Assembly (NCBI GenBank): GCA_903945495.1 | Contig: CAJAVU010000026.1 | Span: forward strand, 1 to 61,500 | DNA length: 61,500 bases | From: an uncultured Flavobacteriales bacterium | GTDB lineage: Bacteria; Bacteroidota; Bacteroidia; Flavobacteriales_D; Crocinitomicaceae | Reading direction: 5' to 3' | Part shown: in pieces, positions 1-61,500 of the stretch | How positions within the stretch are numbered: the stretch's first letter is position 1 | How the letters are laid out: each line of letters begins with the position of its first letter | Made by a program: the position numbers and the translations under genes | The notes under the pieces: model-generated | What the model was told of the DNA's origin: nothing | The model's database searches: none | What the model saw: only the letters and a program-made list of their open reading frames with translations

Positions 1-1
1 A

Positions 2-274
2 ACAATTGTTGTCCAATCAGTTGATAATCCAATTTATTTGACAGCCGACACTGTTTACATGCATGACAGAATAGTTGATACCGTAATTGAGTACCGTGAA
101 GGAAAAACCATTTATGTTCAGGAAAAAGTAAGTGAACGTCCACGCATTGAATTAAGCGAACGTGTAAAATCGAGTGATGTTATGCCGCCAATCACAACTT
201 TAGATTTGAAAAATAGGGGAGAATCAATGCGAGAAGATAAGTTGGTTGGAATAATGGATGGTGTTGTTTATTAA
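2..274 (+). CDS. C-terminal part of a protein of unknown function (5' end outside the window)
   Basis: The reading frame is open from the first full codon of the window to a TAA at 274, so the gene starts upstream and only about the last 90 residues are visible. They are hydrophilic, begin with TIVVQSVDNP and contain the run ADTVYMHDRIVDTVIEY, a style seen in periplasmic parts of Bacteroidota envelope proteins. No domain is recognised. An internal TTG or ATG could be read as a start, but the frame continues to the window edge, so truncation by the window is the simpler reading. Confidence 0.6.
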   Translation, partial: TIVVQSVDNPIYLTADTVYMHDRIVDTVIEYREGKTIYVQEKVSERPRIELSERVKSSDVMPPITTLDLKNRGESMREDKLVGIMDGVVY

Positions 275-389
275 GTCCGCTTTTCCCGTTTTAAGCATAA
301 TAAAAGCACGTGTAATTTCTCACTTATTAAGTTCATTTTTTCTAATCAACAATGTTCCGTAAATTGCTGAGACTATAAAACCTTGGCAT

Positions 390-749
390 ATGATCAAACT
401 AATCTCAATTTGTTGTTCGTTGGTAATTTTGACAGCTTGCAGCAAAAATGGATGCGATAATCTGCCTGATCAGTTTTCCTCGTATGAAGAAGCTGAACGA
501 AAAATTGAAGCCACAGAATTTAATGTAAAACAAGAAATCCGAACGCCAGAAAGTTCGTGGATTTATGGTGCCACATTTTATAGCTGCGATGGAGAATTGG
601 GCTATTTAGAAGTAGAAACCGATCATGGTAGTTATTACCTCAAAGATGTACCTAAACAAATTTGGCAAGCCTTTCAAGAAACAGAGTCAACTGGCAAGTT
701 TTTCAACGAAGAACTCCGCGGAAATTACTTGCTAGTGACTGGTGAATAA
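390..749 (+). CDS. Small predicted lipoprotein of unknown function
   Basis: The 119-residue product starts with a short charged N-region, a hydrophobic stretch and the lipobox LTAC (Cys16), followed by SKNGCDN, so it is predicted to be lipidated and anchored in the envelope. The mature part is about 100 residues with two further cysteines (Cys22 and one in YSCDGE near residue 67) that could form a disulfide. It looks globular, with alternating charged and aromatic residues (GYLEVETDHGSYYLKDV). It stands alone between the partial gene at the window start and the convergent operon ending at 935. The family is not recognised; it may be a KTSC-like or small beta domain, but this is a guess. Confidence 0.7.
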   Translation: MIKLISICCSLVILTACSKNGCDNLPDQFSSYEEAERKIEATEFNVKQEIRTPESSWIYGATFYSCDGELGYLEVETDHGSYYLKDVPKQIWQAFQETESTGKFFNEELRGNYLLVTGE

Positions 750-934
750 AGTGCACCTGAAGAATAATTAATCTAATGCTTTTTTGTCTCAAATGTTTCC
801 GTAAAAAGAAATTTCAGCTTATCATTATTTACGATTAACTTCTTATTTTTTGCTACAATGGAAAAACGAGAAAGGCACAGTGTCTTAATATAAGATGCTT
901 TTTGTCAAGCTTATAATTATTAAATAGGATTTAA

Positions 935-1810
935 CTACTCTCTTCGTCTTCCACCAAAACGATACACCAAGTTGACTGCTGCTTGGAAACCAAGGCGTTT
1001 TCGCACGTAATCATAATAGGTCGAAGCATTGTTCAAATTAAATCCTAATTCGGTATTTAGTTGGATGTGTTTCGAAAAATTGAATTGAAATCCTCCAGTT
1101 AATCCTATACGATAATAGGTATGTTTTGGTGAAGGAAAATAAGTTTTAATGTTCGTTGAATCTTTGTATTCCGAAATTGCTCTTTGATTCACGCCAACGT
1201 AGATACCCGGCATCCAATATGGTGTAATCTTCCGATTGTCATCAAACATGAAAAGCACTTCTATACCGCCTTCGCCTAACAAATCTCGATCATGGTTCCA
1301 TAAATACTCTCCTGTTTCTAATATTATTGAGTCTTTAAGTCGGTTGAATCCAATACGCATGGGAAGTCGAAATCCAATTTTCTTGTTTACATTGTATTGT
1401 ACATAAAAACTTTGATTGTAATTGCTCGAAATCGTTAAATCTAAATCATTACCCTGAAAAAAGAAAGGAGACAAGAGGTTCGCTCCAATAGAGAATTTTC
1501 CATACGAATACTTACTCGGATCTTCAATGGAAGAAGAATTGTACTTTGCTCCACCTGGTAAAGGGTCGTTAGTACCAATAATTACACTCCAATTTTTATC
1601 AGATACATTCGCTTGGTTCGAATAGGATTTTAGCGTGGAAATACTACGGATTTGTGTTTTACCTTCGAAAGTATATTTGATTAATCCTTCAGTCTTGTTT
1701 ACCGAAATGAGTTCAACCAATTGAATTTCTCCAGAAGGAAAATACAAGGTGTCTTGCGCTTTTACCGTAAGACAAAACAAGCTAATTATAAGAATAATAA
1801 ATGTTTTCAT
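935..1810 (-). CDS. Outer-membrane beta-barrel protein, paralogue of the gene at 4637
   Basis: The preferred start is the ATG at 1810, which gives the signal peptide MKTFIILIISLFCLTVKA; an in-frame ATG at 1828 would add six residues. The mature protein has an N-terminal segment of about 60 residues (LYFPSGEIQLVELISVNKTEG) shared with the protein at 4637. A barrel-like part of about 190 residues follows, with alternating strands, SNYNQSFYVQYN and the closing strand QAAVNLVYRFGG. A terminal aromatic followed by a few residues is usual for outer-membrane barrels. It is the last gene of a four-gene operon and begins 23 bases after the lipoprotein stop. Its function is unknown; the two barrels may work as a pair with the lipoprotein and the radical SAM enzyme between them. 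Confidence 0.75.
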   Translation of the reverse strand: MKTFIILIISLFCLTVKAQDTLYFPSGEIQLVELISVNKTEGLIKYTFEGKTQIRSISTLKSYSNQANVSDKNWSVIIGTNDPLPGGAKYNSSSIEDPSKYSYGKFSIGANLLSPFFFQGNDLDLTISSNYNQSFYVQYNVNKKIGFRLPMRIGFNRLKDSIILETGEYLWNHDRDLLGEGGIEVLFMFDDNRKITPYWMPGIYVGVNQRAISEYKDSTNIKTYFPSPKHTYYRIGLTGGFQFNFSKHIQLNTELGFNLNNASTYYDYVRKRLGFQAAVNLVYRFGGRRRE

Positions 1811-1833
1811 ACTGTCCTTGTTATGCATATTTC

Positions 1834-3429
1834 TTAATCTTTTAATGTGACATTCATGTAGGCCTCGAACAATTCTTTTGAGAATGCCGATAATCCACCT
1901 TTTTCACGTAAGGCCAACATAGCTGCCCAATTTGTTTTTCCTTCATACGTATCTTTCGATAAGTAATATCCTTTACTATGCAGAAAAAGGGAGCGTTTTT
2001 GAGAAGAAACTGGTAGATTGTCAAATACAACTAATGCTGAATCACCAGTCATCTTATGTTCCATGTATTGGTCATCATCCAATGAAAGTGCTGCAGTGAA
2101 ATCTTCGTTACCCATGGCGGATGTCGGTGTGCGACGTTCGACTGTTACTGTTTCTGGCGCGGAGAAATCCATTTGTAAAGCATCGATTTCCCAAAATTTA
2201 TACCCGGAAGAAAGTCTGAATTCAACCGATTCATCCGTTAGATATTCAGCTGGAATGGCTACAACAAGTTCATTGTAGTTTACTTCACTGATCAAATTAA
2301 TTGCTTCAATTGGTTCCCATGAACCATTCTTTTTTACTTCAACAATCAATGGGATTCCTGCTTCAATTACATCTTTTTGAGCTTCTTCTGGTGTTCGTTT
2401 TTGATTGTGTTTCACCCATTTATCATAGTTTTTCCCCATCAATTCGGCAAATGAATGATAGACCAATCCTCCCCAGTTGCTGTTTTTTGCTCGCACGATT
2501 AATTTCGCATGTTGCTTTTGCTCGTTCACCTTAAATGTTGCAAAGACATGGCTGAAATCATTCTCACCTATTTGGTCAAATAAATAAGCTTGGTCATCGG
2601 TTTCATTCAGCTGCGCACTTACATCTGTGCCGTTATCGCTGCTAACATTGATTGCCGTTTCACGCTGCTTTATGGTGTAAACTTCTCCTTTTTGATCTGT
2701 TGCAATTTCCGCTTCGGCTGAATGTTTTACGATAATCATTTCCATTAGATTGGTGAATTGAAGTTCATTTTCCTCATTCTTAACCAGCATTTTATAAGAT
2801 GCATTTTCAGGATGATAATCTGGTAAGGACTTATAATCATGACGTTCTAGATTTGGAGCAGTCGCACCGGTGAACAAGGTGTTGTTGTAGTGGTATTGTT
2901 CGCCATCGTAGGTGTAATTATGTGGACAGCTACACGCAATTAATAGGAAAACACCAATGCCTGCTGCAGTGACTCCTCCTGCAATTAAAAGATTACCAAC
3001 TGTATTCAAGCCTCTGTTTTTGTCTAGGACTTTTATGTCAGTAATGTTCTTGATAGGAAAATTTACATGAACACTATCCGTTTCAAGTGCATCCAAATAT
3101 AAATGAATCTGATTTACATATATTACTTCGGATTGTTGAACCGTAAAATTTTTTCGTTGCAATCCCAATTTGTAATAAAAATCAACATGAGAATCTACTT
3201 GAATCAATTCGCCTTTCACCAGATCCTTGTTGATAGTTGGGTTTTTTAATTGCCAATAACGATCACCAACATGAACCAAAATAAAAGGATAGGAATTTTC
3301 GTTCAATAAGATTTGTGCATTGTTATTTAGTACGGTTCTCGTTTTTAAATGATAGAATCCACAACTTGTAAAAACAAATGGCAGAAGAAAAAAGAATGCG
3401 ATAATGCGCGTTGAATTTAAGTGTTTCAT
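1834..3429 (-). CDS. Large predicted lipoprotein with an internal membrane segment and a CSCPxxYTYDG motif
   Basis: The 531-residue product begins with a signal peptide ending in the lipobox FTSC (Cys23). Residues 24 to 140 are a beta-rich domain. Residues 145 to 167 are strongly hydrophobic (NLLIAGGVTAAGIGVFLLIAC) and run directly into CSCPHNYTYDGEQYHYNN, then TGATAPNLERHDYKSLP. A motif of this kind, with two close cysteines, CP, YxYDG and LERxDY, recurs in Bacteroidota envelope proteins of unknown role (from memory, not searched). The remaining 300 residues look like two or three beta domains. It follows the radical SAM gene by 8 bases, so the two are probably translated from one message. 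It may be the substrate or partner of that enzyme; this is inference. Confidence 0.7.
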   Translation of the reverse strand: MKHLNSTRIIAFFFLLPFVFTSCGFYHLKTRTVLNNNAQILLNENSYPFILVHVGDRYWQLKNPTINKDLVKGELIQVDSHVDFYYKLGLQRKNFTVQQSEVIYVNQIHLYLDALETDSVHVNFPIKNITDIKVLDKNRGLNTVGNLLIAGGVTAAGIGVFLLIACSCPHNYTYDGEQYHYNNTLFTGATAPNLERHDYKSLPDYHPENASYKMLVKNEENELQFTNLMEMIIVKHSAEAEIATDQKGEVYTIKQRETAINVSSDNGTDVSAQLNETDDQAYLFDQIGENDFSHVFATFKVNEQKQHAKLIVRAKNSNWGGLVYHSFAELMGKNYDKWVKHNQKRTPEEAQKDVIEAGIPLIVEVKKNGSWEPIEAINLISEVNYNELVVAIPAEYLTDESVEFRLSSGYKFWEIDALQMDFSAPETVTVERRTPTSAMGNEDFTAALSLDDDQYMEHKMTGDSALVVFDNLPVSSQKRSLFLHSKGYYLSKDTYEGKTNWAAMLALREKGGLSAFSKELFEAYMNVTLKD

Positions 3430-3437
3430 AGTGTTAA

Positions 3438-4625
3438 TTAGTTTAATATGGGTAAATCACAACCGTCTATTTTCAGTTCGTGAATTGCCGTTTCGTGGTT
3501 TTTATCAAGAATATGCGTTTTCATGTTTCTGCAAAATGGACATGAGCTGATGTATCCATCTGTATCAATGTACAAATAGCCGTTTCCAGCACCAAGACAA
3601 CCTTTCTTTCGCTGATGATAGCCCGTATATAAAACAATTGGTAAGTGTTTTTTTGAAGCGTCAGCATTTGCTTGTAAGAAAAAAGTTTCTAGGGTCGTTA
3701 ATTGCTCTAGGTTTAAATAAACATCCTGGTATTCATAATTGCCTGCTGCACGTGGTTCCAATACCTGAACGAACGATGCTCCTTGCTCATTGGCAAAATT
3801 CAAATAGTTCCATAAATTTTCTTCCGAGCAAAATTCTTTTGTGGCACAAATCGTGAAGGTGAGAACAAGGTTTAAATCACGTGCATTTTTCGCTGCGTCA
3901 AGTGCCCATTGAAAGGCCTTGTCATTGCGTCGGAATGCGTTGTGCTTTTCGGCAAGGTAATGATCAATTCCGATTGATATTCCAGTCAAACCAGCATTTT
4001 TCAATCGTTCAAGATTTTTTCGTGAGCAATTGAAACCAGAAGTATAAATGTAGAAATCGCTTTTTCCTGGGGCTGATTCAAATAATTCAACTAAATCATC
4101 CACATGTGTCATTGGTTCTCCTCCACCATATTGAATGACAGAAATTCCAGCAGCATGCAATTTTTGAAGAATTTGCTTGTGATCGTCCAAACTGAGCGTA
4201 TCTTTTTTATTCAATTCGTGCCCTTCATAACAGTGTTCGCAATTCAAGGGACATTTTTTAGTAAAGGCAATTTGTACCAGTTTTAAATTTTCCAAGTTGG
4301 AAATAGAACCATTCAATGCTTTGCTTACTTCAACTTCTAAAGGGCGATAAAAGAGGGGGGAAGGCCAGCCGTTCATATTGGAATTGAAGTAATATTTACC
4401 GTTTACATATGCCAACTTCCCAATTCCGGTTTCGGTTGTATAGACCTGTTTCAGTGACAGAATATGCTTTCGAATTTTACCGAGCAAGAAAGGATTTTTA
4501 TAGCGTTTCATAAAATGAATTCCAATTGAAATCCACATACGTAAGAGTATCCAGTTTTTGGTAAAACCAACTTTGATTGTTTCAGTGCGTTTCTCAGTTT
4601 GCATTGTTGATTTAGAATTGTTCAT
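3438..4625 (-). CDS. Radical SAM enzyme with SPASM-like C-terminal cysteines
   Basis: The 395-residue protein carries the radical SAM signature C125-PLN-C129-EH-C132, which binds the 4Fe-4S cluster that cleaves S-adenosylmethionine. GGGEP at 167-171 is the SAM-contacting motif, followed by the usual half-barrel. The C-terminus has Cys343, Cys362, Cys365 and Cys389 around YLYIDTDGYISSCPFC, as in SPASM or twitch domains that hold an auxiliary cluster and are common in enzymes maturing peptides or proteins. The first 110 residues are an extra N-terminal domain. The gene lies 11 bases after the barrel gene at 4637 and 8 before the lipoprotein gene, so it belongs to the operon. No small precursor-peptide gene was found next to it. 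The reaction and substrate are unknown. Confidence 0.85.
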   Translation of the reverse strand: MNNSKSTMQTEKRTETIKVGFTKNWILLRMWISIGIHFMKRYKNPFLLGKIRKHILSLKQVYTTETGIGKLAYVNGKYYFNSNMNGWPSPLFYRPLEVEVSKALNGSISNLENLKLVQIAFTKKCPLNCEHCYEGHELNKKDTLSLDDHKQILQKLHAAGISVIQYGGGEPMTHVDDLVELFESAPGKSDFYIYTSGFNCSRKNLERLKNAGLTGISIGIDHYLAEKHNAFRRNDKAFQWALDAAKNARDLNLVLTFTICATKEFCSEENLWNYLNFANEQGASFVQVLEPRAAGNYEYQDVYLNLEQLTTLETFFLQANADASKKHLPIVLYTGYHQRKKGCLGAGNGYLYIDTDGYISSCPFCRNMKTHILDKNHETAIHELKIDGCDLPILN

Positions 4626-4636
4626 TTAACGTCTAA

Positions 4637-5515
4637 TTAGAAACGATACACTAAATTAATGGCTGCTTGATAAGATTGGCGTTTATTTCGTTCAAAAGGA
4701 TAATAATTCCAAGCTCTTGCGGTATTCACATTTCCTCCAGCTTCAAAATTCACAGCAAAATGTTGCTTTACGTTGAGTTGAACTCCAATAGAGAAGGCAA
4801 TACGATAATATTGCTCCCTAGGACCAATGCTGTTCGTTCCAAACACTTCATTACCTGCATTATCTGGATTAGGCGTCCAACGCACTCCCTGACTTTTTCC
4901 AAAATAAATACCATGCAATATATAAGGATTAATCTTACGTTTGTCATTGAGCATGATAAGTGGTTCTAGTCCGATCTCATAAATGAGATCGCGGGCGATA
5001 TGTTTGTATTTATTGCTTTTGCTTTCGAGTCGCTCGTTCGTCATAATTAAAAAACCAACGCGCAATGGAAGGCGAACAGCTATGTGTTTATTAAAATTAT
5101 ATTGACCATAAAAACTCTGGTTGTAATTGGATGCGATTGAAATTTCTGTTTCACTGCCTAAAGAAGATAAAGTCGAAAGTAAATTAATGCCTACTGAAAA
5201 TTTGGAGTAGGAATGAGGTGTATAGATTTTTTTTACACGGACACTGTCCATGTATTTATTCGTATAAATTGAGGGTTTAAAACTTATAGAAACGAAATCT
5301 GTCGTATCTGTGGAAGAATGATTCGTGAAGGAAGTCAAACTAGAAATGGATTGAACCACTTTTTTGTCATTTTGCATGTAGACAATTATTCCATCCTTCT
5401 TGTCAACTAATAAGAGTTGGACGATCTTAATATCTCCATTTTTAAGAACAAGCGTGTCTTGCGCTGAAATGTAAAGAAATGGAAATTGAAACAAAAGTAA
5501 AAAAAGGTATTTCAT
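4637..5515 (-). CDS. Outer-membrane beta-barrel protein, first gene of the radical SAM operon
   Basis: The 292-residue product has a signal peptide (MKYLFLLLFQFPFLYISA), then an N-terminal segment DTLVLKNGDIKIVQLLLVDKKDG closely matching the protein at 935. The barrel-like domain contains YSKFSVGINLLS and SNYNQSFYGQYNFNKHIAVRLPLRVGF and ends in QAAINLVYRF, with the C-terminal Phe typical of BAM-inserted barrels. The two paralogues align over their whole length. Conserved blocks such as RLPxRxGF and HGIYxG/PGIYxG point to a common fold and an ancient tandem duplication around the two middle genes. The role is unknown. Confidence 0.75.
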   Translation of the reverse strand: MKYLFLLLFQFPFLYISAQDTLVLKNGDIKIVQLLLVDKKDGIIVYMQNDKKVVQSISSLTSFTNHSSTDTTDFVSISFKPSIYTNKYMDSVRVKKIYTPHSYSKFSVGINLLSTLSSLGSETEISIASNYNQSFYGQYNFNKHIAVRLPLRVGFLIMTNERLESKSNKYKHIARDLIYEIGLEPLIMLNDKRKINPYILHGIYFGKSQGVRWTPNPDNAGNEVFGTNSIGPREQYYRIAFSIGVQLNVKQHFAVNFEAGGNVNTARAWNYYPFERNKRQSYQAAINLVYRF

Positions 5516-5890
5516 TGATTTAAAATTTATACGAATTAACCCTTCTCCCAGAATAAATTAAGCAAGATAACAACAAAAGATATTTTGTTTGTTTAAAAAA
5601 ATAGTAGTTTTTCATGCGTTCTCTTTATTCTGTTAAACTTTGGCATATAGACATGAGGTTAATCTTTATGTTGTGTTAACAATTATAACGTGTCAAACAT
5701 ATGGCCAAATTGTTAGTCTACAAAATTGAATTTCACAATAAATAAATTATTAGTTGCGTATTTCGCAACAGGTAGGTCAAATCTCGGTCACCTTTCTGCG
5801 CTGGAGGCTATTAAAGGCAGGTGGGTTCTCGGTACTAATTATCAAGAATAGCTTGGTTTAAACGTTTATCACTAATCCGTTTATCTCTAA
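5516..5890. other. Intergenic region with a perfect hairpin and a G+C-richer block
   Basis: No intact gene was found in these 375 bases. A perfect hairpin GTTGCG-TATTT-CGCAAC lies at 5753-5769. It is followed by a block of about 80 bases (5771-5850) that is clearly richer in G+C than its surroundings. That block can be read on the plus strand as a short open stretch of about 34 codons, closed by stops on both sides and without an ATG. It may be a relic of a gene or a structured RNA; the sequence alone does not decide. The part next to 5515 should hold the promoter of the radical SAM operon, but no convincing TAnnTTTG box is visible. Confidence 0.35.
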
Positions 5891-6538
5891 TTAGATTTTT
5901 TTCAACCAAACAGCTGCTTGAAGCTTGCTACCATCTTCTAGAATGACATAATACAATTCTCCAGTCATGCTGGATTTTGTTGCCAATTGATCTATGAACG
6001 CTTGTTTCGTTTTGATTTTTCCTCCACTTTGTTTCCATTTTGAACGTAAATGATCTGCGGCTTCTTTCGGCGAATGTTCTTCTCCATTGCGTATGAATAG
6101 GATATCGGAAGTTTCAATATTCTTTAATAAGGTTTGAATCTCTTTCGTTTCATCTTTATCCGCTTTTTGTGGATGGTAATTTTCAACGATTTCGAAATTG
6201 GCAAAATCATCTCCGAAGAGTTTGTTCACCATGTGTTTGCACGTAACGGTATAAGAAAAGTGATTGAATTTGAAATTAATCGGTTCCATTTCCATGATCG
6301 ATTCAGCCACCAACACCTTCTCATTTTCTTTAATGATGATTTGTGTTTGTCCTTTGGTAATATCGTTGATGCTACAAATCACATTTCCCTCAATAGATGG
6401 TAAGTTGATTTGCGTACGTTGAACGAGTTGAAATTTGAATCCCTTCTTCGGAAGTAGCAATTGATTGACAGGCTTTTCCTCAGAGGAACAACCAATGATG
6501 AAAAGTGTCAGAATGAAAAGAGTTCCAAATTTTATCAC
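5891..6538 (-). CDS. Predicted lipoprotein of unknown function
   Basis: The 215-residue product has a short signal peptide and the lipobox FIIGC followed by SSEEKP, so it should be lipid-anchored. The middle contains an alternating beta-rich part (NVICSINDITKGQTQIIIKENEKVLVAES) and HMVNKLFGDDFANFEIVENYHP. The C-terminal 80 residues include a charged helix (EAADHLRSKWKQSGGKIKTKQAFIDQLATKSS) and end in LYYVILEDGSKLQAAVWLKKI. The helix resembles the DUF5329 style of small periplasmic proteins, where a strand-helix unit with SKWKxxGxKIKTxxAFID is followed by TGExYYV; that match is from memory. The gene is monocistronic, with a repeat-rich leader upstream. Confidence 0.7.
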   Translation of the reverse strand: MIKFGTLFILTLFIIGCSSEEKPVNQLLLPKKGFKFQLVQRTQINLPSIEGNVICSINDITKGQTQIIIKENEKVLVAESIMEMEPINFKFNHFSYTVTCKHMVNKLFGDDFANFEIVENYHPQKADKDETKEIQTLLKNIETSDILFIRNGEEHSPKEAADHLRSKWKQSGGKIKTKQAFIDQLATKSSMTGELYYVILEDGSKLQAAVWLKKI

Positions 6539-6544
6539 AAATTC

Positions 6545-6626
6545 ATTGTTTAATCACAAATTACGAATCACCCTGTCTGTCGACAGGCCGGAAATCACGA
6601 ATCACAAATCACGAATTACAAATCTT
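6545..6626. repeat. Dispersed repeat: AATCACRAAT units around a CCTGTC hairpin, copy 1
   Basis: Degenerate units of the form AATCACAAATTACGAATCAC flank the hairpin CCTGTC-TGTC-GACAGG at 6572-6587. A second copy of hairpin plus flanks lies at about 53185-53245, and hairpin-free AATCA-type runs occur at 7207-7280 and 30515-30558. The unit sits in the gap between the genes at 5891 and 6630. Repeats of this style are common in Bacteroidota intergenic regions; no function can be assigned from the sequence. Confidence 0.65.
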
Positions 6627-6629
6627 TAG

Positions 6630-7115
6630 TTAGCGGTGTTGGTCGAACAACAACAGATTTCCATCTGGATCTTGCACCATAAAGAAAGCAGGACCAGTCG
6701 AAGTTGTATCTGTTTCTGTCATGATACTAATTCCTTTACTTTTTAAGTGTTTTTCAATCACGCGTACATCGTCCCATTTTTTCATGTTCTTCGCATTTTC
6801 ATCCCAACCAGGATTGAAAGTCAACATGTTTCCTTCAAAAAATCCACTAAAGATTCCAATGATTGTTGTACCATTTTTTAGGATGAGGTAATTATTTTTT
6901 TCATCACCGCCCATTTTTGAAAAACCAAGTGCTTCATAGAATGCTTTTGATTTTTGAAGATCTTTCACATTTAAACTCATCGAAAATGCTCCAAGAATCA
7001 AGGGCTTTTCTGTTTTCGCTTTTTCTTTGCCCTCGTGGTAAACGAACGACATAGTCAGGATTCCTAATCCAAAAGCACCAAGCAATGCCAATGGAAAAAT
7101 GATAGATTTTTTCAT
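6630..7115 (-). CDS. Glyoxalase/VOC superfamily protein with an N-terminal membrane anchor
   Basis: The 161-residue product starts with a membrane segment or uncleaved signal (residues 5-27, ALLGAFGLGILTMSFVYH). One VOC-superfamily module follows: LGAFSMSLNVKDLQKSKAFYEALGF is the first beta-alpha unit, and FFMVQDPDGNLLLFDQHR is the typical last strand of glyoxalase/bleomycin-resistance folds. VOC proteins bind a metal ion and act on varied small substrates, often as dimers. An exported VOC protein is less common than cytosolic ones. The substrate cannot be told from sequence. It is separated from the sugar transporter upstream by a repeat-rich gap of 172 bases and is probably transcribed alone. 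Confidence 0.8.
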   Translation of the reverse strand: MKKSIIFPLALLGAFGLGILTMSFVYHEGKEKAKTEKPLILGAFSMSLNVKDLQKSKAFYEALGFSKMGGDEKNNYLILKNGTTIIGIFSGFFEGNMLTFNPGWDENAKNMKKWDDVRVIEKHLKSKGISIMTETDTTSTGPAFFMVQDPDGNLLLFDQHR

Positions 7116-7206
7116 CGTGTTTTTTTAAGTGAGTCAAATGTAGTGAAAAAAGAAAATTGTTAGATTCGAAGATTTGACAGGATTTGAAAATTAGAGAATC
7201 AATTGA

Positions 7207-7280
7207 ATTAATTACAAATCATCAATCATAAATCATAAATCATGAATAATAAATCACAAATCACAAATTACAAATCACGA
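7207..7280. repeat. Degenerate AATCA[CT][AG]AAT direct repeats
   Basis: About 70 bases made of variants of AATCATAAATCATGAATAATAAATCACAAATCACAA, without the hairpin seen at 6572. It belongs to the same dispersed family as 6545-6626, 30515-30558 and 53209-53245. It lies downstream of the MFS transporter stop and upstream of the VOC gene. Confidence 0.6.
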
Positions 7281-7287
7281 ATCCCCC

Positions 7288-9096
7288 TTAGTGCGCATGT
7301 GACCCTGCATCATCCAACGATACTCCTTGCTTACGTAAGATTCGGCCAACAACAAAAGCAAAAAGCGTTAAATATAAAAAGCAGAATCCACCGATGATAA
7401 ATGAAAATTGAATTCCTAATACATCCGATAATTTCCCTTGAATTGGAGGGATAATCGCTCCTCCTAAAATCATCATTACGAGAAAAGCAGAACCTTGTGC
7501 TTGATATTTTCCAAGTCCAGCCAATGAAAGTGAGAAAATGGATGGCCACATAATTGAACAAAACAATCCACACGACAAGAATGCGTAAATAGCAATTGTA
7601 CCTGTTGTATTAATTCCGACTAAAATTGCAATGACTCCTAAAATACCAAAAACACTCAAAGTTAATGCTGGTTTGTCGTTGGTTACAATAAATGCGATTA
7701 ATTGAATCACAACACAAGCAATGTACCAATACAAAGCTTCAATTGAATAACCTGATATCCATGTTAGACCTAGTACAAGACCAAATGCGGCAATTGGAAC
7801 GATGATTTTTAAGCGCATTTTCATTTTTTCAGATAAATCAAAGGCATTGATGGCGCCAGACCAACGTCCGATCATTAAACTTCCCCAGAACATGGCGATA
7901 TATGGTGCAATTTGCGAAGAACTGTGTGAGCCAAATGATTTTTGCTTCAACAATTCACCTAAATTACTTCCGACTGCAACTTCAACACCAACGTAAACAA
8001 AAATGGCTAGCATTCCCAATGATAATTGAGGATAACGCATAGCTCCCCAACCAGTTTGTTGTTTACTTCCGCGGAAAAATGCAAAGAAAATTCCTGCAAG
8101 AATCACCAACAATCCAGCGCTCAACCACATTAATCGGTTCTTTTCTAAAGGCTCTTTCAGTAGTTGAACATCTGATTTAATTTCTGTTATTTCGTGTTGA
8201 TATTGATGGTGATTTAAAATGATTTCAGCTGAATTTTTCTTCGTCGCGTCGAATACGGTATCCATTTTCGCGATTGAATCACATTCTTGCTCTAATTGGG
8301 TTATTTTAATGGCTGATTCGCTTTTATAACTGCTGAAAACAGGTATGAAACAAATTGCAAGGAACAAGGTCATTACTAACAACGTCAACATTGCTTTTGG
8401 TGATTTTTCTAATGGTTCACTCGCTGTTTCTTCAACTAACTTTCCGTCAGGAAGATTTTTTGAAAGCGCAAATAATGCTGAAACTCCAACGAACAACATT
8501 CCAACACACGCATAAAGAATAATCACTTTTGTCAGTGATAAGGATTTGATCATGTCATCACTGATTGCAGCAGAAGTTCCAAATAAAGCCAAAGCAACAA
8601 TCAAAGGTCCAATGGTTGTTCCAAGACTATTGATTGCTCCTCCAAAGCTGATACGATTTCCGCCAGTGCGCTCGTCTCCAATTAATATCATAAATGGATT
8701 CGCAGAAGTTTGTTGCAAGGAAAACCCTAAAGCAACAATGAATAATCCAAGTAACATTCCTGGGAATAAATTAGCATAAACCGAAACAATCATCGTTGCA
8801 GCACCAAACGCTGAAAACAATAATCCGTATACGATACTTTTTTTGTAACCCCATCGAGCAACATAATCTTTACCGAATGCAGAACTAAGAATGAATAATA
8901 ACAAGGCGCCTAAGTAATAGGCCAAATAAAATGCAAAATCAATTAATTGACTTTGAAATTGATCCAAATGAAAGTAATTTTTACAAAATGGAATGAAAAC
9001 ACTGTTTCCAGCCGCAATAAATCCCCAGAAAAAGAAAACACTGGATAGTGTAGCCAAAGCATTGTAATTTGTTGTTGGTTGTTGTTCGTTTTGCAT
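7288..9096 (-). CDS. FucP/GluP-like MFS sugar transporter with an inserted coiled-coil hairpin
   Basis: The 602-residue protein is a polytopic membrane protein of the fucose/glucose-galactose permease branch of the major facilitator superfamily, which brings monosaccharides in with protons or Na+. The N-terminal half has the family-typical FFFWGFIAAGNSVFIPFCKNYF and QQTSANPFMILIG. The C-terminal half has MFWGSLMIGRWSGA and GGAIIPPIQGKLSD. Between the halves (about residues 230-345) is an insert of two extra membrane helices joined by a charged, probably coiled-coil loop of about 65 residues; this explains the length, since the family is usually near 430. The gene diverges from the glucan operon at 9299 and shares its palindromic operator, so it probably imports the glucose released from beta-glucan. 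Confidence 0.85.
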   Translation of the reverse strand: MQNEQQPTTNYNALATLSSVFFFWGFIAAGNSVFIPFCKNYFHLDQFQSQLIDFAFYLAYYLGALLLFILSSAFGKDYVARWGYKKSIVYGLLFSAFGAATMIVSVYANLFPGMLLGLFIVALGFSLQQTSANPFMILIGDERTGGNRISFGGAINSLGTTIGPLIVALALFGTSAAISDDMIKSLSLTKVIILYACVGMLFVGVSALFALSKNLPDGKLVEETASEPLEKSPKAMLTLLVMTLFLAICFIPVFSSYKSESAIKITQLEQECDSIAKMDTVFDATKKNSAEIILNHHQYQHEITEIKSDVQLLKEPLEKNRLMWLSAGLLVILAGIFFAFFRGSKQQTGWGAMRYPQLSLGMLAIFVYVGVEVAVGSNLGELLKQKSFGSHSSSQIAPYIAMFWGSLMIGRWSGAINAFDLSEKMKMRLKIIVPIAAFGLVLGLTWISGYSIEALYWYIACVVIQLIAFIVTNDKPALTLSVFGILGVIAILVGINTTGTIAIYAFLSCGLFCSIMWPSIFSLSLAGLGKYQAQGSAFLVMMILGGAIIPPIQGKLSDVLGIQFSFIIGGFCFLYLTLFAFVVGRILRKQGVSLDDAGSHAH

Positions 9097-9234
9097 GTTT
9101 TTAGATTTAAGATTAAACCATTTTATTCGTTAACTGTTCTTCCTTATATTTATAAAACTTCGTATTCCATTTTTAGTCCACTAAAATTGTGTAATTGTGA
9201 AGTTTAAGTTGTGAAAATTAAAAATAAATTTTAA

Positions 9235-9253
9235 TATTGTACAAATTACAATA
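9235..9253. promoter_or_regulatory. Palindromic operator TATTGTA-CAAAT-TACAATA (site 1)
   Basis: This is a perfect 7-5-7 inverted repeat in the divergent region between the MFS transporter and the glycosidase operon. It ends 45 bases before the ATG at 9299, and a -7 like box TACATTTA lies just downstream at 9263-9270, so a bound protein would cover the -33 region. The same palindrome is at 19641-19659 and, with one mismatch, at 22763-22781. The likely binder is the NUDIX regulator encoded at 19706. Confidence 0.7.
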
Positions 9254-9298
9254 AGTTAATATTACATTTAGTTTAAATCTTCAATAAAAACGAGCCGA

Positions 9299-10633
9299 AT
9301 GATTAAAACTTTCTTGTTTGTCCTATTGTCTTTAGCTTGGTTGTTACCATCCAATTTGCATGCGCAAGTTCGAAAAGTTACGATTACGAAAGAAAGTAGT
9401 AAGTGGCAACTGCGCGTAAATAATGAGCCGTTTTATATTCGAGGTGCCGGAGGAACGGTACAAATGGATGCTGTTGTAGCGTGTGGAGGGAATACAATTC
9501 GAACGTGGGGAATCGAAAACGCACAGTCAATTCTTGATGAAGCTGAAAAAAAGGGTTTAAAAGTAATGCTTGGACTTTGGGTTCAGCACGAGCGCCATGG
9601 TTTTGATTACAACGATCAAGAAAAAATTAAGAATCAATTAGAAGGATTTCGCATCGCAGTTCGAAAATACAAAGATCATCCAGCTTTACTGATGTGGGGA
9701 GTTGGAAATGAGTATGAATTAGAATATTCGAACACGAAAGTATGGGCTGCGGTGAACGATATCGCGAAAATGGTTCACGAAGAAGATAAAAATCATCCAA
9801 CGTCAACGGTTACTGCTGGGACAAATGCTGAGAAATTGAATTTTGTTCAAACGGTGTTAACCGAAGTCGATATTTATGGAATTAATACCTACGGAGACAT
9901 TGAATCCGTAAAAAGTGTTTTGACGAATGGAAATTATTCGGGTGCATACATGATTACTGAGTGGGGACCAAATGGACACTGGGAATCTCCGAAAACGATT
10001 TGGGGAATGTCAATTGAACAAACAAGTTCTGAAAAAGCAGCTGTTTATTTAAAAAGATATCAAACGTGTATAGCTGCAGATAGCGCTCAATGTATTGGTT
10101 CATTTGCCTTTTTATGGGGACAAAAACAAGAATACACAAGTACGTGGTATGGACTTTTTAACGAAGATGGAATTCCAACCGAAGCGATTGATGAATTGAC
10201 GTATTGCTGGTCCGGTGCATACCCAACAAATAGAGCTCCTAGTGTTGATTCCATTTATTTCAATGAAAAGAAATTAGCGCCTAATTGTATTGTTAAAGCC
10301 AATACAAGCTATTCATTCGAACTTTTTGCAACAGATTTAAATAAGGATAAACTCAATTATACGTGGGAACTTTATCCAGAAAGCACCGATTTAAAATCAG
10401 GGGGAGATGCTGAAATGAAGCCACCGATTATCAATGGTAGGTTAAAAGGAAAAAATCAAGCCCAGGTGCAATTGAAGGCTCCGCTAAAAGAAGGACGTTA
10501 TCGCCTTTTTGTAAAAGTTTTTGATGGTGAAAAATTAGCGTACATGAACATTCCCTTCTATGTGGAACCAACGAATGATTCAGACCGAATTCATTTTAAA
10601 GAACAAACCTTAAAATCGTTCGATGAAGAATAA
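9299..10633 (+). CDS. Clan GH-A glycoside hydrolase (GH2-like TIM barrel), secreted
   Basis: The 444-residue product has a signal peptide (cleavage near ALA-like LHA-Q at 22-23), a TIM barrel over residues 25-305 and a C-terminal Ig-like domain (315-430). Catalytic residues fit clan GH-A: Glu138 in GVGNEYE as acid/base after strand 4, and Glu221 in MITEWGPNGHW as nucleophile after strand 7. The opening strands (NNEPFYIRGAGG, GGNTIRTWG) resemble the catalytic domain of GH2, but the usual GH2 sandwich domains are missing. The exact family is open; with GH16 and GH3 nearby, an endo-beta-glucanase such as GH158 is possible. It is the first gene of the operon and overlaps the next by 11 bases. Confidence 0.8.
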   Translation: MIKTFLFVLLSLAWLLPSNLHAQVRKVTITKESSKWQLRVNNEPFYIRGAGGTVQMDAVVACGGNTIRTWGIENAQSILDEAEKKGLKVMLGLWVQHERHGFDYNDQEKIKNQLEGFRIAVRKYKDHPALLMWGVGNEYELEYSNTKVWAAVNDIAKMVHEEDKNHPTSTVTAGTNAEKLNFVQTVLTEVDIYGINTYGDIESVKSVLTNGNYSGAYMITEWGPNGHWESPKTIWGMSIEQTSSEKAAVYLKRYQTCIAADSAQCIGSFAFLWGQKQEYTSTWYGLFNEDGIPTEAIDELTYCWSGAYPTNRAPSVDSIYFNEKKLAPNCIVKANTSYSFELFATDLNKDKLNYTWELYPESTDLKSGGDAEMKPPIINGRLKGKNQAQVQLKAPLKEGRYRLFVKVFDGEKLAYMNIPFYVEPTNDSDRIHFKEQTLKSFDEE

Positions 10634-12470
10634 ATTAAAACCTATCATTCTTACCGTACTTGGATTCGCTTCGCTGAATCTACAGGCTCAGTTGATCGAT
10701 TCTTCAGCGTTTGAACCGAAGAATAGTGGACTTTTCCCAAAGAAAATGCAAGCTACTATGAATACCATTACGGTGTCAGGTTATTACCGTTTCTTGGGTT
10801 GTTACACGCAGATGAAAGACCAATATCCTGAATTTGGGGATGTGAAAAACCGTGTCTTTCTGGGAGATGACAGTAATATTCCTCAGTTGATGTTGACCAT
10901 TGGAGGACGTCCGAGTAAAACAACTTCATTTTCAACAGATTTGTATTTGTGGACGCCGATGTCAGGAAGTGAAACGGATTATGTGAAAGGCTTAAATTTG
11001 GGTGTGAATCTAACTGGGACGCATTCAACAAAATATGGAACCTTTAGTGTGAAAACAGGTGGAATTCATTGGTATACAATTAGTCCTTTTACATTTGCTT
11101 CAAATACAGGTTACAACCGTTTCAGTGTTTTTGAGCGCAATCCGTGGGATCCTGCGATGAAAACGGTTTACGATCGTTACCACAAGTTTTACTCAGATGG
11201 AGCCTTAACGCAAGATACGCGATGGGGACAACAAGCATTTCAAGGATTTATTCTCGATGGAGTTCGTTTGCCAAAACAATTTTCGTTCGCTTACATGTAT
11301 GGTAAATCGCAATTTAATGGCGGGGCTTTGCCAACTCCAAATGCATTAATGGCTGGGAAAATCAAAAAAGAGTTCAGGAATAATTTCGTGAGCGTCAATG
11401 CGATTTCAAGTAAAACGTATACGGATAGTTTGGCGCGTTTGGCATTGGGATATAATTTAGTGACGTCCGAATTTAAACTGATCTGGAAAGAAATGCAGTT
11501 GTTAGGTGAAGTCGGAACTGGAAATTATTTTAGTCCAACAGCCACAGGGAAATGGGGAGAAGCCTTGGATTTAAAACTGCAATTTTCAAAAGAGTGGACA
11601 CATTTCCCACTTGAAGTACGCTATTTTCAAATTAGTCCAAATGTCATTAACAACAATGGTGTGTTTTGGAATTCATCAATTCAAGAATACAATGACAATT
11701 TTACAGGAGAACCAACTCCAGGTAGTCAAACTTCCTTAATTCCATTTGCGAGTTCGCTTGTTTCGATTGGTCAAATGACGAACAATCGCCGCGGTGTGAT
11801 TTTAAACATGGACATGGCGTTTAAAAAACATAAGTTAACCATCGGCTACAGTGCAGCAAGTGAATTAGTCGCGTTGTCCGATAAAATAACCTACGGACAT
11901 CCTGCGAATAATTTAGCATTGTCCAGATTTTGGCGTTGGGGCTTTCCAGCAGGAGTGGGGCCTTACGGAAATGTAAACAAGATTTATCGAGGTATTTATG
12001 AAACGGTTCAAATTACAGATTCAATCACTGCAAAAGGATTCAATTCATTGGAAATTAGTTACAAAACGGAGTTTAAACTGTTTGGAAAGGATATGTTGGT
12101 ATTTTATTTGGGAGGAATGCACAGTGTTCAATCGAAATTTTCGCCTTTACCGAAGTACTCAAAAGCAGCTTATTTGCAATCTTACAACAATCAGTTAGAG
12201 TTTTATTATTTACTGTTCCCGAAAGTAATTGTTTCGAATTACCTTGGCTATGATCGCATTTTAGCAAATGATCAAACTCTATTAGATGTCGTTACGAATA
12301 AAGCGAAAAATCAAGAAGGGTTCTCGTATGCGATTGGGCTTGATTTGCAATTAGCAAAAAACACAGGACTCTACATAAAACATCGCTGGATGAACTATCA
12401 AGACCGTAGTTTTTCACTTGATCATTACAATGGAACAGAAACAACAGTTGAACTTAAAATCTACTTTTAA
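10623..12470 (+). CDS. Porin-like outer-membrane beta-barrel protein of the glucan operon
   Basis: The 615-residue product begins with a signal peptide (MKNKLKPIILTVLGFASLNLQA-Q). It is made almost wholly of alternating amphipathic strands with many aromatic residues (ITVSGYYRFLGCYTQ, FSVKTGGIHWYTISPF) and ends in TTVELKIYF, the C-terminal Phe expected of an outer-membrane barrel. There is no TonB box or plug domain, so it is not SusC-like. The start codon lies inside the end of the hydrolase gene (11-base overlap), which indicates translational coupling. It probably forms a pore for oligosaccharides or binds them; that role is inferred from context only. Confidence 0.75.
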   Translation: MKNKLKPIILTVLGFASLNLQAQLIDSSAFEPKNSGLFPKKMQATMNTITVSGYYRFLGCYTQMKDQYPEFGDVKNRVFLGDDSNIPQLMLTIGGRPSKTTSFSTDLYLWTPMSGSETDYVKGLNLGVNLTGTHSTKYGTFSVKTGGIHWYTISPFTFASNTGYNRFSVFERNPWDPAMKTVYDRYHKFYSDGALTQDTRWGQQAFQGFILDGVRLPKQFSFAYMYGKSQFNGGALPTPNALMAGKIKKEFRNNFVSVNAISSKTYTDSLARLALGYNLVTSEFKLIWKEMQLLGEVGTGNYFSPTATGKWGEALDLKLQFSKEWTHFPLEVRYFQISPNVINNNGVFWNSSIQEYNDNFTGEPTPGSQTSLIPFASSLVSIGQMTNNRRGVILNMDMAFKKHKLTIGYSAASELVALSDKITYGHPANNLALSRFWRWGFPAGVGPYGNVNKIYRGIYETVQITDSITAKGFNSLEISYKTEFKLFGKDMLVFYLGGMHSVQSKFSPLPKYSKAAYLQSYNNQLEFYYLLFPKVIVSNYLGYDRILANDQTLLDVVTNKAKNQEGFSYAIGLDLQLAKNTGLYIKHRWMNYQDRSFSLDHYNGTETTVELKIYF

Positions 12471-12471
12471 A

Positions 12472-14163
12472 ATGAAATATATCTTAACATTCTGTCTAAC
12501 GATTTGTGCATTTACTTCTTTTTCACAGGAAGATAAAAAAGTGCAGTTTGTTGGAGGAGCGCGTTCTATTATTTCGAATGCTGATTTTAGTTCAGATCAA
12601 GAAGATACAGTAACGAGTCGTAAAAATTCTGGTGGATATGCATTGATTGATTTAGGCTTTAAAATAAATCCGAATGCGTCAACTGAGATTCTTGGAATGG
12701 TGCGTATTAAAAATGCATTTGGAGGATTTTGGGGAAGTGGTGTAACGTTCGATGTTCGTCAACTCTATGTAAAAGGAGTTGTAAAGAATGCCTTACGTTA
12801 TCAAATTGGTAACATTGATTACAAATTGACACCGTATACTTTTTACAATCACAATGCTGACTTATTGGTGCAATCTAGTTCAGTTTTGAAGATAAAAGAA
12901 GAAGTACTGAACTACGAATCGTTCTATAAAAACAATACTTGGCGTCAACAAGGTGCAGCAATTGATTTTGCACTTCAATTTCCGAAAGCAGTAGATGAAA
13001 TTAAAGTAAATGCCTTCATTACGCGTTTGAACCCGAGTAATTTGGGTAATATCCTTGAGCGCTTGTACGGTGGAGGAAATGTGATTTTTACCCAAAGTAA
13101 ATACCTTACGCTAGGATTTAACCATGTAAGTATTTTCGATTTAAAAAACACTGCTGTGAATGAGAATGCTTATCGCAACAATGTGAGCTCCGTTAATTAT
13201 AAAGCGACGCTTGATTTGAAAAAGCACATTTTTGGCATTAGCGGTGAATCTGGGTTTTCGTCGAGTGCACTTAGTTTAGACACAACAGGCGGTTTGAAGG
13301 ATTATTTCATTAATGTTCAAGCGAATTATCAGCACAAACAATCAGGTTTAAAAGCACACCTTGGATACATGGATAATGGAGCTGATTTCAGAAGTTTTGG
13401 TGCTCAAAGTAAACGAGTTGATTTCAACCAACTGAATAACTTCTACGAACGTTATACCAATGATCAAATTATTCGACCGTTGTCAAATTATGACTTATAC
13501 AATGATCCAACACTATATTCTAATTCAATAACTACAGGTATCATGGCGTATAATCCGGCCGTAAATAATGTTTTACCATATGGAATTGCAACGTTCAATC
13601 GCAGAGGTTTATTTGCTGGATTAACGGTTTCAAACAAAAAGGAAAGCATCAAGCTAGATGCGAAATATTATCGATTAGGTGAAGTGCGCGGACAAGGAAC
13701 AACAAAATTGAGAAACTTTAATTCAGTGAATGCTAATTTGGAATTCAATTTCTCAAAGATGTTTAATTGGAAAAAAGAGCAAAAATTGACTGCAGGATAT
13801 GCCTTCCAAGATACCAAAAGAACAAGTGATTTTTCCTTCGAACAAATTGCATTGAAATCAACAACCTTGAATTTAGGTTTAGAAATGGAATTGGTGGATG
13901 ATTTATACTTATTAGCGAATAGTTATTATTTCAAAAGCAAAGGAAATGAGTCGATGCCTGTTCGAAACGCTGAAGGTGATATCATCAACTATACGGCAAT
14001 GAACATTAGTGGTGAAGAATTATGTTTAGCAGGAGGATTGAAATACAATTTCACTCCATCGATTTACCTTGCAGCAATTTATGAAAGCAATACGAATTCC
14101 TTCAGTTCTGTGAGTTCGTACCGTTATAATCAGTTTTATATTTACTACATCATGAAATTTTAA
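12472..14163 (+). CDS. Second beta-barrel outer-membrane protein of the glucan operon
   Basis: The start chosen is the ATG at 12472, one base after the TAA of the previous gene, because it opens a clear signal peptide (MKYILTFCLTICAFTSFS-Q). The frame is open 18 codons further upstream, but those codons are read inside the preceding gene. The 563-residue product has barrel strands throughout (GYALIDLGFKINPN, FDVRQLYVKGVVKNALRYQIGNIDYKL) and ends QFYIYYIMKF with a terminal Phe. It shows no TonB box. It differs in sequence from the barrel at 10623, so the two may handle different steps or glucan sizes. Function is inferred from the operon. Confidence 0.75.
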   Translation: MKYILTFCLTICAFTSFSQEDKKVQFVGGARSIISNADFSSDQEDTVTSRKNSGGYALIDLGFKINPNASTEILGMVRIKNAFGGFWGSGVTFDVRQLYVKGVVKNALRYQIGNIDYKLTPYTFYNHNADLLVQSSSVLKIKEEVLNYESFYKNNTWRQQGAAIDFALQFPKAVDEIKVNAFITRLNPSNLGNILERLYGGGNVIFTQSKYLTLGFNHVSIFDLKNTAVNENAYRNNVSSVNYKATLDLKKHIFGISGESGFSSSALSLDTTGGLKDYFINVQANYQHKQSGLKAHLGYMDNGADFRSFGAQSKRVDFNQLNNFYERYTNDQIIRPLSNYDLYNDPTLYSNSITTGIMAYNPAVNNVLPYGIATFNRRGLFAGLTVSNKKESIKLDAKYYRLGEVRGQGTTKLRNFNSVNANLEFNFSKMFNWKKEQKLTAGYAFQDTKRTSDFSFEQIALKSTTLNLGLEMELVDDLYLLANSYYFKSKGNESMPVRNAEGDIINYTAMNISGEELCLAGGLKYNFTPSIYLAAIYESNTNSFSSVSSYRYNQFYIYYIMKF

Positions 14164-14166
14164 AGT

Positions 14167-15168
14167 ATGAAAAAATATCTTTTTTTAATCGTTCTTGGTT
14201 TGGGGCTAGTTGCTTGTCGCAAAGATGAAGTGAATCAATTTGATGGACCTTCTTTACAAGATTTAAATGGTGCTTTTGTAATCATCAATAGTTTACAAGC
14301 AAGTCAAGATTCTGTTGATTTTGCTGCTGGAGAAAGCGTTTATTTCACAGCTGATTTATCGAAAACGAGTGCTTGGAAAATTACGATCACTGGGCAAACG
14401 AGTGGAGCAGTAAAAGAAATTACTGGTTTAAGTAGTTCAATTGATGTGAGCCAAAGTTTGTGGACTGGAACCACGACCAACTTGCCAATTTTCAAGGCTG
14501 AAATGTGTAAGGTCGATTTAACCTTTACGAATGAGCCTGATACGTTGACGGTGTTTGTTAAAGTATTGGCCCCGAAAACGAATGCTGGATTTTTGATTTC
14601 AGATTTTGAATCAGGATTCAATGGAGGTTGGACATCATTCGTGCAAGCAGGCGCGAATATGGACTTTCAAATTAAATCGGATGGTTCAGCGCCTGAAGGT
14701 AATTCGTATTACAACATGGCAGGAATAGTTGATTGGGATTGGTTAATAGGTTTAGTGAATTTCAATGCGAGTGCATATGGCGCTTCGACCTTTCCGTTGT
14801 CATCAAATCCAAATAACGTTTATTTTAATGTTATGATGTATGGAGAACCTGGCTTGAACAATACATTGGTGTTATTTCAGTTCGAAGAAGATGAAAATGG
14901 AGATGGAGCATTTACCGCTGCTTCGGAAGATATGTATTCACTTCAAGTAACAGTGGATTGGGTTGGTTGGAAAATGGTTAGCATTAAATACAGCGATATT
15001 CCTTGTTTAGTGAATGGCTCTCCAGCAGCTCCAAATGGTGAAGGAACGCATCAATCGAATAAAATCAAAACGATTAATATGCTTCATTTGGCGAATCCAG
15101 TTTCAGGTTACGCTAAAGCTAAATTGGATTACATGATTTTTACTGAAAATGCACCTTTGAATCCTTAA
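14167..15168 (+). CDS. Surface lipoprotein, probable glycan-binding protein
   Basis: The 333-residue product has a lipoprotein signal peptide with the lipobox LVAC (Cys17) followed by RKDE. Residues 30-140 look like an Ig/PKD-type domain (FAAGESVYFTADLSKTSAWKITITGQ). Residues 142-330 form a carbohydrate-binding jelly roll that opens ISDFESGFNGGWTSF and closes INMLHLANPVSGYAKAKLDYMIFTE, the style of CBM11/CBM-like domains that follow Ig domains in Bacteroidota surface glycan-binding proteins. It lies 3 bases after the barrel gene. It probably holds beta-glucan at the cell surface in place of SusD/SusE; that role is inferred. Confidence 0.7.
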   Translation: MKKYLFLIVLGLGLVACRKDEVNQFDGPSLQDLNGAFVIINSLQASQDSVDFAAGESVYFTADLSKTSAWKITITGQTSGAVKEITGLSSSIDVSQSLWTGTTTNLPIFKAEMCKVDLTFTNEPDTLTVFVKVLAPKTNAGFLISDFESGFNGGWTSFVQAGANMDFQIKSDGSAPEGNSYYNMAGIVDWDWLIGLVNFNASAYGASTFPLSSNPNNVYFNVMMYGEPGLNNTLVLFQFEEDENGDGAFTAASEDMYSLQVTVDWVGWKMVSIKYSDIPCLVNGSPAAPNGEGTHQSNKIKTINMLHLANPVSGYAKAKLDYMIFTENAPLNP

Positions 15169-15171
15169 GCT

Positions 15172-16431
15172 ATGAAATTAATTTTTAGCTGTTTTTTGAT
15201 AATTTCAACACTATCGTTTGGTCAAGATTCCATTCAAAAGTTCGTTAAATTAAAAGAAGTTACAGTCATGCCCAAGCGGAAAATAGTTAAACCGCTTTCG
15301 CTTTATGACGAAGAGGTTGCACAAGTATATTCCATAAAAGGTTTTGATCAGCTGGTTATATTTGATAATGATTTATCGGAAGAGGTTTGGTCTACAAAAA
15401 ATGTGAATTGCGTTGATTTGACATTAAAAACAGATGTGAAAGACACTTTCTTGCAGGTAAAATGGAACAAAGATCAAGATGGATGTGATTGGGTTGGAAT
15501 GGGCTATGGTTGGGATATGTGGACAGGCAAAGATATGGCAGCAGTTCGAGATACACTAGCGATTCAACTTTTGGTTCGTTCAACGACTAAACCATTTACA
15601 AACATTCCCTGGGCTTTTGGATTTGAAGATTATTCGGGAAACCAAGCTTGGTTGGGGTATAATAAATCATTTTTATTAGCAAAAGAAATTGGAACCGATT
15701 GGACAAAAGTGGAAATTCCGATGTCGCTTTTCCCATTTGAGGAGAATGATTTTGATTTGTTCAATGTGAAACAATTAATTGTGCAGTTGTTTTCTGAAGG
15801 AACGATTGAAATCAACTCAATTCAACTTGTTCCTTTTTCTCGAAAATTGAAGGAGGAAATAAGTGTTTCACCAAGCAAAACTACTATTAAAATTGATGGA
15901 GAATCCTCTGATTGGAAAACATCAGAATTCATTAAAATTATTGGTGGACATCAAATGGCTCTGCATTATACTTCTGATGTTTTATACATTGGTGTGCATG
16001 TAAATGATTCTTCAGCACTGAAAAATGTTAATAAAGGAGCGGATTTATGGAAAGGTGATGCTGTTGAAATTGCTTTTGCAACAAACACAGAAGCAGATGA
16101 AAAACGCAATTATTATTTACTGAGTGATCAGCACATTGGTATTAATTGTGGGGCTGAAACGTACGCATGGGATTTCAAACGAAATACAGCATTAAACTCA
16201 CTCAACTATAAGTTAAAACGTGAAGAAAATGGTTATTTCATAGAATTAGCACTTCCGGTTAAAGAATTTTATTCAACTAGTTTGATGAACGGAACAACCC
16301 TGGGTTTTGAATTGGCAATTGATTTAGGATCTGAAGCAAATGTTCGCAAGCAACAAGATCGATGGAATAGCGCCTCTGCGGAAGGGTTTCATTTATCACC
16401 AAGTAAATGGGGGAGAATTCGATTGAATTAG
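15172..16431 (+). CDS. Secreted protein with two carbohydrate-binding jelly rolls (second CBM9-like)
   Basis: The 419-residue product carries a signal peptide (MKLIFSCFLIISTLSFG-Q). Residues 55-225 form a jelly roll of the CBM11-like type (FDNDLSEEVWSTKNVNCVDLTLK ... INSIQLVPFS). Residues 235-418 match a CBM9/DOMON-like sugar-binding domain: IDGESSDW at the start, LYIGVHVNDSS, DLWKGDAVEIAF and the closing WGRIRLN. No catalytic motif is visible. It is the last gene of the glucan operon, 3 bases behind the lipoprotein gene, and is followed by a strong terminator. It probably binds glucan in the periplasm or at the surface. Confidence 0.75.
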   Translation: MKLIFSCFLIISTLSFGQDSIQKFVKLKEVTVMPKRKIVKPLSLYDEEVAQVYSIKGFDQLVIFDNDLSEEVWSTKNVNCVDLTLKTDVKDTFLQVKWNKDQDGCDWVGMGYGWDMWTGKDMAAVRDTLAIQLLVRSTTKPFTNIPWAFGFEDYSGNQAWLGYNKSFLLAKEIGTDWTKVEIPMSLFPFEENDFDLFNVKQLIVQLFSEGTIEINSIQLVPFSRKLKEEISVSPSKTTIKIDGESSDWKTSEFIKIIGGHQMALHYTSDVLYIGVHVNDSSALKNVNKGADLWKGDAVEIAFATNTEADEKRNYYLLSDQHIGINCGAETYAWDFKRNTALNSLNYKLKREENGYFIELALPVKEFYSTSLMNGTTLGFELAIDLGSEANVRKQQDRWNSASAEGFHLSPSKWGRIRLN

Positions 16432-16451
16432 AAAACGAAATTTTATGCATA

Positions 16452-16487
16452 AAAAAATGGCCAAAATTACTTTTGGCCATTTTTTAT
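16452..16487. terminator. Bidirectional rho-independent terminator
   Basis: The arms AAAAAATGGCCAAAA (16452-16466) and TTTTGGCCATTTTTT (16471-16485) are perfectly complementary around a 4-base loop and give U-tracts in both directions. It lies between the convergent ends of the CBM9-like gene (16431) and the GH16 gene (16497) and serves both. Confidence 0.9.
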
Positions 16488-16496
16488 TTTTAGGTA

Positions 16497-17510
16497 TTAA
16501 TTTTTTGAAAATGAGATGCGTTTTGTTGTTCCATCTTCATTCTTAATCTCGAGAATGTAGTTTCCATTTGTAAGAAATGAAACATCAATAGAATTTTCGA
16601 TTTTAAGCTTGCTTTCAGCTAATTTCTCACCGTTTAAACTATAAATCGAATAGATAAACGATGTCGTACCATTGAGTCCTTCTAACGATAAAATATCATT
16701 CGTAGGATTTGGATAAACATTCAGATTACTCACTGCAAGCTCATTGATTGTCAATTCAGCCTGATCCTTGTAAACGCGAATATAATCGACTACAAAGTCT
16801 GCAGGGAAATTTGTTGTTCCGTCTGGATATCCTGGCCAATTTCCTCCAACCGCTAAATTTAAAATCAAATAAAATTCCTTGTGAAATTCGTCTGTTCCAT
16901 TGGTGCCATTCGTAATATTTAATAAATAATACAATTGATCGTCCATGTACCATTTTATGTAGGTTGAATCCCACATAATTGTGAAGGTATGAAATGCAGT
17001 TGGATCAGTATTGATGATGCCTCCTAAATATTGGTGACCAACATTATCCCAATGTGCAGTTCCATGAATTTTAGTTTCGCTATTGATGTGTTCCATAACA
17101 TCAATTTCACCACACATAGGCCAACTAACAGAGTCAATGTTTGATCCCAACATCCAGAAAGCTGGCCATAATCCTTTGCCCATTGGACATTTCATTCGGC
17201 CTTCAATTTTTCCGTATTGAATATCAAAAAGATTTTTGGAAATAATCTTTGCGGAAGTATATTCATTTGTGCCGAACTGCTCTGCTTTTGCTCTAAATGT
17301 AGCTTCACCATTTGCAATTGTTAAGTTAGCATTACCCGCAGTGTAATATTGTGCTTCGTTGTTTCCCCAGCCATTGCCTCCAACATCGTTAACCCATTTC
17401 GAATTGTCCAATGTTGAATTATCAAACTCGTCATTCCAAATCATAACCCATTGAGCTGAAGATTGGAAACTAATAAGTAAAACCGTAACTATAATTCCTA
17501 GTGTTTTCAT
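16497..17510 (-). CDS. GH16 endo-beta-1,3-glucanase (laminarinase) with T9SS type A sorting domain
   Basis: The 337-residue product has a signal peptide (cleaved after SSA, residue 19) and a GH16 jelly roll over residues 20-255. The catalytic signature is G134-E135-I-D137-V-M-E140-H: Glu135 is the nucleophile and Glu140 the acid/base. The substrate-contact strand WNDEFDNSTLDNSKW and GLWPAFWMLG fit laminarinases and related endo-beta-1,3-glucanases. The C-terminal 75 residues (NLNVYPNPTNDILSLEGL ... GTTKRISFSKN) are a type A sorting domain, so the enzyme is secreted by the type IX system and either released or surface-bound. It stands alone between two terminators. It should open the polymer before GH3 and the GH-A enzyme act. 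Confidence 0.93.
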   Translation of the reverse strand: MKTLGIIVTVLLISFQSSAQWVMIWNDEFDNSTLDNSKWVNDVGGNGWGNNEAQYYTAGNANLTIANGEATFRAKAEQFGTNEYTSAKIISKNLFDIQYGKIEGRMKCPMGKGLWPAFWMLGSNIDSVSWPMCGEIDVMEHINSETKIHGTAHWDNVGHQYLGGIINTDPTAFHTFTIMWDSTYIKWYMDDQLYYLLNITNGTNGTDEFHKEFYLILNLAVGGNWPGYPDGTTNFPADFVVDYIRVYKDQAELTINELAVSNLNVYPNPTNDILSLEGLNGTTSFIYSIYSLNGEKLAESKLKIENSIDVSFLTNGNYILEIKNEDGTTKRISFSKN

Positions 17511-17520
17511 TTTTTTGGAG

Positions 17521-17549
17521 TAAAAAAAAGGAGGGCAAAAGCCCTCCTT
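17521..17549 (-). terminator. Rho-independent terminator of the gene at 17569
   Basis: On the minus strand AAGGAGGGC-TTTT-GCCCTCCTT is a perfect 9-bp hairpin followed by a run of T. It lies directly downstream of the T9SS glucan-binding protein gene and 10 bases before the GH16 start, so it separates the two transcription units. Confidence 0.9.
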
Positions 17550-17568
17550 AAAGGTAATTAATTAAGAA

Positions 17569-19593
17569 TTAATTTTTCACTATTCGTGCAGTTTGTATAC
17601 CATTTGCTCCATGAACATTTACAGTATATAAACCAGCTTCTAATGAAGTGATGTCAAGTTCAACAACAAACTTGTTTGTTTCAGTCGAAAGAACTAATTC
17701 ACCAACTAAAGAATAAACTTCAATTTTTTCAATTGCTTTTGAACTTGTTAATGTAATCAATGCATTTGTTGGATTAGGGTAGATTGCAACATCCATTTGG
17801 CTGAATTCTTCTACTCCTAAGGCACATGGGCTACAACGATCATACGTGTTTGAAACATCACCTTGACCAAGAATCCATTGACGATTAGCATAAGAAGAAT
17901 AATCAGTTAATGGAGCACATCCACCACCATTTTGCATTTCAGAAATTAGGTTTTCCATCACACCATCTTTCACTAATAAATATTCAAGTGAATCGGTAGG
18001 CGCTGGAGAAATTGTGAACGTCCAAGTTCCATCGCCATTATCAACAGCTTGCGGGCCAAATGCTGGATTCCATTGCCAAATTGGACCTGTTAAATTAACT
18101 TGGTCTGCTGAATCACAGATTTCAGTTGTAATCACCAAATCTGGATATTCACATGGAACACAACGGTCGTAATTGATATTCACATCTCCAGAACCTACTA
18201 CCCACTTTCTATTTGCATAGTTGGAATAATCCGTAACCGGCGCACATGTTCCTCCATTTTGCATATCAGAAATTAAATTCTCCTGCACTGAATTCACAAC
18301 AACTAAATATTCCATATCTGCTGTTGGCGTTGGATTTAAATTAACAGTCCAAGTTCCATCACCATTATCTGTAGCGATTGGTCCACCATTTGGATCCCAA
18401 TTCCACCAAGGGCCTGTGATTCTTACTGAAGTAGCATTTACATTACAAACATCAATATTTAAGTTAAGACCAGAAGCTCCTGCTGCCATACTCAAATTAT
18501 CAAAGTAGTATGTTTTAGTTCCGGCTGTAGCCCCATCCACTCCAAAATTGAAAAAGACAGATGCTTTATTATAATTGTTGGCAAGATTAATAGCTGCTGT
18601 TCCAGGCGCTTGATTTGCAAAGTCAAAAGTTAAGGTTTGCCATTGACCAGCTGCAGTAGTTGTAGCCTCTGTTTCAACTGTTATTCCTGGATTTGTATAA
18701 TCTTCTACTTTTAAACGAACCTGAATACCTGCATCTGGAGACCAAACTTTCAGAGACATTGATGTTGCACCTGAAGCAAATGGAATTGGAGAAGCAAGAC
18801 CTGAATTACTAGCGTTAGTAATTGTTGTTCCTGCCCAAGTTGCAGCAGTATTTGATTTAATGACTTTCGCAACTGTATTAGTTGGGTCAGTTGGATCCAC
18901 TTCAATTGTTGAAAGTTCTGCTCCACCGAATCCAGCTAAACCATAATCTGTATTTGCTAATTCAAAAGTAACAGGTAAATCCATTTGATTTAAACCACCA
19001 CCTGAAACATAAGTTAGATCATCAAAGTAGTAAGTTTTAGTTCCAGCTGTAGCTCCATCCACACCAAAATTAAAAAAGACAGATGCTTTATCGTAATTGT
19101 TAGCTAAATTAATTGTTGCCGTCCCTGCAGCTTGATTTGCAAAGTTGAAAGTTAAGGTTTCCCATTGACCAGCTACTGTAGTTGTAGCTTCTGTTTCAAC
19201 GGATATTCCTGCATTCGTATGATCTTCCACTTTCATTCGAATTTGAATTCCTGCATCAGGAGACCAAACTCTTAATGACATAGATGTAGCACCTGAGACA
19301 AATGGAATCGGTGTTGCAAAACCTAGATTCCCGACGTCTGTGATGGTTGTTCCTGCCCAAGTTGCAGCAGTATTTGATTTAATGACTTTCGCAACTGTAT
19401 TCGTTGGGTCAGTTGGATCCACTTCAATTGTTGAAAGTTCTGCTCCACCAAATCCAGCCAAGCCATAATCTGTTGTTGCTAGTTCAAATGTAACTGGCAA
19501 GTCCATTTGATTTTGCGCAAAAAAGCTACTTAGAGGTAAGGTAGCTAATGAAAACGCAAAAATAATTTTGTGAGTAAATTTTTTGAATTTCAT
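17569..19593 (-). CDS. T9SS-secreted glucan-binding protein with a duplicated beta-sandwich module
   Basis: The 674-residue product has a signal peptide (to about residue 26). Two nearly identical modules of about 165 residues follow (about 29-195 and 203-368), each opening MDLPVTFELA and closing with a YYFDDL/YYFDNL strand; such modules accompany beta-glucanases in marine Bacteroidota. Two smaller repeats of about 95 residues (about 378-475 and 480-580) share LTGP-W-WNP, NGDGTW, NLIS-MQNGG, TDYS-YANR and a final YDRC-PC pair. A type A sorting domain ends the protein (MDVAIYPNPTNALITL ... ARIVKN). No catalytic residues are seen. It probably binds beta-glucan outside the cell. The gene has its own operator 48 bases upstream and a strong terminator. 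Confidence 0.85.
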   Translation of the reverse strand: MKFKKFTHKIIFAFSLATLPLSSFFAQNQMDLPVTFELATTDYGLAGFGGAELSTIEVDPTDPTNTVAKVIKSNTAATWAGTTITDVGNLGFATPIPFVSGATSMSLRVWSPDAGIQIRMKVEDHTNAGISVETEATTTVAGQWETLTFNFANQAAGTATINLANNYDKASVFFNFGVDGATAGTKTYYFDDLTYVSGGGLNQMDLPVTFELANTDYGLAGFGGAELSTIEVDPTDPTNTVAKVIKSNTAATWAGTTITNASNSGLASPIPFASGATSMSLKVWSPDAGIQVRLKVEDYTNPGITVETEATTTAAGQWQTLTFDFANQAPGTAAINLANNYNKASVFFNFGVDGATAGTKTYYFDNLSMAAGASGLNLNIDVCNVNATSVRITGPWWNWDPNGGPIATDNGDGTWTVNLNPTPTADMEYLVVVNSVQENLISDMQNGGTCAPVTDYSNYANRKWVVGSGDVNINYDRCVPCEYPDLVITTEICDSADQVNLTGPIWQWNPAFGPQAVDNGDGTWTFTISPAPTDSLEYLLVKDGVMENLISEMQNGGGCAPLTDYSSYANRQWILGQGDVSNTYDRCSPCALGVEEFSQMDVAIYPNPTNALITLTSSKAIEKIEVYSLVGELVLSTETNKFVVELDITSLEAGLYTVNVHGANGIQTARIVKN
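18470..19515. repeat. Internal tandem duplication of about 522 bp inside the glucan-binding protein gene
   Basis: Two copies at an offset of 522 bases (174 codons) encode the two beta-sandwich modules. Long runs are identical at DNA level; for example, the stretch starting at 18901 recurs at 19423. Synonymous differences are few, so the duplication is recent or kept alike by recombination. The repeat is in frame and leaves the reading frame intact. Confidence 0.85.
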
Positions 19594-19640
19594 AGTTTTT
19601 AATTTAAAGTTTTAAATTGTAAAGCTAATATAAATTAAAT

Positions 19641-19659
19641 TATTGTAAAAAATACAATA
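19641..19659. promoter_or_regulatory. Palindromic operator TATTGTA-AAAAA-TACAATA (site 2)
   Basis: A perfect 7-5-7 inverted repeat (8-5-8 when T19640 and A19660 are counted) lies 48 bases upstream of the glucan-binding protein start at 19593. A TAGCTTTA box on the minus strand at 19620-19627 is a plausible -7 element. It matches sites 1 and 3 in spacing and half-site. It also lies 47 bases beyond the 3' end of the NUDIX regulator gene. Confidence 0.7.
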
Positions 19660-19705
19660 AGGTAAAATATTTCTTGATAAAACAGTTAAAACTTAAATTT
19701 GTTCA

Positions 19706-20407
19706 CTACATTCTGAATTGATAAACACCTTTTTTTAATTGATCCTGATAAAGGGTTTCATCAAACGAAAATAATTTGGCAGGACGATGCTTGACATTTT
19801 GCTGTTTTTCGTCATGAGCAACTAAAGGAATGTACTTTATTTTTTTTCTAAAGTTTGCTTTATCCATCTCTTGTTCAAAAGCAAATTCGTACAATTGTTG
19901 AAATTCATTTAAGGTGAAACGGACTGGCAGAAGATCGAAACAAATTGGTTCAAACGTAAGTTTTTGTTTCAATAGCTCGTAAGTTGAATTTACTATCAAA
20001 TTATGATCAAAAGCCAAGTTTGGAACTTCGTTAATTGGAACCCATTGAACTTCTTCCGCCCAAGAGGAAGCTTCCGCTTTAAATTCATCTATACGGATTA
20101 AGGCAAAATATGCGTTCGTTATTACACGACCTTGTGGGTGTCTTGTTGGATTTCCAAAGGTTTGTGCTTGGTGTAATTCAATATTTTTTAATCGTGTTAA
20201 ATCAAACAATATACGTTCAGCCGCATTTGGCAAGTCTTCATCGGGATAAACCAAATCTCCTGGTATTGCCCAATAATTTTCATAAGGTTCAATGGAACGT
20301 TTAATGAGTAAAACATGAATTTTACCATTTTGATAACCAAAAATGACACAATCAAGCGAAAATGAATAGGTAAAGAAATTTTTTAAATCACTGTTATGCA
20401 TGTTCAT
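19706..20407 (-). CDS. NUDIX-fold transcriptional regulator (NrtR/AraR-like)
   Basis: The 233-residue product has a NUDIX domain (residues 10-150: SLDCVIFGYQNGKIHVLLIKRS, YENYWAIPGDLVYPDEDL) and a C-terminal winged-helix domain (160-233: LLPVRFTLNEFQQLYEFAFEQEMDKANFRKKI), the architecture of NrtR-family regulators. The NUDIX box is degenerate: the REUxEExGU part is replaced by AERILFDLTRLK, so hydrolysis is unlikely and the domain probably senses a sugar or nucleotide-sugar ligand, as in AraR of Bacteroides. It starts 6 bases after the GH3 stop and is co-transcribed with it. Three shared palindromes in this locus are its likely operators, which would include its own promoter. Confidence 0.85.
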   Translation of the reverse strand: MNMHNSDLKNFFTYSFSLDCVIFGYQNGKIHVLLIKRSIEPYENYWAIPGDLVYPDEDLPNAAERILFDLTRLKNIELHQAQTFGNPTRHPQGRVITNAYFALIRIDEFKAEASSWAEEVQWVPINEVPNLAFDHNLIVNSTYELLKQKLTFEPICFDLLPVRFTLNEFQQLYEFAFEQEMDKANFRKKIKYIPLVAHDEKQQNVKHRPAKLFSFDETLYQDQLKKGVYQFRM

Positions 20408-20413
20408 CGCTTT

Positions 20414-22729
20414 TCATTTTAATTCAAACGTGGTTTCCAAACTGCCAATTTCAATTGAAAAAGCTCCTGGTTCCAACATCCATTTTCCGTTCTGGTCTGC
20501 AAACATAAGGTCTTCTTTTGAAATGGTGAAATCTACACGCTTCGTTTCATTTGCTTCCAATGTAATTTTTTCAAAACCTTTCAATCGCTTTCCTGCCGGA
20601 ATTAAAGAACTTACCTTATCAGATAAAAACAATTGAACAACTTCTTGTCCTTTAATTTTACCCGTATTTTTCACGTTAATAGAAACGTGTAATTCTTCTT
20701 TGTCAGAAATAGTGCTTTTATCGACTGTTAAATCAGCATATTCAAATGTTGTATAACTAAGTCCAAATCCAAATTCCCACTCAGGATCAAAGGCCTTGAA
20801 ATCATTGTTTTTTGAACGGTCAACGCTTTTCGGATGGTCATAGAATTCAATTACTCCGTCGTATTTTGGATAGGTGTAAGGTAATTTCCCGGACGGATTC
20901 ACTTCTCCAAATAGAATGTTAGCAAGTGCCGACCCACCAAAATCACCAGGTAGATAACATTGTACAATCGCAGATGCTGAGTCCACAATCGAATGAATGA
21001 TACGTGGGCGTGCTTCAGTCAGTACAAGAATTACGGGTTTATTGGTTGAATAAGCAATTTCTGCTAACTCAAGTTGTGCAGATGATAAATTCAATGATCG
21101 AATATCACCTGGTTTTTCTGTTTGAGGTAATTCTCCTAAACACAATACAATCACATCACTTAAGTTTGCTTTTTCTTTGAAGTCAGCAACATCCGTCAAA
21201 CGAGATGTTTCAAATCCATTCTCGAAGTAGAGCTCAGCACCTTGTGAATAAAGGCAGTTTTCTTTTCCAACCTTTTGTTCAATTGCAGAATAAATCGTTG
21301 CAACATTTTTCGTGTTATAACTTGAGTCATATCCCTGCCATGTATGTGTCCATGCGCCATTTAAGTAAATCATATTATTAGCCGTTGGACCAGCAACGAG
21401 TATTTTTTTAGATTTTGCTAAAGGCAATAATTGTGCTTTATTTTTTAACAATGTGATTGATTCTTCAGCACTTTTTAAAGCGGTCAACTTAAATTCATTT
21501 GATCCAAACAAGGGATAGATTTTTGCTTGATTCATATCTTTATCAAACAACCCAAGACTTAACTTAACACGCAAAATTCGGCGGACAGCATCGTTCAAGC
21601 GGTTTTCTGAAATTCGACCATTTTTAACAGCGGTAATCATTAAATCGCAATACGCTTTGTAATTCGGACTTGTTGGAACCATGCTCATGTCAACTCCAGC
21701 ATTGAAGGCCATAACAACCGCATCTTCATTTGTTTTAGCCACTGAATGAACGGTTTCAAGCATGATAAAATCTTCCCAATCCGAAACCGTAAATCCATTA
21801 AATCCCCAATCGTTTTTTAGTACTTCTGTCAATAAATGATAATTTGTATGACCTGGAATACCATTTACGTCACCGCTGTTAATCATTAAGGTCATGGCTC
21901 CAGCTTCAACTGCTTCTTTAAATGGTGGAAGAAAAAGTTCTTGCATGTATTTTTCGGGAATCCAAGCGGGTGTGCGATCTCTTCCTGAAAGCGGTTGACT
22001 GTAACCTACAAAATGCTTCAAACAAGCAGCTCCATGATATTCATCAATCGCACCAGTTCCTTGATAACCATTTATGAGCTCTTTTCCCATGGACATTGCC
22101 AAGAAAGGATCTTCACCTAAGGTTTCAAAATATCTTGACCAAAGTGGTTGACGCGCAACATCCAAAACAGGTGAAAAATTCCAAGGAATGCCAGATGCTT
22201 TCATTTCATAGGCAGTAATTTCTCCAAAACGTTTTGCAAAAGAACGATTCCAAGTTGCTGCGAGTCCAATTTCTTGCGGAAACAATGTTCCTCCAATCGT
22301 GTAGTTCATTCCATGAATCGCATCAATACCGTATAAAATTGGAATGGTTGAATTCCCTTTTAAATAGGATTTATGAATTGTTGGAAGAAGCGATTTCCAT
22401 TCCTGTAAACTCAAGGTATGTGAACTAACATTAAGAACTGAACCTATTTTGTATTTGTTAATTGCTTCATTTAATTTATCGGCATCAATTTGATGTGGAT
22501 ATAGAGTTGCTCCTTTTTCATCCGATTTCAAAAGTGCATCCAATGTTATTTGACATGTTTGTCCAATTTTCTCCTCTAAGGACATTTTCGACAACAATTC
22601 AGTGATTTTTGTTTCAATTTCTTGATTTAAACCTTGATTAAAGTTTTGCGAAAAAGTACTACTTGATAACAATAGAAAAAACGGTAAAACACCAATTATA
22701 ACTGAATTAAAGCAATTTTTTTGTCTCAT
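20414..22729 (-). CDS. bglX: GH3 beta-glucosidase, periplasmic
   Basis: The start at 22729 is preferred because it opens the signal peptide MRQKNCFNSVIIGVLPFFLLLSSSTFS; an in-frame ATG at 22771 overlaps the operator. The 771-residue protein has the GH3 N-terminal barrel with PVLDVARQPLWSRYFETLGEDP and KHFVGYSQP, and the nucleophile Asp317 in GFTVSDWEDF. The alpha/beta sandwich follows (KKILVAGPTANN ... GELPQTEKPGD) and then a fibronectin III-like domain (YTTFEYADLTV ... VDFTISKEDL), as in BglX. It hydrolyses terminal beta-linked glucose from short glucans, giving glucose for the MFS transporter. It is the first gene of an operon with the NUDIX regulator and has operator site 3 upstream. The symbol is by similarity of architecture. 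Confidence 0.9.
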   Translation of the reverse strand: MRQKNCFNSVIIGVLPFFLLLSSSTFSQNFNQGLNQEIETKITELLSKMSLEEKIGQTCQITLDALLKSDEKGATLYPHQIDADKLNEAINKYKIGSVLNVSSHTLSLQEWKSLLPTIHKSYLKGNSTIPILYGIDAIHGMNYTIGGTLFPQEIGLAATWNRSFAKRFGEITAYEMKASGIPWNFSPVLDVARQPLWSRYFETLGEDPFLAMSMGKELINGYQGTGAIDEYHGAACLKHFVGYSQPLSGRDRTPAWIPEKYMQELFLPPFKEAVEAGAMTLMINSGDVNGIPGHTNYHLLTEVLKNDWGFNGFTVSDWEDFIMLETVHSVAKTNEDAVVMAFNAGVDMSMVPTSPNYKAYCDLMITAVKNGRISENRLNDAVRRILRVKLSLGLFDKDMNQAKIYPLFGSNEFKLTALKSAEESITLLKNKAQLLPLAKSKKILVAGPTANNMIYLNGAWTHTWQGYDSSYNTKNVATIYSAIEQKVGKENCLYSQGAELYFENGFETSRLTDVADFKEKANLSDVIVLCLGELPQTEKPGDIRSLNLSSAQLELAEIAYSTNKPVILVLTEARPRIIHSIVDSASAIVQCYLPGDFGGSALANILFGEVNPSGKLPYTYPKYDGVIEFYDHPKSVDRSKNNDFKAFDPEWEFGFGLSYTTFEYADLTVDKSTISDKEELHVSINVKNTGKIKGQEVVQLFLSDKVSSLIPAGKRLKGFEKITLEANETKRVDFTISKEDLMFADQNGKWMLEPGAFSIEIGSLETTFELK

Positions 22730-22762
22730 TTTTGTGTTCTTTTGGAGTAGAAAAATACTAAA

Positions 22763-22781
22763 TATTGTCATTTGTACAATA
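22763..22781. promoter_or_regulatory. Palindromic operator TATTGTC-ATTTG-TACAATA (site 3)
   Basis: A 7-5-7 inverted repeat with one mismatch (the last C of the left arm) lies 34 to 52 bases upstream of the GH3 start at 22729. It shares half-site and spacing with the perfect copies at 9235 and 19641. Since the NUDIX regulator is the second gene of this transcript, this site would give autoregulation. Confidence 0.65.
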
Positions 22782-22866
22782 ACTATTTAAATAAAATAGT
22801 GTTTTTCACTAGCTCAAAGATGTGATTAATATCCAGCAATTTGTATTTTCGTTTCAAATGATCCGT

Positions 22867-23259
22867 ATGAAAAAGGCTTTTTTTGTTTTCAATTGCACAC
22901 TATTACTGATTATAAGTGTTTCCGCTTGTAATAAACCAGTTTATAAATACAATCCTGATTTTGAAGGAACATGGCGCACTGTAGCAGTGTATGATACTAT
23001 TTTAGATAAAATAGTGCAAAGTGAAATTGTAATCGACGGCGCAGATGGTTCCTATAAGAATACGTGTGAACCTTGTAATACCAACGAATTGTGCAATTGC
23101 GTGAGTTATCAAGTTGGAAAAGCTGTAATGAATGATACCAAAACACAATTGAAAATTGGCTCAAATGGTTTTGCCTTAACAATTGACCAGGAACCAAAAG
23201 AAAACTCAAGTGGTCTTTGGACGATTATTATTAAAGGGCAAACCTATTATAGAAACTAG
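22867..23259 (+). CDS. Small predicted lipoprotein of unknown function
   Basis: The start at 22867 opens a proper lipoprotein signal peptide (MKKAFFVFNCTLLLIISVSAC, lipobox SVSAC); earlier in-frame starts only add residues unlikely for an N-region. The mature part of about 110 residues contains a beta-rich fold (FEGTWRTVAVYDTILDKIV) and a cysteine-rich loop (NTCEPCNTNELCNC) with five cysteines. It resembles lipocalin-like or META-type small periplasmic proteins, but no family is assigned. It is separated from the next gene by repeat 23256-23309. Confidence 0.7.
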   Translation: MKKAFFVFNCTLLLIISVSACNKPVYKYNPDFEGTWRTVAVYDTILDKIVQSEIVIDGADGSYKNTCEPCNTNELCNCVSYQVGKAVMNDTKTQLKIGSNGFALTIDQEPKENSSGLWTIIIKGQTYYRN

Positions 23260-23309
23260 TGATTAGAGAATAGAAACTAGTTCGCCATCGCGGAGTGATT
23301 AGAAATTAG
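23250..23309. repeat. Intergenic TAGAAACTAG/GTGATTAGA repeat
   Basis: The 50-base gap holds TAGAAACTAGTGATTAGAG, a second TAGAAACTAG and GTGATTAGAAATTAG. The same words in inverse orientation (CTAGTTTCTAATCAC) recur at 28323-28360. This looks like a second dispersed intergenic repeat family. Confidence 0.5.
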
Positions 23310-23819
23310 ATGAAAAGAGTATTGGTTTTAGTGATGTTGGTATTTGCATTTTTCGGTGCAGCCCAAAATCCATTGTTTCAGAAATATGTTGGACAACACT
23401 ACCTTGATTTTTCAGAATTTGAGCAATTCAAAGATTACGAAGATTACGGTGGAATGTTATTGAATTACCAAAATGACCAAGATACAACGGACGCTTTCGC
23501 TTGGTATGGAAAAGGAGATACGAATATTGTCATTTTTGAATCAGCCTATAATCCAGATGGAGGATCCAGTGCTCGCTATATTTTTAAAGATGCACTGATA
23601 ATTGAAGAGTTATCTAAGAATCGTTCGATAGTGTATGGACTCTGCTCGTATGAAGGAGTTGAAGATGCGTATATTGTCGCACTAATGAATGTTAGACGGA
23701 ATACTGAATATTTCACGAAATGCAAGAAAGCTTGGCGCATAAATTCTGTAACACGCGTTTTTGAAGAAATCGATCCCAAAAAAGTGAAATGCATCAATGA
23801 AGGTTTTGGATGTTGTTGA
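23310..23819 (+). CDS. Secreted protein of unknown function
   Basis: The 169-residue product has a signal peptide (MKRVLVLVMLVFAFFGAA-Q). The mature protein is acidic and aromatic-rich (YLDFSEFEQFKDYEDYGGMLLNYQ) with no recognised domain. The C-terminus carries Cys147 or nearby residues and ends EGFGCC; the cysteine pair at the very end and CKKAW could form disulfides in the periplasm. It follows the small lipoprotein on the same strand after 50 bases of repeat. No function is proposed. Confidence 0.65.
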   Translation: MKRVLVLVMLVFAFFGAAQNPLFQKYVGQHYLDFSEFEQFKDYEDYGGMLLNYQNDQDTTDAFAWYGKGDTNIVIFESAYNPDGGSSARYIFKDALIIEELSKNRSIVYGLCSYEGVEDAYIVALMNVRRNTEYFTKCKKAWRINSVTRVFEEIDPKKVKCINEGFGCC

Positions 23820-23922
23820 TTTCATCAATTATATAGGTAATAATAAGTGCTGAAGTATCATTAAATAGTGTTCGATTTGAATCGTCTGAAAGGACTTACT
23901 AGTTTCACTCACGACTAATTCT

Positions 23923-23930
23923 TACCTTTG
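23923..23930 (+). promoter_or_regulatory. Bacteroidota -7 promoter box TACCTTTG
   Basis: This is an exact match to TAnnTTTG, 20 bases before the ATG of the SNF2 helicase gene at 23951. No clear -33 TTG is seen at the usual distance, so the call rests on the -7 box and its position. Confidence 0.5.
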
Positions 23931-23950
23931 TTCGTTTAGCCCAACGCAAA

Positions 23951-26900
23951 ATGGTCACCAACGAAGTATTCAAACAATTTATCGAAGCAAACTCAAGTCC
24001 AACAACGCGCTTAAAAGCGAAGGACATTGAAGTCGATAATCTTATCGTTGGAAATTTAGGAATCACTGCCAATGCACGTGGAACGCAGTTGTATCGCGTG
24101 AATGTGGTTTTGTTCAAAGGGAAAATTCATTCAACTTCTTGTACCTGTTCAAGTGCTTTCGAATCGGTTTGTGTACATGTTGTGGCTGTATTGAAAGCCG
24201 CAGATCGCATGCTTATCACACGAATAGGCGTGAAGGACAAACCGAAACCAGTCGAGGAAAAAGTACACGCACATCCAAGCATGTATACCTTTTTGGATTT
24301 TTCGTTTGATAAATTGACCAATTCATTCATTTTTGAGCATTTGCGTGCGACAAGTTCATCTTCCTTCAGAACAAATACCATCGGTAAAATCGATTATAAC
24401 AAAGCTGAATTGATGATTTCACGTTCGTTTTATGATCGTGAGAAAGTGGATGTGACGTATAACAATGGTGATTTGACCTTGGAATGTCAATGTGTGCAAC
24501 CAAAAGATCGTTTGTGCGAACATCAAGAACAAGCGATGTACATGTTGAAAGATGATACCAACGTACGTGTGTTCTTCGATCCTGAATTCCGTTTGAACTT
24601 CTTACAAAAGAAAGTGTTCGATTACGGTCTTCAAAGAGAAACGAACTTGGATGATTACTTCCATCTGAAATTAGAATACAACACGCTTTTAATTCAACCT
24701 GTAATCAAAGGATTGGTTTCCTTGAGCGATTTAAGTAAAACGAAATTAGCCAGCGATTTAAAATTGGCCGATCACAAACCAGCTATTTTTAAGTTGAGTG
24801 AAGAGGCAAATACAAAAACCATTTTAGTTTTCGGACAAGGCAAACACGATGATGATTTCTTTGTGAATGTGATGGCGAGCAGCCTAACGAAAGAGGGAAA
24901 AATCAAGAATCCGATTCGAATTGTAGATGCAAAGAAAGCCTTGTTGACACTCGAAGACACAAATGAATTACGCTTTTATATCGGAATTTCGCACTTTCAA
25001 GAGTTGGAATACCGTTACAGCGGAAAGCAACAATTGGAAGAAGAAATCGAAGGCTTGCGAGCAGTCGTTAAAAACCCATTGGACTTAGATGTTTTTTGCC
25101 TGGAAACAAAAGTGTCTGAGAACATCACAGCGAATTCATTGTCGCAGGTCAATTTGCAAAAAGCACAGGTCGATTTACATTTGAAAGTAGTTCAGAAGCA
25201 GCAGTTTTATGAGATTACACCCAAAGTGTTTGTGGATGGTTCTGTTGTTCCGTATGCGAAACTGAAATTGGTGTACCGCTATTTCCTTCGTTTGGAATCT
25301 AAATTACTTTTTGTTCCGGATGTAGATGTGTTGAGAGTCTTGAATTACTTGAAAAAACACAACAATAAATTATTAATTCACCAATCGAAATTTGAGGAAT
25401 TCAGAGCGACCGTTCTTGCGAATTTAGAAGAACGAGTAAGTATTGATTATACTTTCTTAAAACCAGCAACTGAAACGCAACTCATTGAAAACGGATTCTT
25501 AATCGAACGAAAAAAAGTGATTTACTTGTCAGAATCAGATGATTTTGTCTTGTTAACTCCAGTGATTCGTTATGGATCAATCGATATTCCGGTTCGTGGA
25601 CGTCGCCGCGTGTATGCCTTTGATGCAATCGGTGAGGCCTTTGAAGTTGAACGCGATGAAACAGAAGAAATTCGTTTTATACGAACAATAGAAGATCAAC
25701 ATCCAACCTTTTCAGAACAAGAAGGCTTCGATTATTACTATTTACATAAAAAACATTTCTTGGACGAAGGTTGGTTCTTAAATGCCTTCGAACGTTGGAA
25801 TTTAGACGATATCGAATTATTGGGATTCAATGAGTTAAAGAACAATAATTTGAGTCCTTCAAAAATGAAGGTGAATGTTGGTGTCGCCAGTGGAATTGAT
25901 TGGTTTGACACATCTGTTCGCGTTTCATTTGGTAACCAAGATGTGCGTTTAAAAGATATTCAACGTGCCCTGCACAATCAATCGCGCTTCGTGAAATTGG
26001 GTGACGGACGTTTGGGAATGATGCCAGAAGAATGGATTGAAAAATTCTCGAAGTTTTTCCGAACAGGTGAAGTGCACGAACAGCACATTCGTACGTCGAA
26101 AATGAATTTCTCATTGATCGATGAATTGTTTGAAGACGAAGTGTTATCGAATGAAGTACGTGAAGAAATCGGAATGTATCGTCGTAAAATGACGGAATTT
26201 GAGCACATCACAGAAGTAGCTGTTCCAAAGAAGTTAAAAGCGACCTTACGCGATTATCAAAAACATGGATTGAACTGGTTGCATTTCTTGGATGAATTCA
26301 ACTTTGGAGGCTGTTTGGCGGATGATATGGGATTGGGGAAAACGGTTCAGATTCTTGCATTTATTTTATCCTTAAAGGAAAAAAGCAAGGAAAAGAAAAC
26401 CCATTTAATTGTGTTACCAACAAGTTTGTTGTTCAACTGGAAATTGGAAATTGACAAATTTGCACCTTCCTTAAAAACGCACACGATTTACGGAATTGAC
26501 CGCAAGAAAGATCATGAAGGGTTTGAGAAATACGATATCATTTTCACCACGTATGGAACGATGCTCAGCGATATTTCCTTCTTGAAAAACTTCTATTTCG
26601 ATTACGTCTTTCTGGATGAATCGCAAGCAATTAAAAATCCGGATTCGAAACGATATAAAGCTGTTCGTTTGTTGCAATCGCGCAATAAAATTGTGTTGAC
26701 GGGAACGCCAATTGAAAACAATACCTTTGAATTGTATGCACAGTTTTCATTTGTGAGCCCAGGTTTCTTGGGTAATCAACAACGTTTTCGCGACAATTAT
26801 TCCATTCCAATTGACAAGTTCAAAGATGGTTTGCGCGCAAAAGAATTGCAACATAAATTGAATCCGTTCTTGTTACGTCGCACGAAAAAACAAGTGGCAT

Positions 26901-27628
26901 CTGAATTACCTGAGAAAACCGAAATGGTGATTTATTGTGAAATGGGAACGGAACAACGCAAAGTGTATGATTCCTATAAAAATGAATTCAAGTTGTATTT
27001 GCAAAAAAGTGATTCAGACGATTTGTTGAACAAGAACATGCACATTCTTCAAGGCTTAACGAAGTTGCGTCAGATTTGCGATTCCCCAGCCTTGTTGAGC
27101 GATCAAGAATACTACGGCAGTGAATCATCGAAAATGAATGAGTTGATCGAACAAATCGAACAGCATTCTTCGGAACATAAAATTCTGATTTTCTCGCAAT
27201 TTGTAACCATGTTGGATTTAATCAAACATCAATTGGATGCACGTGAAGTGAAGTACGAATACTTGACGGGAAAAACGAAAGATCGCGCAGAACGTGTGAA
27301 ACAATTCCAAGAAGACGATGAAACGCGGGTTTTCTTAATCAGCATGAAAGCGGGTGGAACAGGATTGAATTTAACAGAAGCAGATTACGTGTTTATTGTC
27401 GATCCATGGTGGAATCCAGCTGTGGAAAACCAAGCGATTGACCGTTGTTACCGTATTGGACAAAAGAAAAATGTGATGGCGATTCGCTTGATTTGTCCAG
27501 ATACGATTGAGCAGAAAATCATGCAACTGCAAGAAAACAAGAAAGAACTCATCGATGATTTAATCAAGGTTGATGCACATGCATTGAAATCCCTGTCGAA
27601 AGAAGATATACTGCAATTACTTGACTAA
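23951..27628 (+). CDS. SWIM-domain SNF2 (Swi2/Snf2) family helicase
   Basis: The 1225-residue protein starts with a SWIM zinc finger (C64-x-C66 ... C74-x-H76), which binds nucleic acid or protein. A region of about 650 residues follows, of the bacterial SNF2-associated type. The C-terminal 450 residues form the SF2 motor: LADDMGLGKTVQ (Walker A, about residue 790), DESQ (motif II), LTGTPIEN (motif III), LISMKAGGTGLNL and QAIDRCYRIGQ (motif VI). Such enzymes translocate on double-stranded DNA and remodel protein-DNA complexes, and in bacteria are often linked to transcription recycling (RapA-like) or repair. The length is normal for the SWIM-SNF2 group. It is transcribed alone. Confidence 0.93.
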   Translation: MVTNEVFKQFIEANSSPTTRLKAKDIEVDNLIVGNLGITANARGTQLYRVNVVLFKGKIHSTSCTCSSAFESVCVHVVAVLKAADRMLITRIGVKDKPKPVEEKVHAHPSMYTFLDFSFDKLTNSFIFEHLRATSSSSFRTNTIGKIDYNKAELMISRSFYDREKVDVTYNNGDLTLECQCVQPKDRLCEHQEQAMYMLKDDTNVRVFFDPEFRLNFLQKKVFDYGLQRETNLDDYFHLKLEYNTLLIQPVIKGLVSLSDLSKTKLASDLKLADHKPAIFKLSEEANTKTILVFGQGKHDDDFFVNVMASSLTKEGKIKNPIRIVDAKKALLTLEDTNELRFYIGISHFQELEYRYSGKQQLEEEIEGLRAVVKNPLDLDVFCLETKVSENITANSLSQVNLQKAQVDLHLKVVQKQQFYEITPKVFVDGSVVPYAKLKLVYRYFLRLESKLLFVPDVDVLRVLNYLKKHNNKLLIHQSKFEEFRATVLANLEERVSIDYTFLKPATETQLIENGFLIERKKVIYLSESDDFVLLTPVIRYGSIDIPVRGRRRVYAFDAIGEAFEVERDETEEIRFIRTIEDQHPTFSEQEGFDYYYLHKKHFLDEGWFLNAFERWNLDDIELLGFNELKNNNLSPSKMKVNVGVASGIDWFDTSVRVSFGNQDVRLKDIQRALHNQSRFVKLGDGRLGMMPEEWIEKFSKFFRTGEVHEQHIRTSKMNFSLIDELFEDEVLSNEVREEIGMYRRKMTEFEHITEVAVPKKLKATLRDYQKHGLNWLHFLDEFNFGGCLADDMGLGKTVQILAFILSLKEKSKEKKTHLIVLPTSLLFNWKLEIDKFAPSLKTHTIYGIDRKKDHEGFEKYDIIFTTYGTMLSDISFLKNFYFDYVFLDESQAIKNPDSKRYKAVRLLQSRNKIVLTGTPIENNTFELYAQFSFVSPGFLGNQQRFRDNYSIPIDKFKDGLRAKELQHKLNPFLLRRTKKQVASELPEKTEMVIYCEMGTEQRKVYDSYKNEFKLYLQKSDSDDLLNKNMHILQGLTKLRQICDSPALLSDQEYYGSESSKMNELIEQIEQHSSEHKILIFSQFVTMLDLIKHQLDAREVKYEYLTGKTKDRAERVKQFQEDDETRVFLISMKAGGTGLNLTEADYVFIVDPWWNPAVENQAIDRCYRIGQKKNVMAIRLICPDTIEQKIMQLQENKKELIDDLIKVDAHALKSLSKEDILQLLD

Positions 27629-27669
27629 CAATTTATAATAAGTAATTCATGATTCATGATTTATTCTTT

Positions 27670-27699
27670 ATTGGTGGCTGAGGCTCTCGAAGCCCCAAT
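27670..27699. terminator. Stem-loop with a TGAGGCTCTCGAA core, likely terminator/REP element
   Basis: ATTGG-(T)-GGCT pairs with AGCC-CCAAT around GAGGCTCTCGA. A sister element with the same core (TGAGGTTCTCGAA) is at 29587-29619. It lies downstream of the helicase gene and upstream of phnA. It may end transcription or be a repetitive extragenic element. Confidence 0.5.
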
Positions 27700-27754
27700 A
27701 ATTCGTTTAAAATTGCTATCTTCGTGCCAGTTTATTGACGTTAAAAAGTAAGAT

Positions 27755-28321
27755 ATGAGTTTTGAAAAAGAATTGGCTGCTCGCAGCGGTAATGTTTGTG
27801 AGTTAAGCGGAAGTGCAGAAGAGTTGGTTTCTTATTTGGTTGAACCAAAAACAGGCGGCAATTCAGATGAGTTTATTTTCATTACAAAAAATCTGAAAGA
27901 GCAATTAGACGGTACTAAAGATGTAAATCCAAACGATTGGCGTTGTTTGAACGATAGCATGTGGAGTGAGGTAGAAGCAGTTAAAGTGATTGCTTACCGC
28001 ATGTTGAATCAGTTGCAAGGTGAAGGTTGGCCAGCAGATTTATTAGAAATGATCTACTTGGAAGAGGATACATTGGCTTGGGCAAAAGAAACAATGGAAG
28101 ATGAATTTGCGATAAAACATGTTGACTCAAATGGTGTTCAAATCAAATCTGGTGATTCAGTTGTTTTGATCAAAGATTTGGATGTGAAAGGTTCTAGTAT
28201 GGTTGCAAAACGTGGTACTGCTGTTCGAAATATTCGTGTTGTTCACGACAATCCAGAATTGATCGAAGGAAAAGTAAACGGACAAACAATCTATATTCTT
28301 ACGCAATACGTTAAGAAGTAA
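27755..28321 (+). CDS. phnA: PhnA/YjdM family protein
   Basis: The 188-residue product has a C-terminal PhnA domain (about residues 120-188: VDSNGVQIKSGDSVVLIKDLDVKGSSMVAKRGTAVRNIRV ... IYILTQYVKK), a small SH3-like fold found in nearly all PhnA/YjdM proteins. The N-terminal part begins MSFEKELAARSGNVCELSG, the position of the zinc ribbon in other members; here only part of the cysteines remain. Despite the name, PhnA is not needed for phosphonate breakdown and its role is unsettled. It is a single gene with a TATCTTCG box some 45 bases upstream. Confidence 0.85.
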   Translation: MSFEKELAARSGNVCELSGSAEELVSYLVEPKTGGNSDEFIFITKNLKEQLDGTKDVNPNDWRCLNDSMWSEVEAVKVIAYRMLNQLQGEGWPADLLEMIYLEEDTLAWAKETMEDEFAIKHVDSNGVQIKSGDSVVLIKDLDVKGSSMVAKRGTAVRNIRVVHDNPELIEGKVNGQTIYILTQYVKK

Positions 28322-28322
28322 T

Positions 28323-28360
28323 AGTTTCTAGTTTCTAATCACTAATCACTAGTCACTAAA
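28323..28360. repeat. Intergenic CTAGTTTCTAATCACTAATCACTAG repeat, inverse copy
   Basis: The words TAGTTTCTAGTTTCTAATCAC and AATCACTAGTCAC are the reverse complement of those at 23256-23309. The copy lies just behind the phnA stop. It supports a dispersed repeat family of unknown role. Confidence 0.45.
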
Positions 28361-28449
28361 ATGTTATTTATTCGTTATTGAAAAAGATAAACTTGATTTC
28401 ATTGATATGAAATACTATTTTAGCTTCCAACAATTCAAAAAGCGAACAA

Positions 28450-29571
28450 ATGAATATTTCAGATTCTTCTAGAAACAAGATTTCATGGTCAATCCGTGGA
28501 GTATTAGCCTTTTTATTTTTGTTTTCAGCTGTGGCAAAGATTTCGAAAGGGTGGATTCCTGATGTACCTTTCATTGATTTTTCACCGTATTTCGCGATAA
28601 CCTCATTCGAAGTGAAACAATTGCTTCCAATGGGATTCTCTGAGTTTTCGGCTGCGCATTTTTCAAGAATTTTGATCGGTTGTGAGTTTGCTTTAGGTTT
28701 TGGACTATTGCAACCGCATTATTTCAAACGTTTGGTGTTACCACTTTCTTTTTTGTTATTGTTTATTTTTTCGGTACAACTTTCATATGAAATTGCAACG
28801 ACTGGAAACGAAGGGAATTGCGGATGTTTTGGCTCATTAATGCCAATGTCACCACTTCAAGCTTTGATTAAAAATATCCTTGCAATGGGATTAATCGGCT
28901 TTCAATATGTACTTACAGATAAAAACAGAGACAAAATGAATTTTCCAATTATTACTTCAATCACATTTGCGAGCATTTTAGGAATTTATATGATTGCACC
29001 TTTGAAAAAAGCAACGACTGTTTTACCAATGGATGCAACTGAAATGGTAGAAGAAGATCCAATTGTTGTTGAACCAGCTGATACAGCAAAAACGACAAAA
29101 GATCCAAAAATTAATGAAGCTGATCCAAAAGCGGTAGTTGAAGCACCTGTAAAAGTAGACGAACCGAAAAAGAAAAAATCGGGTTACGCGAAGTACTTTA
29201 CAGACATTGATAAAGGGAAAAAATTGCTTTGTTTCTTTGCTCCTGGTTGTGACCATTGTCAGGCTGCCGCGAAAGAAATTACTCAAATGCGTAAAGCAGA
29301 TCCTAATTTCCCAGATGTTCGTATCATTTTCATGGACGAAGAAGCTGAATTGATTCCAGAATTCTTTACAAAAGCAGGAGCTAAATATCCATCATTAACA
29401 TTGGATGTAGCTTCTTTCTGGGGCGCAATCGGTGGTGCAAAAGATACACCAGGAGTCTTCTATTACTGGAATGGAAACTTGGTAAAAGCTTTTGATGGTA
29501 TTGCAGATAACAAATTCGTTGCTTCAGAATTGAAAGCTGCCATCAAGAAAACAGCGAAAGAAATTAAATAG
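28450..29571 (+). CDS. DoxX/MauE-like membrane protein fused to a thioredoxin-like domain
   Basis: The 373-residue protein has four or five membrane helices in residues 10-185, in the style of DoxX/MauE (GVLAFLFLFSAVAKISKGW, LLIGCEFALGFGLL), with the cysteine pair C124-G-C126 in GNCGCFGSL. A Lys/Pro/Glu-rich linker (190-243) leads to a thioredoxin-fold domain with APGC267-DH-C270. The membrane pair may pass electrons to the CxxC of the extracytoplasmic domain, as in MauE or VKOR-type systems. Proteins of this build are widespread in Bacteroidota (for example the BT_3928 type, recalled rather than searched). The start is placed at the ATG with a usual N-region. Confidence 0.85.
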   Translation: MNISDSSRNKISWSIRGVLAFLFLFSAVAKISKGWIPDVPFIDFSPYFAITSFEVKQLLPMGFSEFSAAHFSRILIGCEFALGFGLLQPHYFKRLVLPLSFLLLFIFSVQLSYEIATTGNEGNCGCFGSLMPMSPLQALIKNILAMGLIGFQYVLTDKNRDKMNFPIITSITFASILGIYMIAPLKKATTVLPMDATEMVEEDPIVVEPADTAKTTKDPKINEADPKAVVEAPVKVDEPKKKKSGYAKYFTDIDKGKKLLCFFAPGCDHCQAAAKEITQMRKADPNFPDVRIIFMDEEAELIPEFFTKAGAKYPSLTLDVASFWGAIGGAKDTPGVFYYWNGNLVKAFDGIADNKFVASELKAAIKKTAKEIK

Positions 29572-29586
29572 GAAATAGTCATTATA

Positions 29587-29619
29587 AAAAGGTCGTTGAG
29601 GTTCTCGAAACGCCCTTTT
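29587..29619. terminator. Bidirectional terminator with a TGAGGTTCTCGAA core
   Basis: AAAAGG-(T)-CGTT pairs with AACG-(C)-CCTTTT around GAGGTTCTCGA. It lies between the convergent ends of the DoxX-thioredoxin gene (29571) and the ATP-cone nuclease gene (29625), with A/T runs on both sides. The core matches the element at 27670. Confidence 0.65.
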
Positions 29620-29624
29620 ATCTA

Positions 29625-30458
29625 TTATAAGATTAACTTCTCGAGTTCTTTCTTAATTTGTTGCAAGCGTTTGTCTGGAATATGCAAGGCGTTTAAGCGT
29701 GCGTAATCTTCTTTTAATTCACTGCATAACACAACATTGTTTTCCAAAAGATGTTCTTTTTCTGGCTTTGTTAATAGCGTTAAACAAGTAATCGGGTAGT
29801 GCTTATATTTGTCGATCATCACTTTGATGCTTTCATTCAAGGGATAATCCCAACTCAATAAGTTTAATCCTGCACATGTTCCATAGCGCAAAGCATCTGG
29901 AGAAAAACGCGTATTCGTTACAACCCAAGCTTTTAGCTTCTTGTCTTTAATCTGTTTGTTTAAAAGCCATTGACTCTTCACATCATTAAAACGAGAATGA
30001 ATGTACAATGGAACTTTAACATCACTCATCTTTCCTTGCGTGCTGTGGAATTTACATTCCATCATCATGTGTTCTGTTTCGGAAGAGGCAACAACATCTA
30101 ATTCATGACTCACACAGGTTCCTTGAACAATGATTCCCACTTTGACGTGATATCCTTTGCGTTCAAACAGTTTTCCAATGAACTTTTCAAATGGAAATCC
30201 CGATGGTCCAAACTCTGTAATCGCTTTCTTTAACTGATATTTCGCAGCAACTGAGCCAGTGGATTTTTTCAAAATGGAAAAGGCCCACGTGTAGATTTTC
30301 TTGGTGTTAATTCCATTAAATAACTGCGGTTCAATGACCTTTATTACTTTATCTACTTGCTCTTCTGTCGCACCAGAATTGCGCAATGATTGTCTCAGTT
30401 TGTCCATTGAGAAAACTACTTCTTCACCAGATGCTTTTGTTACGATCAATTCTTCCAT
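29625..30458 (-). CDS. ATP-cone domain fused to an Mrr/PD-(D/E)XK-type nuclease
   Basis: The 277-residue protein opens with an ATP-cone (residues 3-88: VTKASGEEVVFSMDKLRQSLRNSGA ... AAKYQLKKAITEFGPSGF), the nucleotide-sensing module of ribonucleotide reductases and NrdR. A restriction-endonuclease-like domain follows (88-210). Its nuclease residues are visible: Glu91 in PFEKFIGKLFERKGY, Glu119/Asp121 in SHELDVV and Glu134-x-Lys136 in MMECKFH, the Mrr-type core. The C-terminal 65 residues form a small helical domain (HLLENNVVLCSEL). A nuclease gated by (d)ATP level would fit DNA repair or defence, but neither is shown. It is transcribed alone, with a repeat-rich leader. Confidence 0.8.
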   Translation of the reverse strand: MEELIVTKASGEEVVFSMDKLRQSLRNSGATEEQVDKVIKVIEPQLFNGINTKKIYTWAFSILKKSTGSVAAKYQLKKAITEFGPSGFPFEKFIGKLFERKGYHVKVGIIVQGTCVSHELDVVASSETEHMMMECKFHSTQGKMSDVKVPLYIHSRFNDVKSQWLLNKQIKDKKLKAWVVTNTRFSPDALRYGTCAGLNLLSWDYPLNESIKVMIDKYKHYPITCLTLLTKPEKEHLLENNVVLCSELKEDYARLNALHIPDKRLQQIKKELEKLIL

Positions 30459-30514
30459 CCTCTAATTTAGGTAGAATTTAGATGTTAGAGATAGAAGATA
30501 GAGATAGATGTTTG

Positions 30515-30558
30515 TATATCATAAATAATCACGAATCATCAATCATAAATCATAAATT
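30515..30558. repeat. Degenerate AATCATAAAT direct repeats
   Basis: Variants of AATAATCACGAATCATCAATCATAAATCATAAATT fill the gap between the convergent-style neighbours at 30458 and 30561. They belong to the family seen at 6545, 7207 and 53209. Confidence 0.55.
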
Positions 30559-30560
30559 GT

Positions 30561-32081
30561 TTAGAGTTTTGTAACCCGTACAAATTCTCCTCCCATGATG
30601 CGATACGTGATTCCACCAACAACAACCGATTCTCCTTCCGACATGCTGGCAATAGAGTAAATGTCTTCTTCAATTGTATGGATTGAACCTTTTGTTTTCC
30701 AAGCGATTAAAAAGTAATCCAACAAAACTTCACCGTTGTAGGACCCACACAAAATAATGTGAACTGGTTTGTTGAATGATTTCAATAAGGACAAATCTTT
30801 CACGGGAGCATTGTTGTCTACAACCATAACTAATTCTTTGTAAGGTCCTGCTGCTTTAACACCTTTGATAAGAGCTTCCATATTGTTTTCTGGACAATCG
30901 CCACCGTTGCCTCGAGAACGAACTTTACTCATTAGGAAAATCAAGCTGTCTAATCCTTTCGCACGTTGATAATAGATTCCGCCGGTGTTACCAATCACCT
31001 TTTTCGCATCTTCTTTGTCATCACCGTCATTAAAGAAAACGAACTGAAGATTTGATTCTTTTTTGTAGTTCAACTGGTACCAAACAGAAAGCTGATTGGC
31101 ATACGGATCCATACTTCCTGTTAAATCACAAACAATCAATTTCTCCGACCATTTGTTTCTGTTAAGAGCCGCTAACACAACAGTGTCGTTTCCTGCTCCT
31201 GAAGATTCAACCAATTTTCTGCGATGACCTTCTTCTTCCGTAATTTTCAAACGTTTGCACCACTCAACAAAAGCTTTGTGTTCTTCTGCTAAGCGTTTTT
31301 CTTCAGCAGCAATGCGTTCAGCTTCAACTTTTTGGCGGTATTCAATTTCTTTCGTGCCTAAATACATCAAGTTCAAGCTTCCTGTTCCATTTCCTTTCGA
31401 ATAGGTTACTTCATGACGATTGTAATCTTTGTTGTGCTTGAAATTGACGGTATACGTATCACCTTTCGGTAAGTAAACGAGAATTTCACCTTTGGTATTT
31501 GTTGCGCCTTTGATTGATTTGTTGCGATTCATTCCTGTGAATACAACTGTTTCATTTACCAACGGAATGTTTTCTAAATCAGTGACTTTAAGTGTGAAAG
31601 TTATATAATTCGTTAAAGCTGTTGGCTTGGTCATAATGGAACCTTTTACGAAGGTTGTATCGGGTAACAATTTAATTGCAGCATCCAAGTTTGATTTTTC
31701 AGTTTCCGACATTGCAAACGCAGCATCTTTTTGTGCCATATTTGGCTCGTAGGAAAAGTTTCGTGTAGCATATCCTCCTTCTTGAGCCGGAGAAATGATT
31801 TCGTTTGTTCGCGTATAATTTGAGATTGTCACTATATATTTTTGATCACAGGGAAGCATGAAAATTGCTTCCCCTTTTGCATCGCTTTTCAAGCTAACCG
31901 TTTTGCTGTCTTTGAGGTTTTTTAGTGTAACAGTTTCATTGGCATAAACGCCACCTCGAATATTGTTGAGCTTGATGGTTACTTTGCTTGTACAATCTTG
32001 CGCGAAACTTGCTTGAGAAGCAATTAATGATAGAAAAAATCCAATAAGGATATTAACTGAGTAGTTTGGTTTTCTGTTCAT
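30561..32081 (-). CDS. Secreted protein with two carboxypeptidase-regulatory-like domains and a VWA domain
   Basis: The 506-residue product has a signal peptide (cleaved near SFA-Q, residue 27). Two Ig-like repeats follow: VTIKLNNIRGGVYANETVTLKNL and FTLKVTDLENIPLVNETVVFTGM, each with a GxTNTKGE-type turn. A charged helical stretch (EIEYRQKVEAERIAAEEKRLAEEHKAF, about 240-275) may be a coiled coil. The C-terminal part is a von Willebrand A-like domain with the MIDAS-type motif CDLTGSMDPY (about residue 318) and GGDCPENNMEAL, a metal-bound adhesion fold. The last 20 residues form a short strand pair. It may mediate envelope or matrix contacts. No T9SS tail is seen. Confidence 0.75.
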   Translation of the reverse strand: MNRKPNYSVNILIGFFLSLIASQASFAQDCTSKVTIKLNNIRGGVYANETVTLKNLKDSKTVSLKSDAKGEAIFMLPCDQKYIVTISNYTRTNEIISPAQEGGYATRNFSYEPNMAQKDAAFAMSETEKSNLDAAIKLLPDTTFVKGSIMTKPTALTNYITFTLKVTDLENIPLVNETVVFTGMNRNKSIKGATNTKGEILVYLPKGDTYTVNFKHNKDYNRHEVTYSKGNGTGSLNLMYLGTKEIEYRQKVEAERIAAEEKRLAEEHKAFVEWCKRLKITEEEGHRRKLVESSGAGNDTVVLAALNRNKWSEKLIVCDLTGSMDPYANQLSVWYQLNYKKESNLQFVFFNDGDDKEDAKKVIGNTGGIYYQRAKGLDSLIFLMSKVRSRGNGGDCPENNMEALIKGVKAAGPYKELVMVVDNNAPVKDLSLLKSFNKPVHIILCGSYNGEVLLDYFLIAWKTKGSIHTIEEDIYSIASMSEGESVVVGGITYRIMGGEFVRVTKL

Positions 32082-32146
32082 GCTGTTTGTTTTGGAGAGT
32101 TTTCACGACCATAACGCACAACATTTAAAACGTAACACTTTCTATT

Positions 32147-32692
32147 TTAGAGTGATAATTGACACTTTTCGTCGATGATTGAGGCTTTCATTTCTTCAAA
32201 TGAAACATCTTCCATATCCGATTTTAGTAATTCACGCTTTTGCTTTGAGAATGTTTTAATCAATTTACCTTCACAGAAACGACGCACCTCCGTTTGATTT
32301 TCTAAGATTAATCCTGGAACTTCTGTCAATTGATTCGCCTCATTTTTTGCTGCCATTGTGAAGTAAGAAGAATTTGTGTGTTTCACAATACGTGTTTTTG
32401 GATTCATTGATTCTACCCGAATTCCAACCAACATTGTTGTTTTTCCTACATAATTAACAGATGCTTTTAAAGAGACCAATTCTCCCACTTCAACTGGGGA
32501 TAAGAATTCAACATTTTCAACAGCTACAGTTACGCAATAACCGCCAGAATGCAGGGAGCCAACAACATAAGCTACTTTATCCATCAATGATAACAGAATT
32601 CCTCCATGGACTTTTCCTCCAAAATTCGCATACGAAGGAATCATTAATTCAGTGATGGTTGTTTCTGATTCGGCAACAGTTTTAAATTCCAT
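32147..32692 (-). CDS. Hotdog-fold acyl-CoA thioesterase (YciA/BACH-like)
   Basis: The 181-residue protein has one hotdog domain over residues 8-125: ELMIPSYANFGGKVHGGILLSLMDKVAYVVGSLHSGG is the typical strand plus long central helix with the catalytic N/D region, and CVTVAVENVEFLSPVEVGELVSLKASV the following strands. The family hydrolyses acyl-CoA to free acid and CoA in the cytosol. The C-terminal 50 residues are an extra charged tail. An 8-base tandem repeat stands directly upstream of the start, which could change its expression (see the repeat entry). Confidence 0.85.
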   Translation of the reverse strand: MEFKTVAESETTITELMIPSYANFGGKVHGGILLSLMDKVAYVVGSLHSGGYCVTVAVENVEFLSPVEVGELVSLKASVNYVGKTTMLVGIRVESMNPKTRIVKHTNSSYFTMAAKNEANQLTEVPGLILENQTEVRRFCEGKLIKTFSKQKRELLKSDMEDVSFEEMKASIIDEKCQLSL

Positions 32693-32711
32693 AGTTTTAA
32701 TCTAACGATTA

Positions 32712-32759
32712 ATTCAAATATTCAAATATTCAAATATTCAAATATTCAAATATTCAAAT
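32712..32759. repeat. Tandem octamer repeat, six perfect copies of ATTCAAAT
   Basis: Six perfect head-to-tail copies of an 8-base unit lie 20 bases upstream of the thioesterase start (32692, minus strand) and 30 bases before the promoter of the plus-strand gene at 32840. The unit length is not a multiple of three and the tract lies in a divergent promoter region, so copy-number change would shift promoter spacing rather than a reading frame. Confidence 0.9.
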
Positions 32760-32788
32760 TGATTTTTTTTGTAAAAATATAATTATCG

Positions 32789-32818
32789 TTTGAGAAATAA
32801 ATTAATTCGATACATTTG
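32789..32818 (+). promoter_or_regulatory. Bacteroidota promoter: TTTG-N18-TACATTTG
   Basis: A -33 TTTG (32789-32792) and an exact -7 TAnnTTTG (32811-32818) are 18 bases apart, the standard sigma-ABfr spacing. Transcription would begin near 32825. This rules out the earlier TTG start at 32816 and supports the ATG at 32840 for the following gene. Confidence 0.7.
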
Positions 32819-32839
32819 ATTCAAAATCATTCATCATCT

Positions 32840-33526
32840 ATGAAAGCATTCTTTTTAATCTTTGCGATTTGTTTGTCAAGTTCATTCTCTTTTTCTCAAT
32901 TAGATCCTCAATTTTTTGGTTCTTATGTGAACGAAGACTTAACAAATGGGTTTTTAATTTACACCATGGATGAAGTTGCTTCAGATTGTTTTTTGGTAGA
33001 ATTTGAGCTGTATCAAGGATTGGAAACAATTTCAAGTGAAACAGGTTATGGCCATTGTGATGGGCCGAATGGTCATATGGAAATTCAATTGGAATCGAAG
33101 GGTGGTGCAAAATTAGAAGTAGGTTTTTCGGTTGACGAAGATGGTTTTAATATGCTAACTGTATTCAATGCTGATGGAACAACGAGCAATTATTTTTCAC
33201 TTCCTGCGGATGAAGAATTATATGCGGATGAATCCGAAGAATTTGTTTTTGTCCGTGATGATGGAGCGGAGCTTATATTATATGATGAAGATGGAAATGT
33301 TGGATTTACACTCTTTGGAGTAATTTCAGATGGTTGTGATGCAAATGAAATTGAGGGTATAATGATTCCTCTTGACGAAGAATTAACTTCTTTCGAATAT
33401 GTTGCAGGTGGATGTAAAATTGAATTTCAAGTTTCGAACGATAAAATCAATGTCATTGAGACCAGTTGTAAAATTGGGACAGCCAAATGTTCTCCAATAA
33501 GTGGTTTGTATATTTTAGAACAATAG
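32840..33526 (+). CDS. Secreted acidic protein of unknown function
   Basis: The start at 32840 opens a clear signal peptide (MKAFFLIFAICLSSSFSFS-Q) and lies downstream of a good promoter. The mature protein of about 210 residues is strongly acidic, with a beta-rich make-up (EEFVFVRDDGAELILYDEDGNVGFTLFG) and five cysteines that could pair in the periplasm. No T9SS tail or known domain is seen. It is a single gene ending 7 bases before the convergent PhoD gene. Confidence 0.7.
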   Translation: MKAFFLIFAICLSSSFSFSQLDPQFFGSYVNEDLTNGFLIYTMDEVASDCFLVEFELYQGLETISSETGYGHCDGPNGHMEIQLESKGGAKLEVGFSVDEDGFNMLTVFNADGTTSNYFSLPADEELYADESEEFVFVRDDGAELILYDEDGNVGFTLFGVISDGCDANEIEGIMIPLDEELTSFEYVAGGCKIEFQVSNDKINVIETSCKIGTAKCSPISGLYILEQ

Positions 33527-33533
33527 CACTGGG

Positions 33534-34571
33534 TTAAGGAACTTGTAACTGTTCCATGCTTAATGTTTGTAATATTCTCATCTGATTATTACTATCCCAA
33601 ATTTCCATTCTAACTTCAGGAAATGCTTTATTCCAATCAATTGTGAGCATCCCAAAGTGATTATTCATTACCGGATTTCCAATTCTGTAGTTATTGGGTG
33701 TTGCAAATTTCCATTCTTCGGTTAATCCACTTGATGTCAAATCATATATCGGGTAGGGAGTTGTTGGGGTTTCCATTTTACTCAATTCAGAATAATGCAC
33801 ATCTCCAGAAATAAATACAACACCATTAGCTTTTGTTTCTTTAATTAATTGAAACATTTTTTCTTGTTCTGAGGGGAAATTCGCCCACGTTTCGTAGCCA
33901 TTGTATTGTGTCGCAAATTGCGTGCTTGATCCAATGATTCGCACATCTGCTGGTTGACTTAATTCGTTTTTCAACCATGCCCATTGCTCTTTCCCAAGCA
34001 TTGTTGAATCAGCAGATAATTGCGGCGAATAATCCAAATGATACGAATAATTTGAATCAGCTTTCAATGCTCCATCATACGGAACTAAATCGTCACGAAA
34101 CGTTCTTAAATCTAAAAGAATGATTTGCAATTTTTTTCCATTCACCGTGTAGTTATATGAGGTGTAAATTCCTTCATGTTTGTATCGGAAGGATTTTTTA
34201 GGTTCGTTAAAAAACTTCAGAAATATTCTTTTTGATGATACTTTTCGTGTGTAATGTCTACCAACGTCATTCAAACCATAATCGTGATCATCCCACGTAG
34301 CAATGATTGGAGTTGATTCTTTCAATAGTTGATAATTCGAATTATTTGCCAATTTCTTGTATTTCTTGCGCATCACTTTCATGTCTTTTGTATCGGCATA
34401 AATGTTATCCCCCAAAAAGATGAATAAGTCTGGTTGATGCGCCACAATAGTTTGATAAATTGTCAAAGGTTTGTCTTGATGGCCGCATGAACCAAAAGCA
34501 ATCGTTGTAATTGTGTCCTGATTGAAGGCTGAAAATGATAGCAATGTGAAAAGCGAAAGAAGAAGTTTCAT
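33534..34571 (-). CDS. PhoD-like metallophosphatase (alkaline phosphatase D family)
   Basis: The 345-residue product has a signal peptide (MKLLLSLFTLLSFSAFN). The PhoD-type metal site motifs are in order: FGSCGHQ, FLGDNIYAD, ATWDDHDYGLNDVG and VVFISGDVHYSE, which bind the two-metal (Fe/Ca) centre of PhoD phosphodiesterases and phosphatases. It lacks the N-terminal Ig-like domain of classical PhoD, as many Bacteroidota members do. It releases phosphate from phosphoesters in the periplasm. It begins 9 bases behind the unknown gene at 34581, so the two share a transcript. Confidence 0.88.
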   Translation of the reverse strand: MKLLLSLFTLLSFSAFNQDTITTIAFGSCGHQDKPLTIYQTIVAHQPDLFIFLGDNIYADTKDMKVMRKKYKKLANNSNYQLLKESTPIIATWDDHDYGLNDVGRHYTRKVSSKRIFLKFFNEPKKSFRYKHEGIYTSYNYTVNGKKLQIILLDLRTFRDDLVPYDGALKADSNYSYHLDYSPQLSADSTMLGKEQWAWLKNELSQPADVRIIGSSTQFATQYNGYETWANFPSEQEKMFQLIKETKANGVVFISGDVHYSELSKMETPTTPYPIYDLTSSGLTEEWKFATPNNYRIGNPVMNNHFGMLTIDWNKAFPEVRMEIWDSNNQMRILQTLSMEQLQVP

Positions 34572-34580
34572 GGTGACTTT

Positions 34581-35201
34581 TTATCGTTTATTGAGTTCGT
34601 TGATATAATCTGGTTTGATAGTTTTTGCAACGGTAATTAACAGCTTGAATCCTTCAATTGTGAAGAAGCCAAAAGGGTCGACAAGAGTTATTTGATTATT
34701 TTGAAAAACATTTGCGTCTGGATCTTGAAGATTGCATGTACATGGACGAAAGAATTTTTCTCTCTTGATTTTTCGGTAATCTTCGTTGTTCAATATATAT
34801 GCAGCAATCGAACAAAGTTCCAGATACGTGAAATGCGATACATCGGAAATTTCATTGTTGTAAAAATGTCCTTGTGTTTTAGTTCTCGTTTTCAATTCAA
34901 CTACGTCCGAATCAGGAAAAAGAAAAGCATTCGGTTTGATTTGAAATGTTGAACCAACTTTTTTAGATTTTGGATTTGAAGCTGTTTGTTTTGGTTCATT
35001 TGGAAATCCATCTTGTTCATTCATTTTTAACAAATACTCTTCCCAAGTCAAACCACCATTTGGTTGACTCTCATACTGTTCTTTCAGTTTTCGTTCGCGT
35101 AAAAAAGAAGTGTCTATGTTACGTGATGGTTCCTGATCATATGCTGATTCGATCATGGCGTTTATAAAAATTGACTTGTTTGGAGTTTCCTGTTTTCTCA
35201 T
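34581..35201 (-). CDS. Protein of unknown function, co-transcribed with the PhoD-like gene
   Basis: The 206-residue product has no signal peptide and no membrane segment, so it is probably cytosolic. The first 85 residues are polar and low in order (RERKLKEQYESQPNGGLTWEEYLLKMNEQDGFPNEPKQTASNPKSKK). The rest has a compact part with FTYLELCSIAAYILNNEDYRKI and a CTC pair (RPCTCNLQDP), then a closing helix. No family is recognised. It is the first gene of a two-gene unit. Confidence 0.6.
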   Translation of the reverse strand: MRKQETPNKSIFINAMIESAYDQEPSRNIDTSFLRERKLKEQYESQPNGGLTWEEYLLKMNEQDGFPNEPKQTASNPKSKKVGSTFQIKPNAFLFPDSDVVELKTRTKTQGHFYNNEISDVSHFTYLELCSIAAYILNNEDYRKIKREKFFRPCTCNLQDPDANVFQNNQITLVDPFGFFTIEGFKLLITVAKTIKPDYINELNKR

Positions 35202-35363
35202 TTCCTCATTAAAATTAGCAAGAATAAATGCTACTTTTTTGAATGTTGAAAACTATCGCTGATTCTATCTCAGTTGTTAAGTCAAGTCGAATAATTACAT
35301 TTTTTTTCACAAGAATTTTCCAAGTATTATCAGATTTTGTAAATTTCGGTAGAATTTGAAACT

Positions 35364-35744
35364 ATGAAAACGACTTGTCCATGTGGTAGTAAGCTATCCC
35401 ATGCTAACTGCTGCGAACCACTACTATTAGAAAACAAAACTGCTGAAACTGCAGAACAACTTATGCGTTCACGATATTCAGCCTATTCAATTGGAAAAGT
35501 AGATTACCTGATTTCAACGACTCATCCTTCAACGCGACATCGATTTTCTAGGAAAGAAATAGAGGCGTGGTCCAAATCAAACAAATGGTTGAAACTGGAA
35601 ATTATTGAGAGCTTGCCAACTGTTGTTGAATTTAAAGCGCATTATATGCAAGGAATTGATCCGCCAAAAGTTCATCATGAACGTTCAACTTTTGTATTGG
35701 ATAATGGTAAATGGTATTATTTAGACGGAATTTTTAGAAACTAA
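35364..35744 (+). CDS. ychJ: YchJ family SEC-C motif protein
   Basis: The 126-residue protein starts with a SEC-C type zinc motif (C5-x-C7 ... C16-C17: TTCPCGSKLSHANCCEPLL), followed by the YchJ/UPF0225 core: AETAEQLMRSRYSAYSIGKVDYLISTTHPSTR and VEFKAHYMQG. An SnoaL/NTF2-like fold is expected. Such proteins are usual companions of secretion or unknown envelope functions; the biochemical role is not known. It stands alone after a 160-base gap in which nothing else was found. Confidence 0.88.
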   Translation: MKTTCPCGSKLSHANCCEPLLLENKTAETAEQLMRSRYSAYSIGKVDYLISTTHPSTRHRFSRKEIEAWSKSNKWLKLEIIESLPTVVEFKAHYMQGIDPPKVHHERSTFVLDNGKWYYLDGIFRN

Positions 35745-35782
35745 ATAACCATATTCTTATTACTGTTGCTACTTTTGCGCTA

Positions 35783-36947
35783 ATGCAGCGTTTTGGATTC
35801 TATTCATTTTTCATTTTTATCATCGTGATGCTTGTGCTTTCCTGTAGTGAAAAGTCCATTTTTAAATCACGAAAAAAAAACACCTGAGATTTCTTATTTC
35901 CCTGAATTTGAAAAACTTCCGAATGCTGAAGTGAAAAAGATGCAAAAGGATGCTTATGCATTTTACTCAACGGTTTTAGGAAAGGAAACCTTCAATGGTC
36001 ATTTCTTAGTAGCAAAAAAAGGAAAGGTTGTATTTTATAAATCGCAAGGTTTTTCAAATTTTAGAGAACAAGAGAAAATTTCTATCAATACGCCTTTGCA
36101 TGTGGCATCTGTTTCAAAGGTTGTAACAGCTTTCACCGTTCTTCGACTTGTCGATCAAGGCAGAATTTTGTTAGATACTGATATTCGACACTATTTGAGA
36201 GAAATTCCCTACAAAGGAATTACGGTTCGAATGCTGTTGAATCACCGAAGTGGAATTCCCTATTATGGTTATTTCACCTATGACACTTGGCATTTGGGAA
36301 CTATTTTACGCAATTACGATATTGTTCGCTTATTGAAGAAACATAAATTTCCATTGAATTTTCCACCGGATTCGAAATTTGCCTATTGCAATACAAATTA
36401 TGCTTTGTTGGCGTTGATTGTGGAGAAAGCAACTGGTAAACCATTTCCAAAAGCCGTTAAAGAATTAGTGCTGGATCCATTGAAAATGAAAAACACATTT
36501 GTTATGAATCGTTCCAAGCAACTTTCTGAGGTAAGTCAATCGTATAATTCACGACATGTGAATCAGAATTTTGATTATTTAGATGCTATTTATGGAGATA
36601 AAAACCTCTACACAACTGCGTTTGATTTGTATCAATTGGATAAAGCGAGTTATTCAAACAACTTCCTGAGTGATTCTTTGCGCAAACAAATGTTCAAGGG
36701 CTATAGCTATGAGCGTCCTGGAAAAAGTAATTATGGTTTAGGAATTCGCTTAAAAGAACTAGAAGGAAAAGATACGTACTTTTTTCATAGTGGCTGGTGG
36801 CATGGGAATACGGCCTGTTATGTGACGTTGCGCGATGATTCAACATGTATAATTGCCTTGTCGAATGTTTATACGAAAAGTGTTTACTCTGTCAACCGAT
36901 TGGCTGCAAAATTCGGGAATTATCCTTTTACGTTTACCGAAGAATAG
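35783..36947 (+). CDS. Lipoprotein serine hydrolase (beta-lactamase family), interrupted by a frameshift in a 9-A tract
   Basis: From 35783 a lipoprotein signal peptide is read (MQRFGFYSFFIFIIVMLVLSC, lipobox LVLSC), but this frame stops after 34 codons. The main domain continues in another frame from the A9 run at 35872-35880; with eight As the two would join into one protein of about 387 residues. The body shows the class C/serine hydrolase marks: SVSK (SxxK nucleophile), YCNTNY (YxN) and HSGWWHGN (HxG). It is related to penicillin-binding and D-aminopeptidase-like enzymes. Reading it from the internal TTG at 35832 would remove the signal peptide. It may be a phase-variable gene, a young pseudogene or a sequencing error. 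Confidence 0.75.
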
Positions 36948-37024
36948 GGTGTCTGAATTATGACATAAGTCATTTCTTTTTCAGACCTAAGGCCTTAGAT
37001 TTGAACGTACAAAATTTTGAAACC

Positions 37025-37918
37025 ATGAAAAAGATTTTATTCTCACTTGCACTAATTTCGTCTTCTTTCGCTAGTGCACAACCAGTAATTGTGAATGGTG
37101 ATAATATTGCAACGACAAGTTATTCGTATCCCGTAAAAGTGAATTTAGGATATTCTGGTTCTGTTGCCGTTGGAGCAAATCAAACGTGGGATTTTTCGTC
37201 TGAAACTGGAGTGAGTGCAGGAGCAATTACGATATACGATCCGTCTACAACGCCATTGGGATCAAATTTCTTGAATTCAAATTTTGGGTTTTTAGTGGTG
37301 AACATGTATTCTTATTTGGAAATAACACCAACTGAGATGCTTGAAAATGCCGAAACAATTACGTCTTTAGGTGATCCTTACGATTACAGTTTAGGTAGTA
37401 AAAAAATACTCCAATTTCCTTTTAGTTATGGCAATTCATTTACTGATACCTATGCAACATCGTCAATGTTACATGATGTTGAAGTAACATATGCAGGTTA
37501 CGGAACCTTAATTTTACCTGGTGGTTTAACCTTTGAAAATGTTGTACTCATATCGGAAATGTCGAATTTAACAAATGAATATAGATGGTATACAACAGAT
37601 CCATTGATGAGCATCGTGATTTTTAGAGAACAAGATGGCGTTTTGGTTTGGATTGAAGCAGATCCTGGCTTGTCGATTAAAGAAAATGAAACGTCTTCTC
37701 TTCATGTTTTTCCGAATCCTGTAAATGATTACTTGACAATTCACATTTCAAATGAGACTAGTTTAGAAACAATTGAAATTTATACGATCAACGGTAAATT
37801 GATTAAAACTGTTGAACCTCGTTTTCAAAACAGTTCAATGAATTTATCGACAAGGGATTTAGAAAAAGGTTCTTATGTTTTAGTTGTTGGAAACGAGCGG
37901 GTTAAATTTATCAAATAA
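37025..37918 (+). CDS. T9SS-secreted protein of unknown function, type A sorting domain
   Basis: The start at 37025 opens a clear signal peptide (MKKILFSLALISSSFASA-Q); the frame is open far upstream but that part overlaps the serine hydrolase gene. The 297-residue product has a beta-rich middle (GYSGSVAVGANQTWDFSSETGVS ... LILPGGLTFENVVLISEMS) of a kind often seen in Bacteroidota surface proteins. The C-terminal 75 residues (LHVFPNPVNDYLTIHISNE ... GNERVKFIK) are a type A sorting domain. It is probably exported and attached to the surface by the type IX system. The N-terminal domain has no known function. Confidence 0.8.
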   Translation: MKKILFSLALISSSFASAQPVIVNGDNIATTSYSYPVKVNLGYSGSVAVGANQTWDFSSETGVSAGAITIYDPSTTPLGSNFLNSNFGFLVVNMYSYLEITPTEMLENAETITSLGDPYDYSLGSKKILQFPFSYGNSFTDTYATSSMLHDVEVTYAGYGTLILPGGLTFENVVLISEMSNLTNEYRWYTTDPLMSIVIFREQDGVLVWIEADPGLSIKENETSSLHVFPNPVNDYLTIHISNETSLETIEIYTINGKLIKTVEPRFQNSSMNLSTRDLEKGSYVLVVGNERVKFIK

Positions 37919-38530
37919 TCAAAGCATAACCTTGTCGTTTGCCGTTCGTTTTTTCTTAATGTAGTTGAATAAGTAATGTGTTCCAATACTTGTTCCTGTT
38001 CCTAATAATGCACCTGCCAATACATCTGTTGGATAGTGAACACCTAAATACATGCGTGAATATCCAACACTTCCTGCCCAAAGATAAGCTGGTACAATGA
38101 TGTACCATTTTGGATACAACAAGCTGACAGAGGTAGCTGTGCTAAAAGCCATTGATGTATGTCCGGAAGGGAAAGAGTAGGACCCTGCAACTGAATATTT
38201 GGTAATGTCATCTTGATAAGTAACAAACGGTCGTTCCCTATGAATGCTGAGTTTTAATCCAGTTGTAAAAATTCCATTAATAGCTGTAGCAGAGGCAATT
38301 TCAAAACTGTTCCAAACCATTTCTTTGTTTTTTGAAACCTTACCGCCAATAAATAATCCTACAGGTAATCCTAATGATATTGGATTTATAGAATTTGTAA
38401 TAGTTTTAAAAACGATTCCGCCAGTAGGAGTGTATGAATGATTTATCGATTTCAATACGCGAAAATCAAGGTTTTGACCTATAGCATAACAAGAAAGAAC
38501 ACAAGACAAAAACAAAACAAGAAGCCTCAT
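37919..38530 (-). CDS. PAP2-family membrane phosphatase
   Basis: The 203-residue protein has a signal-like first helix and further membrane helices. The three PAP2 motifs are present: K93-x6-RP (KLSIHRERP), P121-S-G-H124 and S158-R-x5-H165-x3-D169 (SRMYLGVHYPTD); His124 and His165 are catalytic. The family removes phosphate from lipids such as phosphatidic acid or undecaprenyl diphosphate at the outer face of the inner membrane. The stop abuts the convergent T9SS gene with no spacer. The substrate is not fixed by sequence; undecaprenyl-PP recycling or lipid A work are both possible. Confidence 0.85.
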   Translation of the reverse strand: MRLLVLFLSCVLSCYAIGQNLDFRVLKSINHSYTPTGGIVFKTITNSINPISLGLPVGLFIGGKVSKNKEMVWNSFEIASATAINGIFTTGLKLSIHRERPFVTYQDDITKYSVAGSYSFPSGHTSMAFSTATSVSLLYPKWYIIVPAYLWAGSVGYSRMYLGVHYPTDVLAGALLGTGTSIGTHYLFNYIKKKRTANDKVML

Positions 38531-38671
38531 ACAGATGAACGAATATTAAGAAATTGTAAAACAAACAATAAGATTCCAAGTATAAAAATATTATTTTGTT
38601 ATAAAGCAACTTTTTACGACTTAAATTGTCTTTATTTAAGGTTATAACAAAACATTAATACGCTCAGGTTC

Positions 38672-41600
38672 ATGACGAAATTAAATTTATTGGTTCTCTT
38701 TTTTTTACTTGTTTCGTCATTTGCAAATGCTCAAATTGTAGATCCATTTACCATTCGTTACCAAAATCAGCAGAAAGGTGGCATACGCATGTTGTCCAAT
38801 GTTTCTGTTACATGTTCAAATTGCTCAACGTCTCAAAATGAAATTCCACCTGCTGGAAATGGTCAGAATAACAATTTCAACATGAACTATGTCGATGTTG
38901 ATGGCGTGAATTCAACATATATGTCATCAAGTGATAGTTTGAATCTTGAAAATTGTAGTGAAGTGTTATGGGCAGGCTTATATTGGACGGGAAGAGTAGG
39001 TACCGGAGGTGTAGTTACTACAACGACCAATTATACATTGCGAAATCAAGTTAAATTACGCATTGGAACAGGTGCCTATCAAACATTAGTGGCTGATGAG
39101 ATAACAGATAATACAGTTGGTCATCAAACCTATCATTGTTTTAAAAATATAACATCAATTGTTCAAGCAAATGGAAATAATGCTCGATACACCATTGCTG
39201 ATTTAGTTACTCGAACTGGGACTTCTCAAGTTTATGGCGGTTGGACAATAGTGGTAGTCTACAAAAATATATATCTGTCAATGCGTAATTTGACCGTTTT
39301 TGATGGTTTAGCCAATGTGAGTGCTGGAAATACTGTAACCATTCCTATCACAGGATTTTTGACACCACTAACTGGACCTGTTAGTTTTGAATTAGGCGTT
39401 GTATCGCACGACGGTGACCGATCTCAAACGGGTGATCAGTTACAATTTAATGGTGCTGGAACATATGTAAATGTTTCAGATGCCTTACACAATGTGAATG
39501 ATGTTTTTAATAGTACGATTTCAAGGAATGCTGTTTTAACTCCTTTTAGAACTCCGAGTTATAACAATACATTGGGGCATGATGCGAGTGTATTTTTTCC
39601 TAATAACTCCACATTTAATTATATTGGCAATAATGCTAGTTCAGCAAACATCCGTATTACAACTGGAGGTGAAACAATTCTAACATCCGTAGTTACATCT
39701 GTAATTGATGTTTATGAACCTGATTTGCGTGCAACTGTTTACATGCAAGATTTGAATGGAGGTCAAGTTAATCCCGGTGATGAATTAGAATATACACTTG
39801 TTGGAAAAAATATTGGTTCTGATATCTCCTTGAATACATTTATGTCCGATACACTTGATCCTAGGACCACATTTGTACCAAATTCAATTTCAATTTTTTA
39901 TGGGCCGAATACTGGTCCAAAAACGGATGCTTATTCGGATGATCAAGCTGAATATGATCCAATAAATAGAGTAGTAATTGCACGGATCGGAACTGGCGCA
40001 AATGCAACAAATGGTGGAACTGTAGTGAATTCACCTCAAGGAACAGATTCTACTGTTGTAAAGTTTAGGGTGCTTGTTATTGACGATTGTTTAATGTTTC
40101 AGTGTGATCCGACTTTGGAACACAAAGCCTATATTTTTGGAAGCGGTAATATTTCCGGAAATGCCTACAACAATGGTGGATTATCCGATCTGGTGGATGC
40201 CAATGGTTGTCCAACAATAGCCAATGATGTATTAACAATAAACGTATCGGGTTGTCCTACGCCAGCAGTCAATTACAACAGTCCTTTATGTGTTGGGGAA
40301 AATTTGCAATTAACAGTGCCATTCTCTTCTGCAGCCAATTATAGTTGGACAGGTCCAAATGGATTTACATCTTCGGTTCAAAATCCTACCTTAAGTTCTT
40401 TAACATCTGTAAATCAAGGAAATTATCAGGTACAAATAACATTCAACGGTTTGGATTGTGAAATTGACACATTTGCAACGGTTATTGTACATCCGAATCC
40501 TACTATTCAACTGCTGAACCAAACAAATGTTCTTTGTTTTGGCAATGCAACAGGTGCATTGTCAGTTGCTTCTTCAGGAGCGGCACCAAATACCTTTTCT
40601 TGGTCAAATGGTTCAACGTCATCTGCGCCAACTGGACTCAGTGCAGGAACCTATTCTGTAACTGTTACAGATGCGAATACATGTCAAAGTAGTTCCTCTT
40701 ACACGATAACACAACCAAGTCAAATCGTTGGAAGTATTAGTGCAACAACCAATTTTAATGGATTCAATGTATCCTGTTTTGGATCAACAAATGGTTCTGC
40801 TTCCGTTTCAACCGTTGGAGGAGTTCCTGGGTATACTTACTTATGGAACAATGGATCAACCCTGAACACAGCAACAAATTTACCTGCAGGTCCTGCCTCT
40901 GTTGTTATTACAGACGCAAATGGTTGTACTAAAACTGTTTCTGTTGGAATTATACAACCCTCTATTATAACTATAACATCTGTTCAAACGAATGTTTCTT
41001 GTTTTGGTGGTGCAAACGGTGCCCTGAATATTACAGTTACGGGTGGTGCCACTCCTTATACCTATGTTTGGTCCAATGGAGCAACCACTCAAGATATTAG
41101 TGGTTTAATTGCAGGTGTTTATTCTGTAACAGTGACAGATGCGAATGGGTGCACAAAATTGGAAACATATACAATCACAGAACCCATCGCACCATTGTCT
41201 TTAACAGAATCACATGTAAATATTTTATGTTTTGGGAATGCCACTGGTAGTATCAATGTTTCACCAGCTGGCGGAACACCTGTTTATACATACGCATGGT
41301 CCAATGGAGCTACAACTGAGGATTTAGCTAACTTGTCTTCTGGGACTTATACGCTAATTCTTACCGATAGTAAAGGGTGTGTATTAAATCAATCAATTTT
41401 ATTAGAGCAACCTGCAGGACCATTGAATGTTGTTTCTACAATCACAGATGTTGCATGCTACAGTGATTCAACAGGATCAATTGACTTGACTGTTTCGGGC
41501 GGAACAGTTCCTTACACGTATAATTGGAGTAATGCACAAACACTTCAAGATTTAATTAATTATCCGTCAGGTACGTTTAATGTAACCGTTACAGATTCCA

Positions 41601-44600
41601 ATTTATGTTTTGTCACTTTAGCCGGTTTAACGATTAATCAACCATTTGCTCCGTTGTCAGCTTCAGCGATTGTCGATAGTGTTAATTGTTACCTTGGTGC
41701 TGATGGTGCTGTGGATTTATCAGTACTTGGTGGAACTGCACCATACAATTATACTTGGACAAATGCAAGTTCGACACAAGATTTGTCAAACCTGACTCAA
41801 GGAACTTATTCTGTGCTAATTACTGATGCCAATAGCTGTATTTTAAATTTGTCCTCAACGGTCTATCAACCTTTGGATTCTATTTCAATACTAGAATCAA
41901 TTGTAGATGTGTTGTGTTTCGGACAAGCAACGGGATCAATAGATGCAACGCCACAAGGAGGAACACTTCCATATGTTTATTCTTGGAGCAATGGAGCAGT
42001 GACGGAAGATGTTCAGAATTTAATTAGTTCAACTTATACATTAACCGTTACAGATATAAATGGTTGTTCGAAAACTGAATCGTATTTCATTGATCAACCG
42101 GCAAATCCCTTAGCATTAACCGAAATCCATACAGATGCGTTGTGTATTGGTGGTCAACAAGGAACCATTGATTTAACAATAGTTGGTGGAACAAGCCCAT
42201 ACAATGTTCAATGGAATAATAACTCCATTATTGAAGATCAAACCAATTTATTAGCTGGGAATTATGTTGTTTGGGTTACCGATGATCATGGTTGTTTAGA
42301 TTCAATTCAAGTAGAAATTTTAGATCCAAGTAATACAATGTCTTTGTCGGAAACGCATGTAAATGTGCTTTGCTTTGGAGCAACTACTGGGTCAATTGAT
42401 TTAATAGTGACAGGTGGTGTTCCAACGTATACTTATGATTGGAATACTGGAAGTCCTAATCAAGATTTGACCGCACTAACTGCTGGTTTATATTCAGTGA
42501 ATGTATATGATTTCAATGCTTGTGGAGAATTCTTATCCATTACAATTTCAGAACCTTCAACACCAGTTTCAGCTAGTTCAATTCAAACTGATGTTTTATG
42601 TCATGGCGCATTAACAGGGGCAATTGACGTAACGCCTCAAGGTGGAGTAGGACCTTACACTTTTTTATGGAATACAGGTGAAACAACCGAAGATATTACG
42701 AATGTAATCGCTGGCAATTATTCGGTTGATATCACAGATTTTAATGGATGTGTTTATACTTTATTGGATACAATCTATCAACCAACCTTACCATTGACAT
42801 TAAATGAGTCACATGTAAATGTGCTATGCAATGGAGGTAATAATGGTTCAATTGACATTGTCACAACTGGAGGAACAGCACCATATTCTTATTTATGGGA
42901 TAATGGAGTAATTGTGGAAGATCTGTCAAATTTGATTGCAGGTACTTATACAATCACTGTTTCGGATACAAATGGAACAATAGGTGGATGTTTCGCTCAA
43001 TTGGCAGTTACCATTACAGAACCATTAAATCCTGTAACTGTTACAGCCTCTCAGGTAGATGTTTTATGTTTTGCCGGCAATACAGGAGCTGTAGATGTTA
43101 CCGTAACGGGAGGAACAGCACCTTACAACTACTCTTGGAATAATGGTGCTAGTTCAGAAGATATTGGTTCACTGATTAGCGGATCTTATTCCGTGATTGT
43201 AACTGATGCAAATGGATCAGCAGGTGGTTGTACCGATTCAATTACCCTTGTTCTAAGCCAACCATCGGCGCCCGTAAGTTTAACTTTTGCGCAAACAGAT
43301 GTTTTGTGTTTTTCAAATGCGACAGGTGAAATTAATTTAGATGCTCAAGGGGGAACTGCCCCTTATACATATTCATGGAGTAACGGAAGTTCAAACCAAG
43401 ATTTAACTGGATTAATTGCTGGTACCTATTCCGTGCTGGTGACGGATGCAAATGGTTCAGCTGGAGGTTGTGCAGCGTCAACAACAGTAATCATAACACA
43501 ACCATTAGCTCCGTTAACCTTAAGTGAAACACATGTGAATGTCTTATGTTTTGGAAACAATACAGGATCCATTGATTTGTCTGTGTCTGGCGGAACTGCT
43601 GCTTATTATTATGTATGGTCAAATGCAGAGACTTCTCAGGATATTGATACATTGATTGCAGGGAATTATACGGTGGATGTTACGGATGCGAACAATTGTC
43701 AAACACAGTTACAAGTGATAGTTTCTCAACCATTGGCTCCATTAACAGAAGTTCATAACCTGTCTAATATTTCTTGTTTCGCAGGTAGTGACGGTAATAT
43801 TGATTTGACTACAACAGGTGGCACGATTCCCTATTCATTTATTTGGACAAATGGGTTTACATCAGAGGATGTCTTAAATGTAGGATTTGGTACATATTCG
43901 GTTTTAATTACGGATGCGAATAATTGTACGTTATCAGGAACATACACGTTGACCGAACCAGCTGCACCTCTGACTACAAGTACTTCATATTTAGCAGTGA
44001 ATTGTTATGGTGAGTCAAATGGAACGGCTATCGTAAATGCATTTGGTGGAACTCAGAATTATACATATTTGTGGAATAACGGAGTAACCACAGCAACTAA
44101 TTCAAATTTAATTGAAGGGAATTATAGTGTAGTCGTTACCGATGCAAATGGGTGTATTAGTACCAATTCAGTATATGTTACGGAACCATCACCAATCTCG
44201 ATTTCGTCTTCACAAGTAGATGTTCTATGTTATGGTGCTTCAACGGGTTCCGCAACTGCAGCAGCAACTGGAGGCGTTGGGTTTTACAATTTTGTTTGGA
44301 GTACTGGAATTGTTGGGAATTCAGCTACCAATCTGTTTGCTGGAAGCTACACGATTTATGTGAATGATGGAAATCAATGTATAGATTCATTAGAAGTGAA
44401 CATTAATCAACCATTGGATTCAATTTCAATCAATTTAATTGGAACAGATGTTTTGTGTTATGGATTCTCAACAGGAGCAGTTAATGCAACGGTTTCTGGG
44501 GCAACAGCTCCTTATAACTACATTTGGAATACAGGAAGTACCAATCAAGATTTATCTAACTTGCCAACTGGAACGTATACTATTCAAGTAACGGATGCAC

Positions 44601-45877
44601 ACGCATGTGTTTACAATGAAACAATTGATATTCTTCAACCTGCAGACATTACAATTCAAAATGCTCAAATTGAAAATGTAAGTTGTAACGATTTCACAGA
44701 TGCGTCAATTGATATTTCGGTTGCGGGAGGTGTTGGTCCTTACGATTATACTTGGAGTAATGGCGCAACAACTCAGGATTTGATAGATTTACCGGCTGGA
44801 AGTTATTTTGTAGTAATCAATGATGCTAATAGTTGTGTTCGTGTATTTAGTTATACTGTTACTCAACCAGACACCTTATTTGCAAGTTTTGTTACTGTTG
44901 AGCCTACGTGTTTTGAATATACCAATGGTTCAATTAATGTTACAACAGAAGGAGGAACCGCACCTTATTCGTATGCCTGGAGCAACGGAATGACAGGGAA
45001 TTTGATTCAGCCAATTGGTGCAGGAAACTACTTTACAACGATAACGGATGCGAATGGTTGTATCTATGATTTAGATGCAACGTTAGGTCAGCCAGAGGAA
45101 ATTCAAGTGACTTTTGATGCAGATGTATTAGAAGGTTGTGATCCTTTACAAGTGAATTTTGCAAATACATCAGATGAACTATTTTTAAGTGAATGGTTCT
45201 TGGGTGATGGAGCAACGGGGACAGGTACTCAAATTCAACATGTTTATTATGGTGCGGATTGCTATGATGTAACCCTTGTTGTGACGGATGCTCTTGGCTG
45301 TACTAATTCATTGTCTGTGACAGATTTCATATGTGTTTTACCAACACCAACTGCAGCGATAGAAGCGAGTAATATTCATTTAAATACAGCCGAACCAACT
45401 ACAGAAATTACAAATGCTTCGCTGGGCGCTGTAAATTATATATGGAACCTTGGCGATGAGTTTACGGATTATTACTATTACCAGCCAGGTGAGCATACGT
45501 ATCCTATTTATAACTTTGATAATTATTTAATCAGTTTGATTGCGATTGGAGAAAACGGTTGTTCGGATACAGCGAATTTATTGATTGAATTTGACAACAG
45601 TTTGATAATCTATGTACCCAATACATTTACGCCAAATGGCGATGAGATGAATCAGGTTTTTCAGCCGATAATTCCTGCTCCGGTAACAAGCTATCGATTA
45701 CGTATCTACAATCGTTGGGGAGAACTTATTTTCGAGTCTTTTGACCCAACCAATTACTGGGACGGAAGTTACAATGGTGAGTTAGTTCCCGATGGAATTT
45801 ATACTTGGGAGATTATTGTTGTGACTGTTGAAGCTGATACATACAAAAATATTGGTCATGTAAATGTGTTGCGATAA
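38672..45877 (+). CDS. Giant SprB-type repeat adhesin with T9SS type B (gliding-motility) C-terminal domain
   Basis: The 2401-residue product has a signal peptide (MTKLNLLVLFFLLVSSFANA-Q). The N-terminal domain (about 25-340) contains LYWTGRVGTGG and GGWTIVVVYKN. A DUF11-like domain (about 345-490) carries TVYMQDLNGGQVNPGDELEYTLVGKN. An Ig-like domain with CVGENLQLTVPF is next, then about 20 SprB repeats of 72-80 residues (roughly 615-2150) with the core C-x6-TG-I-x-G-G-PY-x-W-x-G and YSVTVTDANGC. A PKD-like domain follows (FDADVLEGCDPLQVNFAN ... YDVTLVVTDALGC). The protein ends in the CHU_C/type B domain (YVPNTFTPNGDEMNQ ... WGELIFESFDP ... DGIYTWEIIVVTVE). It is exported by the type IX system and works as a surface adhesin, possibly for gliding. 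Confidence 0.93.
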   Translation: MTKLNLLVLFFLLVSSFANAQIVDPFTIRYQNQQKGGIRMLSNVSVTCSNCSTSQNEIPPAGNGQNNNFNMNYVDVDGVNSTYMSSSDSLNLENCSEVLWAGLYWTGRVGTGGVVTTTTNYTLRNQVKLRIGTGAYQTLVADEITDNTVGHQTYHCFKNITSIVQANGNNARYTIADLVTRTGTSQVYGGWTIVVVYKNIYLSMRNLTVFDGLANVSAGNTVTIPITGFLTPLTGPVSFELGVVSHDGDRSQTGDQLQFNGAGTYVNVSDALHNVNDVFNSTISRNAVLTPFRTPSYNNTLGHDASVFFPNNSTFNYIGNNASSANIRITTGGETILTSVVTSVIDVYEPDLRATVYMQDLNGGQVNPGDELEYTLVGKNIGSDISLNTFMSDTLDPRTTFVPNSISIFYGPNTGPKTDAYSDDQAEYDPINRVVIARIGTGANATNGGTVVNSPQGTDSTVVKFRVLVIDDCLMFQCDPTLEHKAYIFGSGNISGNAYNNGGLSDLVDANGCPTIANDVLTINVSGCPTPAVNYNSPLCVGENLQLTVPFSSAANYSWTGPNGFTSSVQNPTLSSLTSVNQGNYQVQITFNGLDCEIDTFATVIVHPNPTIQLLNQTNVLCFGNATGALSVASSGAAPNTFSWSNGSTSSAPTGLSAGTYSVTVTDANTCQSSSSYTITQPSQIVGSISATTNFNGFNVSCFGSTNGSASVSTVGGVPGYTYLWNNGSTLNTATNLPAGPASVVITDANGCTKTVSVGIIQPSIITITSVQTNVSCFGGANGALNITVTGGATPYTYVWSNGATTQDISGLIAGVYSVTVTDANGCTKLETYTITEPIAPLSLTESHVNILCFGNATGSINVSPAGGTPVYTYAWSNGATTEDLANLSSGTYTLILTDSKGCVLNQSILLEQPAGPLNVVSTITDVACYSDSTGSIDLTVSGGTVPYTYNWSNAQTLQDLINYPSGTFNVTVTDSNLCFVTLAGLTINQPFAPLSASAIVDSVNCYLGADGAVDLSVLGGTAPYNYTWTNASSTQDLSNLTQGTYSVLITDANSCILNLSSTVYQPLDSISILESIVDVLCFGQATGSIDATPQGGTLPYVYSWSNGAVTEDVQNLISSTYTLTVTDINGCSKTESYFIDQPANPLALTEIHTDALCIGGQQGTIDLTIVGGTSPYNVQWNNNSIIEDQTNLLAGNYVVWVTDDHGCLDSIQVEILDPSNTMSLSETHVNVLCFGATTGSIDLIVTGGVPTYTYDWNTGSPNQDLTALTAGLYSVNVYDFNACGEFLSITISEPSTPVSASSIQTDVLCHGALTGAIDVTPQGGVGPYTFLWNTGETTEDITNVIAGNYSVDITDFNGCVYTLLDTIYQPTLPLTLNESHVNVLCNGGNNGSIDIVTTGGTAPYSYLWDNGVIVEDLSNLIAGTYTITVSDTNGTIGGCFAQLAVTITEPLNPVTVTASQVDVLCFAGNTGAVDVTVTGGTAPYNYSWNNGASSEDIGSLISGSYSVIVTDANGSAGGCTDSITLVLSQPSAPVSLTFAQTDVLCFSNATGEINLDAQGGTAPYTYSWSNGSSNQDLTGLIAGTYSVLVTDANGSAGGCAASTTVIITQPLAPLTLSETHVNVLCFGNNTGSIDLSVSGGTAAYYYVWSNAETSQDIDTLIAGNYTVDVTDANNCQTQLQVIVSQPLAPLTEVHNLSNISCFAGSDGNIDLTTTGGTIPYSFIWTNGFTSEDVLNVGFGTYSVLITDANNCTLSGTYTLTEPAAPLTTSTSYLAVNCYGESNGTAIVNAFGGTQNYTYLWNNGVTTATNSNLIEGNYSVVVTDANGCISTNSVYVTEPSPISISSSQVDVLCYGASTGSATAAATGGVGFYNFVWSTGIVGNSATNLFAGSYTIYVNDGNQCIDSLEVNINQPLDSISINLIGTDVLCYGFSTGAVNATVSGATAPYNYIWNTGSTNQDLSNLPTGTYTIQVTDAHACVYNETIDILQPADITIQNAQIENVSCNDFTDASIDISVAGGVGPYDYTWSNGATTQDLIDLPAGSYFVVINDANSCVRVFSYTVTQPDTLFASFVTVEPTCFEYTNGSINVTTEGGTAPYSYAWSNGMTGNLIQPIGAGNYFTTITDANGCIYDLDATLGQPEEIQVTFDADVLEGCDPLQVNFANTSDELFLSEWFLGDGATGTGTQIQHVYYGADCYDVTLVVTDALGCTNSLSVTDFICVLPTPTAAIEASNIHLNTAEPTTEITNASLGAVNYIWNLGDEFTDYYYYQPGEHTYPIYNFDNYLISLIAIGENGCSDTANLLIEFDNSLIIYVPNTFTPNGDEMNQVFQPIIPAPVTSYRLRIYNRWGELIFESFDPTNYWDGSYNGELVPDGIYTWEIIVVTVEADTYKNIGHVNVLR
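40500..45105. repeat. About 20 tandem SprB coding repeats
   Basis: A unit of about 220-240 bases, coding for CxGxxTGxIxxxxxGGxxPYxYxWxNGxTTxDLxxLxAGxYxVxVTDxNxC, is repeated head to tail. Copies 11-13 (about 42820-43500) share an extra NG-x-x-GGC insertion near their end, so they are closest to each other and probably arose by recent duplication. This is coding repetition, not a CRISPR array. Confidence 0.88.
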
Positions 45878-45921
45878 ACGAAACTAGTTAACTGCAACAA
45901 CGATAAACGTTTTCATTTTAT

Positions 45922-45929
45922 TAAATTTG
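45922..45929 (+). promoter_or_regulatory. Bacteroidota -7 promoter box TAAATTTG
   Basis: An exact TAnnTTTG match lies 25 bases before the ATG of the small lipoprotein gene at 45955. It suggests that this cluster has its own promoter behind the giant adhesin. No -33 box is clear. Confidence 0.4.
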
Positions 45930-45954
45930 TACTTAATTCTATAGAATAATAGGT

Positions 45955-46152
45955 ATGATTAAACCAATTTTACTTTTTGTAGCAGCAGGATTATTTATGT
46001 TTTCATGCAGCCAACAAAAACATGAAACACAAAAATTCATGGCAGATCAACTGCAAATGATTTGTTTTGAAGAAGCCCAAAATGCTGATAAATTAGAAGA
46101 TTATTACCAAGAATTATCGTACCAAGAATTGACCAAAGATCAAAGTAATTGA
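45955..46152 (+). CDS. Very small predicted lipoprotein
   Basis: The 65-residue product is a short lipoprotein: hydrophobic stretch LLFVAAGLFMF, lipobox MFSC (Cys18), then a charged, helical tail of 47 residues (SQQKHETQKFMADQLQMICFEEAQNADKLEDYYQEL) with one further cysteine. It precedes the GldM-like gene by 21 bases, so the two probably share a transcript. Function unknown. Confidence 0.7.
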   Translation: MIKPILLFVAAGLFMFSCSQQKHETQKFMADQLQMICFEEAQNADKLEDYYQELSYQELTKDQSN

Positions 46153-46173
46153 GTTTATTCTATACTGAATGCT

Positions 46174-46938
46174 ATGGAAAGCATTGATCAAATCACAACG
46201 GTATACATGAAGAAAATGGATGAAATTCGAATGAATTTGTTTCGAAGCGTTGGTGAAAAATCATTCGTTTATGGTACTAGTACAACAATTGTTTTAAGAA
46301 AAGAGGATCCATCGAAAACGGAACGTCCAATTAAGTTTGATTTTTACAAAGTAGAGAAAACTGGAAATACAGATGTTCTTGGTGCGAGCGAACCAAATGC
46401 AGTACAATTAATGAATTCTTTGACAAATTTCAGAAATGAATTGGCGGAATATATGGCGAGTATTTTTGTTTCTCCGAATTTACCGAAAAGTAAAAAATTC
46501 AAAGCTCCAGCACTAAAAGAATTCGAAGATTTTGATCAACTACGTGTACAGGTCGATGATGCTATGGATTTTTCAGAAATCGCGGATGAAGACCGAAAAT
46601 TCATCATGGATTTGTTTGTTAGATTAAGCAAGCATAAAAGTCAATGGGATGTCATTTTGTTAAAGAATGTACCAGTGCTAAATGCAGTGGAAATCATTTC
46701 TTCTATTCAATTTGAAATGTTGCACGCATTCTTCCGTTTAACGCTGGAGGAAATTGGAATGCTTGTAAGGACTTCTGGGATAATCGAAAATGTGGACCAA
46801 AATGCGGTTTCTTCTGTCGCATTGCAAGAATTGATGATGCAATTAAAGGAATTGGAAATCAAACTCAAAAAGCAGCAAACAAAAGTTTTAGATCTTGTCA
46901 ACGTACCATTCGTAAGAATAGATCAAATCGCAATTTAA
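46174..46938 (+). CDS. Helical protein faintly resembling the GldM N-terminal domain; function unknown
   Basis: The 254-residue product has no signal peptide or membrane helix. It is predicted almost wholly helical, with NAVQLMNSLTNFRNELAEYM near residue 75 and LLKNVPVLNAVEIISSIQFEMLHAFFRLTLEEIGM near residue 165. The pattern NxPVxAVxxxLSxxQxDVxxAE in the periplasmic helical domain of GldM (T9SS motor) is similar by eye, but the membrane helix of GldM is missing, so this is only a weak resemblance. The last 45 residues are coiled-coil-like (ALQELMMQLKELEIKLKKQQTKVL). It lies behind a T9SS adhesin gene, which may or may not matter. Confidence 0.5.
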   Translation: MESIDQITTVYMKKMDEIRMNLFRSVGEKSFVYGTSTTIVLRKEDPSKTERPIKFDFYKVEKTGNTDVLGASEPNAVQLMNSLTNFRNELAEYMASIFVSPNLPKSKKFKAPALKEFEDFDQLRVQVDDAMDFSEIADEDRKFIMDLFVRLSKHKSQWDVILLKNVPVLNAVEIISSIQFEMLHAFFRLTLEEIGMLVRTSGIIENVDQNAVSSVALQELMMQLKELEIKLKKQQTKVLDLVNVPFVRIDQIAI

Positions 46939-46949
46939 ATAAGGATTTA

Positions 46950-47513
46950 ATGTATAACTGCGATTCTTTGTATAATCTACTGGACAGTTACGGTGTTTCG
47001 AACTATGAAGATTTGCAGCTTAAAATGAACAAAAAGTTGATGGATAGTTTGGGTTTAACAACACTCTCTGAACTACGAGCAGAGTTTGAAAAGCAACGAT
47101 TGAGAGCGGTTGAAGATGACATTGTTAAAGGAAAATCGGATGCAAAAACATTGAGTTATTATTCTTTTCAAACGAAACAAATGGGGTGGATCAATTGCGA
47201 TCGATTTACTAATGAACCTGGAAAAAAGATTAATATGGTTACTCCAGAACTGATCAGATCCGACAAAGATTGCAAATTGGTTTTTGATAAGATTCGTTCG
47301 GTAATGTCACCTTCATATACGGACAAAAAGGTTTATCGATTTGACAATATTCCTGAAAAAGCATCTGTTCATCTAGTTTACATGCGTTATGAAGGTAAAA
47401 ATATCTATTTGTCGATTATTGAAACCAAGGTTCAGGAAAATGCACCTGAACCTCATTACAAGGAAGTAACGCTTGAAGAATTAAAAGAAGCATTTAAGCA
47501 GTTTGACAATTAA
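46950..47513 (+). CDS. Protein of unknown function
   Basis: The 187-residue product follows the previous gene by 11 bases. The N-terminal 60 residues are helical (LYNLLDSYGVSNYEDLQLKMNKKLMDSLGLTTLSELRAEFEKQRLRAVEDDIV). The rest is a mixed alpha/beta domain (YYSFQTKQMGWINCDRF ... VYRFDNIPEKASVHLVYMRYEGKNIYLSIIETKV) ending in a charged helix. No signal peptide, no known domain. The three genes from 45955 read as one unit. Confidence 0.65.
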   Translation: MYNCDSLYNLLDSYGVSNYEDLQLKMNKKLMDSLGLTTLSELRAEFEKQRLRAVEDDIVKGKSDAKTLSYYSFQTKQMGWINCDRFTNEPGKKINMVTPELIRSDKDCKLVFDKIRSVMSPSYTDKKVYRFDNIPEKASVHLVYMRYEGKNIYLSIIETKVQENAPEPHYKEVTLEELKEAFKQFDN

Positions 47514-47515
47514 TT

Positions 47516-47929
47516 CTATGCGATTTTTTGTTCATGAAAAATATCACTTGGTGATATTCCAAATGCGTGTACCGATTTAATGGTTGCCACAAGGACCTTG
47601 TAATCGGTGTTTTTTAATAGATAGGAATTAGCACCCAACTGTGCATATTTTCGAACGATTTCATATTCGTTGTTCGAACTCATTACAATTGTTTTAACGA
47701 AAGGGAAATCTTGTTTTAGAATTTTTAAAGTATCCATTCCATTTAAAACAGGCATATTGTTATCTAAAATGATTACATCCACATCGGTTGTTTTCATTTT
47801 TTCTAATAATTCTTGACCATTGGCGGCAACTACAACCAATTCCAAATCAGGTGTAAAAGCGAGAACCATTTTAAGCACATCGCGGTATTTTTGATGGTCT
47901 TCAGCTAGTCCAATTTTTATCTCTTGCAT
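47516..47929 (-). CDS. Single-domain response regulator (receiver only)
   Basis: The 137-residue protein is one receiver domain: acidic pair E10-D11 (AEDHQ), phospho-acceptor Asp56 (IILDNNMP), Ser84 (VMSSNN) and Lys106 (LLKNT). It has no output domain; after the receiver only 20 residues remain, where NarL/LuxR-type members would have an HTH. It is downstream of the histidine kinase at 48363 on the same strand, with a 433-base gap, so it is a likely partner or part of a phosphorelay. It acts in the cytosol. Confidence 0.88.
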   Translation of the reverse strand: MQEIKIGLAEDHQKYRDVLKMVLAFTPDLELVVVAANGQELLEKMKTTDVDVIILDNNMPVLNGMDTLKILKQDFPFVKTIVMSSNNEYEIVRKYAQLGANSYLLKNTDYKVLVATIKSVHAFGISPSDIFHEQKIA

Positions 47930-48362
47930 GACTTCTGTATTACGGGTTAATGTGAAGATATGCGAGATTTTATGTCTGCAGGAACGAATTATGGAACTAG
48001 AACTAGAAATAGGGGTTTCTACTTAAACATGCTTACAGTTTAATGAGGAGAACAAACAGACACAATTAAGATTTATTCAATTTGAATGACAATTTCGGTC
48101 GTTGAATTGTATGGAGAATGCTCAATCATTAGTTTTCCACAACCCACAATTCTATGCGTCGATGAAGTTGTCCAATAAAGCCTAAATAGCTTGATAATGG
48201 ATTTGCGAAATTATTGCCGAGAAACGGTGGTGAATGAATAAGGATTTGAACCTTAATGATTGCTTCGTTACTCAATTCTAAACGGAAGGAATCTTTTACT
48301 TTCGACAAAATTGCCTTTTCAAGAATTTAAACCAACACCAATAAATTGTAATTTCTATGTTT
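47930..48362. other. 433-base gap between kinase and response regulator with possible remnant frames
   Basis: No intact gene is seen. On the minus strand two overlapping open stretches run without an ATG: 48129-48326 (about 66 codons) and a frame ending at the stop 48073-48075 (reading IVGCGKLMIEHSPYN near its end). They look more protein-like than random and may be parts of one decayed gene with frameshifts. The evidence is weak. Confidence 0.3.
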
Positions 48363-51068
48363 CTAAGTGACTTGTTTAGGTAAGGTAAATAGGAAGGTAC
48401 ATCCTTTGCCTTCCTCGGATTCAATCCAAATTTTACCCTTCAAATCTTCAATTATTTTTTTACACAAGGACAAACCAATACCAGATCCTGAGTATTCTGT
48501 TTTTGTATGTAAACGCTGGAACAATTGAAATACTTTTGCATGATAATTTGGATCAATCCCAATTCCGTTATCCTTTACGCTGATTAACCATTCACATTTT
48601 TGATCCTCAACAGTTATTGTAATTGTTGGTCTTTCATGAATCGAATGGTACTTTAAACTATTTGAAATCAGGTTTTGCAATACTTGATAAACGGGTGTTT
48701 CGTATGACTCAATCGTTGGTAATTTTTTGTAAAAGATTTGAGCTTTAGTTTCTATAATTCGCTCTTTGTTTAATGCGATTACGCTCTCGAGGATAGAGTT
48801 TAGATTTACGTGATCTAATTCTTCTCGAATGCGACCAACACGTGAAAATTCCAATAAATCCAAAATGATTTGACGCATGCGTTTTGCTCCATCTACTGCA
48901 AAATGAATATATTGTTTTGCTTTATCATCAAGTTGACCATCATATTTTCGTTCTAATAACGAAAGAAAACTTGTTACGATGCGCAACGGTTCTTGAAGGT
49001 CATGAGAGGCAACATACGCAAATTGCTCTAATTCTTCATTAGATTGTTGCAGTTTTAGCGCACGTTCCTCTAAGATGTCGTTTAGTTTCGTTAATTCAAT
49101 TTCCTGATTTTTTTGAACCGTTACATCCTGGAAACTACCAACTAGTCTTGCGCATGTACCATTTCTATATTCTGCTTTACCAATGGCGCGTACCCATTTG
49201 TGGTTGCCTTTTGCTGTGACGATTTCAAGTTCTAAATCATAAGACGTTCCTGTTAAAATCGCGTTTTTTACCGCCTCAATAATTCTATTTCTGTTGGGTC
49301 CTTCTTTGAAAAATATAATATCTGATTCAAGCGAAGGAATTACATGTTCATCAAGTTCAAGAATCTCTCGCGTTGTTTTTGAGTAATAGACTTTATTGTT
49401 CTCTAAAACATTCACTTCCCAGCCACCATTGCGTGCTAATTGATTCGCAACTTTCAACAATTCTTCTAATTCTTTTTTATCCGTAATGTCTTTTGCTACA
49501 CAGTAAATTAAACCTGAATCAGTGTCCAATTTGATTGTCCATGACAACCATAAAATTCTTCCATCTTTGGTGATGTAGCGATTTTCAAAATTTTGAGAGC
49601 TTTTGTTATTGGTTAAATCAACGGTTTCCTTAGTGGTAACGTTTAGATCATCGGGATGCGTGAAATATGTTGATGGATGTCTTAATAGTTCTTCTTCCGA
49701 ATAACCAAGGAGTTCAACCATTTTAGGATTCACTTTTTTAAAGTAGCCATCAAATCCTGCCAAACAAATAATATCTGGAGCCGCATTGAAGATTTCCCCT
49801 AATTCTTGCTCAATTTGTTTGCGTTGAATTTCTGAACCTAATAAGTCGGTCAAACCTTTGTAAAACGTAGAAAACGAATCTTCATATTCCATTTGCTTTG
49901 ATGAACCCAAAACGAGTACTCCAACAACGGTGTCTTGAAAGATGAGCGGTAAGCCAAAAACTGTTTTTAATCCAATTAAGTCAGCAAATTCTCGTCTTAA
50001 AAATGAAGGATGAGTACTAACATTTTGCCAAACAATCGGTTCTTTTTTTTGCCAAACTTCACCGGGCAATCCTTCGCCTAGTTTAAAGGATGATTGGTGA
50101 CTTGTTTTTGTATAGTATTCCTCGGAATTAGGTAAAAGCGTGTCTTTGCTAATCAGTTTGATCGTGATCGCCTGTGTATCTGTAAGCCATAGCTCTGCTA
50201 ATTTATAATCTTCAAGGAAAATGATCAATTTCCCTAAAACTGCATCCAGTGATCCTTTTAATTGTGGATACTGTCTAAATATTGGACTTATAGCAGCTAG
50301 AACAGCTTTTTGTTGTTCACTCCGCTTTTGTTTTGTTATGTCTTGTTTTGCACCAATGATACGAATAGTTTTTCCACGTTCATTTTTTATAGCTGTTCCT
50401 CTATCTAACACGTAGGCATAATCTCCATTTGCTTTTAAAAAGCGGTATTCCAACAACCATTTTTTCTCAGAAGCTTCGGTTACACATTGAATTTGATAAG
50501 CTAAATTAGCTTGGTCTTCTGGATGCACAAGGTCTAACCACTTGGAAGAAAATTGATTCACTTTTTCATCGGGATGCCCAAATATGCTTTTATAACTCTC
50601 ACCAAAGGTTGCAGTATCGGTAATTAAATCCCAATCCCAAATCGCATCGAATGAAGCATCAGCCACACATCGATAGCGCATATTGGATTCAATCAATAAG
50701 TTTAAAGTTCTCATGCGCTCTGTTTCATCAATCGACAAAATCAAGACGCCTTCAGGAACTGGTTGCATGCGCAATTCAAAATATCCTTTTGAACCGTCTA
50801 AGTGATCAAATTCGTTCAGTAAAGTTTGTGGAGTGCGCTCTTCCATGCATGTTTTTATCAATTGAAACATGGGTGATTGATCGATTCCCGGAAATTTATC
50901 CGTCATCTTTTGATGCAATAATTCTTCCAAAGTTGATTTGGCTTGAGTCACAACCACCTGATTCAAATAAAGGTACTTGAATTCAAAATCCACTACCTGA
51001 ACGCCTTCAAGCATATGATCGAATACAGCATAATGAGACTGTGGATCAGAAGAGAGTGGTTGACGCAT
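48363..51068 (-). CDS. Multi-PAS/GAF sensor histidine kinase
   Basis: The 901-residue protein has no membrane helix and should be cytosolic. In order: PAS (about 12-120), PAS/PAC with a KRSEQQK exit (130-255), GAF (260-425: KLGEGLPGEVWQKKEPIVW), PAS (435-545: NAAPDIICLAGFDGYFKKVNPKMVELLGYS), PAS/PAC (555-665), coiled coil, HisKA with the phospho-acceptor His in VASHDLQEPLR (about 700), and HATPase with N box VLQNLISNSLKYH, VKDNGIGIDP and GSGIGLSLCKKI. It is the NtrB/bacteriophytochrome-like HisKA type. The partner is probably the receiver at 47516. No receiver is fused, so it is not a hybrid kinase. The signal is unknown. Confidence 0.93.
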   Translation of the reverse strand: MRQPLSSDPQSHYAVFDHMLEGVQVVDFEFKYLYLNQVVVTQAKSTLEELLHQKMTDKFPGIDQSPMFQLIKTCMEERTPQTLLNEFDHLDGSKGYFELRMQPVPEGVLILSIDETERMRTLNLLIESNMRYRCVADASFDAIWDWDLITDTATFGESYKSIFGHPDEKVNQFSSKWLDLVHPEDQANLAYQIQCVTEASEKKWLLEYRFLKANGDYAYVLDRGTAIKNERGKTIRIIGAKQDITKQKRSEQQKAVLAAISPIFRQYPQLKGSLDAVLGKLIIFLEDYKLAELWLTDTQAITIKLISKDTLLPNSEEYYTKTSHQSSFKLGEGLPGEVWQKKEPIVWQNVSTHPSFLRREFADLIGLKTVFGLPLIFQDTVVGVLVLGSSKQMEYEDSFSTFYKGLTDLLGSEIQRKQIEQELGEIFNAAPDIICLAGFDGYFKKVNPKMVELLGYSEEELLRHPSTYFTHPDDLNVTTKETVDLTNNKSSQNFENRYITKDGRILWLSWTIKLDTDSGLIYCVAKDITDKKELEELLKVANQLARNGGWEVNVLENNKVYYSKTTREILELDEHVIPSLESDIIFFKEGPNRNRIIEAVKNAILTGTSYDLELEIVTAKGNHKWVRAIGKAEYRNGTCARLVGSFQDVTVQKNQEIELTKLNDILEERALKLQQSNEELEQFAYVASHDLQEPLRIVTSFLSLLERKYDGQLDDKAKQYIHFAVDGAKRMRQIILDLLEFSRVGRIREELDHVNLNSILESVIALNKERIIETKAQIFYKKLPTIESYETPVYQVLQNLISNSLKYHSIHERPTITITVEDQKCEWLISVKDNGIGIDPNYHAKVFQLFQRLHTKTEYSGSGIGLSLCKKIIEDLKGKIWIESEEGKGCTFLFTLPKQVT

Positions 51069-51136
51069 AATTTAAGTGTAAGCGTAATGATTGATTGTGT
51101 CTAATATACTAAAAAAAGATAGGTAGAACATACATA

Positions 51137-52030
51137 TTAATCTTCGGTATCCATTTCTTGATCCGTTTCCATTTCTACTTCTAAGCTGTATTCTCGTCTA
51201 AAAGCTGGTTGCATTGCCCCATCTATCCAATTATAGGTGCGATAGTTGTGAATTTCAGTGAACCAATTTGTCTCTTCGTCGAACAATTCAAATTCAATCG
51301 ATTCGTATTTTATTTTGTTCGGTTCGCCGGTAGAATCACCTGGGAAAATCAAATTTTCTACAAAGTAAAAAACGCCACCATCTCCAACTTCAGACATGTG
51401 CGCAATGAAGTTAAAGTTCCCGGGAGTCCATGTATAATAATCTTGACCGCCATCCTCACCACATGCTTCTGAAAAATAATCGATAATGAACAATTTATTA
51501 ATATCGGTTAATCCACGCGAATCAGTCAGAAATAATTGAAAAAAATCGTCGCTTAACTTCAAATATCCTTCTTGAACAAGTGTGTTGTTATACAATTCCT
51601 TGTAAAATAGATTATAATGGTACTCTGTATAATCTTCCTCCAAATGCAGCTCTTTTTCAGTGTTGAAATAGAAAAGAAAGGTCGTTTGGGTTTTTGAATC
51701 AGTTATTCTGTAGTTAGAAAGTTCTGAGCTCTGAATATATCCCTTCTTACCCTTGTATCGTACTTTGTAAAATTCAGGTCTGTTTTCGAGCAATGAATAA
51801 TCAACCTGAATTGCTGTGTCAATCGTTAAACTCGCATTCAATGGTAAATGCTCAATTACTGGACTTTTTGTAGACGGAAATTTATACAAAAGACAAGCGG
51901 AAAAACTTGCTGTTTGAAATCCAGAATCGGGAAGGGCATAGGTCCCAAGAACCGGCGTGTTATCATCTGCTTGAGCAGAAACGTTTCCTGCTACTAAAAC
52001 CAAAAGTGAAAAGAAGAATATTTTATTCAT
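51137..52030 (-). CDS. Secreted protein of unknown function with an SH3-like segment
   Basis: The 297-residue product has a signal peptide (MNKIFFFSLLVLVAGNVSA-Q). Residues 45-105 look like a bacterial SH3 domain (LLYKFPSTKSPVIEHLPLNASLTID ... FYKVRYKGKKGYIQSSEL), followed by a beta-rich domain with two aspartate-rich patches. It ends in an acidic tail (SLEVEMETDQEMDTED). The ATG overlaps the stop of the membrane protein gene upstream (ATGA), so the two are coupled. No enzyme motif is seen. Confidence 0.7.
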   Translation of the reverse strand: MNKIFFFSLLVLVAGNVSAQADDNTPVLGTYALPDSGFQTASFSACLLYKFPSTKSPVIEHLPLNASLTIDTAIQVDYSLLENRPEFYKVRYKGKKGYIQSSELSNYRITDSKTQTTFLFYFNTEKELHLEEDYTEYHYNLFYKELYNNTLVQEGYLKLSDDFFQLFLTDSRGLTDINKLFIIDYFSEACGEDGGQDYYTWTPGNFNFIAHMSEVGDGGVFYFVENLIFPGDSTGEPNKIKYESIEFELFDEETNWFTEIHNYRTYNWIDGAMQPAFRREYSLEVEMETDQEMDTED

Positions 52031-52332
52031 GAGAGGTCAATTAAATCGTCGTCATCTTTTTGTGTTGCTCCGAATTTTTGGCGAAAATTAATGAAGTATA
52101 AAATCAATCCTAAAATAAAACCTGCTAGCGTAAAAGATACACTATTCCCAATTGCATACCCTAAGGAGTATGCTGTTCCGTCATAGGGTTTATCTGAAAA
52201 GTGCATGGAATACACACCATTCAAAAGCAAGGTAATTCCAAAAGCAATTAAGAAAGATTTTACCTTCGATTGCCCAGTGGAAAGGTATTGAAACACTAAA
52301 AAGTAGATAATGATATTGATGATAAGAATCAT
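52027..52332 (-). CDS. Small membrane protein of unknown function
   Basis: The start at 52332 (MILIINIIIYFLVF) is preferred; an in-frame codon at 52389 would add 19 residues and overlap the start of the divergent gene at 52388. The 101-residue product has three hydrophobic helices and a short acidic C-terminus (DDDDLIDLS). It overlaps the next gene by four bases (ATGA). No family is recognised. Confidence 0.6.
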   Translation of the reverse strand: MILIINIIIYFLVFQYLSTGQSKVKSFLIAFGITLLLNGVYSMHFSDKPYDGTAYSLGYAIGNSVSFTLAGFILGLILYFINFRQKFGATQKDDDDLIDLS

Positions 52333-52387
52333 ACGGTTTTTGTTTAAAAGTAAGAAAAAAGAACTATTTTCAGAAAAAAAATCAACC

Positions 52388-53101
52388 ATGCGCTATACAT
52401 TTTTTATCCTTTTCGTTCTCTCGTTTCTTTCCAGTTGTTCTAACAAAGAAGAAGATACGCGAAAGTATCCACCAGCAGATTTAGTATTTTATGAAACGTA
52501 TACGCAACAAGAATTTCAAGACTATTGGAACGCTGCGATTGTTGCTCTGAACGAGCCCGATACTTCGCAAGCAATTAAGTTAAACGGCTTTTCAGGGATT
52601 GATCTGAGACAATTAATTCAACCAGGAGGCGATATTTGTTTGGGTTATGTCGCTCCTGAAAATCAACATCGCATTGCGGAACTATTAACCTTGGAAAAAG
52701 TTAGAAATTGTTTTCCAAAGGATGCTGATATTTTGTGGACGTGGAATGCTGAAGAGGTGTATGATTTGAAAGGAAACTACTATTCGTTGTATGTGGTTCA
52801 TAAAAATGGAATTAAGCCACGTTTAACGGGAAAAGATTTAGAAGAAGTTGAAGTCGAAGAAGACCCGAATACGCTTCAGATTAACATACTACTTACGATG
52901 TCCGAAAAAGGAACGGAGAAGTGGGCAAAAATGACAGCAGATAATATTAAACGAACAATTGTGATGTCAGTCAATGGAAGTGTGTTGAGTGCACCACAGG
53001 TCATAGAGCCAATCACAGGCGGCGAAACGCAAATTTCTGGCAACTTCAATTTAAAAGAAGCAAAAGAAATTGTTGGTGGTATAAAGGCTGGAATGCGTTG
53101 A
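52388..53101 (+). CDS. Lipoprotein with a SecD P1 head-like domain
   Basis: The start at 52388 opens a lipoprotein signal peptide (MRYTFFILFVLSFLSSC, lipobox FLSSC). The C-terminal 75 residues match the head subdomain of the SecD P1 periplasmic domain: INILLTMSEKGTEKWAKMTADNIKRTIVMSVNGSVLSAPQVIEPITGGETQISGNF and NLKEAKEIV; the SAP-x-V-x-x-PI-GG-x-QISGNF string is its signature. The middle 100 residues hold a different domain. In SecD the head domain contacts translocating proteins, so a free lipoprotein form may work in protein export or be a decoy. The neighbours give no clue. Confidence 0.8.
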   Translation: MRYTFFILFVLSFLSSCSNKEEDTRKYPPADLVFYETYTQQEFQDYWNAAIVALNEPDTSQAIKLNGFSGIDLRQLIQPGGDICLGYVAPENQHRIAELLTLEKVRNCFPKDADILWTWNAEEVYDLKGNYYSLYVVHKNGIKPRLTGKDLEEVEVEEDPNTLQINILLTMSEKGTEKWAKMTADNIKRTIVMSVNGSVLSAPQVIEPITGGETQISGNFNLKEAKEIVGGIKAGMR

Positions 53102-53103
53102 GC

Positions 53104-53250
53104 GCTCCATTGGGATTCATGATTTATAATTCGTAATTCATCTTAATCACAACCGCCGTCAGGCAGCATCCGCCGCGGCGGATAATCACCCTGTCTGCCG
53201 ACAGGCAGGAAATCACGAATAACAAATAACAAATCACGAATTATAATGTG
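53104..53250. repeat. REP-like cluster: AT-rich direct repeats, a 16-bp palindrome and a CCTGTC hairpin, copy 2
   Basis: Between the SecD-head gene and ssrA: inverse units of the AATCA family (53112-53145), the perfect palindrome ATCCGCCGCGGCGGAT (53168-53183), the hairpin CCTGTC-TGCC-GACAGG (53190-53205), and AATCACGAATAACAAATAAC (53209-53245). The hairpin and its flanks match 6561-6626 with few changes. The palindrome is strikingly G+C rich for this genome. Confidence 0.7.
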
Positions 53251-53258
53251 TATCTTTG
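53251..53258 (+). promoter_or_regulatory. Promoter -7 box TATCTTTG of ssrA
   Basis: An exact TAnnTTTG match lies 12 bases before the mature 5' end of the tmRNA at 53271. The -33 region lies inside the AT-rich repeat and has no clear TTG. Confidence 0.6.
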
Positions 53259-53270
53259 TACAAGTTCTTT

Positions 53271-53672
53271 GGGGTCGTTTTTGGATTTGACAGCGATAGC
53301 AGTAGTCGAGTGTCAGCATGCAGAGGGTTGGAGTGAACCTCTTAAATATCTTGCTTCAAACTATAATTGACAACACGTCATACGCACTTGCTGCTTAATC
53401 TTTCGATAGATAGATTGGCTTAATCGTTCTGAAGTTTAGTAGGTCCGACAAGTACTCTCTTCAAGCCTCTGCCCATTAGGTTTGATTTACGGGAGTTCAA
53501 AATTTTGGGCTGGTAAATGTGATGATTTTAAGCAGTTACGAGATCTTAAAAATCTAAGTCAACGATTTGGGTGTTCTTGTCCGTCCGTTGATCGAAAACA
53601 AATCGAGAAATAAGCATGTAGAAAGCTTGAAAACTCGTCGTTTGGACGAGGGTTCGAACCCCTCCGACTCCA
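53271..53672 (+). ncRNA. ssrA: Transfer-messenger RNA (tmRNA)
   Basis: The 5' end GGGGTCGTTTTTGGATTTGACAGC and the 3' end GGTTCGAACCCCTCCGACTCCA form the tRNA-like domain: GGGGTCG pairs with CGACTCC (one G-U pair), and the T-loop arm with TTCGAA is complete. The discriminator A is at 53672; CCA is not encoded. The tag reading frame ends TAC GCA CTT GCT GCT TAA (53381-53398), giving ...DNTSYALAA, close to the YALAA tags of Bacteroidota. tmRNA rescues stalled ribosomes and tags proteins for degradation. The integrase gene behind it makes its 3' end the likely attachment site of the element. Confidence 0.95.
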
Positions 53673-53675
53673 CTT
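53649..53675 (+). other. Probable attachment site core (attL) in the ssrA 3' end
   Basis: The tRNA-like 3' end of ssrA is a classic target of tyrosine recombinases, and a recombinase gene begins 261 bases behind it in the same direction. The core itself cannot be delimited here because the other end of the element lies outside the window. The T-arm to discriminator stretch is the best candidate. Confidence 0.5.
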
Positions 53676-53696
53676 TTTGAGTAATCAAAGAATATC

Positions 53697-53732
53697 AAAA
53701 CCGTCTAAAACATTGATTTTAGGCGGTTTTTT
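53697..53732. terminator. Rho-independent terminator after ssrA
   Basis: AAAACCGTCTAAAA (53697-53710) pairs with TTTTAGGCGGTTTT (53717-53730) over 14 bp with one G-U pair, loop CATTGA, followed by T. It lies 25 bases behind the tmRNA gene. If the attachment core lies upstream of it, this terminator belongs to the element side or was rebuilt at insertion. Confidence 0.85.
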
Positions 53733-53774
53733 GATTTAAAGCATATCATCGGATATGAAAAAAAATCAAAATAA

Positions 53775-53821
53775 ACGGTACCTATACGGTACCTTTTTGT
53801 ATACTTGCATTCAGGTACCGC
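53775..53821. repeat. Three GGTACC palindromes in the putative att region
   Basis: ACGGTACCTAT and ACGGTACCTTT are direct repeats (53775-53795), and a third GGTACC in inverse context (CAGGTACCG) is at 53814-53819. The spacing of 11 bases between the first two is one helical turn. Short repeats of this kind close to the integrase are typical of arm-type binding sites. Confidence 0.45.
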
Positions 53822-53891
53822 GAAACGGTTTAAATAATTGAATAACAGTTTATTGTAGTAATATTTTTTGCTTCTTTTTGAGTTCGTTTAT

Positions 53892-53915
53892 CGTCATAAC
53901 CATAGTGGTTTGACG
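53892..53915. promoter_or_regulatory. Hairpin CGTCA-T-AACCA/TGGTT-TGACG upstream of the integrase gene
   Basis: The arms CGTCA/TGACG and AACCA/TGGTT form a 10-bp stem with a single bulged T and a TAG loop. It ends 20 bases before the integrase ATG at 53936, in the leader. It may be an operator or an RNA structure limiting translation; no terminator T-run follows. Confidence 0.4.
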
Positions 53916-53935
53916 TTTCACTAAAAGCAATTGAT

Positions 53936-55195
53936 ATGAAACAGAATCAAATCTATTCAATCACCTTTGTCATCAAGCGTGAAAAGACGAAAAATGACAA
54001 AGCACCTATTGTCTGTAGAATTACTGTAAATGGCAGACGAGTTGAAATTTCTCTAAAAAAAAGTATTGATCCCAAAAAATGGTCTGCAGAAGCAGGAAAG
54101 GCCAAAGGCAATTCTGAAGAAGCAAGATTAATTAACCAGGCAATTGAATTGGTTAGTAATGAAATTATGCGTCATCACAACAAGTTGTTGATGGATGGAA
54201 AGCCAATCGATGCGCAAGCGATTAAAAATAGTTTTCTAGGATTGTCGGAAAAGAAATACACACTTATTGAAAGTTTCAATTATCACAACATGCGGATGAA
54301 ACCATTAATTGGAATCGATGTGGAACTTGGAACCTATAAAAAGTTTGAAACCGTACAGGCAAAAATTGAAAAGTTCTTAAAGAAAACCTATCGCCGTGAT
54401 GATATGTTCCTGGACGAATTGAATTACAAATTCATTACAGATTTCGAATATTACATGAAAACGGAGGATAAAGTAATTCATAATACAGCCCTTCGATATA
54501 TTCGTTGTCTTAAGAAAATAATTCTGATGGCCATTAAGAATGAATGGATTTCGAAAAATCCCTTTGTTAATTATAAGTGTCAATATACACGTGTTAATAG
54601 AGAAGTTCTATCTGAAACAGAATTAACCAATATGAAGGATAAGGTTATTGGAATTCCAAGACTAGATGAAGTGAAAGATGTATTCCTATTCTGTTGTTTC
54701 TCTGGGTATTCATTTGCGGATGTTGAGCGAATTTCAAACAATGATTTGGAACGAGGGATCGATGGTGATTTTTGGATTTTCACGGAACGTAAAAAAACAG
54801 GAGTCACTTCAAACGTTCCACTTCTTCCGGAAGCACATGAAATAATTAAAAAATATGAAGACCATCCAACTTGTGTGAATAACAACAGATTATTACCGGT
54901 AAAATCTAATCAGAAAATGAATGCCTATTTGAAGGAAGTCGCTGCAGTATGTGGAATAAAAAAGAACCTGACAATGCACATGGCTCGACATACTTTTGCA
55001 ACAACAGTTACGCTTTCAAATGGTGTTCCTATTGAAACGGTTTCAAAAATGCTTGGACATTCCAAGTTGGCAACAACTCAGATTTATGCGCAGGTTCTTG
55101 AGAATAAAGTTAGTGAGGACATGCAAAATCTGAAACGAAGAATGGTCCAGAAATCCAATAGTGATAAAAAATTGGCAAAAAATACTGGAACTTAA
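53936..55195 (+). CDS. Tyrosine recombinase (integrase) of the ssrA-inserted element
   Basis: The 419-residue protein begins with an arm-type DNA-binding domain (residues 5-85: SITFVIKREKTKNDKAPIVCRITVNGRRVEISLKKSIDPKKW), followed by a SAM-like core-binding domain (about 110-210) and the catalytic domain (215-400). The H-x-x-R pair is in MHMARHTFATTV (about 347-351) and the nucleophile Tyr in LGHSKLATTQIYAQV (about 382). The first catalytic Arg position has Y/S in FSGYSFADV, as in several Bacteroidota integrases. It should integrate and excise the element at ssrA. It is the first gene of the island and followed closely by the RteC-like gene. Confidence 0.93.
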   Translation: MKQNQIYSITFVIKREKTKNDKAPIVCRITVNGRRVEISLKKSIDPKKWSAEAGKAKGNSEEARLINQAIELVSNEIMRHHNKLLMDGKPIDAQAIKNSFLGLSEKKYTLIESFNYHNMRMKPLIGIDVELGTYKKFETVQAKIEKFLKKTYRRDDMFLDELNYKFITDFEYYMKTEDKVIHNTALRYIRCLKKIILMAIKNEWISKNPFVNYKCQYTRVNREVLSETELTNMKDKVIGIPRLDEVKDVFLFCCFSGYSFADVERISNNDLERGIDGDFWIFTERKKTGVTSNVPLLPEAHEIIKKYEDHPTCVNNNRLLPVKSNQKMNAYLKEVAAVCGIKKNLTMHMARHTFATTVTLSNGVPIETVSKMLGHSKLATTQIYAQVLENKVSEDMQNLKRRMVQKSNSDKKLAKNTGT

Positions 55196-55240
55196 AAAGA
55201 GGATAGTAGCGTACAAGGTGGCATAATAAACCATGCTAAG

Positions 55241-56047
55241 ATGATAAAATACACTACTACCTTCAACGAGTTGAAAAACAAGTTGAATCAAGTAAATCCG
55301 GCAAAAACGGATTTGCTTCAAAGAACCGAAAAAAGCATCATGCTAATTAAAGATGCAACATCAGAATTAGAGTTTTTAATACGAGAAAATGGATTTCGTT
55401 CCCAGGAGGACGAGATCCATTTTTTTAGGCATATAAAGCCAGAGATTAACTCACTTGGAATTGCATACACCATAATTCAAATTGTCGAATCTCAACGACC
55501 CACATCATCTAAAGAAGGTTTTGAAAAACTTATTGAACAGAAACTCGAATTCGTTCGAGCACATTATGTTGATTTCCCAGAATTCATAAGTTACTATAAC
55601 AGTTCGTCAACTATAAAAGACGATATCTTCTTTCTTCGCACGAATGTTACTAAACAAAACATGTTTCCACAACCTTTTGATGCCAAGTATTCTACTGGTT
55701 ATGATTTAATTGCCGCTTATGCATTAGCCTATAAGTTTTTAGCGAATCATTTTGAACAAAGTACTGGTGATGGTAGTGATGATCTTCCTGATCCTAAAAT
55801 GCAATGGACAAAACAAAAGGTTGCTTTTGGTGAATTGTTGTATGCTCTGAAAAACATCAAAGCGATTAACAATGGAAATACCGAACTGAGTGTCATGAGT
55901 AGAAGTTTGGGTAAGTTACTTAATATTGAAATTGGGGACCCATATAAGACTTTTAATGAGATCCGTTCGCGCAAAGAAGACCGCTTACGTTTTTTAAAGC
56001 AAATGATTTTTGAACTAGAAATGAAAATGGATGAACTTGATGAGTGA
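55241..56047 (+). CDS. RteC domain protein
   Basis: The 268-residue product matches the RteC family of conjugative transposons (e.g. CTnDOT): an N-terminal helical part (LIKDATSELEFLIRENGFRSQEDEIHFFRHIKPEINSLGIAYTIIQIVESQRPTSSKEG), a middle with KLEFVRAHYVDFPEFISYYNSSSTIKDDIFFLRT and YDLIAAYALAYKFLANHFE, and a C-terminal helix rich in Arg/Lys. In CTnDOT, RteC switches on excision genes. Here it lies 45 bases behind the integrase, so it probably controls excision of this element. A DNA-binding role is inferred from the family. Confidence 0.8.
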   Translation: MIKYTTTFNELKNKLNQVNPAKTDLLQRTEKSIMLIKDATSELEFLIRENGFRSQEDEIHFFRHIKPEINSLGIAYTIIQIVESQRPTSSKEGFEKLIEQKLEFVRAHYVDFPEFISYYNSSSTIKDDIFFLRTNVTKQNMFPQPFDAKYSTGYDLIAAYALAYKFLANHFEQSTGDGSDDLPDPKMQWTKQKVAFGELLYALKNIKAINNGNTELSVMSRSLGKLLNIEIGDPYKTFNEIRSRKEDRLRFLKQMIFELEMKMDELDE

Positions 56048-56389
56048 TTTCGGTACTACGAAGATACTCCGTGTTCATTTCAGAAAATATGCTTACCAAA
56101 AAACTTGTTTAGTGTTAAGGTATTGAAATTCTGAATTATAACTTCAGGTAAGAACTGAATTCATCGAACTGGTGAATTCAGTTGTCCAACTATTGGACAT
56201 CAGGTGTTTTTAACCTGAAAATCAAAAATATTTCAATTGATTATTTAGTAAAGTATTGATATTGAATCATTTTGAGTTTTATTGTCATAGAATTTCATAG
56301 AAATCGTTCGGTGTACGGGGTGTTACTGGGGAACTTTACAAATCAATTGCTATCAATTTTGCCAAACGAACATCAAAAAGAAGTAAGTT
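56048..56389. other. Non-coding region with three tandem hairpins in the mobile element
   Basis: No gene is present in 342 bases. Three perfect inverted repeats follow each other: AACTGAATTCA/TGAATTCAGTT (56153-56183, loop 9), GTCCAA/TTGGAC (56184-56198, loop 3), and CAGGT/ACCTG (56201-56217, loop 7). A G-rich stretch (GGTGTACGGGGTGTTACTGGGG) lies at about 56310-56333. The region sits before the HTH and replication-type genes, so an origin, transfer origin or operator cluster is possible. Confidence 0.55.
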
Positions 56390-56674
56390 ATGGCAACTAC
56401 AGTATTAACTATTGAAGATTTGCAGGAATTTAAAAAAGAACTCCTGCAGGAATTAAAAAGCATTTTTACAACTAACCAATCAACCAGTTCAAAGAAATGG
56501 TTGAAGTCCACCGAGGTTAGAAAACTACTCGGTATTTCACCAGGAACCTTGCAAAATTTACGTATCAACGGCACACTGCCTTATTCAAAAATCGGTGGTG
56601 TTATTTATTACGACCACGAAGAGATTCAAAGAATCCTAGCAGCCAATCGTGTTGATAATGCATTTGGCTCATGA
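56390..56674 (+). CDS. Small helix-turn-helix protein (MerR/excisionase-like)
   Basis: The 94-residue protein has an N-terminal helix (LQEFKKELLQELKSIFTTNQS) and an HTH_17-type winged helix (45-90: KKWLKSTEVRKLLGISPGTLQNLRINGTLPYSKIGGVIYYDHEEIQRILAANR), typical of excisionases and small DNA-binding proteins of Bacteroidota mobile elements. It overlaps the next gene by four bases (ATGA). It may act as an excisionase or regulate the hairpin region upstream. Confidence 0.85.
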   Translation: MATTVLTIEDLQEFKKELLQELKSIFTTNQSTSSKKWLKSTEVRKLLGISPGTLQNLRINGTLPYSKIGGVIYYDHEEIQRILAANRVDNAFGS

Positions 56675-57375
56675 ACTACATCAGTCATTTAACGGCTGTT
56701 ATTGAAAAGTTATCCAAAGATCCTGATCTCAATCCTTCACATGTGAGTTTGTACCTGGGCTTATTTTACCTCTGGAACATGAACCGTTTTCGAAATCCAT
56801 TGTCGGTGACAAGATCCGAAGTCATGATTGTTTCGAAAATAGGTTCAAAAACCACATATCACAGGTGCTTAAGCGAATTGGATGAGAAGAAATACTTACG
56901 GTATCATCCTTCTCATAATCCAATGAAAGGCAGTTTAATTGACATGGTCATTTACGGGACAACTACTAGGACATCTAGTGGGACAACTAGTGGGACAAGT
57001 ACTGTACAAGTACTGGTACCTTCAATAAACAGTAATAAACAGAATAAACATTCAAACAGAATAAACATGAGTGGTGACAATCAAAAAATTGCCACCTCAT
57101 CCGAGAAGGCAAAAAATAATTTTAGTCCTCCTGATCTCGATGAGGTTAAATCATTTTTCAAAAGCAAGGAAAGCAATGAAATAGAAGCCAATAAATTCTT
57201 CAACCATTTTGAATCGAATGGCTGGCTTGTAGGTGGAAAAACGAAAATGAAAAATTGGCATGCTGCAGCACGAAATTGGTTGCTAAATGCTCAAAAGTTT
57301 TCGCAGAACCTTCGACCACCGAAAAGTGATCACTTGCATGCAGAGCAAGACAAAGATTATTCAATTCCACTTTAA
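56671..57375 (+). CDS. Replication-type winged-helix protein of the mobile element
   Basis: The 234-residue product has an N-terminal winged-helix-like part (LSKDPDLNPSHVSLYLGLFYLWNMNRFRNPLSVTRSEVMIVSKIGSKTTYHRCLSELDEKKYLRY), a Ser/Thr/Gly-rich linker (95-140), and a C-terminal part (PPDLDEVKSFFKSKESNEIEANKFFNHFESNGWLVGGKTKMKNWHAAARNWLLN) of the kind seen in phage replication organisers and DnaD-like loaders. It is coupled to the HTH gene by a 4-base overlap and followed by a DnaC-like ATPase gene, which supports a role in initiating replication of the element. Confidence 0.75.
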   Translation: MNYISHLTAVIEKLSKDPDLNPSHVSLYLGLFYLWNMNRFRNPLSVTRSEVMIVSKIGSKTTYHRCLSELDEKKYLRYHPSHNPMKGSLIDMVIYGTTTRTSSGTTSGTSTVQVLVPSINSNKQNKHSNRINMSGDNQKIATSSEKAKNNFSPPDLDEVKSFFKSKESNEIEANKFFNHFESNGWLVGGKTKMKNWHAAARNWLLNAQKFSQNLRPPKSDHLHAEQDKDYSIPL

Positions 57376-57386
57376 AAAATTGCAAC

Positions 57387-58010
57387 ATGGAAAAACCATA
57401 TATCATGCAAAATGGTGTTCGTTTTTACGATTTCAAAAAAACGTTCACCTACCTAAATGCCTATGGCAAACACAAATTGGGTGAATCATTCAATTTGAAA
57501 GAAGAAGATGCGGGTATTTTATACAAATTAATGATTTACACAATCCGAGATGAGAAAAGTTGTGATAAACATGGCTTGGATCTAAATAAAGGAATTCTTT
57601 TGACTGGACCGGTTGGCTGTGGCAAAACCTCATTATTGACCTTGCTCAAACATTTTGCCTACATCGAAACGAATTACACCATGAAATCCACCAGGGATAT
57701 TTCTGCAGAATTCAACATTGATGGTTATCCAACAATTTTCAAATATGGTAAGACGCATAAAATCTATTGTTTCGATGATCTAGGAGTAGAGCAAAACATG
57801 AAGCACTTTGGAAACGAATGCAATACTATCGCTGAAATCCTGCTGCATCGATATGAACTCCTGCAGTCGCAGAACATTGTCACGCATGCAACAACCAATC
57901 TCAATGCAAACGAACTAGAAAAACTGTATGGTAATCGTGTGCGCTCGCGCTTGCGCTCGATGTTCAATTTGATCGCATTTCCTCAATCAGCAAGTGACAA
58001 ACGTAAATGA
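57387..58010 (+). CDS. DnaC-like AAA+ ATPase, probable helicase loader of the element
   Basis: The 207-residue protein has a Walker A motif GPVGCGKT at 74-81, Walker B IYCFDD at 126-131 and an Arg-rich segment near the C-terminus (YGNRVRSRLRSMFNLI, about 185-200), where sensor and arginine finger lie in DnaC/IstB-type loaders. The N-terminal 60 residues (YDFKKTFTYLNAYGKHKL) form a short helical domain. With the preceding winged-helix protein it resembles a phage-type helicase-loading pair. It starts 11 bases behind that gene. Confidence 0.8.
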   Translation: MEKPYIMQNGVRFYDFKKTFTYLNAYGKHKLGESFNLKEEDAGILYKLMIYTIRDEKSCDKHGLDLNKGILLTGPVGCGKTSLLTLLKHFAYIETNYTMKSTRDISAEFNIDGYPTIFKYGKTHKIYCFDDLGVEQNMKHFGNECNTIAEILLHRYELLQSQNIVTHATTNLNANELEKLYGNRVRSRLRSMFNLIAFPQSASDKRK

Positions 58011-58029
58011 TTTCATCTAAACTCTAATT

Positions 58030-58659
58030 ATGAAAAAACTTGACATTGCATCGATCATACAAGTGCGCCTCGATGAAACCCAATACTTTGCTGAAAAGCA
58101 AGAAAAGAAACAAATTGTCATTCACCATACGGTTTCCGGTCCTAAGGCCGAGAATGTCATGCACGACTGGAACCAAACAAAGGAACGCGTTGGCACTGCA
58201 TTCATTATTGATGGAAATGGAATCATTCACCAATGTTTCAGTTCAGAACACTGGGCGCATCATTTAGGTACACATTTCCCGAACAATACATCCTTAAACA
58301 AACATTCGATTGCCATAGAAATATGCAATTGGGGAGCATTGAAGGAAAAAGGAAATAGATATTATTCTGCTTTCAAAAAGGAAGTCCCTGCAAAAGAAGT
58401 TATCGATTATGGAATTTCTTATAGAGGATCACGATTCTTCCAGCGATATAAAAAAGAACAACTCGATTCTTTGAAACTATTATTAGAATACCTCTGCGAA
58501 CGATATCAAATTCCGACCAACTACAATTCCGATATGTGGGAAATCTGCCCTCGAGCAATCCAAGGTGAACCTGGCATCTTTTCACATGTAAGTTTCCGGA
58601 AGGATAAAAGTGATTGTCATCCGCAGTTGGAATTGGTGAAGATGCTGAAGGATTATTGA
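58030..58659 (+). CDS. N-acetylmuramoyl-L-alanine amidase (Amidase_2/PGRP fold) on the mobile element
   Basis: The 209-residue product has an Amidase_2 domain: zinc ligand His32 in IVIHHTVSG, then GTAFIIDGNGIIHQCF, HWAHHLGTH and SIAIEICNWG, with a late His in DCHPQ (about residue 199). It cuts the bond between MurNAc and L-alanine in peptidoglycan. There is no signal peptide, so it would need a holin or other route out, as phage endolysins do. It follows the ATPase gene by 19 bases. Its presence supports a phage or satellite origin of the element. Confidence 0.85.
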   Translation: MKKLDIASIIQVRLDETQYFAEKQEKKQIVIHHTVSGPKAENVMHDWNQTKERVGTAFIIDGNGIIHQCFSSEHWAHHLGTHFPNNTSLNKHSIAIEICNWGALKEKGNRYYSAFKKEVPAKEVIDYGISYRGSRFFQRYKKEQLDSLKLLLEYLCERYQIPTNYNSDMWEICPRAIQGEPGIFSHVSFRKDKSDCHPQLELVKMLKDY

Positions 58660-58826
58660 GTTTCTGTTAAACATCTTTAAGATTTATTTAATACTCAAAA
58701 TCTGTTATCTGAAAATTCATATAGTTATTAATAAATTGATGTGAATGAATAAATGAAAGTTTAAAAATTGATTTTGATTTTGTCCCTAGATTTAAAATCT
58801 TAGAATAAGAAGAATAAAACTAAATC

Positions 58827-61500
58827 ATGGAAAAATTAATTTCGAATTTCACAGAAAAAAACTTAGTAGATTTTTTCAAAAGTCAGATTTCAGCATTTAA
58901 GAATGAAACTGAAGAATTTGATTTTTTATTGAAAGATAAAGACTTAAATGAGTTCGAAGATTTAAAAAAAATAGGAGGTGTTGAATTTGGCAACACAGAT
59001 GAATTAATCGTTTTTTCATGTAAATATCAAGGTCAATTAACCGAAAGATCTTCTAAAAGAAAACAATTTGAAATTGCAAAATTGGTTCTCAAAGAAGACT
59101 TCAAGGATGGTGCAATATTTGTGTTTTATGATGAATCCGGAAAATTCAGATTTTCATTTATCCGTAGAAATTGGGATCAAAAAGGAGATAAAAAATACTC
59201 AACTTGGAAGCGATACACTTATTTCGTTGATTCAGATAACACCAACAAAACATTTAAGCAACGAATTGGTAGTTGTACTTTCAAAGATTTGGAGAGTATT
59301 CAGGAAGCCTTCTCTGTTGAAAAATTAACAAAGGATTTTTATAACGACCTTTTCAAATGGTATCAATGGACACTTTCTGAAGAAATAGGAATAACGTTCC
59401 CGAACAACACTGATATTTCTGATGATGATAGAGTAAAACTCGAAGAGCAGATAATAAGGCTGACTACTCGAGTTTTGTTTGTTTGGTTCATTAAACAAAA
59501 GCAACTTGTTCCTGGAAACTTGTTTGATAAAAATGAGTTAAAAAAATACCTCAAGGATTTCGACCCAAGTAGTATGATCGATGGTAATTACTATAATGCC
59601 ATTCTGCAGAATTTGTTTTTCGCAACCTTGAATAGATCTGTAACCGAGCGCGAATTCGCAAAACTTGTTGACAAACGAGATATAAAGACAAAATACAGAT
59701 ATGCTGAAATGTTTAATATTTCTGAACAAGAGATATTGGATCTTTTTAAACCTGTTCCTTTCTTGAATGGTGGTCTCTTTGAGTGTTTGGATAAAGATGA
59801 TCTTGATGGAAATAAATATTTTTTAGACGGGTTTAGTCGCAATGACAAAAGATTTGCAAATGGCAATTTTAAACACCGTGCCTTTATTCCAAATTGCGTA
59901 TTTTTTGATGAAGTTAATGGGTTAATTCCAATCTTGGAACGCTACAATTTTACCGTTGAAGAAAATGCACCAAACGAAATTCAAGTGGCACTTGATCCTG
60001 AGTTGTTAGGAAATGTTTTTGAAAACCTTCTGGGCGCATTCAATGAAGAGACCAAAGAAACAGCAAGAAAACAATCAGGATCGTTCTACACGCCAAGAGA
60101 GGTTGTAAGTTATATGGTGGATGAATCATTGATAGCATATCTGAGTCAATCGTTGCCAAATGTTTCTAAAACCCTTTTGCATCAATTGTTCGAAGACGAA
60201 AATCTTCCAAATGAGTTGGAGAAAGATCATAAAACAAGAGAGTCCATTGCTTCAAGTTTGAAATCTATTAAAATTCTTGACCCGGCATGTGGCTCTGGCG
60301 CTTTTCCGATGGGAATTTTGAATCGAATGGTGGATGTACTTGACAGGTTGGATGCACGTTCTGAAAAAACAATTTACGAACAGAAACTTCACTTAATAGA
60401 GGAATGCATTTATGGAGTAGATATCCAAACCATAGCAACTCAAATTAGCAAACTAAGATTTTTTATCTCATTGATTGTAGAGCAAGATGGTATTGAATTA
60501 GACAAACCGGATGAGAATTACAACGTCATCACGTTGCCTAACTTGGAGACGAAATTTGTTTCTGCAAATACACTAATAGGTTTATTGTCTAGTAATGATG
60601 CATTGTTAAATTTAACGGATCCAGAGTTAAATGAGTTGAAAGATAGATTATATCAAATTCGACATGATCACTTTTATGCAGGTAATGCAAATAGGAAAAA
60701 AGAACTTAGAAAACAGGATCAACAGTTAAGAGAAGAGATAAAAGCATACATTTCCGAAAATGCTACAAAACCTGATGTGAATTTAATTCATCAGTTGGAA
60801 GAGTTTATAAGCAATCAACTAATTGAAAGAAATAAGTTTGAAGGTGAAAATTGGGTTGACGAAACGAAACAAGTGAATCAAGCATCATTATTTGGGGATG
60901 AACCTTCAGCGTCTCAATCACTGTTTAAAGTTGATATCAATAAACGTGAAAGGGATCGTATTGATAAATCCATTAAAGAGACAAAGCAGCGAATTGATCG
61001 CGAATTGAACAAATCTAAAAGTAATGGTTTCGAAGCCGAAATTGAAAAATTGGCAAAATGGGATCCTTATGACCAAAATACATCATCTTCCTTTTTCGAT
61101 GCTACGTGGATGTTTGGCTTGGAAGAAGGTTTTGATGTGGTGATAGGAAATCCTCCGTACATTCAATTGCAAAAAGAGAGTGGTAAATTAGCCAAGTTGT
61201 ATGCTAATTGTGGTTACGAAACATTTGAGAAAACAGGAGACATATACTCGCTGTTTTATGAGCGTGGATGGCAACTATTGAAACAAGGAGGAGCATTGTG
61301 CTATATCACATCAAACAAATGGATGAGAGCAGGATACGGTAAGAGTACAAGAAACTTTTTTGCAGAAAAAACTAATCCAATTCTTTTGATTGATTTTGCT
61401 GGTCAGAAAATTTTTGAATCTGCAACAGTGGACACTAATATTTTGTTGTTTTCAAAGGATAAAAATCAACACCAAACATTGGCTTGTGTTGTTAAGGAAA
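58827..61500 (+). CDS. Large Eco57I-type restriction-modification protein (N6-adenine methyltransferase), partial
   Basis: The frame opens with ATG at 58827 and has no stop to the window end, giving at least 891 residues. The N-terminal 250 residues form an unusual domain (LTERSSKRKQFEIAKLVLKEDFKDGAIFVFYDESGKFRFSFIRRN), of a kind seen in front of some type IIG enzymes. The middle carries a long helical linker, then QSGSFYTPREVVSYMVDESL and motif I ILDPACGSGAF (about residue 487). Motif IV NPPYI lies at about 775, followed by ALCYITSNKWMRAGYGKSTRNFF. The order I-IV with NPPY fits N6-adenine methyltransferases of type IIG/BREX-PglX style. It is likely the defence cargo of the island. Confidence 0.9.
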   Translation, partial: MEKLISNFTEKNLVDFFKSQISAFKNETEEFDFLLKDKDLNEFEDLKKIGGVEFGNTDELIVFSCKYQGQLTERSSKRKQFEIAKLVLKEDFKDGAIFVFYDESGKFRFSFIRRNWDQKGDKKYSTWKRYTYFVDSDNTNKTFKQRIGSCTFKDLESIQEAFSVEKLTKDFYNDLFKWYQWTLSEEIGITFPNNTDISDDDRVKLEEQIIRLTTRVLFVWFIKQKQLVPGNLFDKNELKKYLKDFDPSSMIDGNYYNAILQNLFFATLNRSVTEREFAKLVDKRDIKTKYRYAEMFNISEQEILDLFKPVPFLNGGLFECLDKDDLDGNKYFLDGFSRNDKRFANGNFKHRAFIPNCVFFDEVNGLIPILERYNFTVEENAPNEIQVALDPELLGNVFENLLGAFNEETKETARKQSGSFYTPREVVSYMVDESLIAYLSQSLPNVSKTLLHQLFEDENLPNELEKDHKTRESIASSLKSIKILDPACGSGAFPMGILNRMVDVLDRLDARSEKTIYEQKLHLIEECIYGVDIQTIATQISKLRFFISLIVEQDGIELDKPDENYNVITLPNLETKFVSANTLIGLLSSNDALLNLTDPELNELKDRLYQIRHDHFYAGNANRKKELRKQDQQLREEIKAYISENATKPDVNLIHQLEEFISNQLIERNKFEGENWVDETKQVNQASLFGDEPSASQSLFKVDINKRERDRIDKSIKETKQRIDRELNKSKSNGFEAEIEKLAKWDPYDQNTSSSFFDATWMFGLEEGFDVVIGNPPYIQLQKESGKLAKLYANCGYETFEKTGDIYSLFYERGWQLLKQGGALCYITSNKWMRAGYGKSTRNFFAEKTNPILLIDFAGQKIFESATVDTNILLFSKDKNQHQTLACVVKE

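Follow-up and report, generated by a model that had tools for sequence, protein, structure and literature searches.

Nudix-type transcriptional regulators of sugar metabolism in Bacteroides include BtAraR (BT0354), an L-arabinose repressor of the NrtR family (PMC4666351). XylR (BT0791), linked to xylose, belongs to the same family (PMC3878776, PMC4666351), as does NrtR of NAD metabolism in Shewanella and Synechocystis. In the part of the published account considered here, the 1,3-beta-glucan loci of gut Bacteroides comprise GH16_3, GH158 and GH3 enzymes, with a hybrid two-component sensor in control (PMC7157763).

Here we describe a regulator of this family from the Crocinitomicaceae that is encoded within a beta-glucan locus in a 61,500-nucleotide stretch of DNA, hereafter the window. 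With BtAraR it shares the fold, sequence similarity over nearly the full length, an Arg-Arg-His triad, a degenerate Nudix box, the winged-helix motif D-K-x-N-F-R-K, the register of the operator core, sugar genes as targets and the targeting of its own operon. It differs in pocket residues, in a DNA-intercalating arginine, in the operator sequence and in its target genes, and we regard it as a new specificity branch within the known NrtR/AraR family. Control by an enzyme-like sugar sensor has so far been established for arabinose and predicted for xylose. The system of the window, with a short palindrome at each promoter, appears to extend it to another substrate and to use a modified DNA code. 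A targeted literature search yielded no description of a Nudix-type regulator for beta-1,3-glucan genes. Laminarin is one of the major storage glucans of algae, and a one-component, possibly glucose-responsive Nudix regulator offers a testable second way to run a beta-1,3-glucan locus.

Gene content and palindromes of the glucan locus

The features of the locus are compiled in Table 1. The GH16, GH3 and GH158 matches point to beta-1,3-glucan of the laminarin type as the most probable substrate. The first-pass annotation had spoken of a beta-glucan locus; its glucan targets hold and the substrate can thus be narrowed. The surface protein may have a glucan-binding role, while neither unkB nor unkC gave a Pfam, NCBIfam or PDB match. 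The GH16, GH158 and GH3 set equals that reported for the gut loci in the portion of PMC7157763 considered, with the GH16 of the window assigned at family level. In contrast to the hybrid two-component sensor described there, the window carries a one-component Nudix regulator, and a SusC/SusD pair was not seen among the genes of its locus.

Table 1 Genes and putative operators of the glucan locus, given as window positions
Feature	Position	Strand	Remarks
MFS sugar transporter	7288..9096	-	MFS_1; nearest named model gluP (glucose/galactose), 173.9 bits, below the cut-off of 202.55
Operator 1 (putative)	9235..9253	no strand	Perfect; 138 bp from the MFS transporter gene on one side, 45 bp from the first ATG of the GH158 operon (9299) on the other
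GH158 (endo-beta-1,3-glucanase family)	9299..10633	+	First gene of + operon; 9oro GH158, 1.1e-85
unkB, conserved protein of unknown family	10623..12470	+	Also in GH158 operons of relatives
unkC, conserved protein of unknown family	12478..14163	+	Also in GH158 operons of relatives
CBM11-like protein of GH158 operon	14167..15168	+	Weak match, below cut-off
CBM9-like protein of GH158 operon	15172..16431	+	CBM9_1, 3.2e-15
GH16 laminarinase-type endo-beta-1,3-glucanase with T9SS tail	16497..17510	-	LamCAT laminarinase, 2e-71
Surface protein with T9SS sorting tail	17569..19593	-	Por_Secre_tail, 5.5e-11
Operator 2 (putative)	19641..19659	no strand	Perfect; 47 bp 5' of surface-protein ATG (19593); immediately 3' of regulator gene
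Regulator, degenerate Nudix plus winged helix (NrtR/AraR kind)	19706..20407	-	Pfam NrtR_WHD, NUDIX, AraR_C; BtAraR 5bs6; Foldseek
GH3 beta-glucosidase	20414..22729	-	First gene of regulator operon (6 bp gap); Pfam GH3; best PDB BoGH3B, 1e-189
Operator 3 (putative)	22763..22781	no strand	One mismatch; 33 bp 5' of GH3-regulator operon (ATG at 22729)

A renewed scan of the window placed the palindrome TATTGTA-N5-TACAATA exactly where the first-pass annotation had reported two perfect sites and one with a single mismatch. The longest open reading frame of the GH3 gene begins at 22771, within the third palindrome; the ATG at 22729 was preferred as its start because a signal-peptide-like sequence follows it. 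The entire genome (3.64 Mb) holds two perfect and two one-mismatch copies, three of which lie intergenically within 13.5 kb at the glucan locus, so that the palindrome is not scattered at unrelated genes. The fourth copy (C30:35240, one mismatch) sits within an open frame at least 1006 codons long and was not counted as a regulon site. With the window as the basis of a first-order Markov model, 0.03 perfect copies and 1.6 copies with at most one mismatch would be expected per genome. When up to three mismatches are allowed, the window is unremarkable (11 matches compared with a shuffle mean of 7.6; 16 of 100 shuffles reach as high), and therefore only near-perfect sites are informative. Neither a search of the whole genome with at most two mismatches (56 matches, 48 for the reversed pattern) nor one with a relaxed palindrome pattern (18 and 16 for the control) revealed a clear excess, and for this reason we claim no further regulon members in this genome. 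A TAGTGTA-like copy at 52126 of the window probably arose by chance; it overlaps a 120-residue frame between SH3-domain and SecDF-head proteins.

An AraR relative with altered pocket and recognition helix

The regulator consists of 233 residues and matches NrtR_WHD (1.7e-17), NUDIX (1.8e-10) and AraR_C (5.6e-10), all above the Pfam cut-offs. It thus has the architecture of the NrtR family, an N-terminal Nudix-like domain followed by a C-terminal NrtR winged helix, which is also evident from Foldseek matches to AraR and NrtR obtained with a single predicted apo structure of middling confidence (pLDDT 71.6). The original assignment as a NUDIX-fold protein of the NrtR family stands with regard to fold and family. 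The nearest characterised relative, however, is AraR rather than NrtR: BtAraR (5bs6) was retrieved with an E value of 5e-48 and was the top Foldseek match (5.7e-19). NrtR of NAD metabolism resembles the regulator in domain architecture and repressor logic but is farther in sequence (3.6e-21) and differs in pocket and gene context, and the NCBIfam NtrR model scored 145 bits against a cut-off of 400. In place of NAD genes the regulator is surrounded by glucan genes; the NAD-linked homologue L128 falls into another clade and has Q at position 37.

The Nudix signature GX5EX7REUXEEXGU is degenerate. At the positions concerned the window protein has D51, E57, R65, I66, D69, L70 and R72, with three glutamates and two glycines replaced. 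Having lost catalytic glutamates, the domain would serve as a sugar pocket. The arabinose pocket of BtAraR is formed by R34, R86 and H131 together with F36, G48 and F49. The triad is kept as R37, R89 and H135, whereas the remaining three positions are occupied by I39, D51 and L52. A similar picture emerges for DNA contacts: K179, R180, N181 and K184 of AraR correspond to K183, A184, N185 and K188, i.e., the intercalating Arg180 is exchanged for Ala184. Alanine is found at this position in the aligned orthologues of the family, and proline in L188 and L189 from another family. Ala184 offers a natural test of the role of AraR's intercalating arginine. As is typical of the NrtR family, a palindromic operator of about 20 bp is present at the target promoters, as judged by sequence. 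Its core reads TTGT-N7-ACAA instead of the GTGT-N7-ACAC of AraR, with GTGT and TTGT both occupying positions -7 to -4.

A tree places BtAraR far from the clade of the window regulator. Nine proteins whose genes neighbour xylose isomerase share 34-39 per cent identity with the window regulator and have GSL, GDF, GGF or GGL pockets; in a quick tree they are not part of the 20-row supported set to which the window regulator belongs. With these proteins representing BT0791, and given the glucan neighbours, orthology to XylR is unsupported. In two further homologues, L201 and L202, Q at position 37 is combined with GG at 50-51, as in L128.

Variation of the recognition helix is accompanied by variation of the operator. 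Among regulators with an identifiable site, G(-7) occurred in 10 of 11 that combine Lys or Arg at 183 with Arg184, and in none of 32 with other residue combinations. A sister pair with support of 100/100 illustrates this, L197 having a KRN helix and TAGTGTA, L198 a TRN helix and TATTGTA; L106 and L229 are exceptions. On the tree, three helix changes and two motif changes were counted, and of three independent pairs two agree and one shows no difference (p 0.5 in a sign test). The covariation is not significant because independent lineages are too few. No site was found by our criteria for 36 of 79 regulators (22 of 38 with Arg184, 14 of 41 without it), in part because some loci had only about 1.5 kb of flank. 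Within the few independent lineages covered, operator base -7 thus seems to follow helix residues 183 and 184, and such an operator code would allow regulon calling in uncultured genomes.

Conservation of the palindrome near orthologous regulators

The palindrome was sought with at most one mismatch between the genes of 53 orthologous loci of Crocinitomicaceae (881,896 bases), with the reversed pattern as control. Conservation near orthologues, proposed earlier as a check, was borne out: 46 of the 53 loci, many of which are close kin and hence not independent cases, contain an intergenic copy, and seven do not. The start of SusC was seen in 32 loci, and 24 of these have a copy 5' of it; the corresponding figures are 15 of 25 for the MFS gene, 3 of 5 for GH158 and 13 of 42 for GH3, which in many of the remaining loci is not the first gene of its operon. 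Gene order varies between the loci, yet copies still precede the genes for transporter, SusC, GH3, GH158 and surface protein. Perfect copies separate GH158 and MFS genes in L046 and in four genomes (G002, L145; G005, L150; G016, L147; G025, L144), and in many loci a copy follows immediately 3' of the regulator gene. Of 25 family loci drawn from a search of 149 genomes, one per genome, 17 have the site beside GH158, MFS, GH3, SusC or surface-protein genes. A single regulon of transporter, GH operon, surface-protein gene and GH3-regulator operon, as initially suggested, is largely supported, with the MFS gene preceded by a copy in only part of the loci. Autoregulation fits as well, since the regulator gene lies behind GH3 or MFS in the same operon and copies precede these genes in many, albeit not all, loci. 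Among relatives the regulon extends to SusC/SusD and, at two loci, to Entner-Doudoroff genes. The kinase label beside G6PD goes back to BadF-family matches below the Pfam cut-off.

We reject the idea that the palindromes arise in AT-rich DNA between genes by chance or as structural elements (a terminator or hairpin), and we assign next to no probability to it. The base composition (64 per cent AT) and looser patterns that are little or no commoner than controls would suit it, but it is already contradicted by copy numbers far above controls: two perfect copies in this genome where 0.03 are expected, 110 copies against none in the 53 loci (0.88 Mb), and 56 perfect copies against five of the reversed control in the 149 genomes.

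Could the palindrome belong to another transcription factor, with the Nudix gene a mere bystander? A paralogue on contig C30, of the same family and 42 per cent identical to the window regulator, is one candidate, and its putative operator differs from the TATTGTA type by two bases per half-site pair. Its clade (B), however, has KRN helices and nearby sites of the TAGTGT or AAGTGT type, though most loci gave none, and an intergenic TATTGTA copy was found in only 2 of 13 clade B loci, both in genomes that also encode a window-type (clade A) regulator. The perfect copy tracks the clade A gene. Of 33 family genomes in which the regulator was detected (E at most 4e-88), 21 hold such a copy and 12 do not, compared with 5 holding one among the 57 genomes without the regulator (Fisher 5e-8). 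In these five genomes the copy is situated at GH158 genes in two, no regulator having been found in the drafts, and inside open frames in three. We thus consider ownership by a different factor highly improbable. The perfect TAGTGTA-N5-TACACTA sequence itself was not enriched overall: of the 149 genomes, 11 contain a total of 13 copies, and the control gave 12 copies, likewise in 11. The only telling copies are those that neighbour a regulator of clade B (L220, L223) or G6PD (L218).

Proposed mode of control

Computation shows the family to which the protein belongs and its fold, a Nudix box that has been lost, the sites, how they are conserved and which genes they precede, and the agreement of base -7 with the helix. 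Combining these features, we consider it quite probable that a dimeric repressor of the NrtR/AraR kind acts on a 19-bp operator, controls beta-1,3-glucan genes and is relieved by glucose or a near metabolite. Without sugar, the winged helices of the presumed dimer would occupy TATTGTA-N5-TACAATA and cover the -33 region in the promoters of the GH158 operon and MFS gene, of the surface-protein/GH16 operon and of the GH3-regulator operon, and because of this coverage RNA polymerase would be kept off. Once GH16, GH158 and GH3 cut beta-1,3-glucan, glucose would enter via the GluP-like transporter, and free glucose or a near metabolite would fill the Nudix pocket and swing the winged helices away, derepressing the promoters including the regulator's own.

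Activation, or effects that differ between promoters with a distal second site before SusC for looping, appears unlikely. Paired sites about 130-150 bp apart precede SusC in L047, L049, L059 and others, and the MFS gene of the window is comparatively distant from its site. On the other hand, characterised NrtR proteins are described as repressors, with BtAraR bound to its operator without arabinose and released with it. Moreover, 45 of 65 non-redundant site-gene pairs place the site at most 64 bp from the start codon, and a modest -7-like signal lies downstream (seen in 5 of 43 cases at offset 5 and in 6 of 43 at offset 6, but also in 5 of 43 at offset 14, while 200 shuffles gave no more than 4).

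Glucose is suggested as the effector by the pocket and by the genes present. A copy of the palindrome precedes G6PD in L078, L079 and L182, and the nearest transporter model is GluP, albeit below cut-off. That the same regulator and sites answer to something other than glucose, be it an oligosaccharide such as laminaribiose, glucose-6-phosphate, an intermediate of the Entner-Doudoroff pathway or, as for NrtR, ADP-ribose/NAD, has a substantial chance, somewhat below even. Two residues of the triad are also spatially conserved in ADP-ribose-binding SoNrtR, and related regulators lie beside genes for a BadF-type ATPase, GAPDH and G6PD-PGL-EDD, which a phosphorylated intermediate would fit too. 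On the other side, the ligand of BtAraR is a free sugar, and the NAD-linked L128 differs not only at position 37 but also by GG at 50-51 and by the operator TTGTGTA.

Returning to glucose as the proposed signal, we tentatively extend the proposal, at slightly less than even chances, to a broad branch of repressors that share the Nudix fold and a GDL-type pocket (G50-D51-L52). These would be glucose sensors for GH158 beta-1,3-glucan loci and Entner-Doudoroff genes in environmental Bacteroidota, replacing the hybrid two-component sensors of gut species. Their operator specificity would come from two helix residues, with Lys/Arg183 plus Arg184 reading G(-7) and loss of either giving T or A. The Crocinitomicaceae studied here are mostly represented by metagenome-assembled genomes. 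Relatives of the regulator were also found beside GH158 in other families of Bacteroidota.

The palindrome and its conservation

A pattern search of the window returned TATTGTA-N5-TACAATA, the putative operator, exactly where the first-pass annotation had placed it, perfectly at 9235 and 19641 and with one mismatch at 22763, and start codons lie 33-47 bp downstream of all three palindromes. At up to three mismatches the window is ordinary (11 matches versus 7.6 in shuffles), and the case is therefore built on near-perfect copies. Because the longest GH3 reading frame starts within the palindrome, the start of this gene is best placed at 22729. A scan of the organism's own genome (3,642,191 bases) yielded two perfect copies and two with a single mismatch, the reported sites accounting for three of the four. 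A first-order Markov model predicts 0.03 perfect copies and 1.6 at up to one mismatch. The fourth copy, with one mismatch, falls inside an open reading frame that spans 1006 codons or more.

The palindrome is also conserved near orthologues of the regulator, which were drawn from 149 related genomes and named contigs. Among 53 distinct regulator-bearing contigs examined at length (L046-L098, many of them close kin), 46 have the palindrome between genes, with no more than one mismatch, anywhere in the stretch examined. Such a copy is absent from seven (L048, L081, L082, L085, L086, L089 and L095), but in four of these, L081, L085, L086 and L089, a copy with a TATAGTA arm occurs at two mismatches. 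Altogether, these 881,896 bases contain 110 intergenic copies at up to one mismatch and none of the reversed control pattern. The gene preceding the regulator differs by genome, being GH3 in some and an MFS gene in others, and the site moves with the promoter: among loci in which the respective start is seen, it precedes SusC in 24 of 32, MFS in 15 of 25, GH3 in 13 of 42, GH158 in 3 of 5 and G6PD in 2 of 4, counts that score operon-internal genes as misses. An unbiased search of the 149 genomes gave 56 perfect copies in 35 genomes against five for the reversed control, and within the family 21 of the 33 regulator-bearing genomes have a perfect copy, versus 5 of the 57 that lack the regulator. 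When 25 family loci from this search were inspected, one per genome, the copy was found at homologues of regulon genes in 17, ahead of genes for other proteins, with domains of the secretion-tail, lectin or PKD type, in two, and within an open frame in four; the remaining two are unassigned.

We regard the regulon as genuine and conserved. It belongs to the NrtR/AraR kind, its substrate being new among known systems and its operator code altered. The regulator very likely binds the predicted operator and is likely to act by repression. Open-licence papers searched for Nudix/NrtR control of laminarin, glucan or polysaccharide use, of the Entner-Doudoroff pathway or of glucose response described no such regulator, and the excerpt of PMC12313589 mentions neither Nudix, NrtR nor GH158.

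In 43 non-redundant sites, conservation extends to flanking bases unused in selection, with C or G at position -1 in 36 and T at position 0 in 37. A -7-like element located 5-6 bases downstream of these sites is commoner than in shuffles. Judged by the promoter consensus, the operator may be positioned over the -33 region, a placement of moderate confidence because offset 14 scores nearly as high. Two relatives have paired operators ahead of SusC, about 130-150 bp apart (L047:10715 and 10864; L059:10719 and 10847), a spacing that leaves room for looping or two promoters. In another (L098:1228 onward), the regulator orthologue carries internal stop codons and a one-mismatch site remains downstream.

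Genes of the glucan locus

Features of the window and their nearest matches
Feature	Position	Nearest match
GH158	9299-10633	9oro, 1.1e-85
615-residue protein	10623-12470	
561-residue protein	12478-14163	
GH16	16497-17510	laminarinases, LamCAT 2e-71
Regulator	19706-20407 (-)	BtAraR, regulator residues 13-222, 5e-48
GH3		BoGH3B, 1e-189
Transporter		GluP, score below the cut-off of the GluP model
Open frame, 2401 residues	38672-45877 (+)	

The family placements of GH16, GH158 and GH3 make a laminarin-type beta-1,3-glucan the most likely predicted substrate. GH158 is the family in which a Bacteroides endo-beta-1,3-glucanase was characterised (PMC7157763, excerpt). Type IX secretion tails are present on both the surface protein and GH16. 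The nearest named record, a Crocinitomicaceae metagenome-assembled genome, has a collinear locus and a regulator 93 per cent identical. Relatives of the regulator with about 45-50 per cent identity lie beside GH158 in other Bacteroidota families (L166-L168, L170, L173, L186 and L203-L205, among others). The 615- and 561-residue proteins, which gave no match in Pfam, NCBIfam or PDB, have homologues in L050, L198, L204 and L205, accompany GH158 across Bacteroidota families and may represent new families that bind or act on glucan.

Regulator fold, pocket and proposed effector

The regulator comprises NUDIX, NrtR_WHD and AraR_C domains, and a Foldseek search with its structure model (pLDDT 71.6) ranked AraR at the top of the distinct proteins, followed by NrtR. 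Compared with the published signature, its Nudix box lacks three of the glutamates. The residues hydrogen-bonding arabinose in BtAraR, the Bacteroides L-arabinose repressor, are retained as R37, R89 and H135, whereas those lining C4/C5 are altered (F36 to I39, F49 to L52) and G48 is replaced by D51. G50-D51-L52 is invariant among aligned family orthologues and position 39 is variable. We infer that the pocket accommodates a hexose, with D51 close to O4 or O6.

A paralogous Nudix regulator in the same genome (L112:373-1116, contig C30) adjoins GAPDH and a BadF-type ATPase gene that perhaps encodes a sugar kinase, its match being below the Pfam cut-off. In L119, a relative of this paralogue leads G6PD-PGL-EDD, and TAGTGT-type palindromes lie close to some copies of the group (L112, L119, L220, L223); the paralogue is possibly an Entner-Doudoroff regulator. 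In L078, a TATTGTA site lies between a BadF-type gene and G6PD-PGL-EDD. It is mainly this gene content that points to glucose, or to a compound within one or two metabolic steps of it, as the effector of the glucan regulator, the chances of glucose itself being about even.

Recognition helix and operator base -7

In the BtAraR-DNA structure, G at -7, the first core base of the half-site, is contacted by K179, and R180 intercalates beside it (PMC4666351, excerpt). From 88 regulators differing by at least 10 per cent, the 79 in single-regulator loci were searched for palindromes with the GT/AC core fixed and base -7 free, and 43 had one nearby. Where position 183 is K or R and position 184 is R, G stands at -7 in 10 of 11 cases, versus 0 of 32 for all other combinations. 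L197 and L198, which are close sisters, differ in residue 183 (K versus T) and in base -7 (G versus T). The xylose-linked relatives L231 (T183) and L232 (I183) have TATTGTC palindromes, and L229 (I183, K184) departs from the rule. A tree built without the helix columns contains just three helix and two operator changes, so that the rule loses significance once kinship is taken into account. At L200:7981-9359, a tandem pair of Nudix regulators of the same family, divergent from a SusC/SusD pair, shows an unusual pocket with H at position 37 and GGW.
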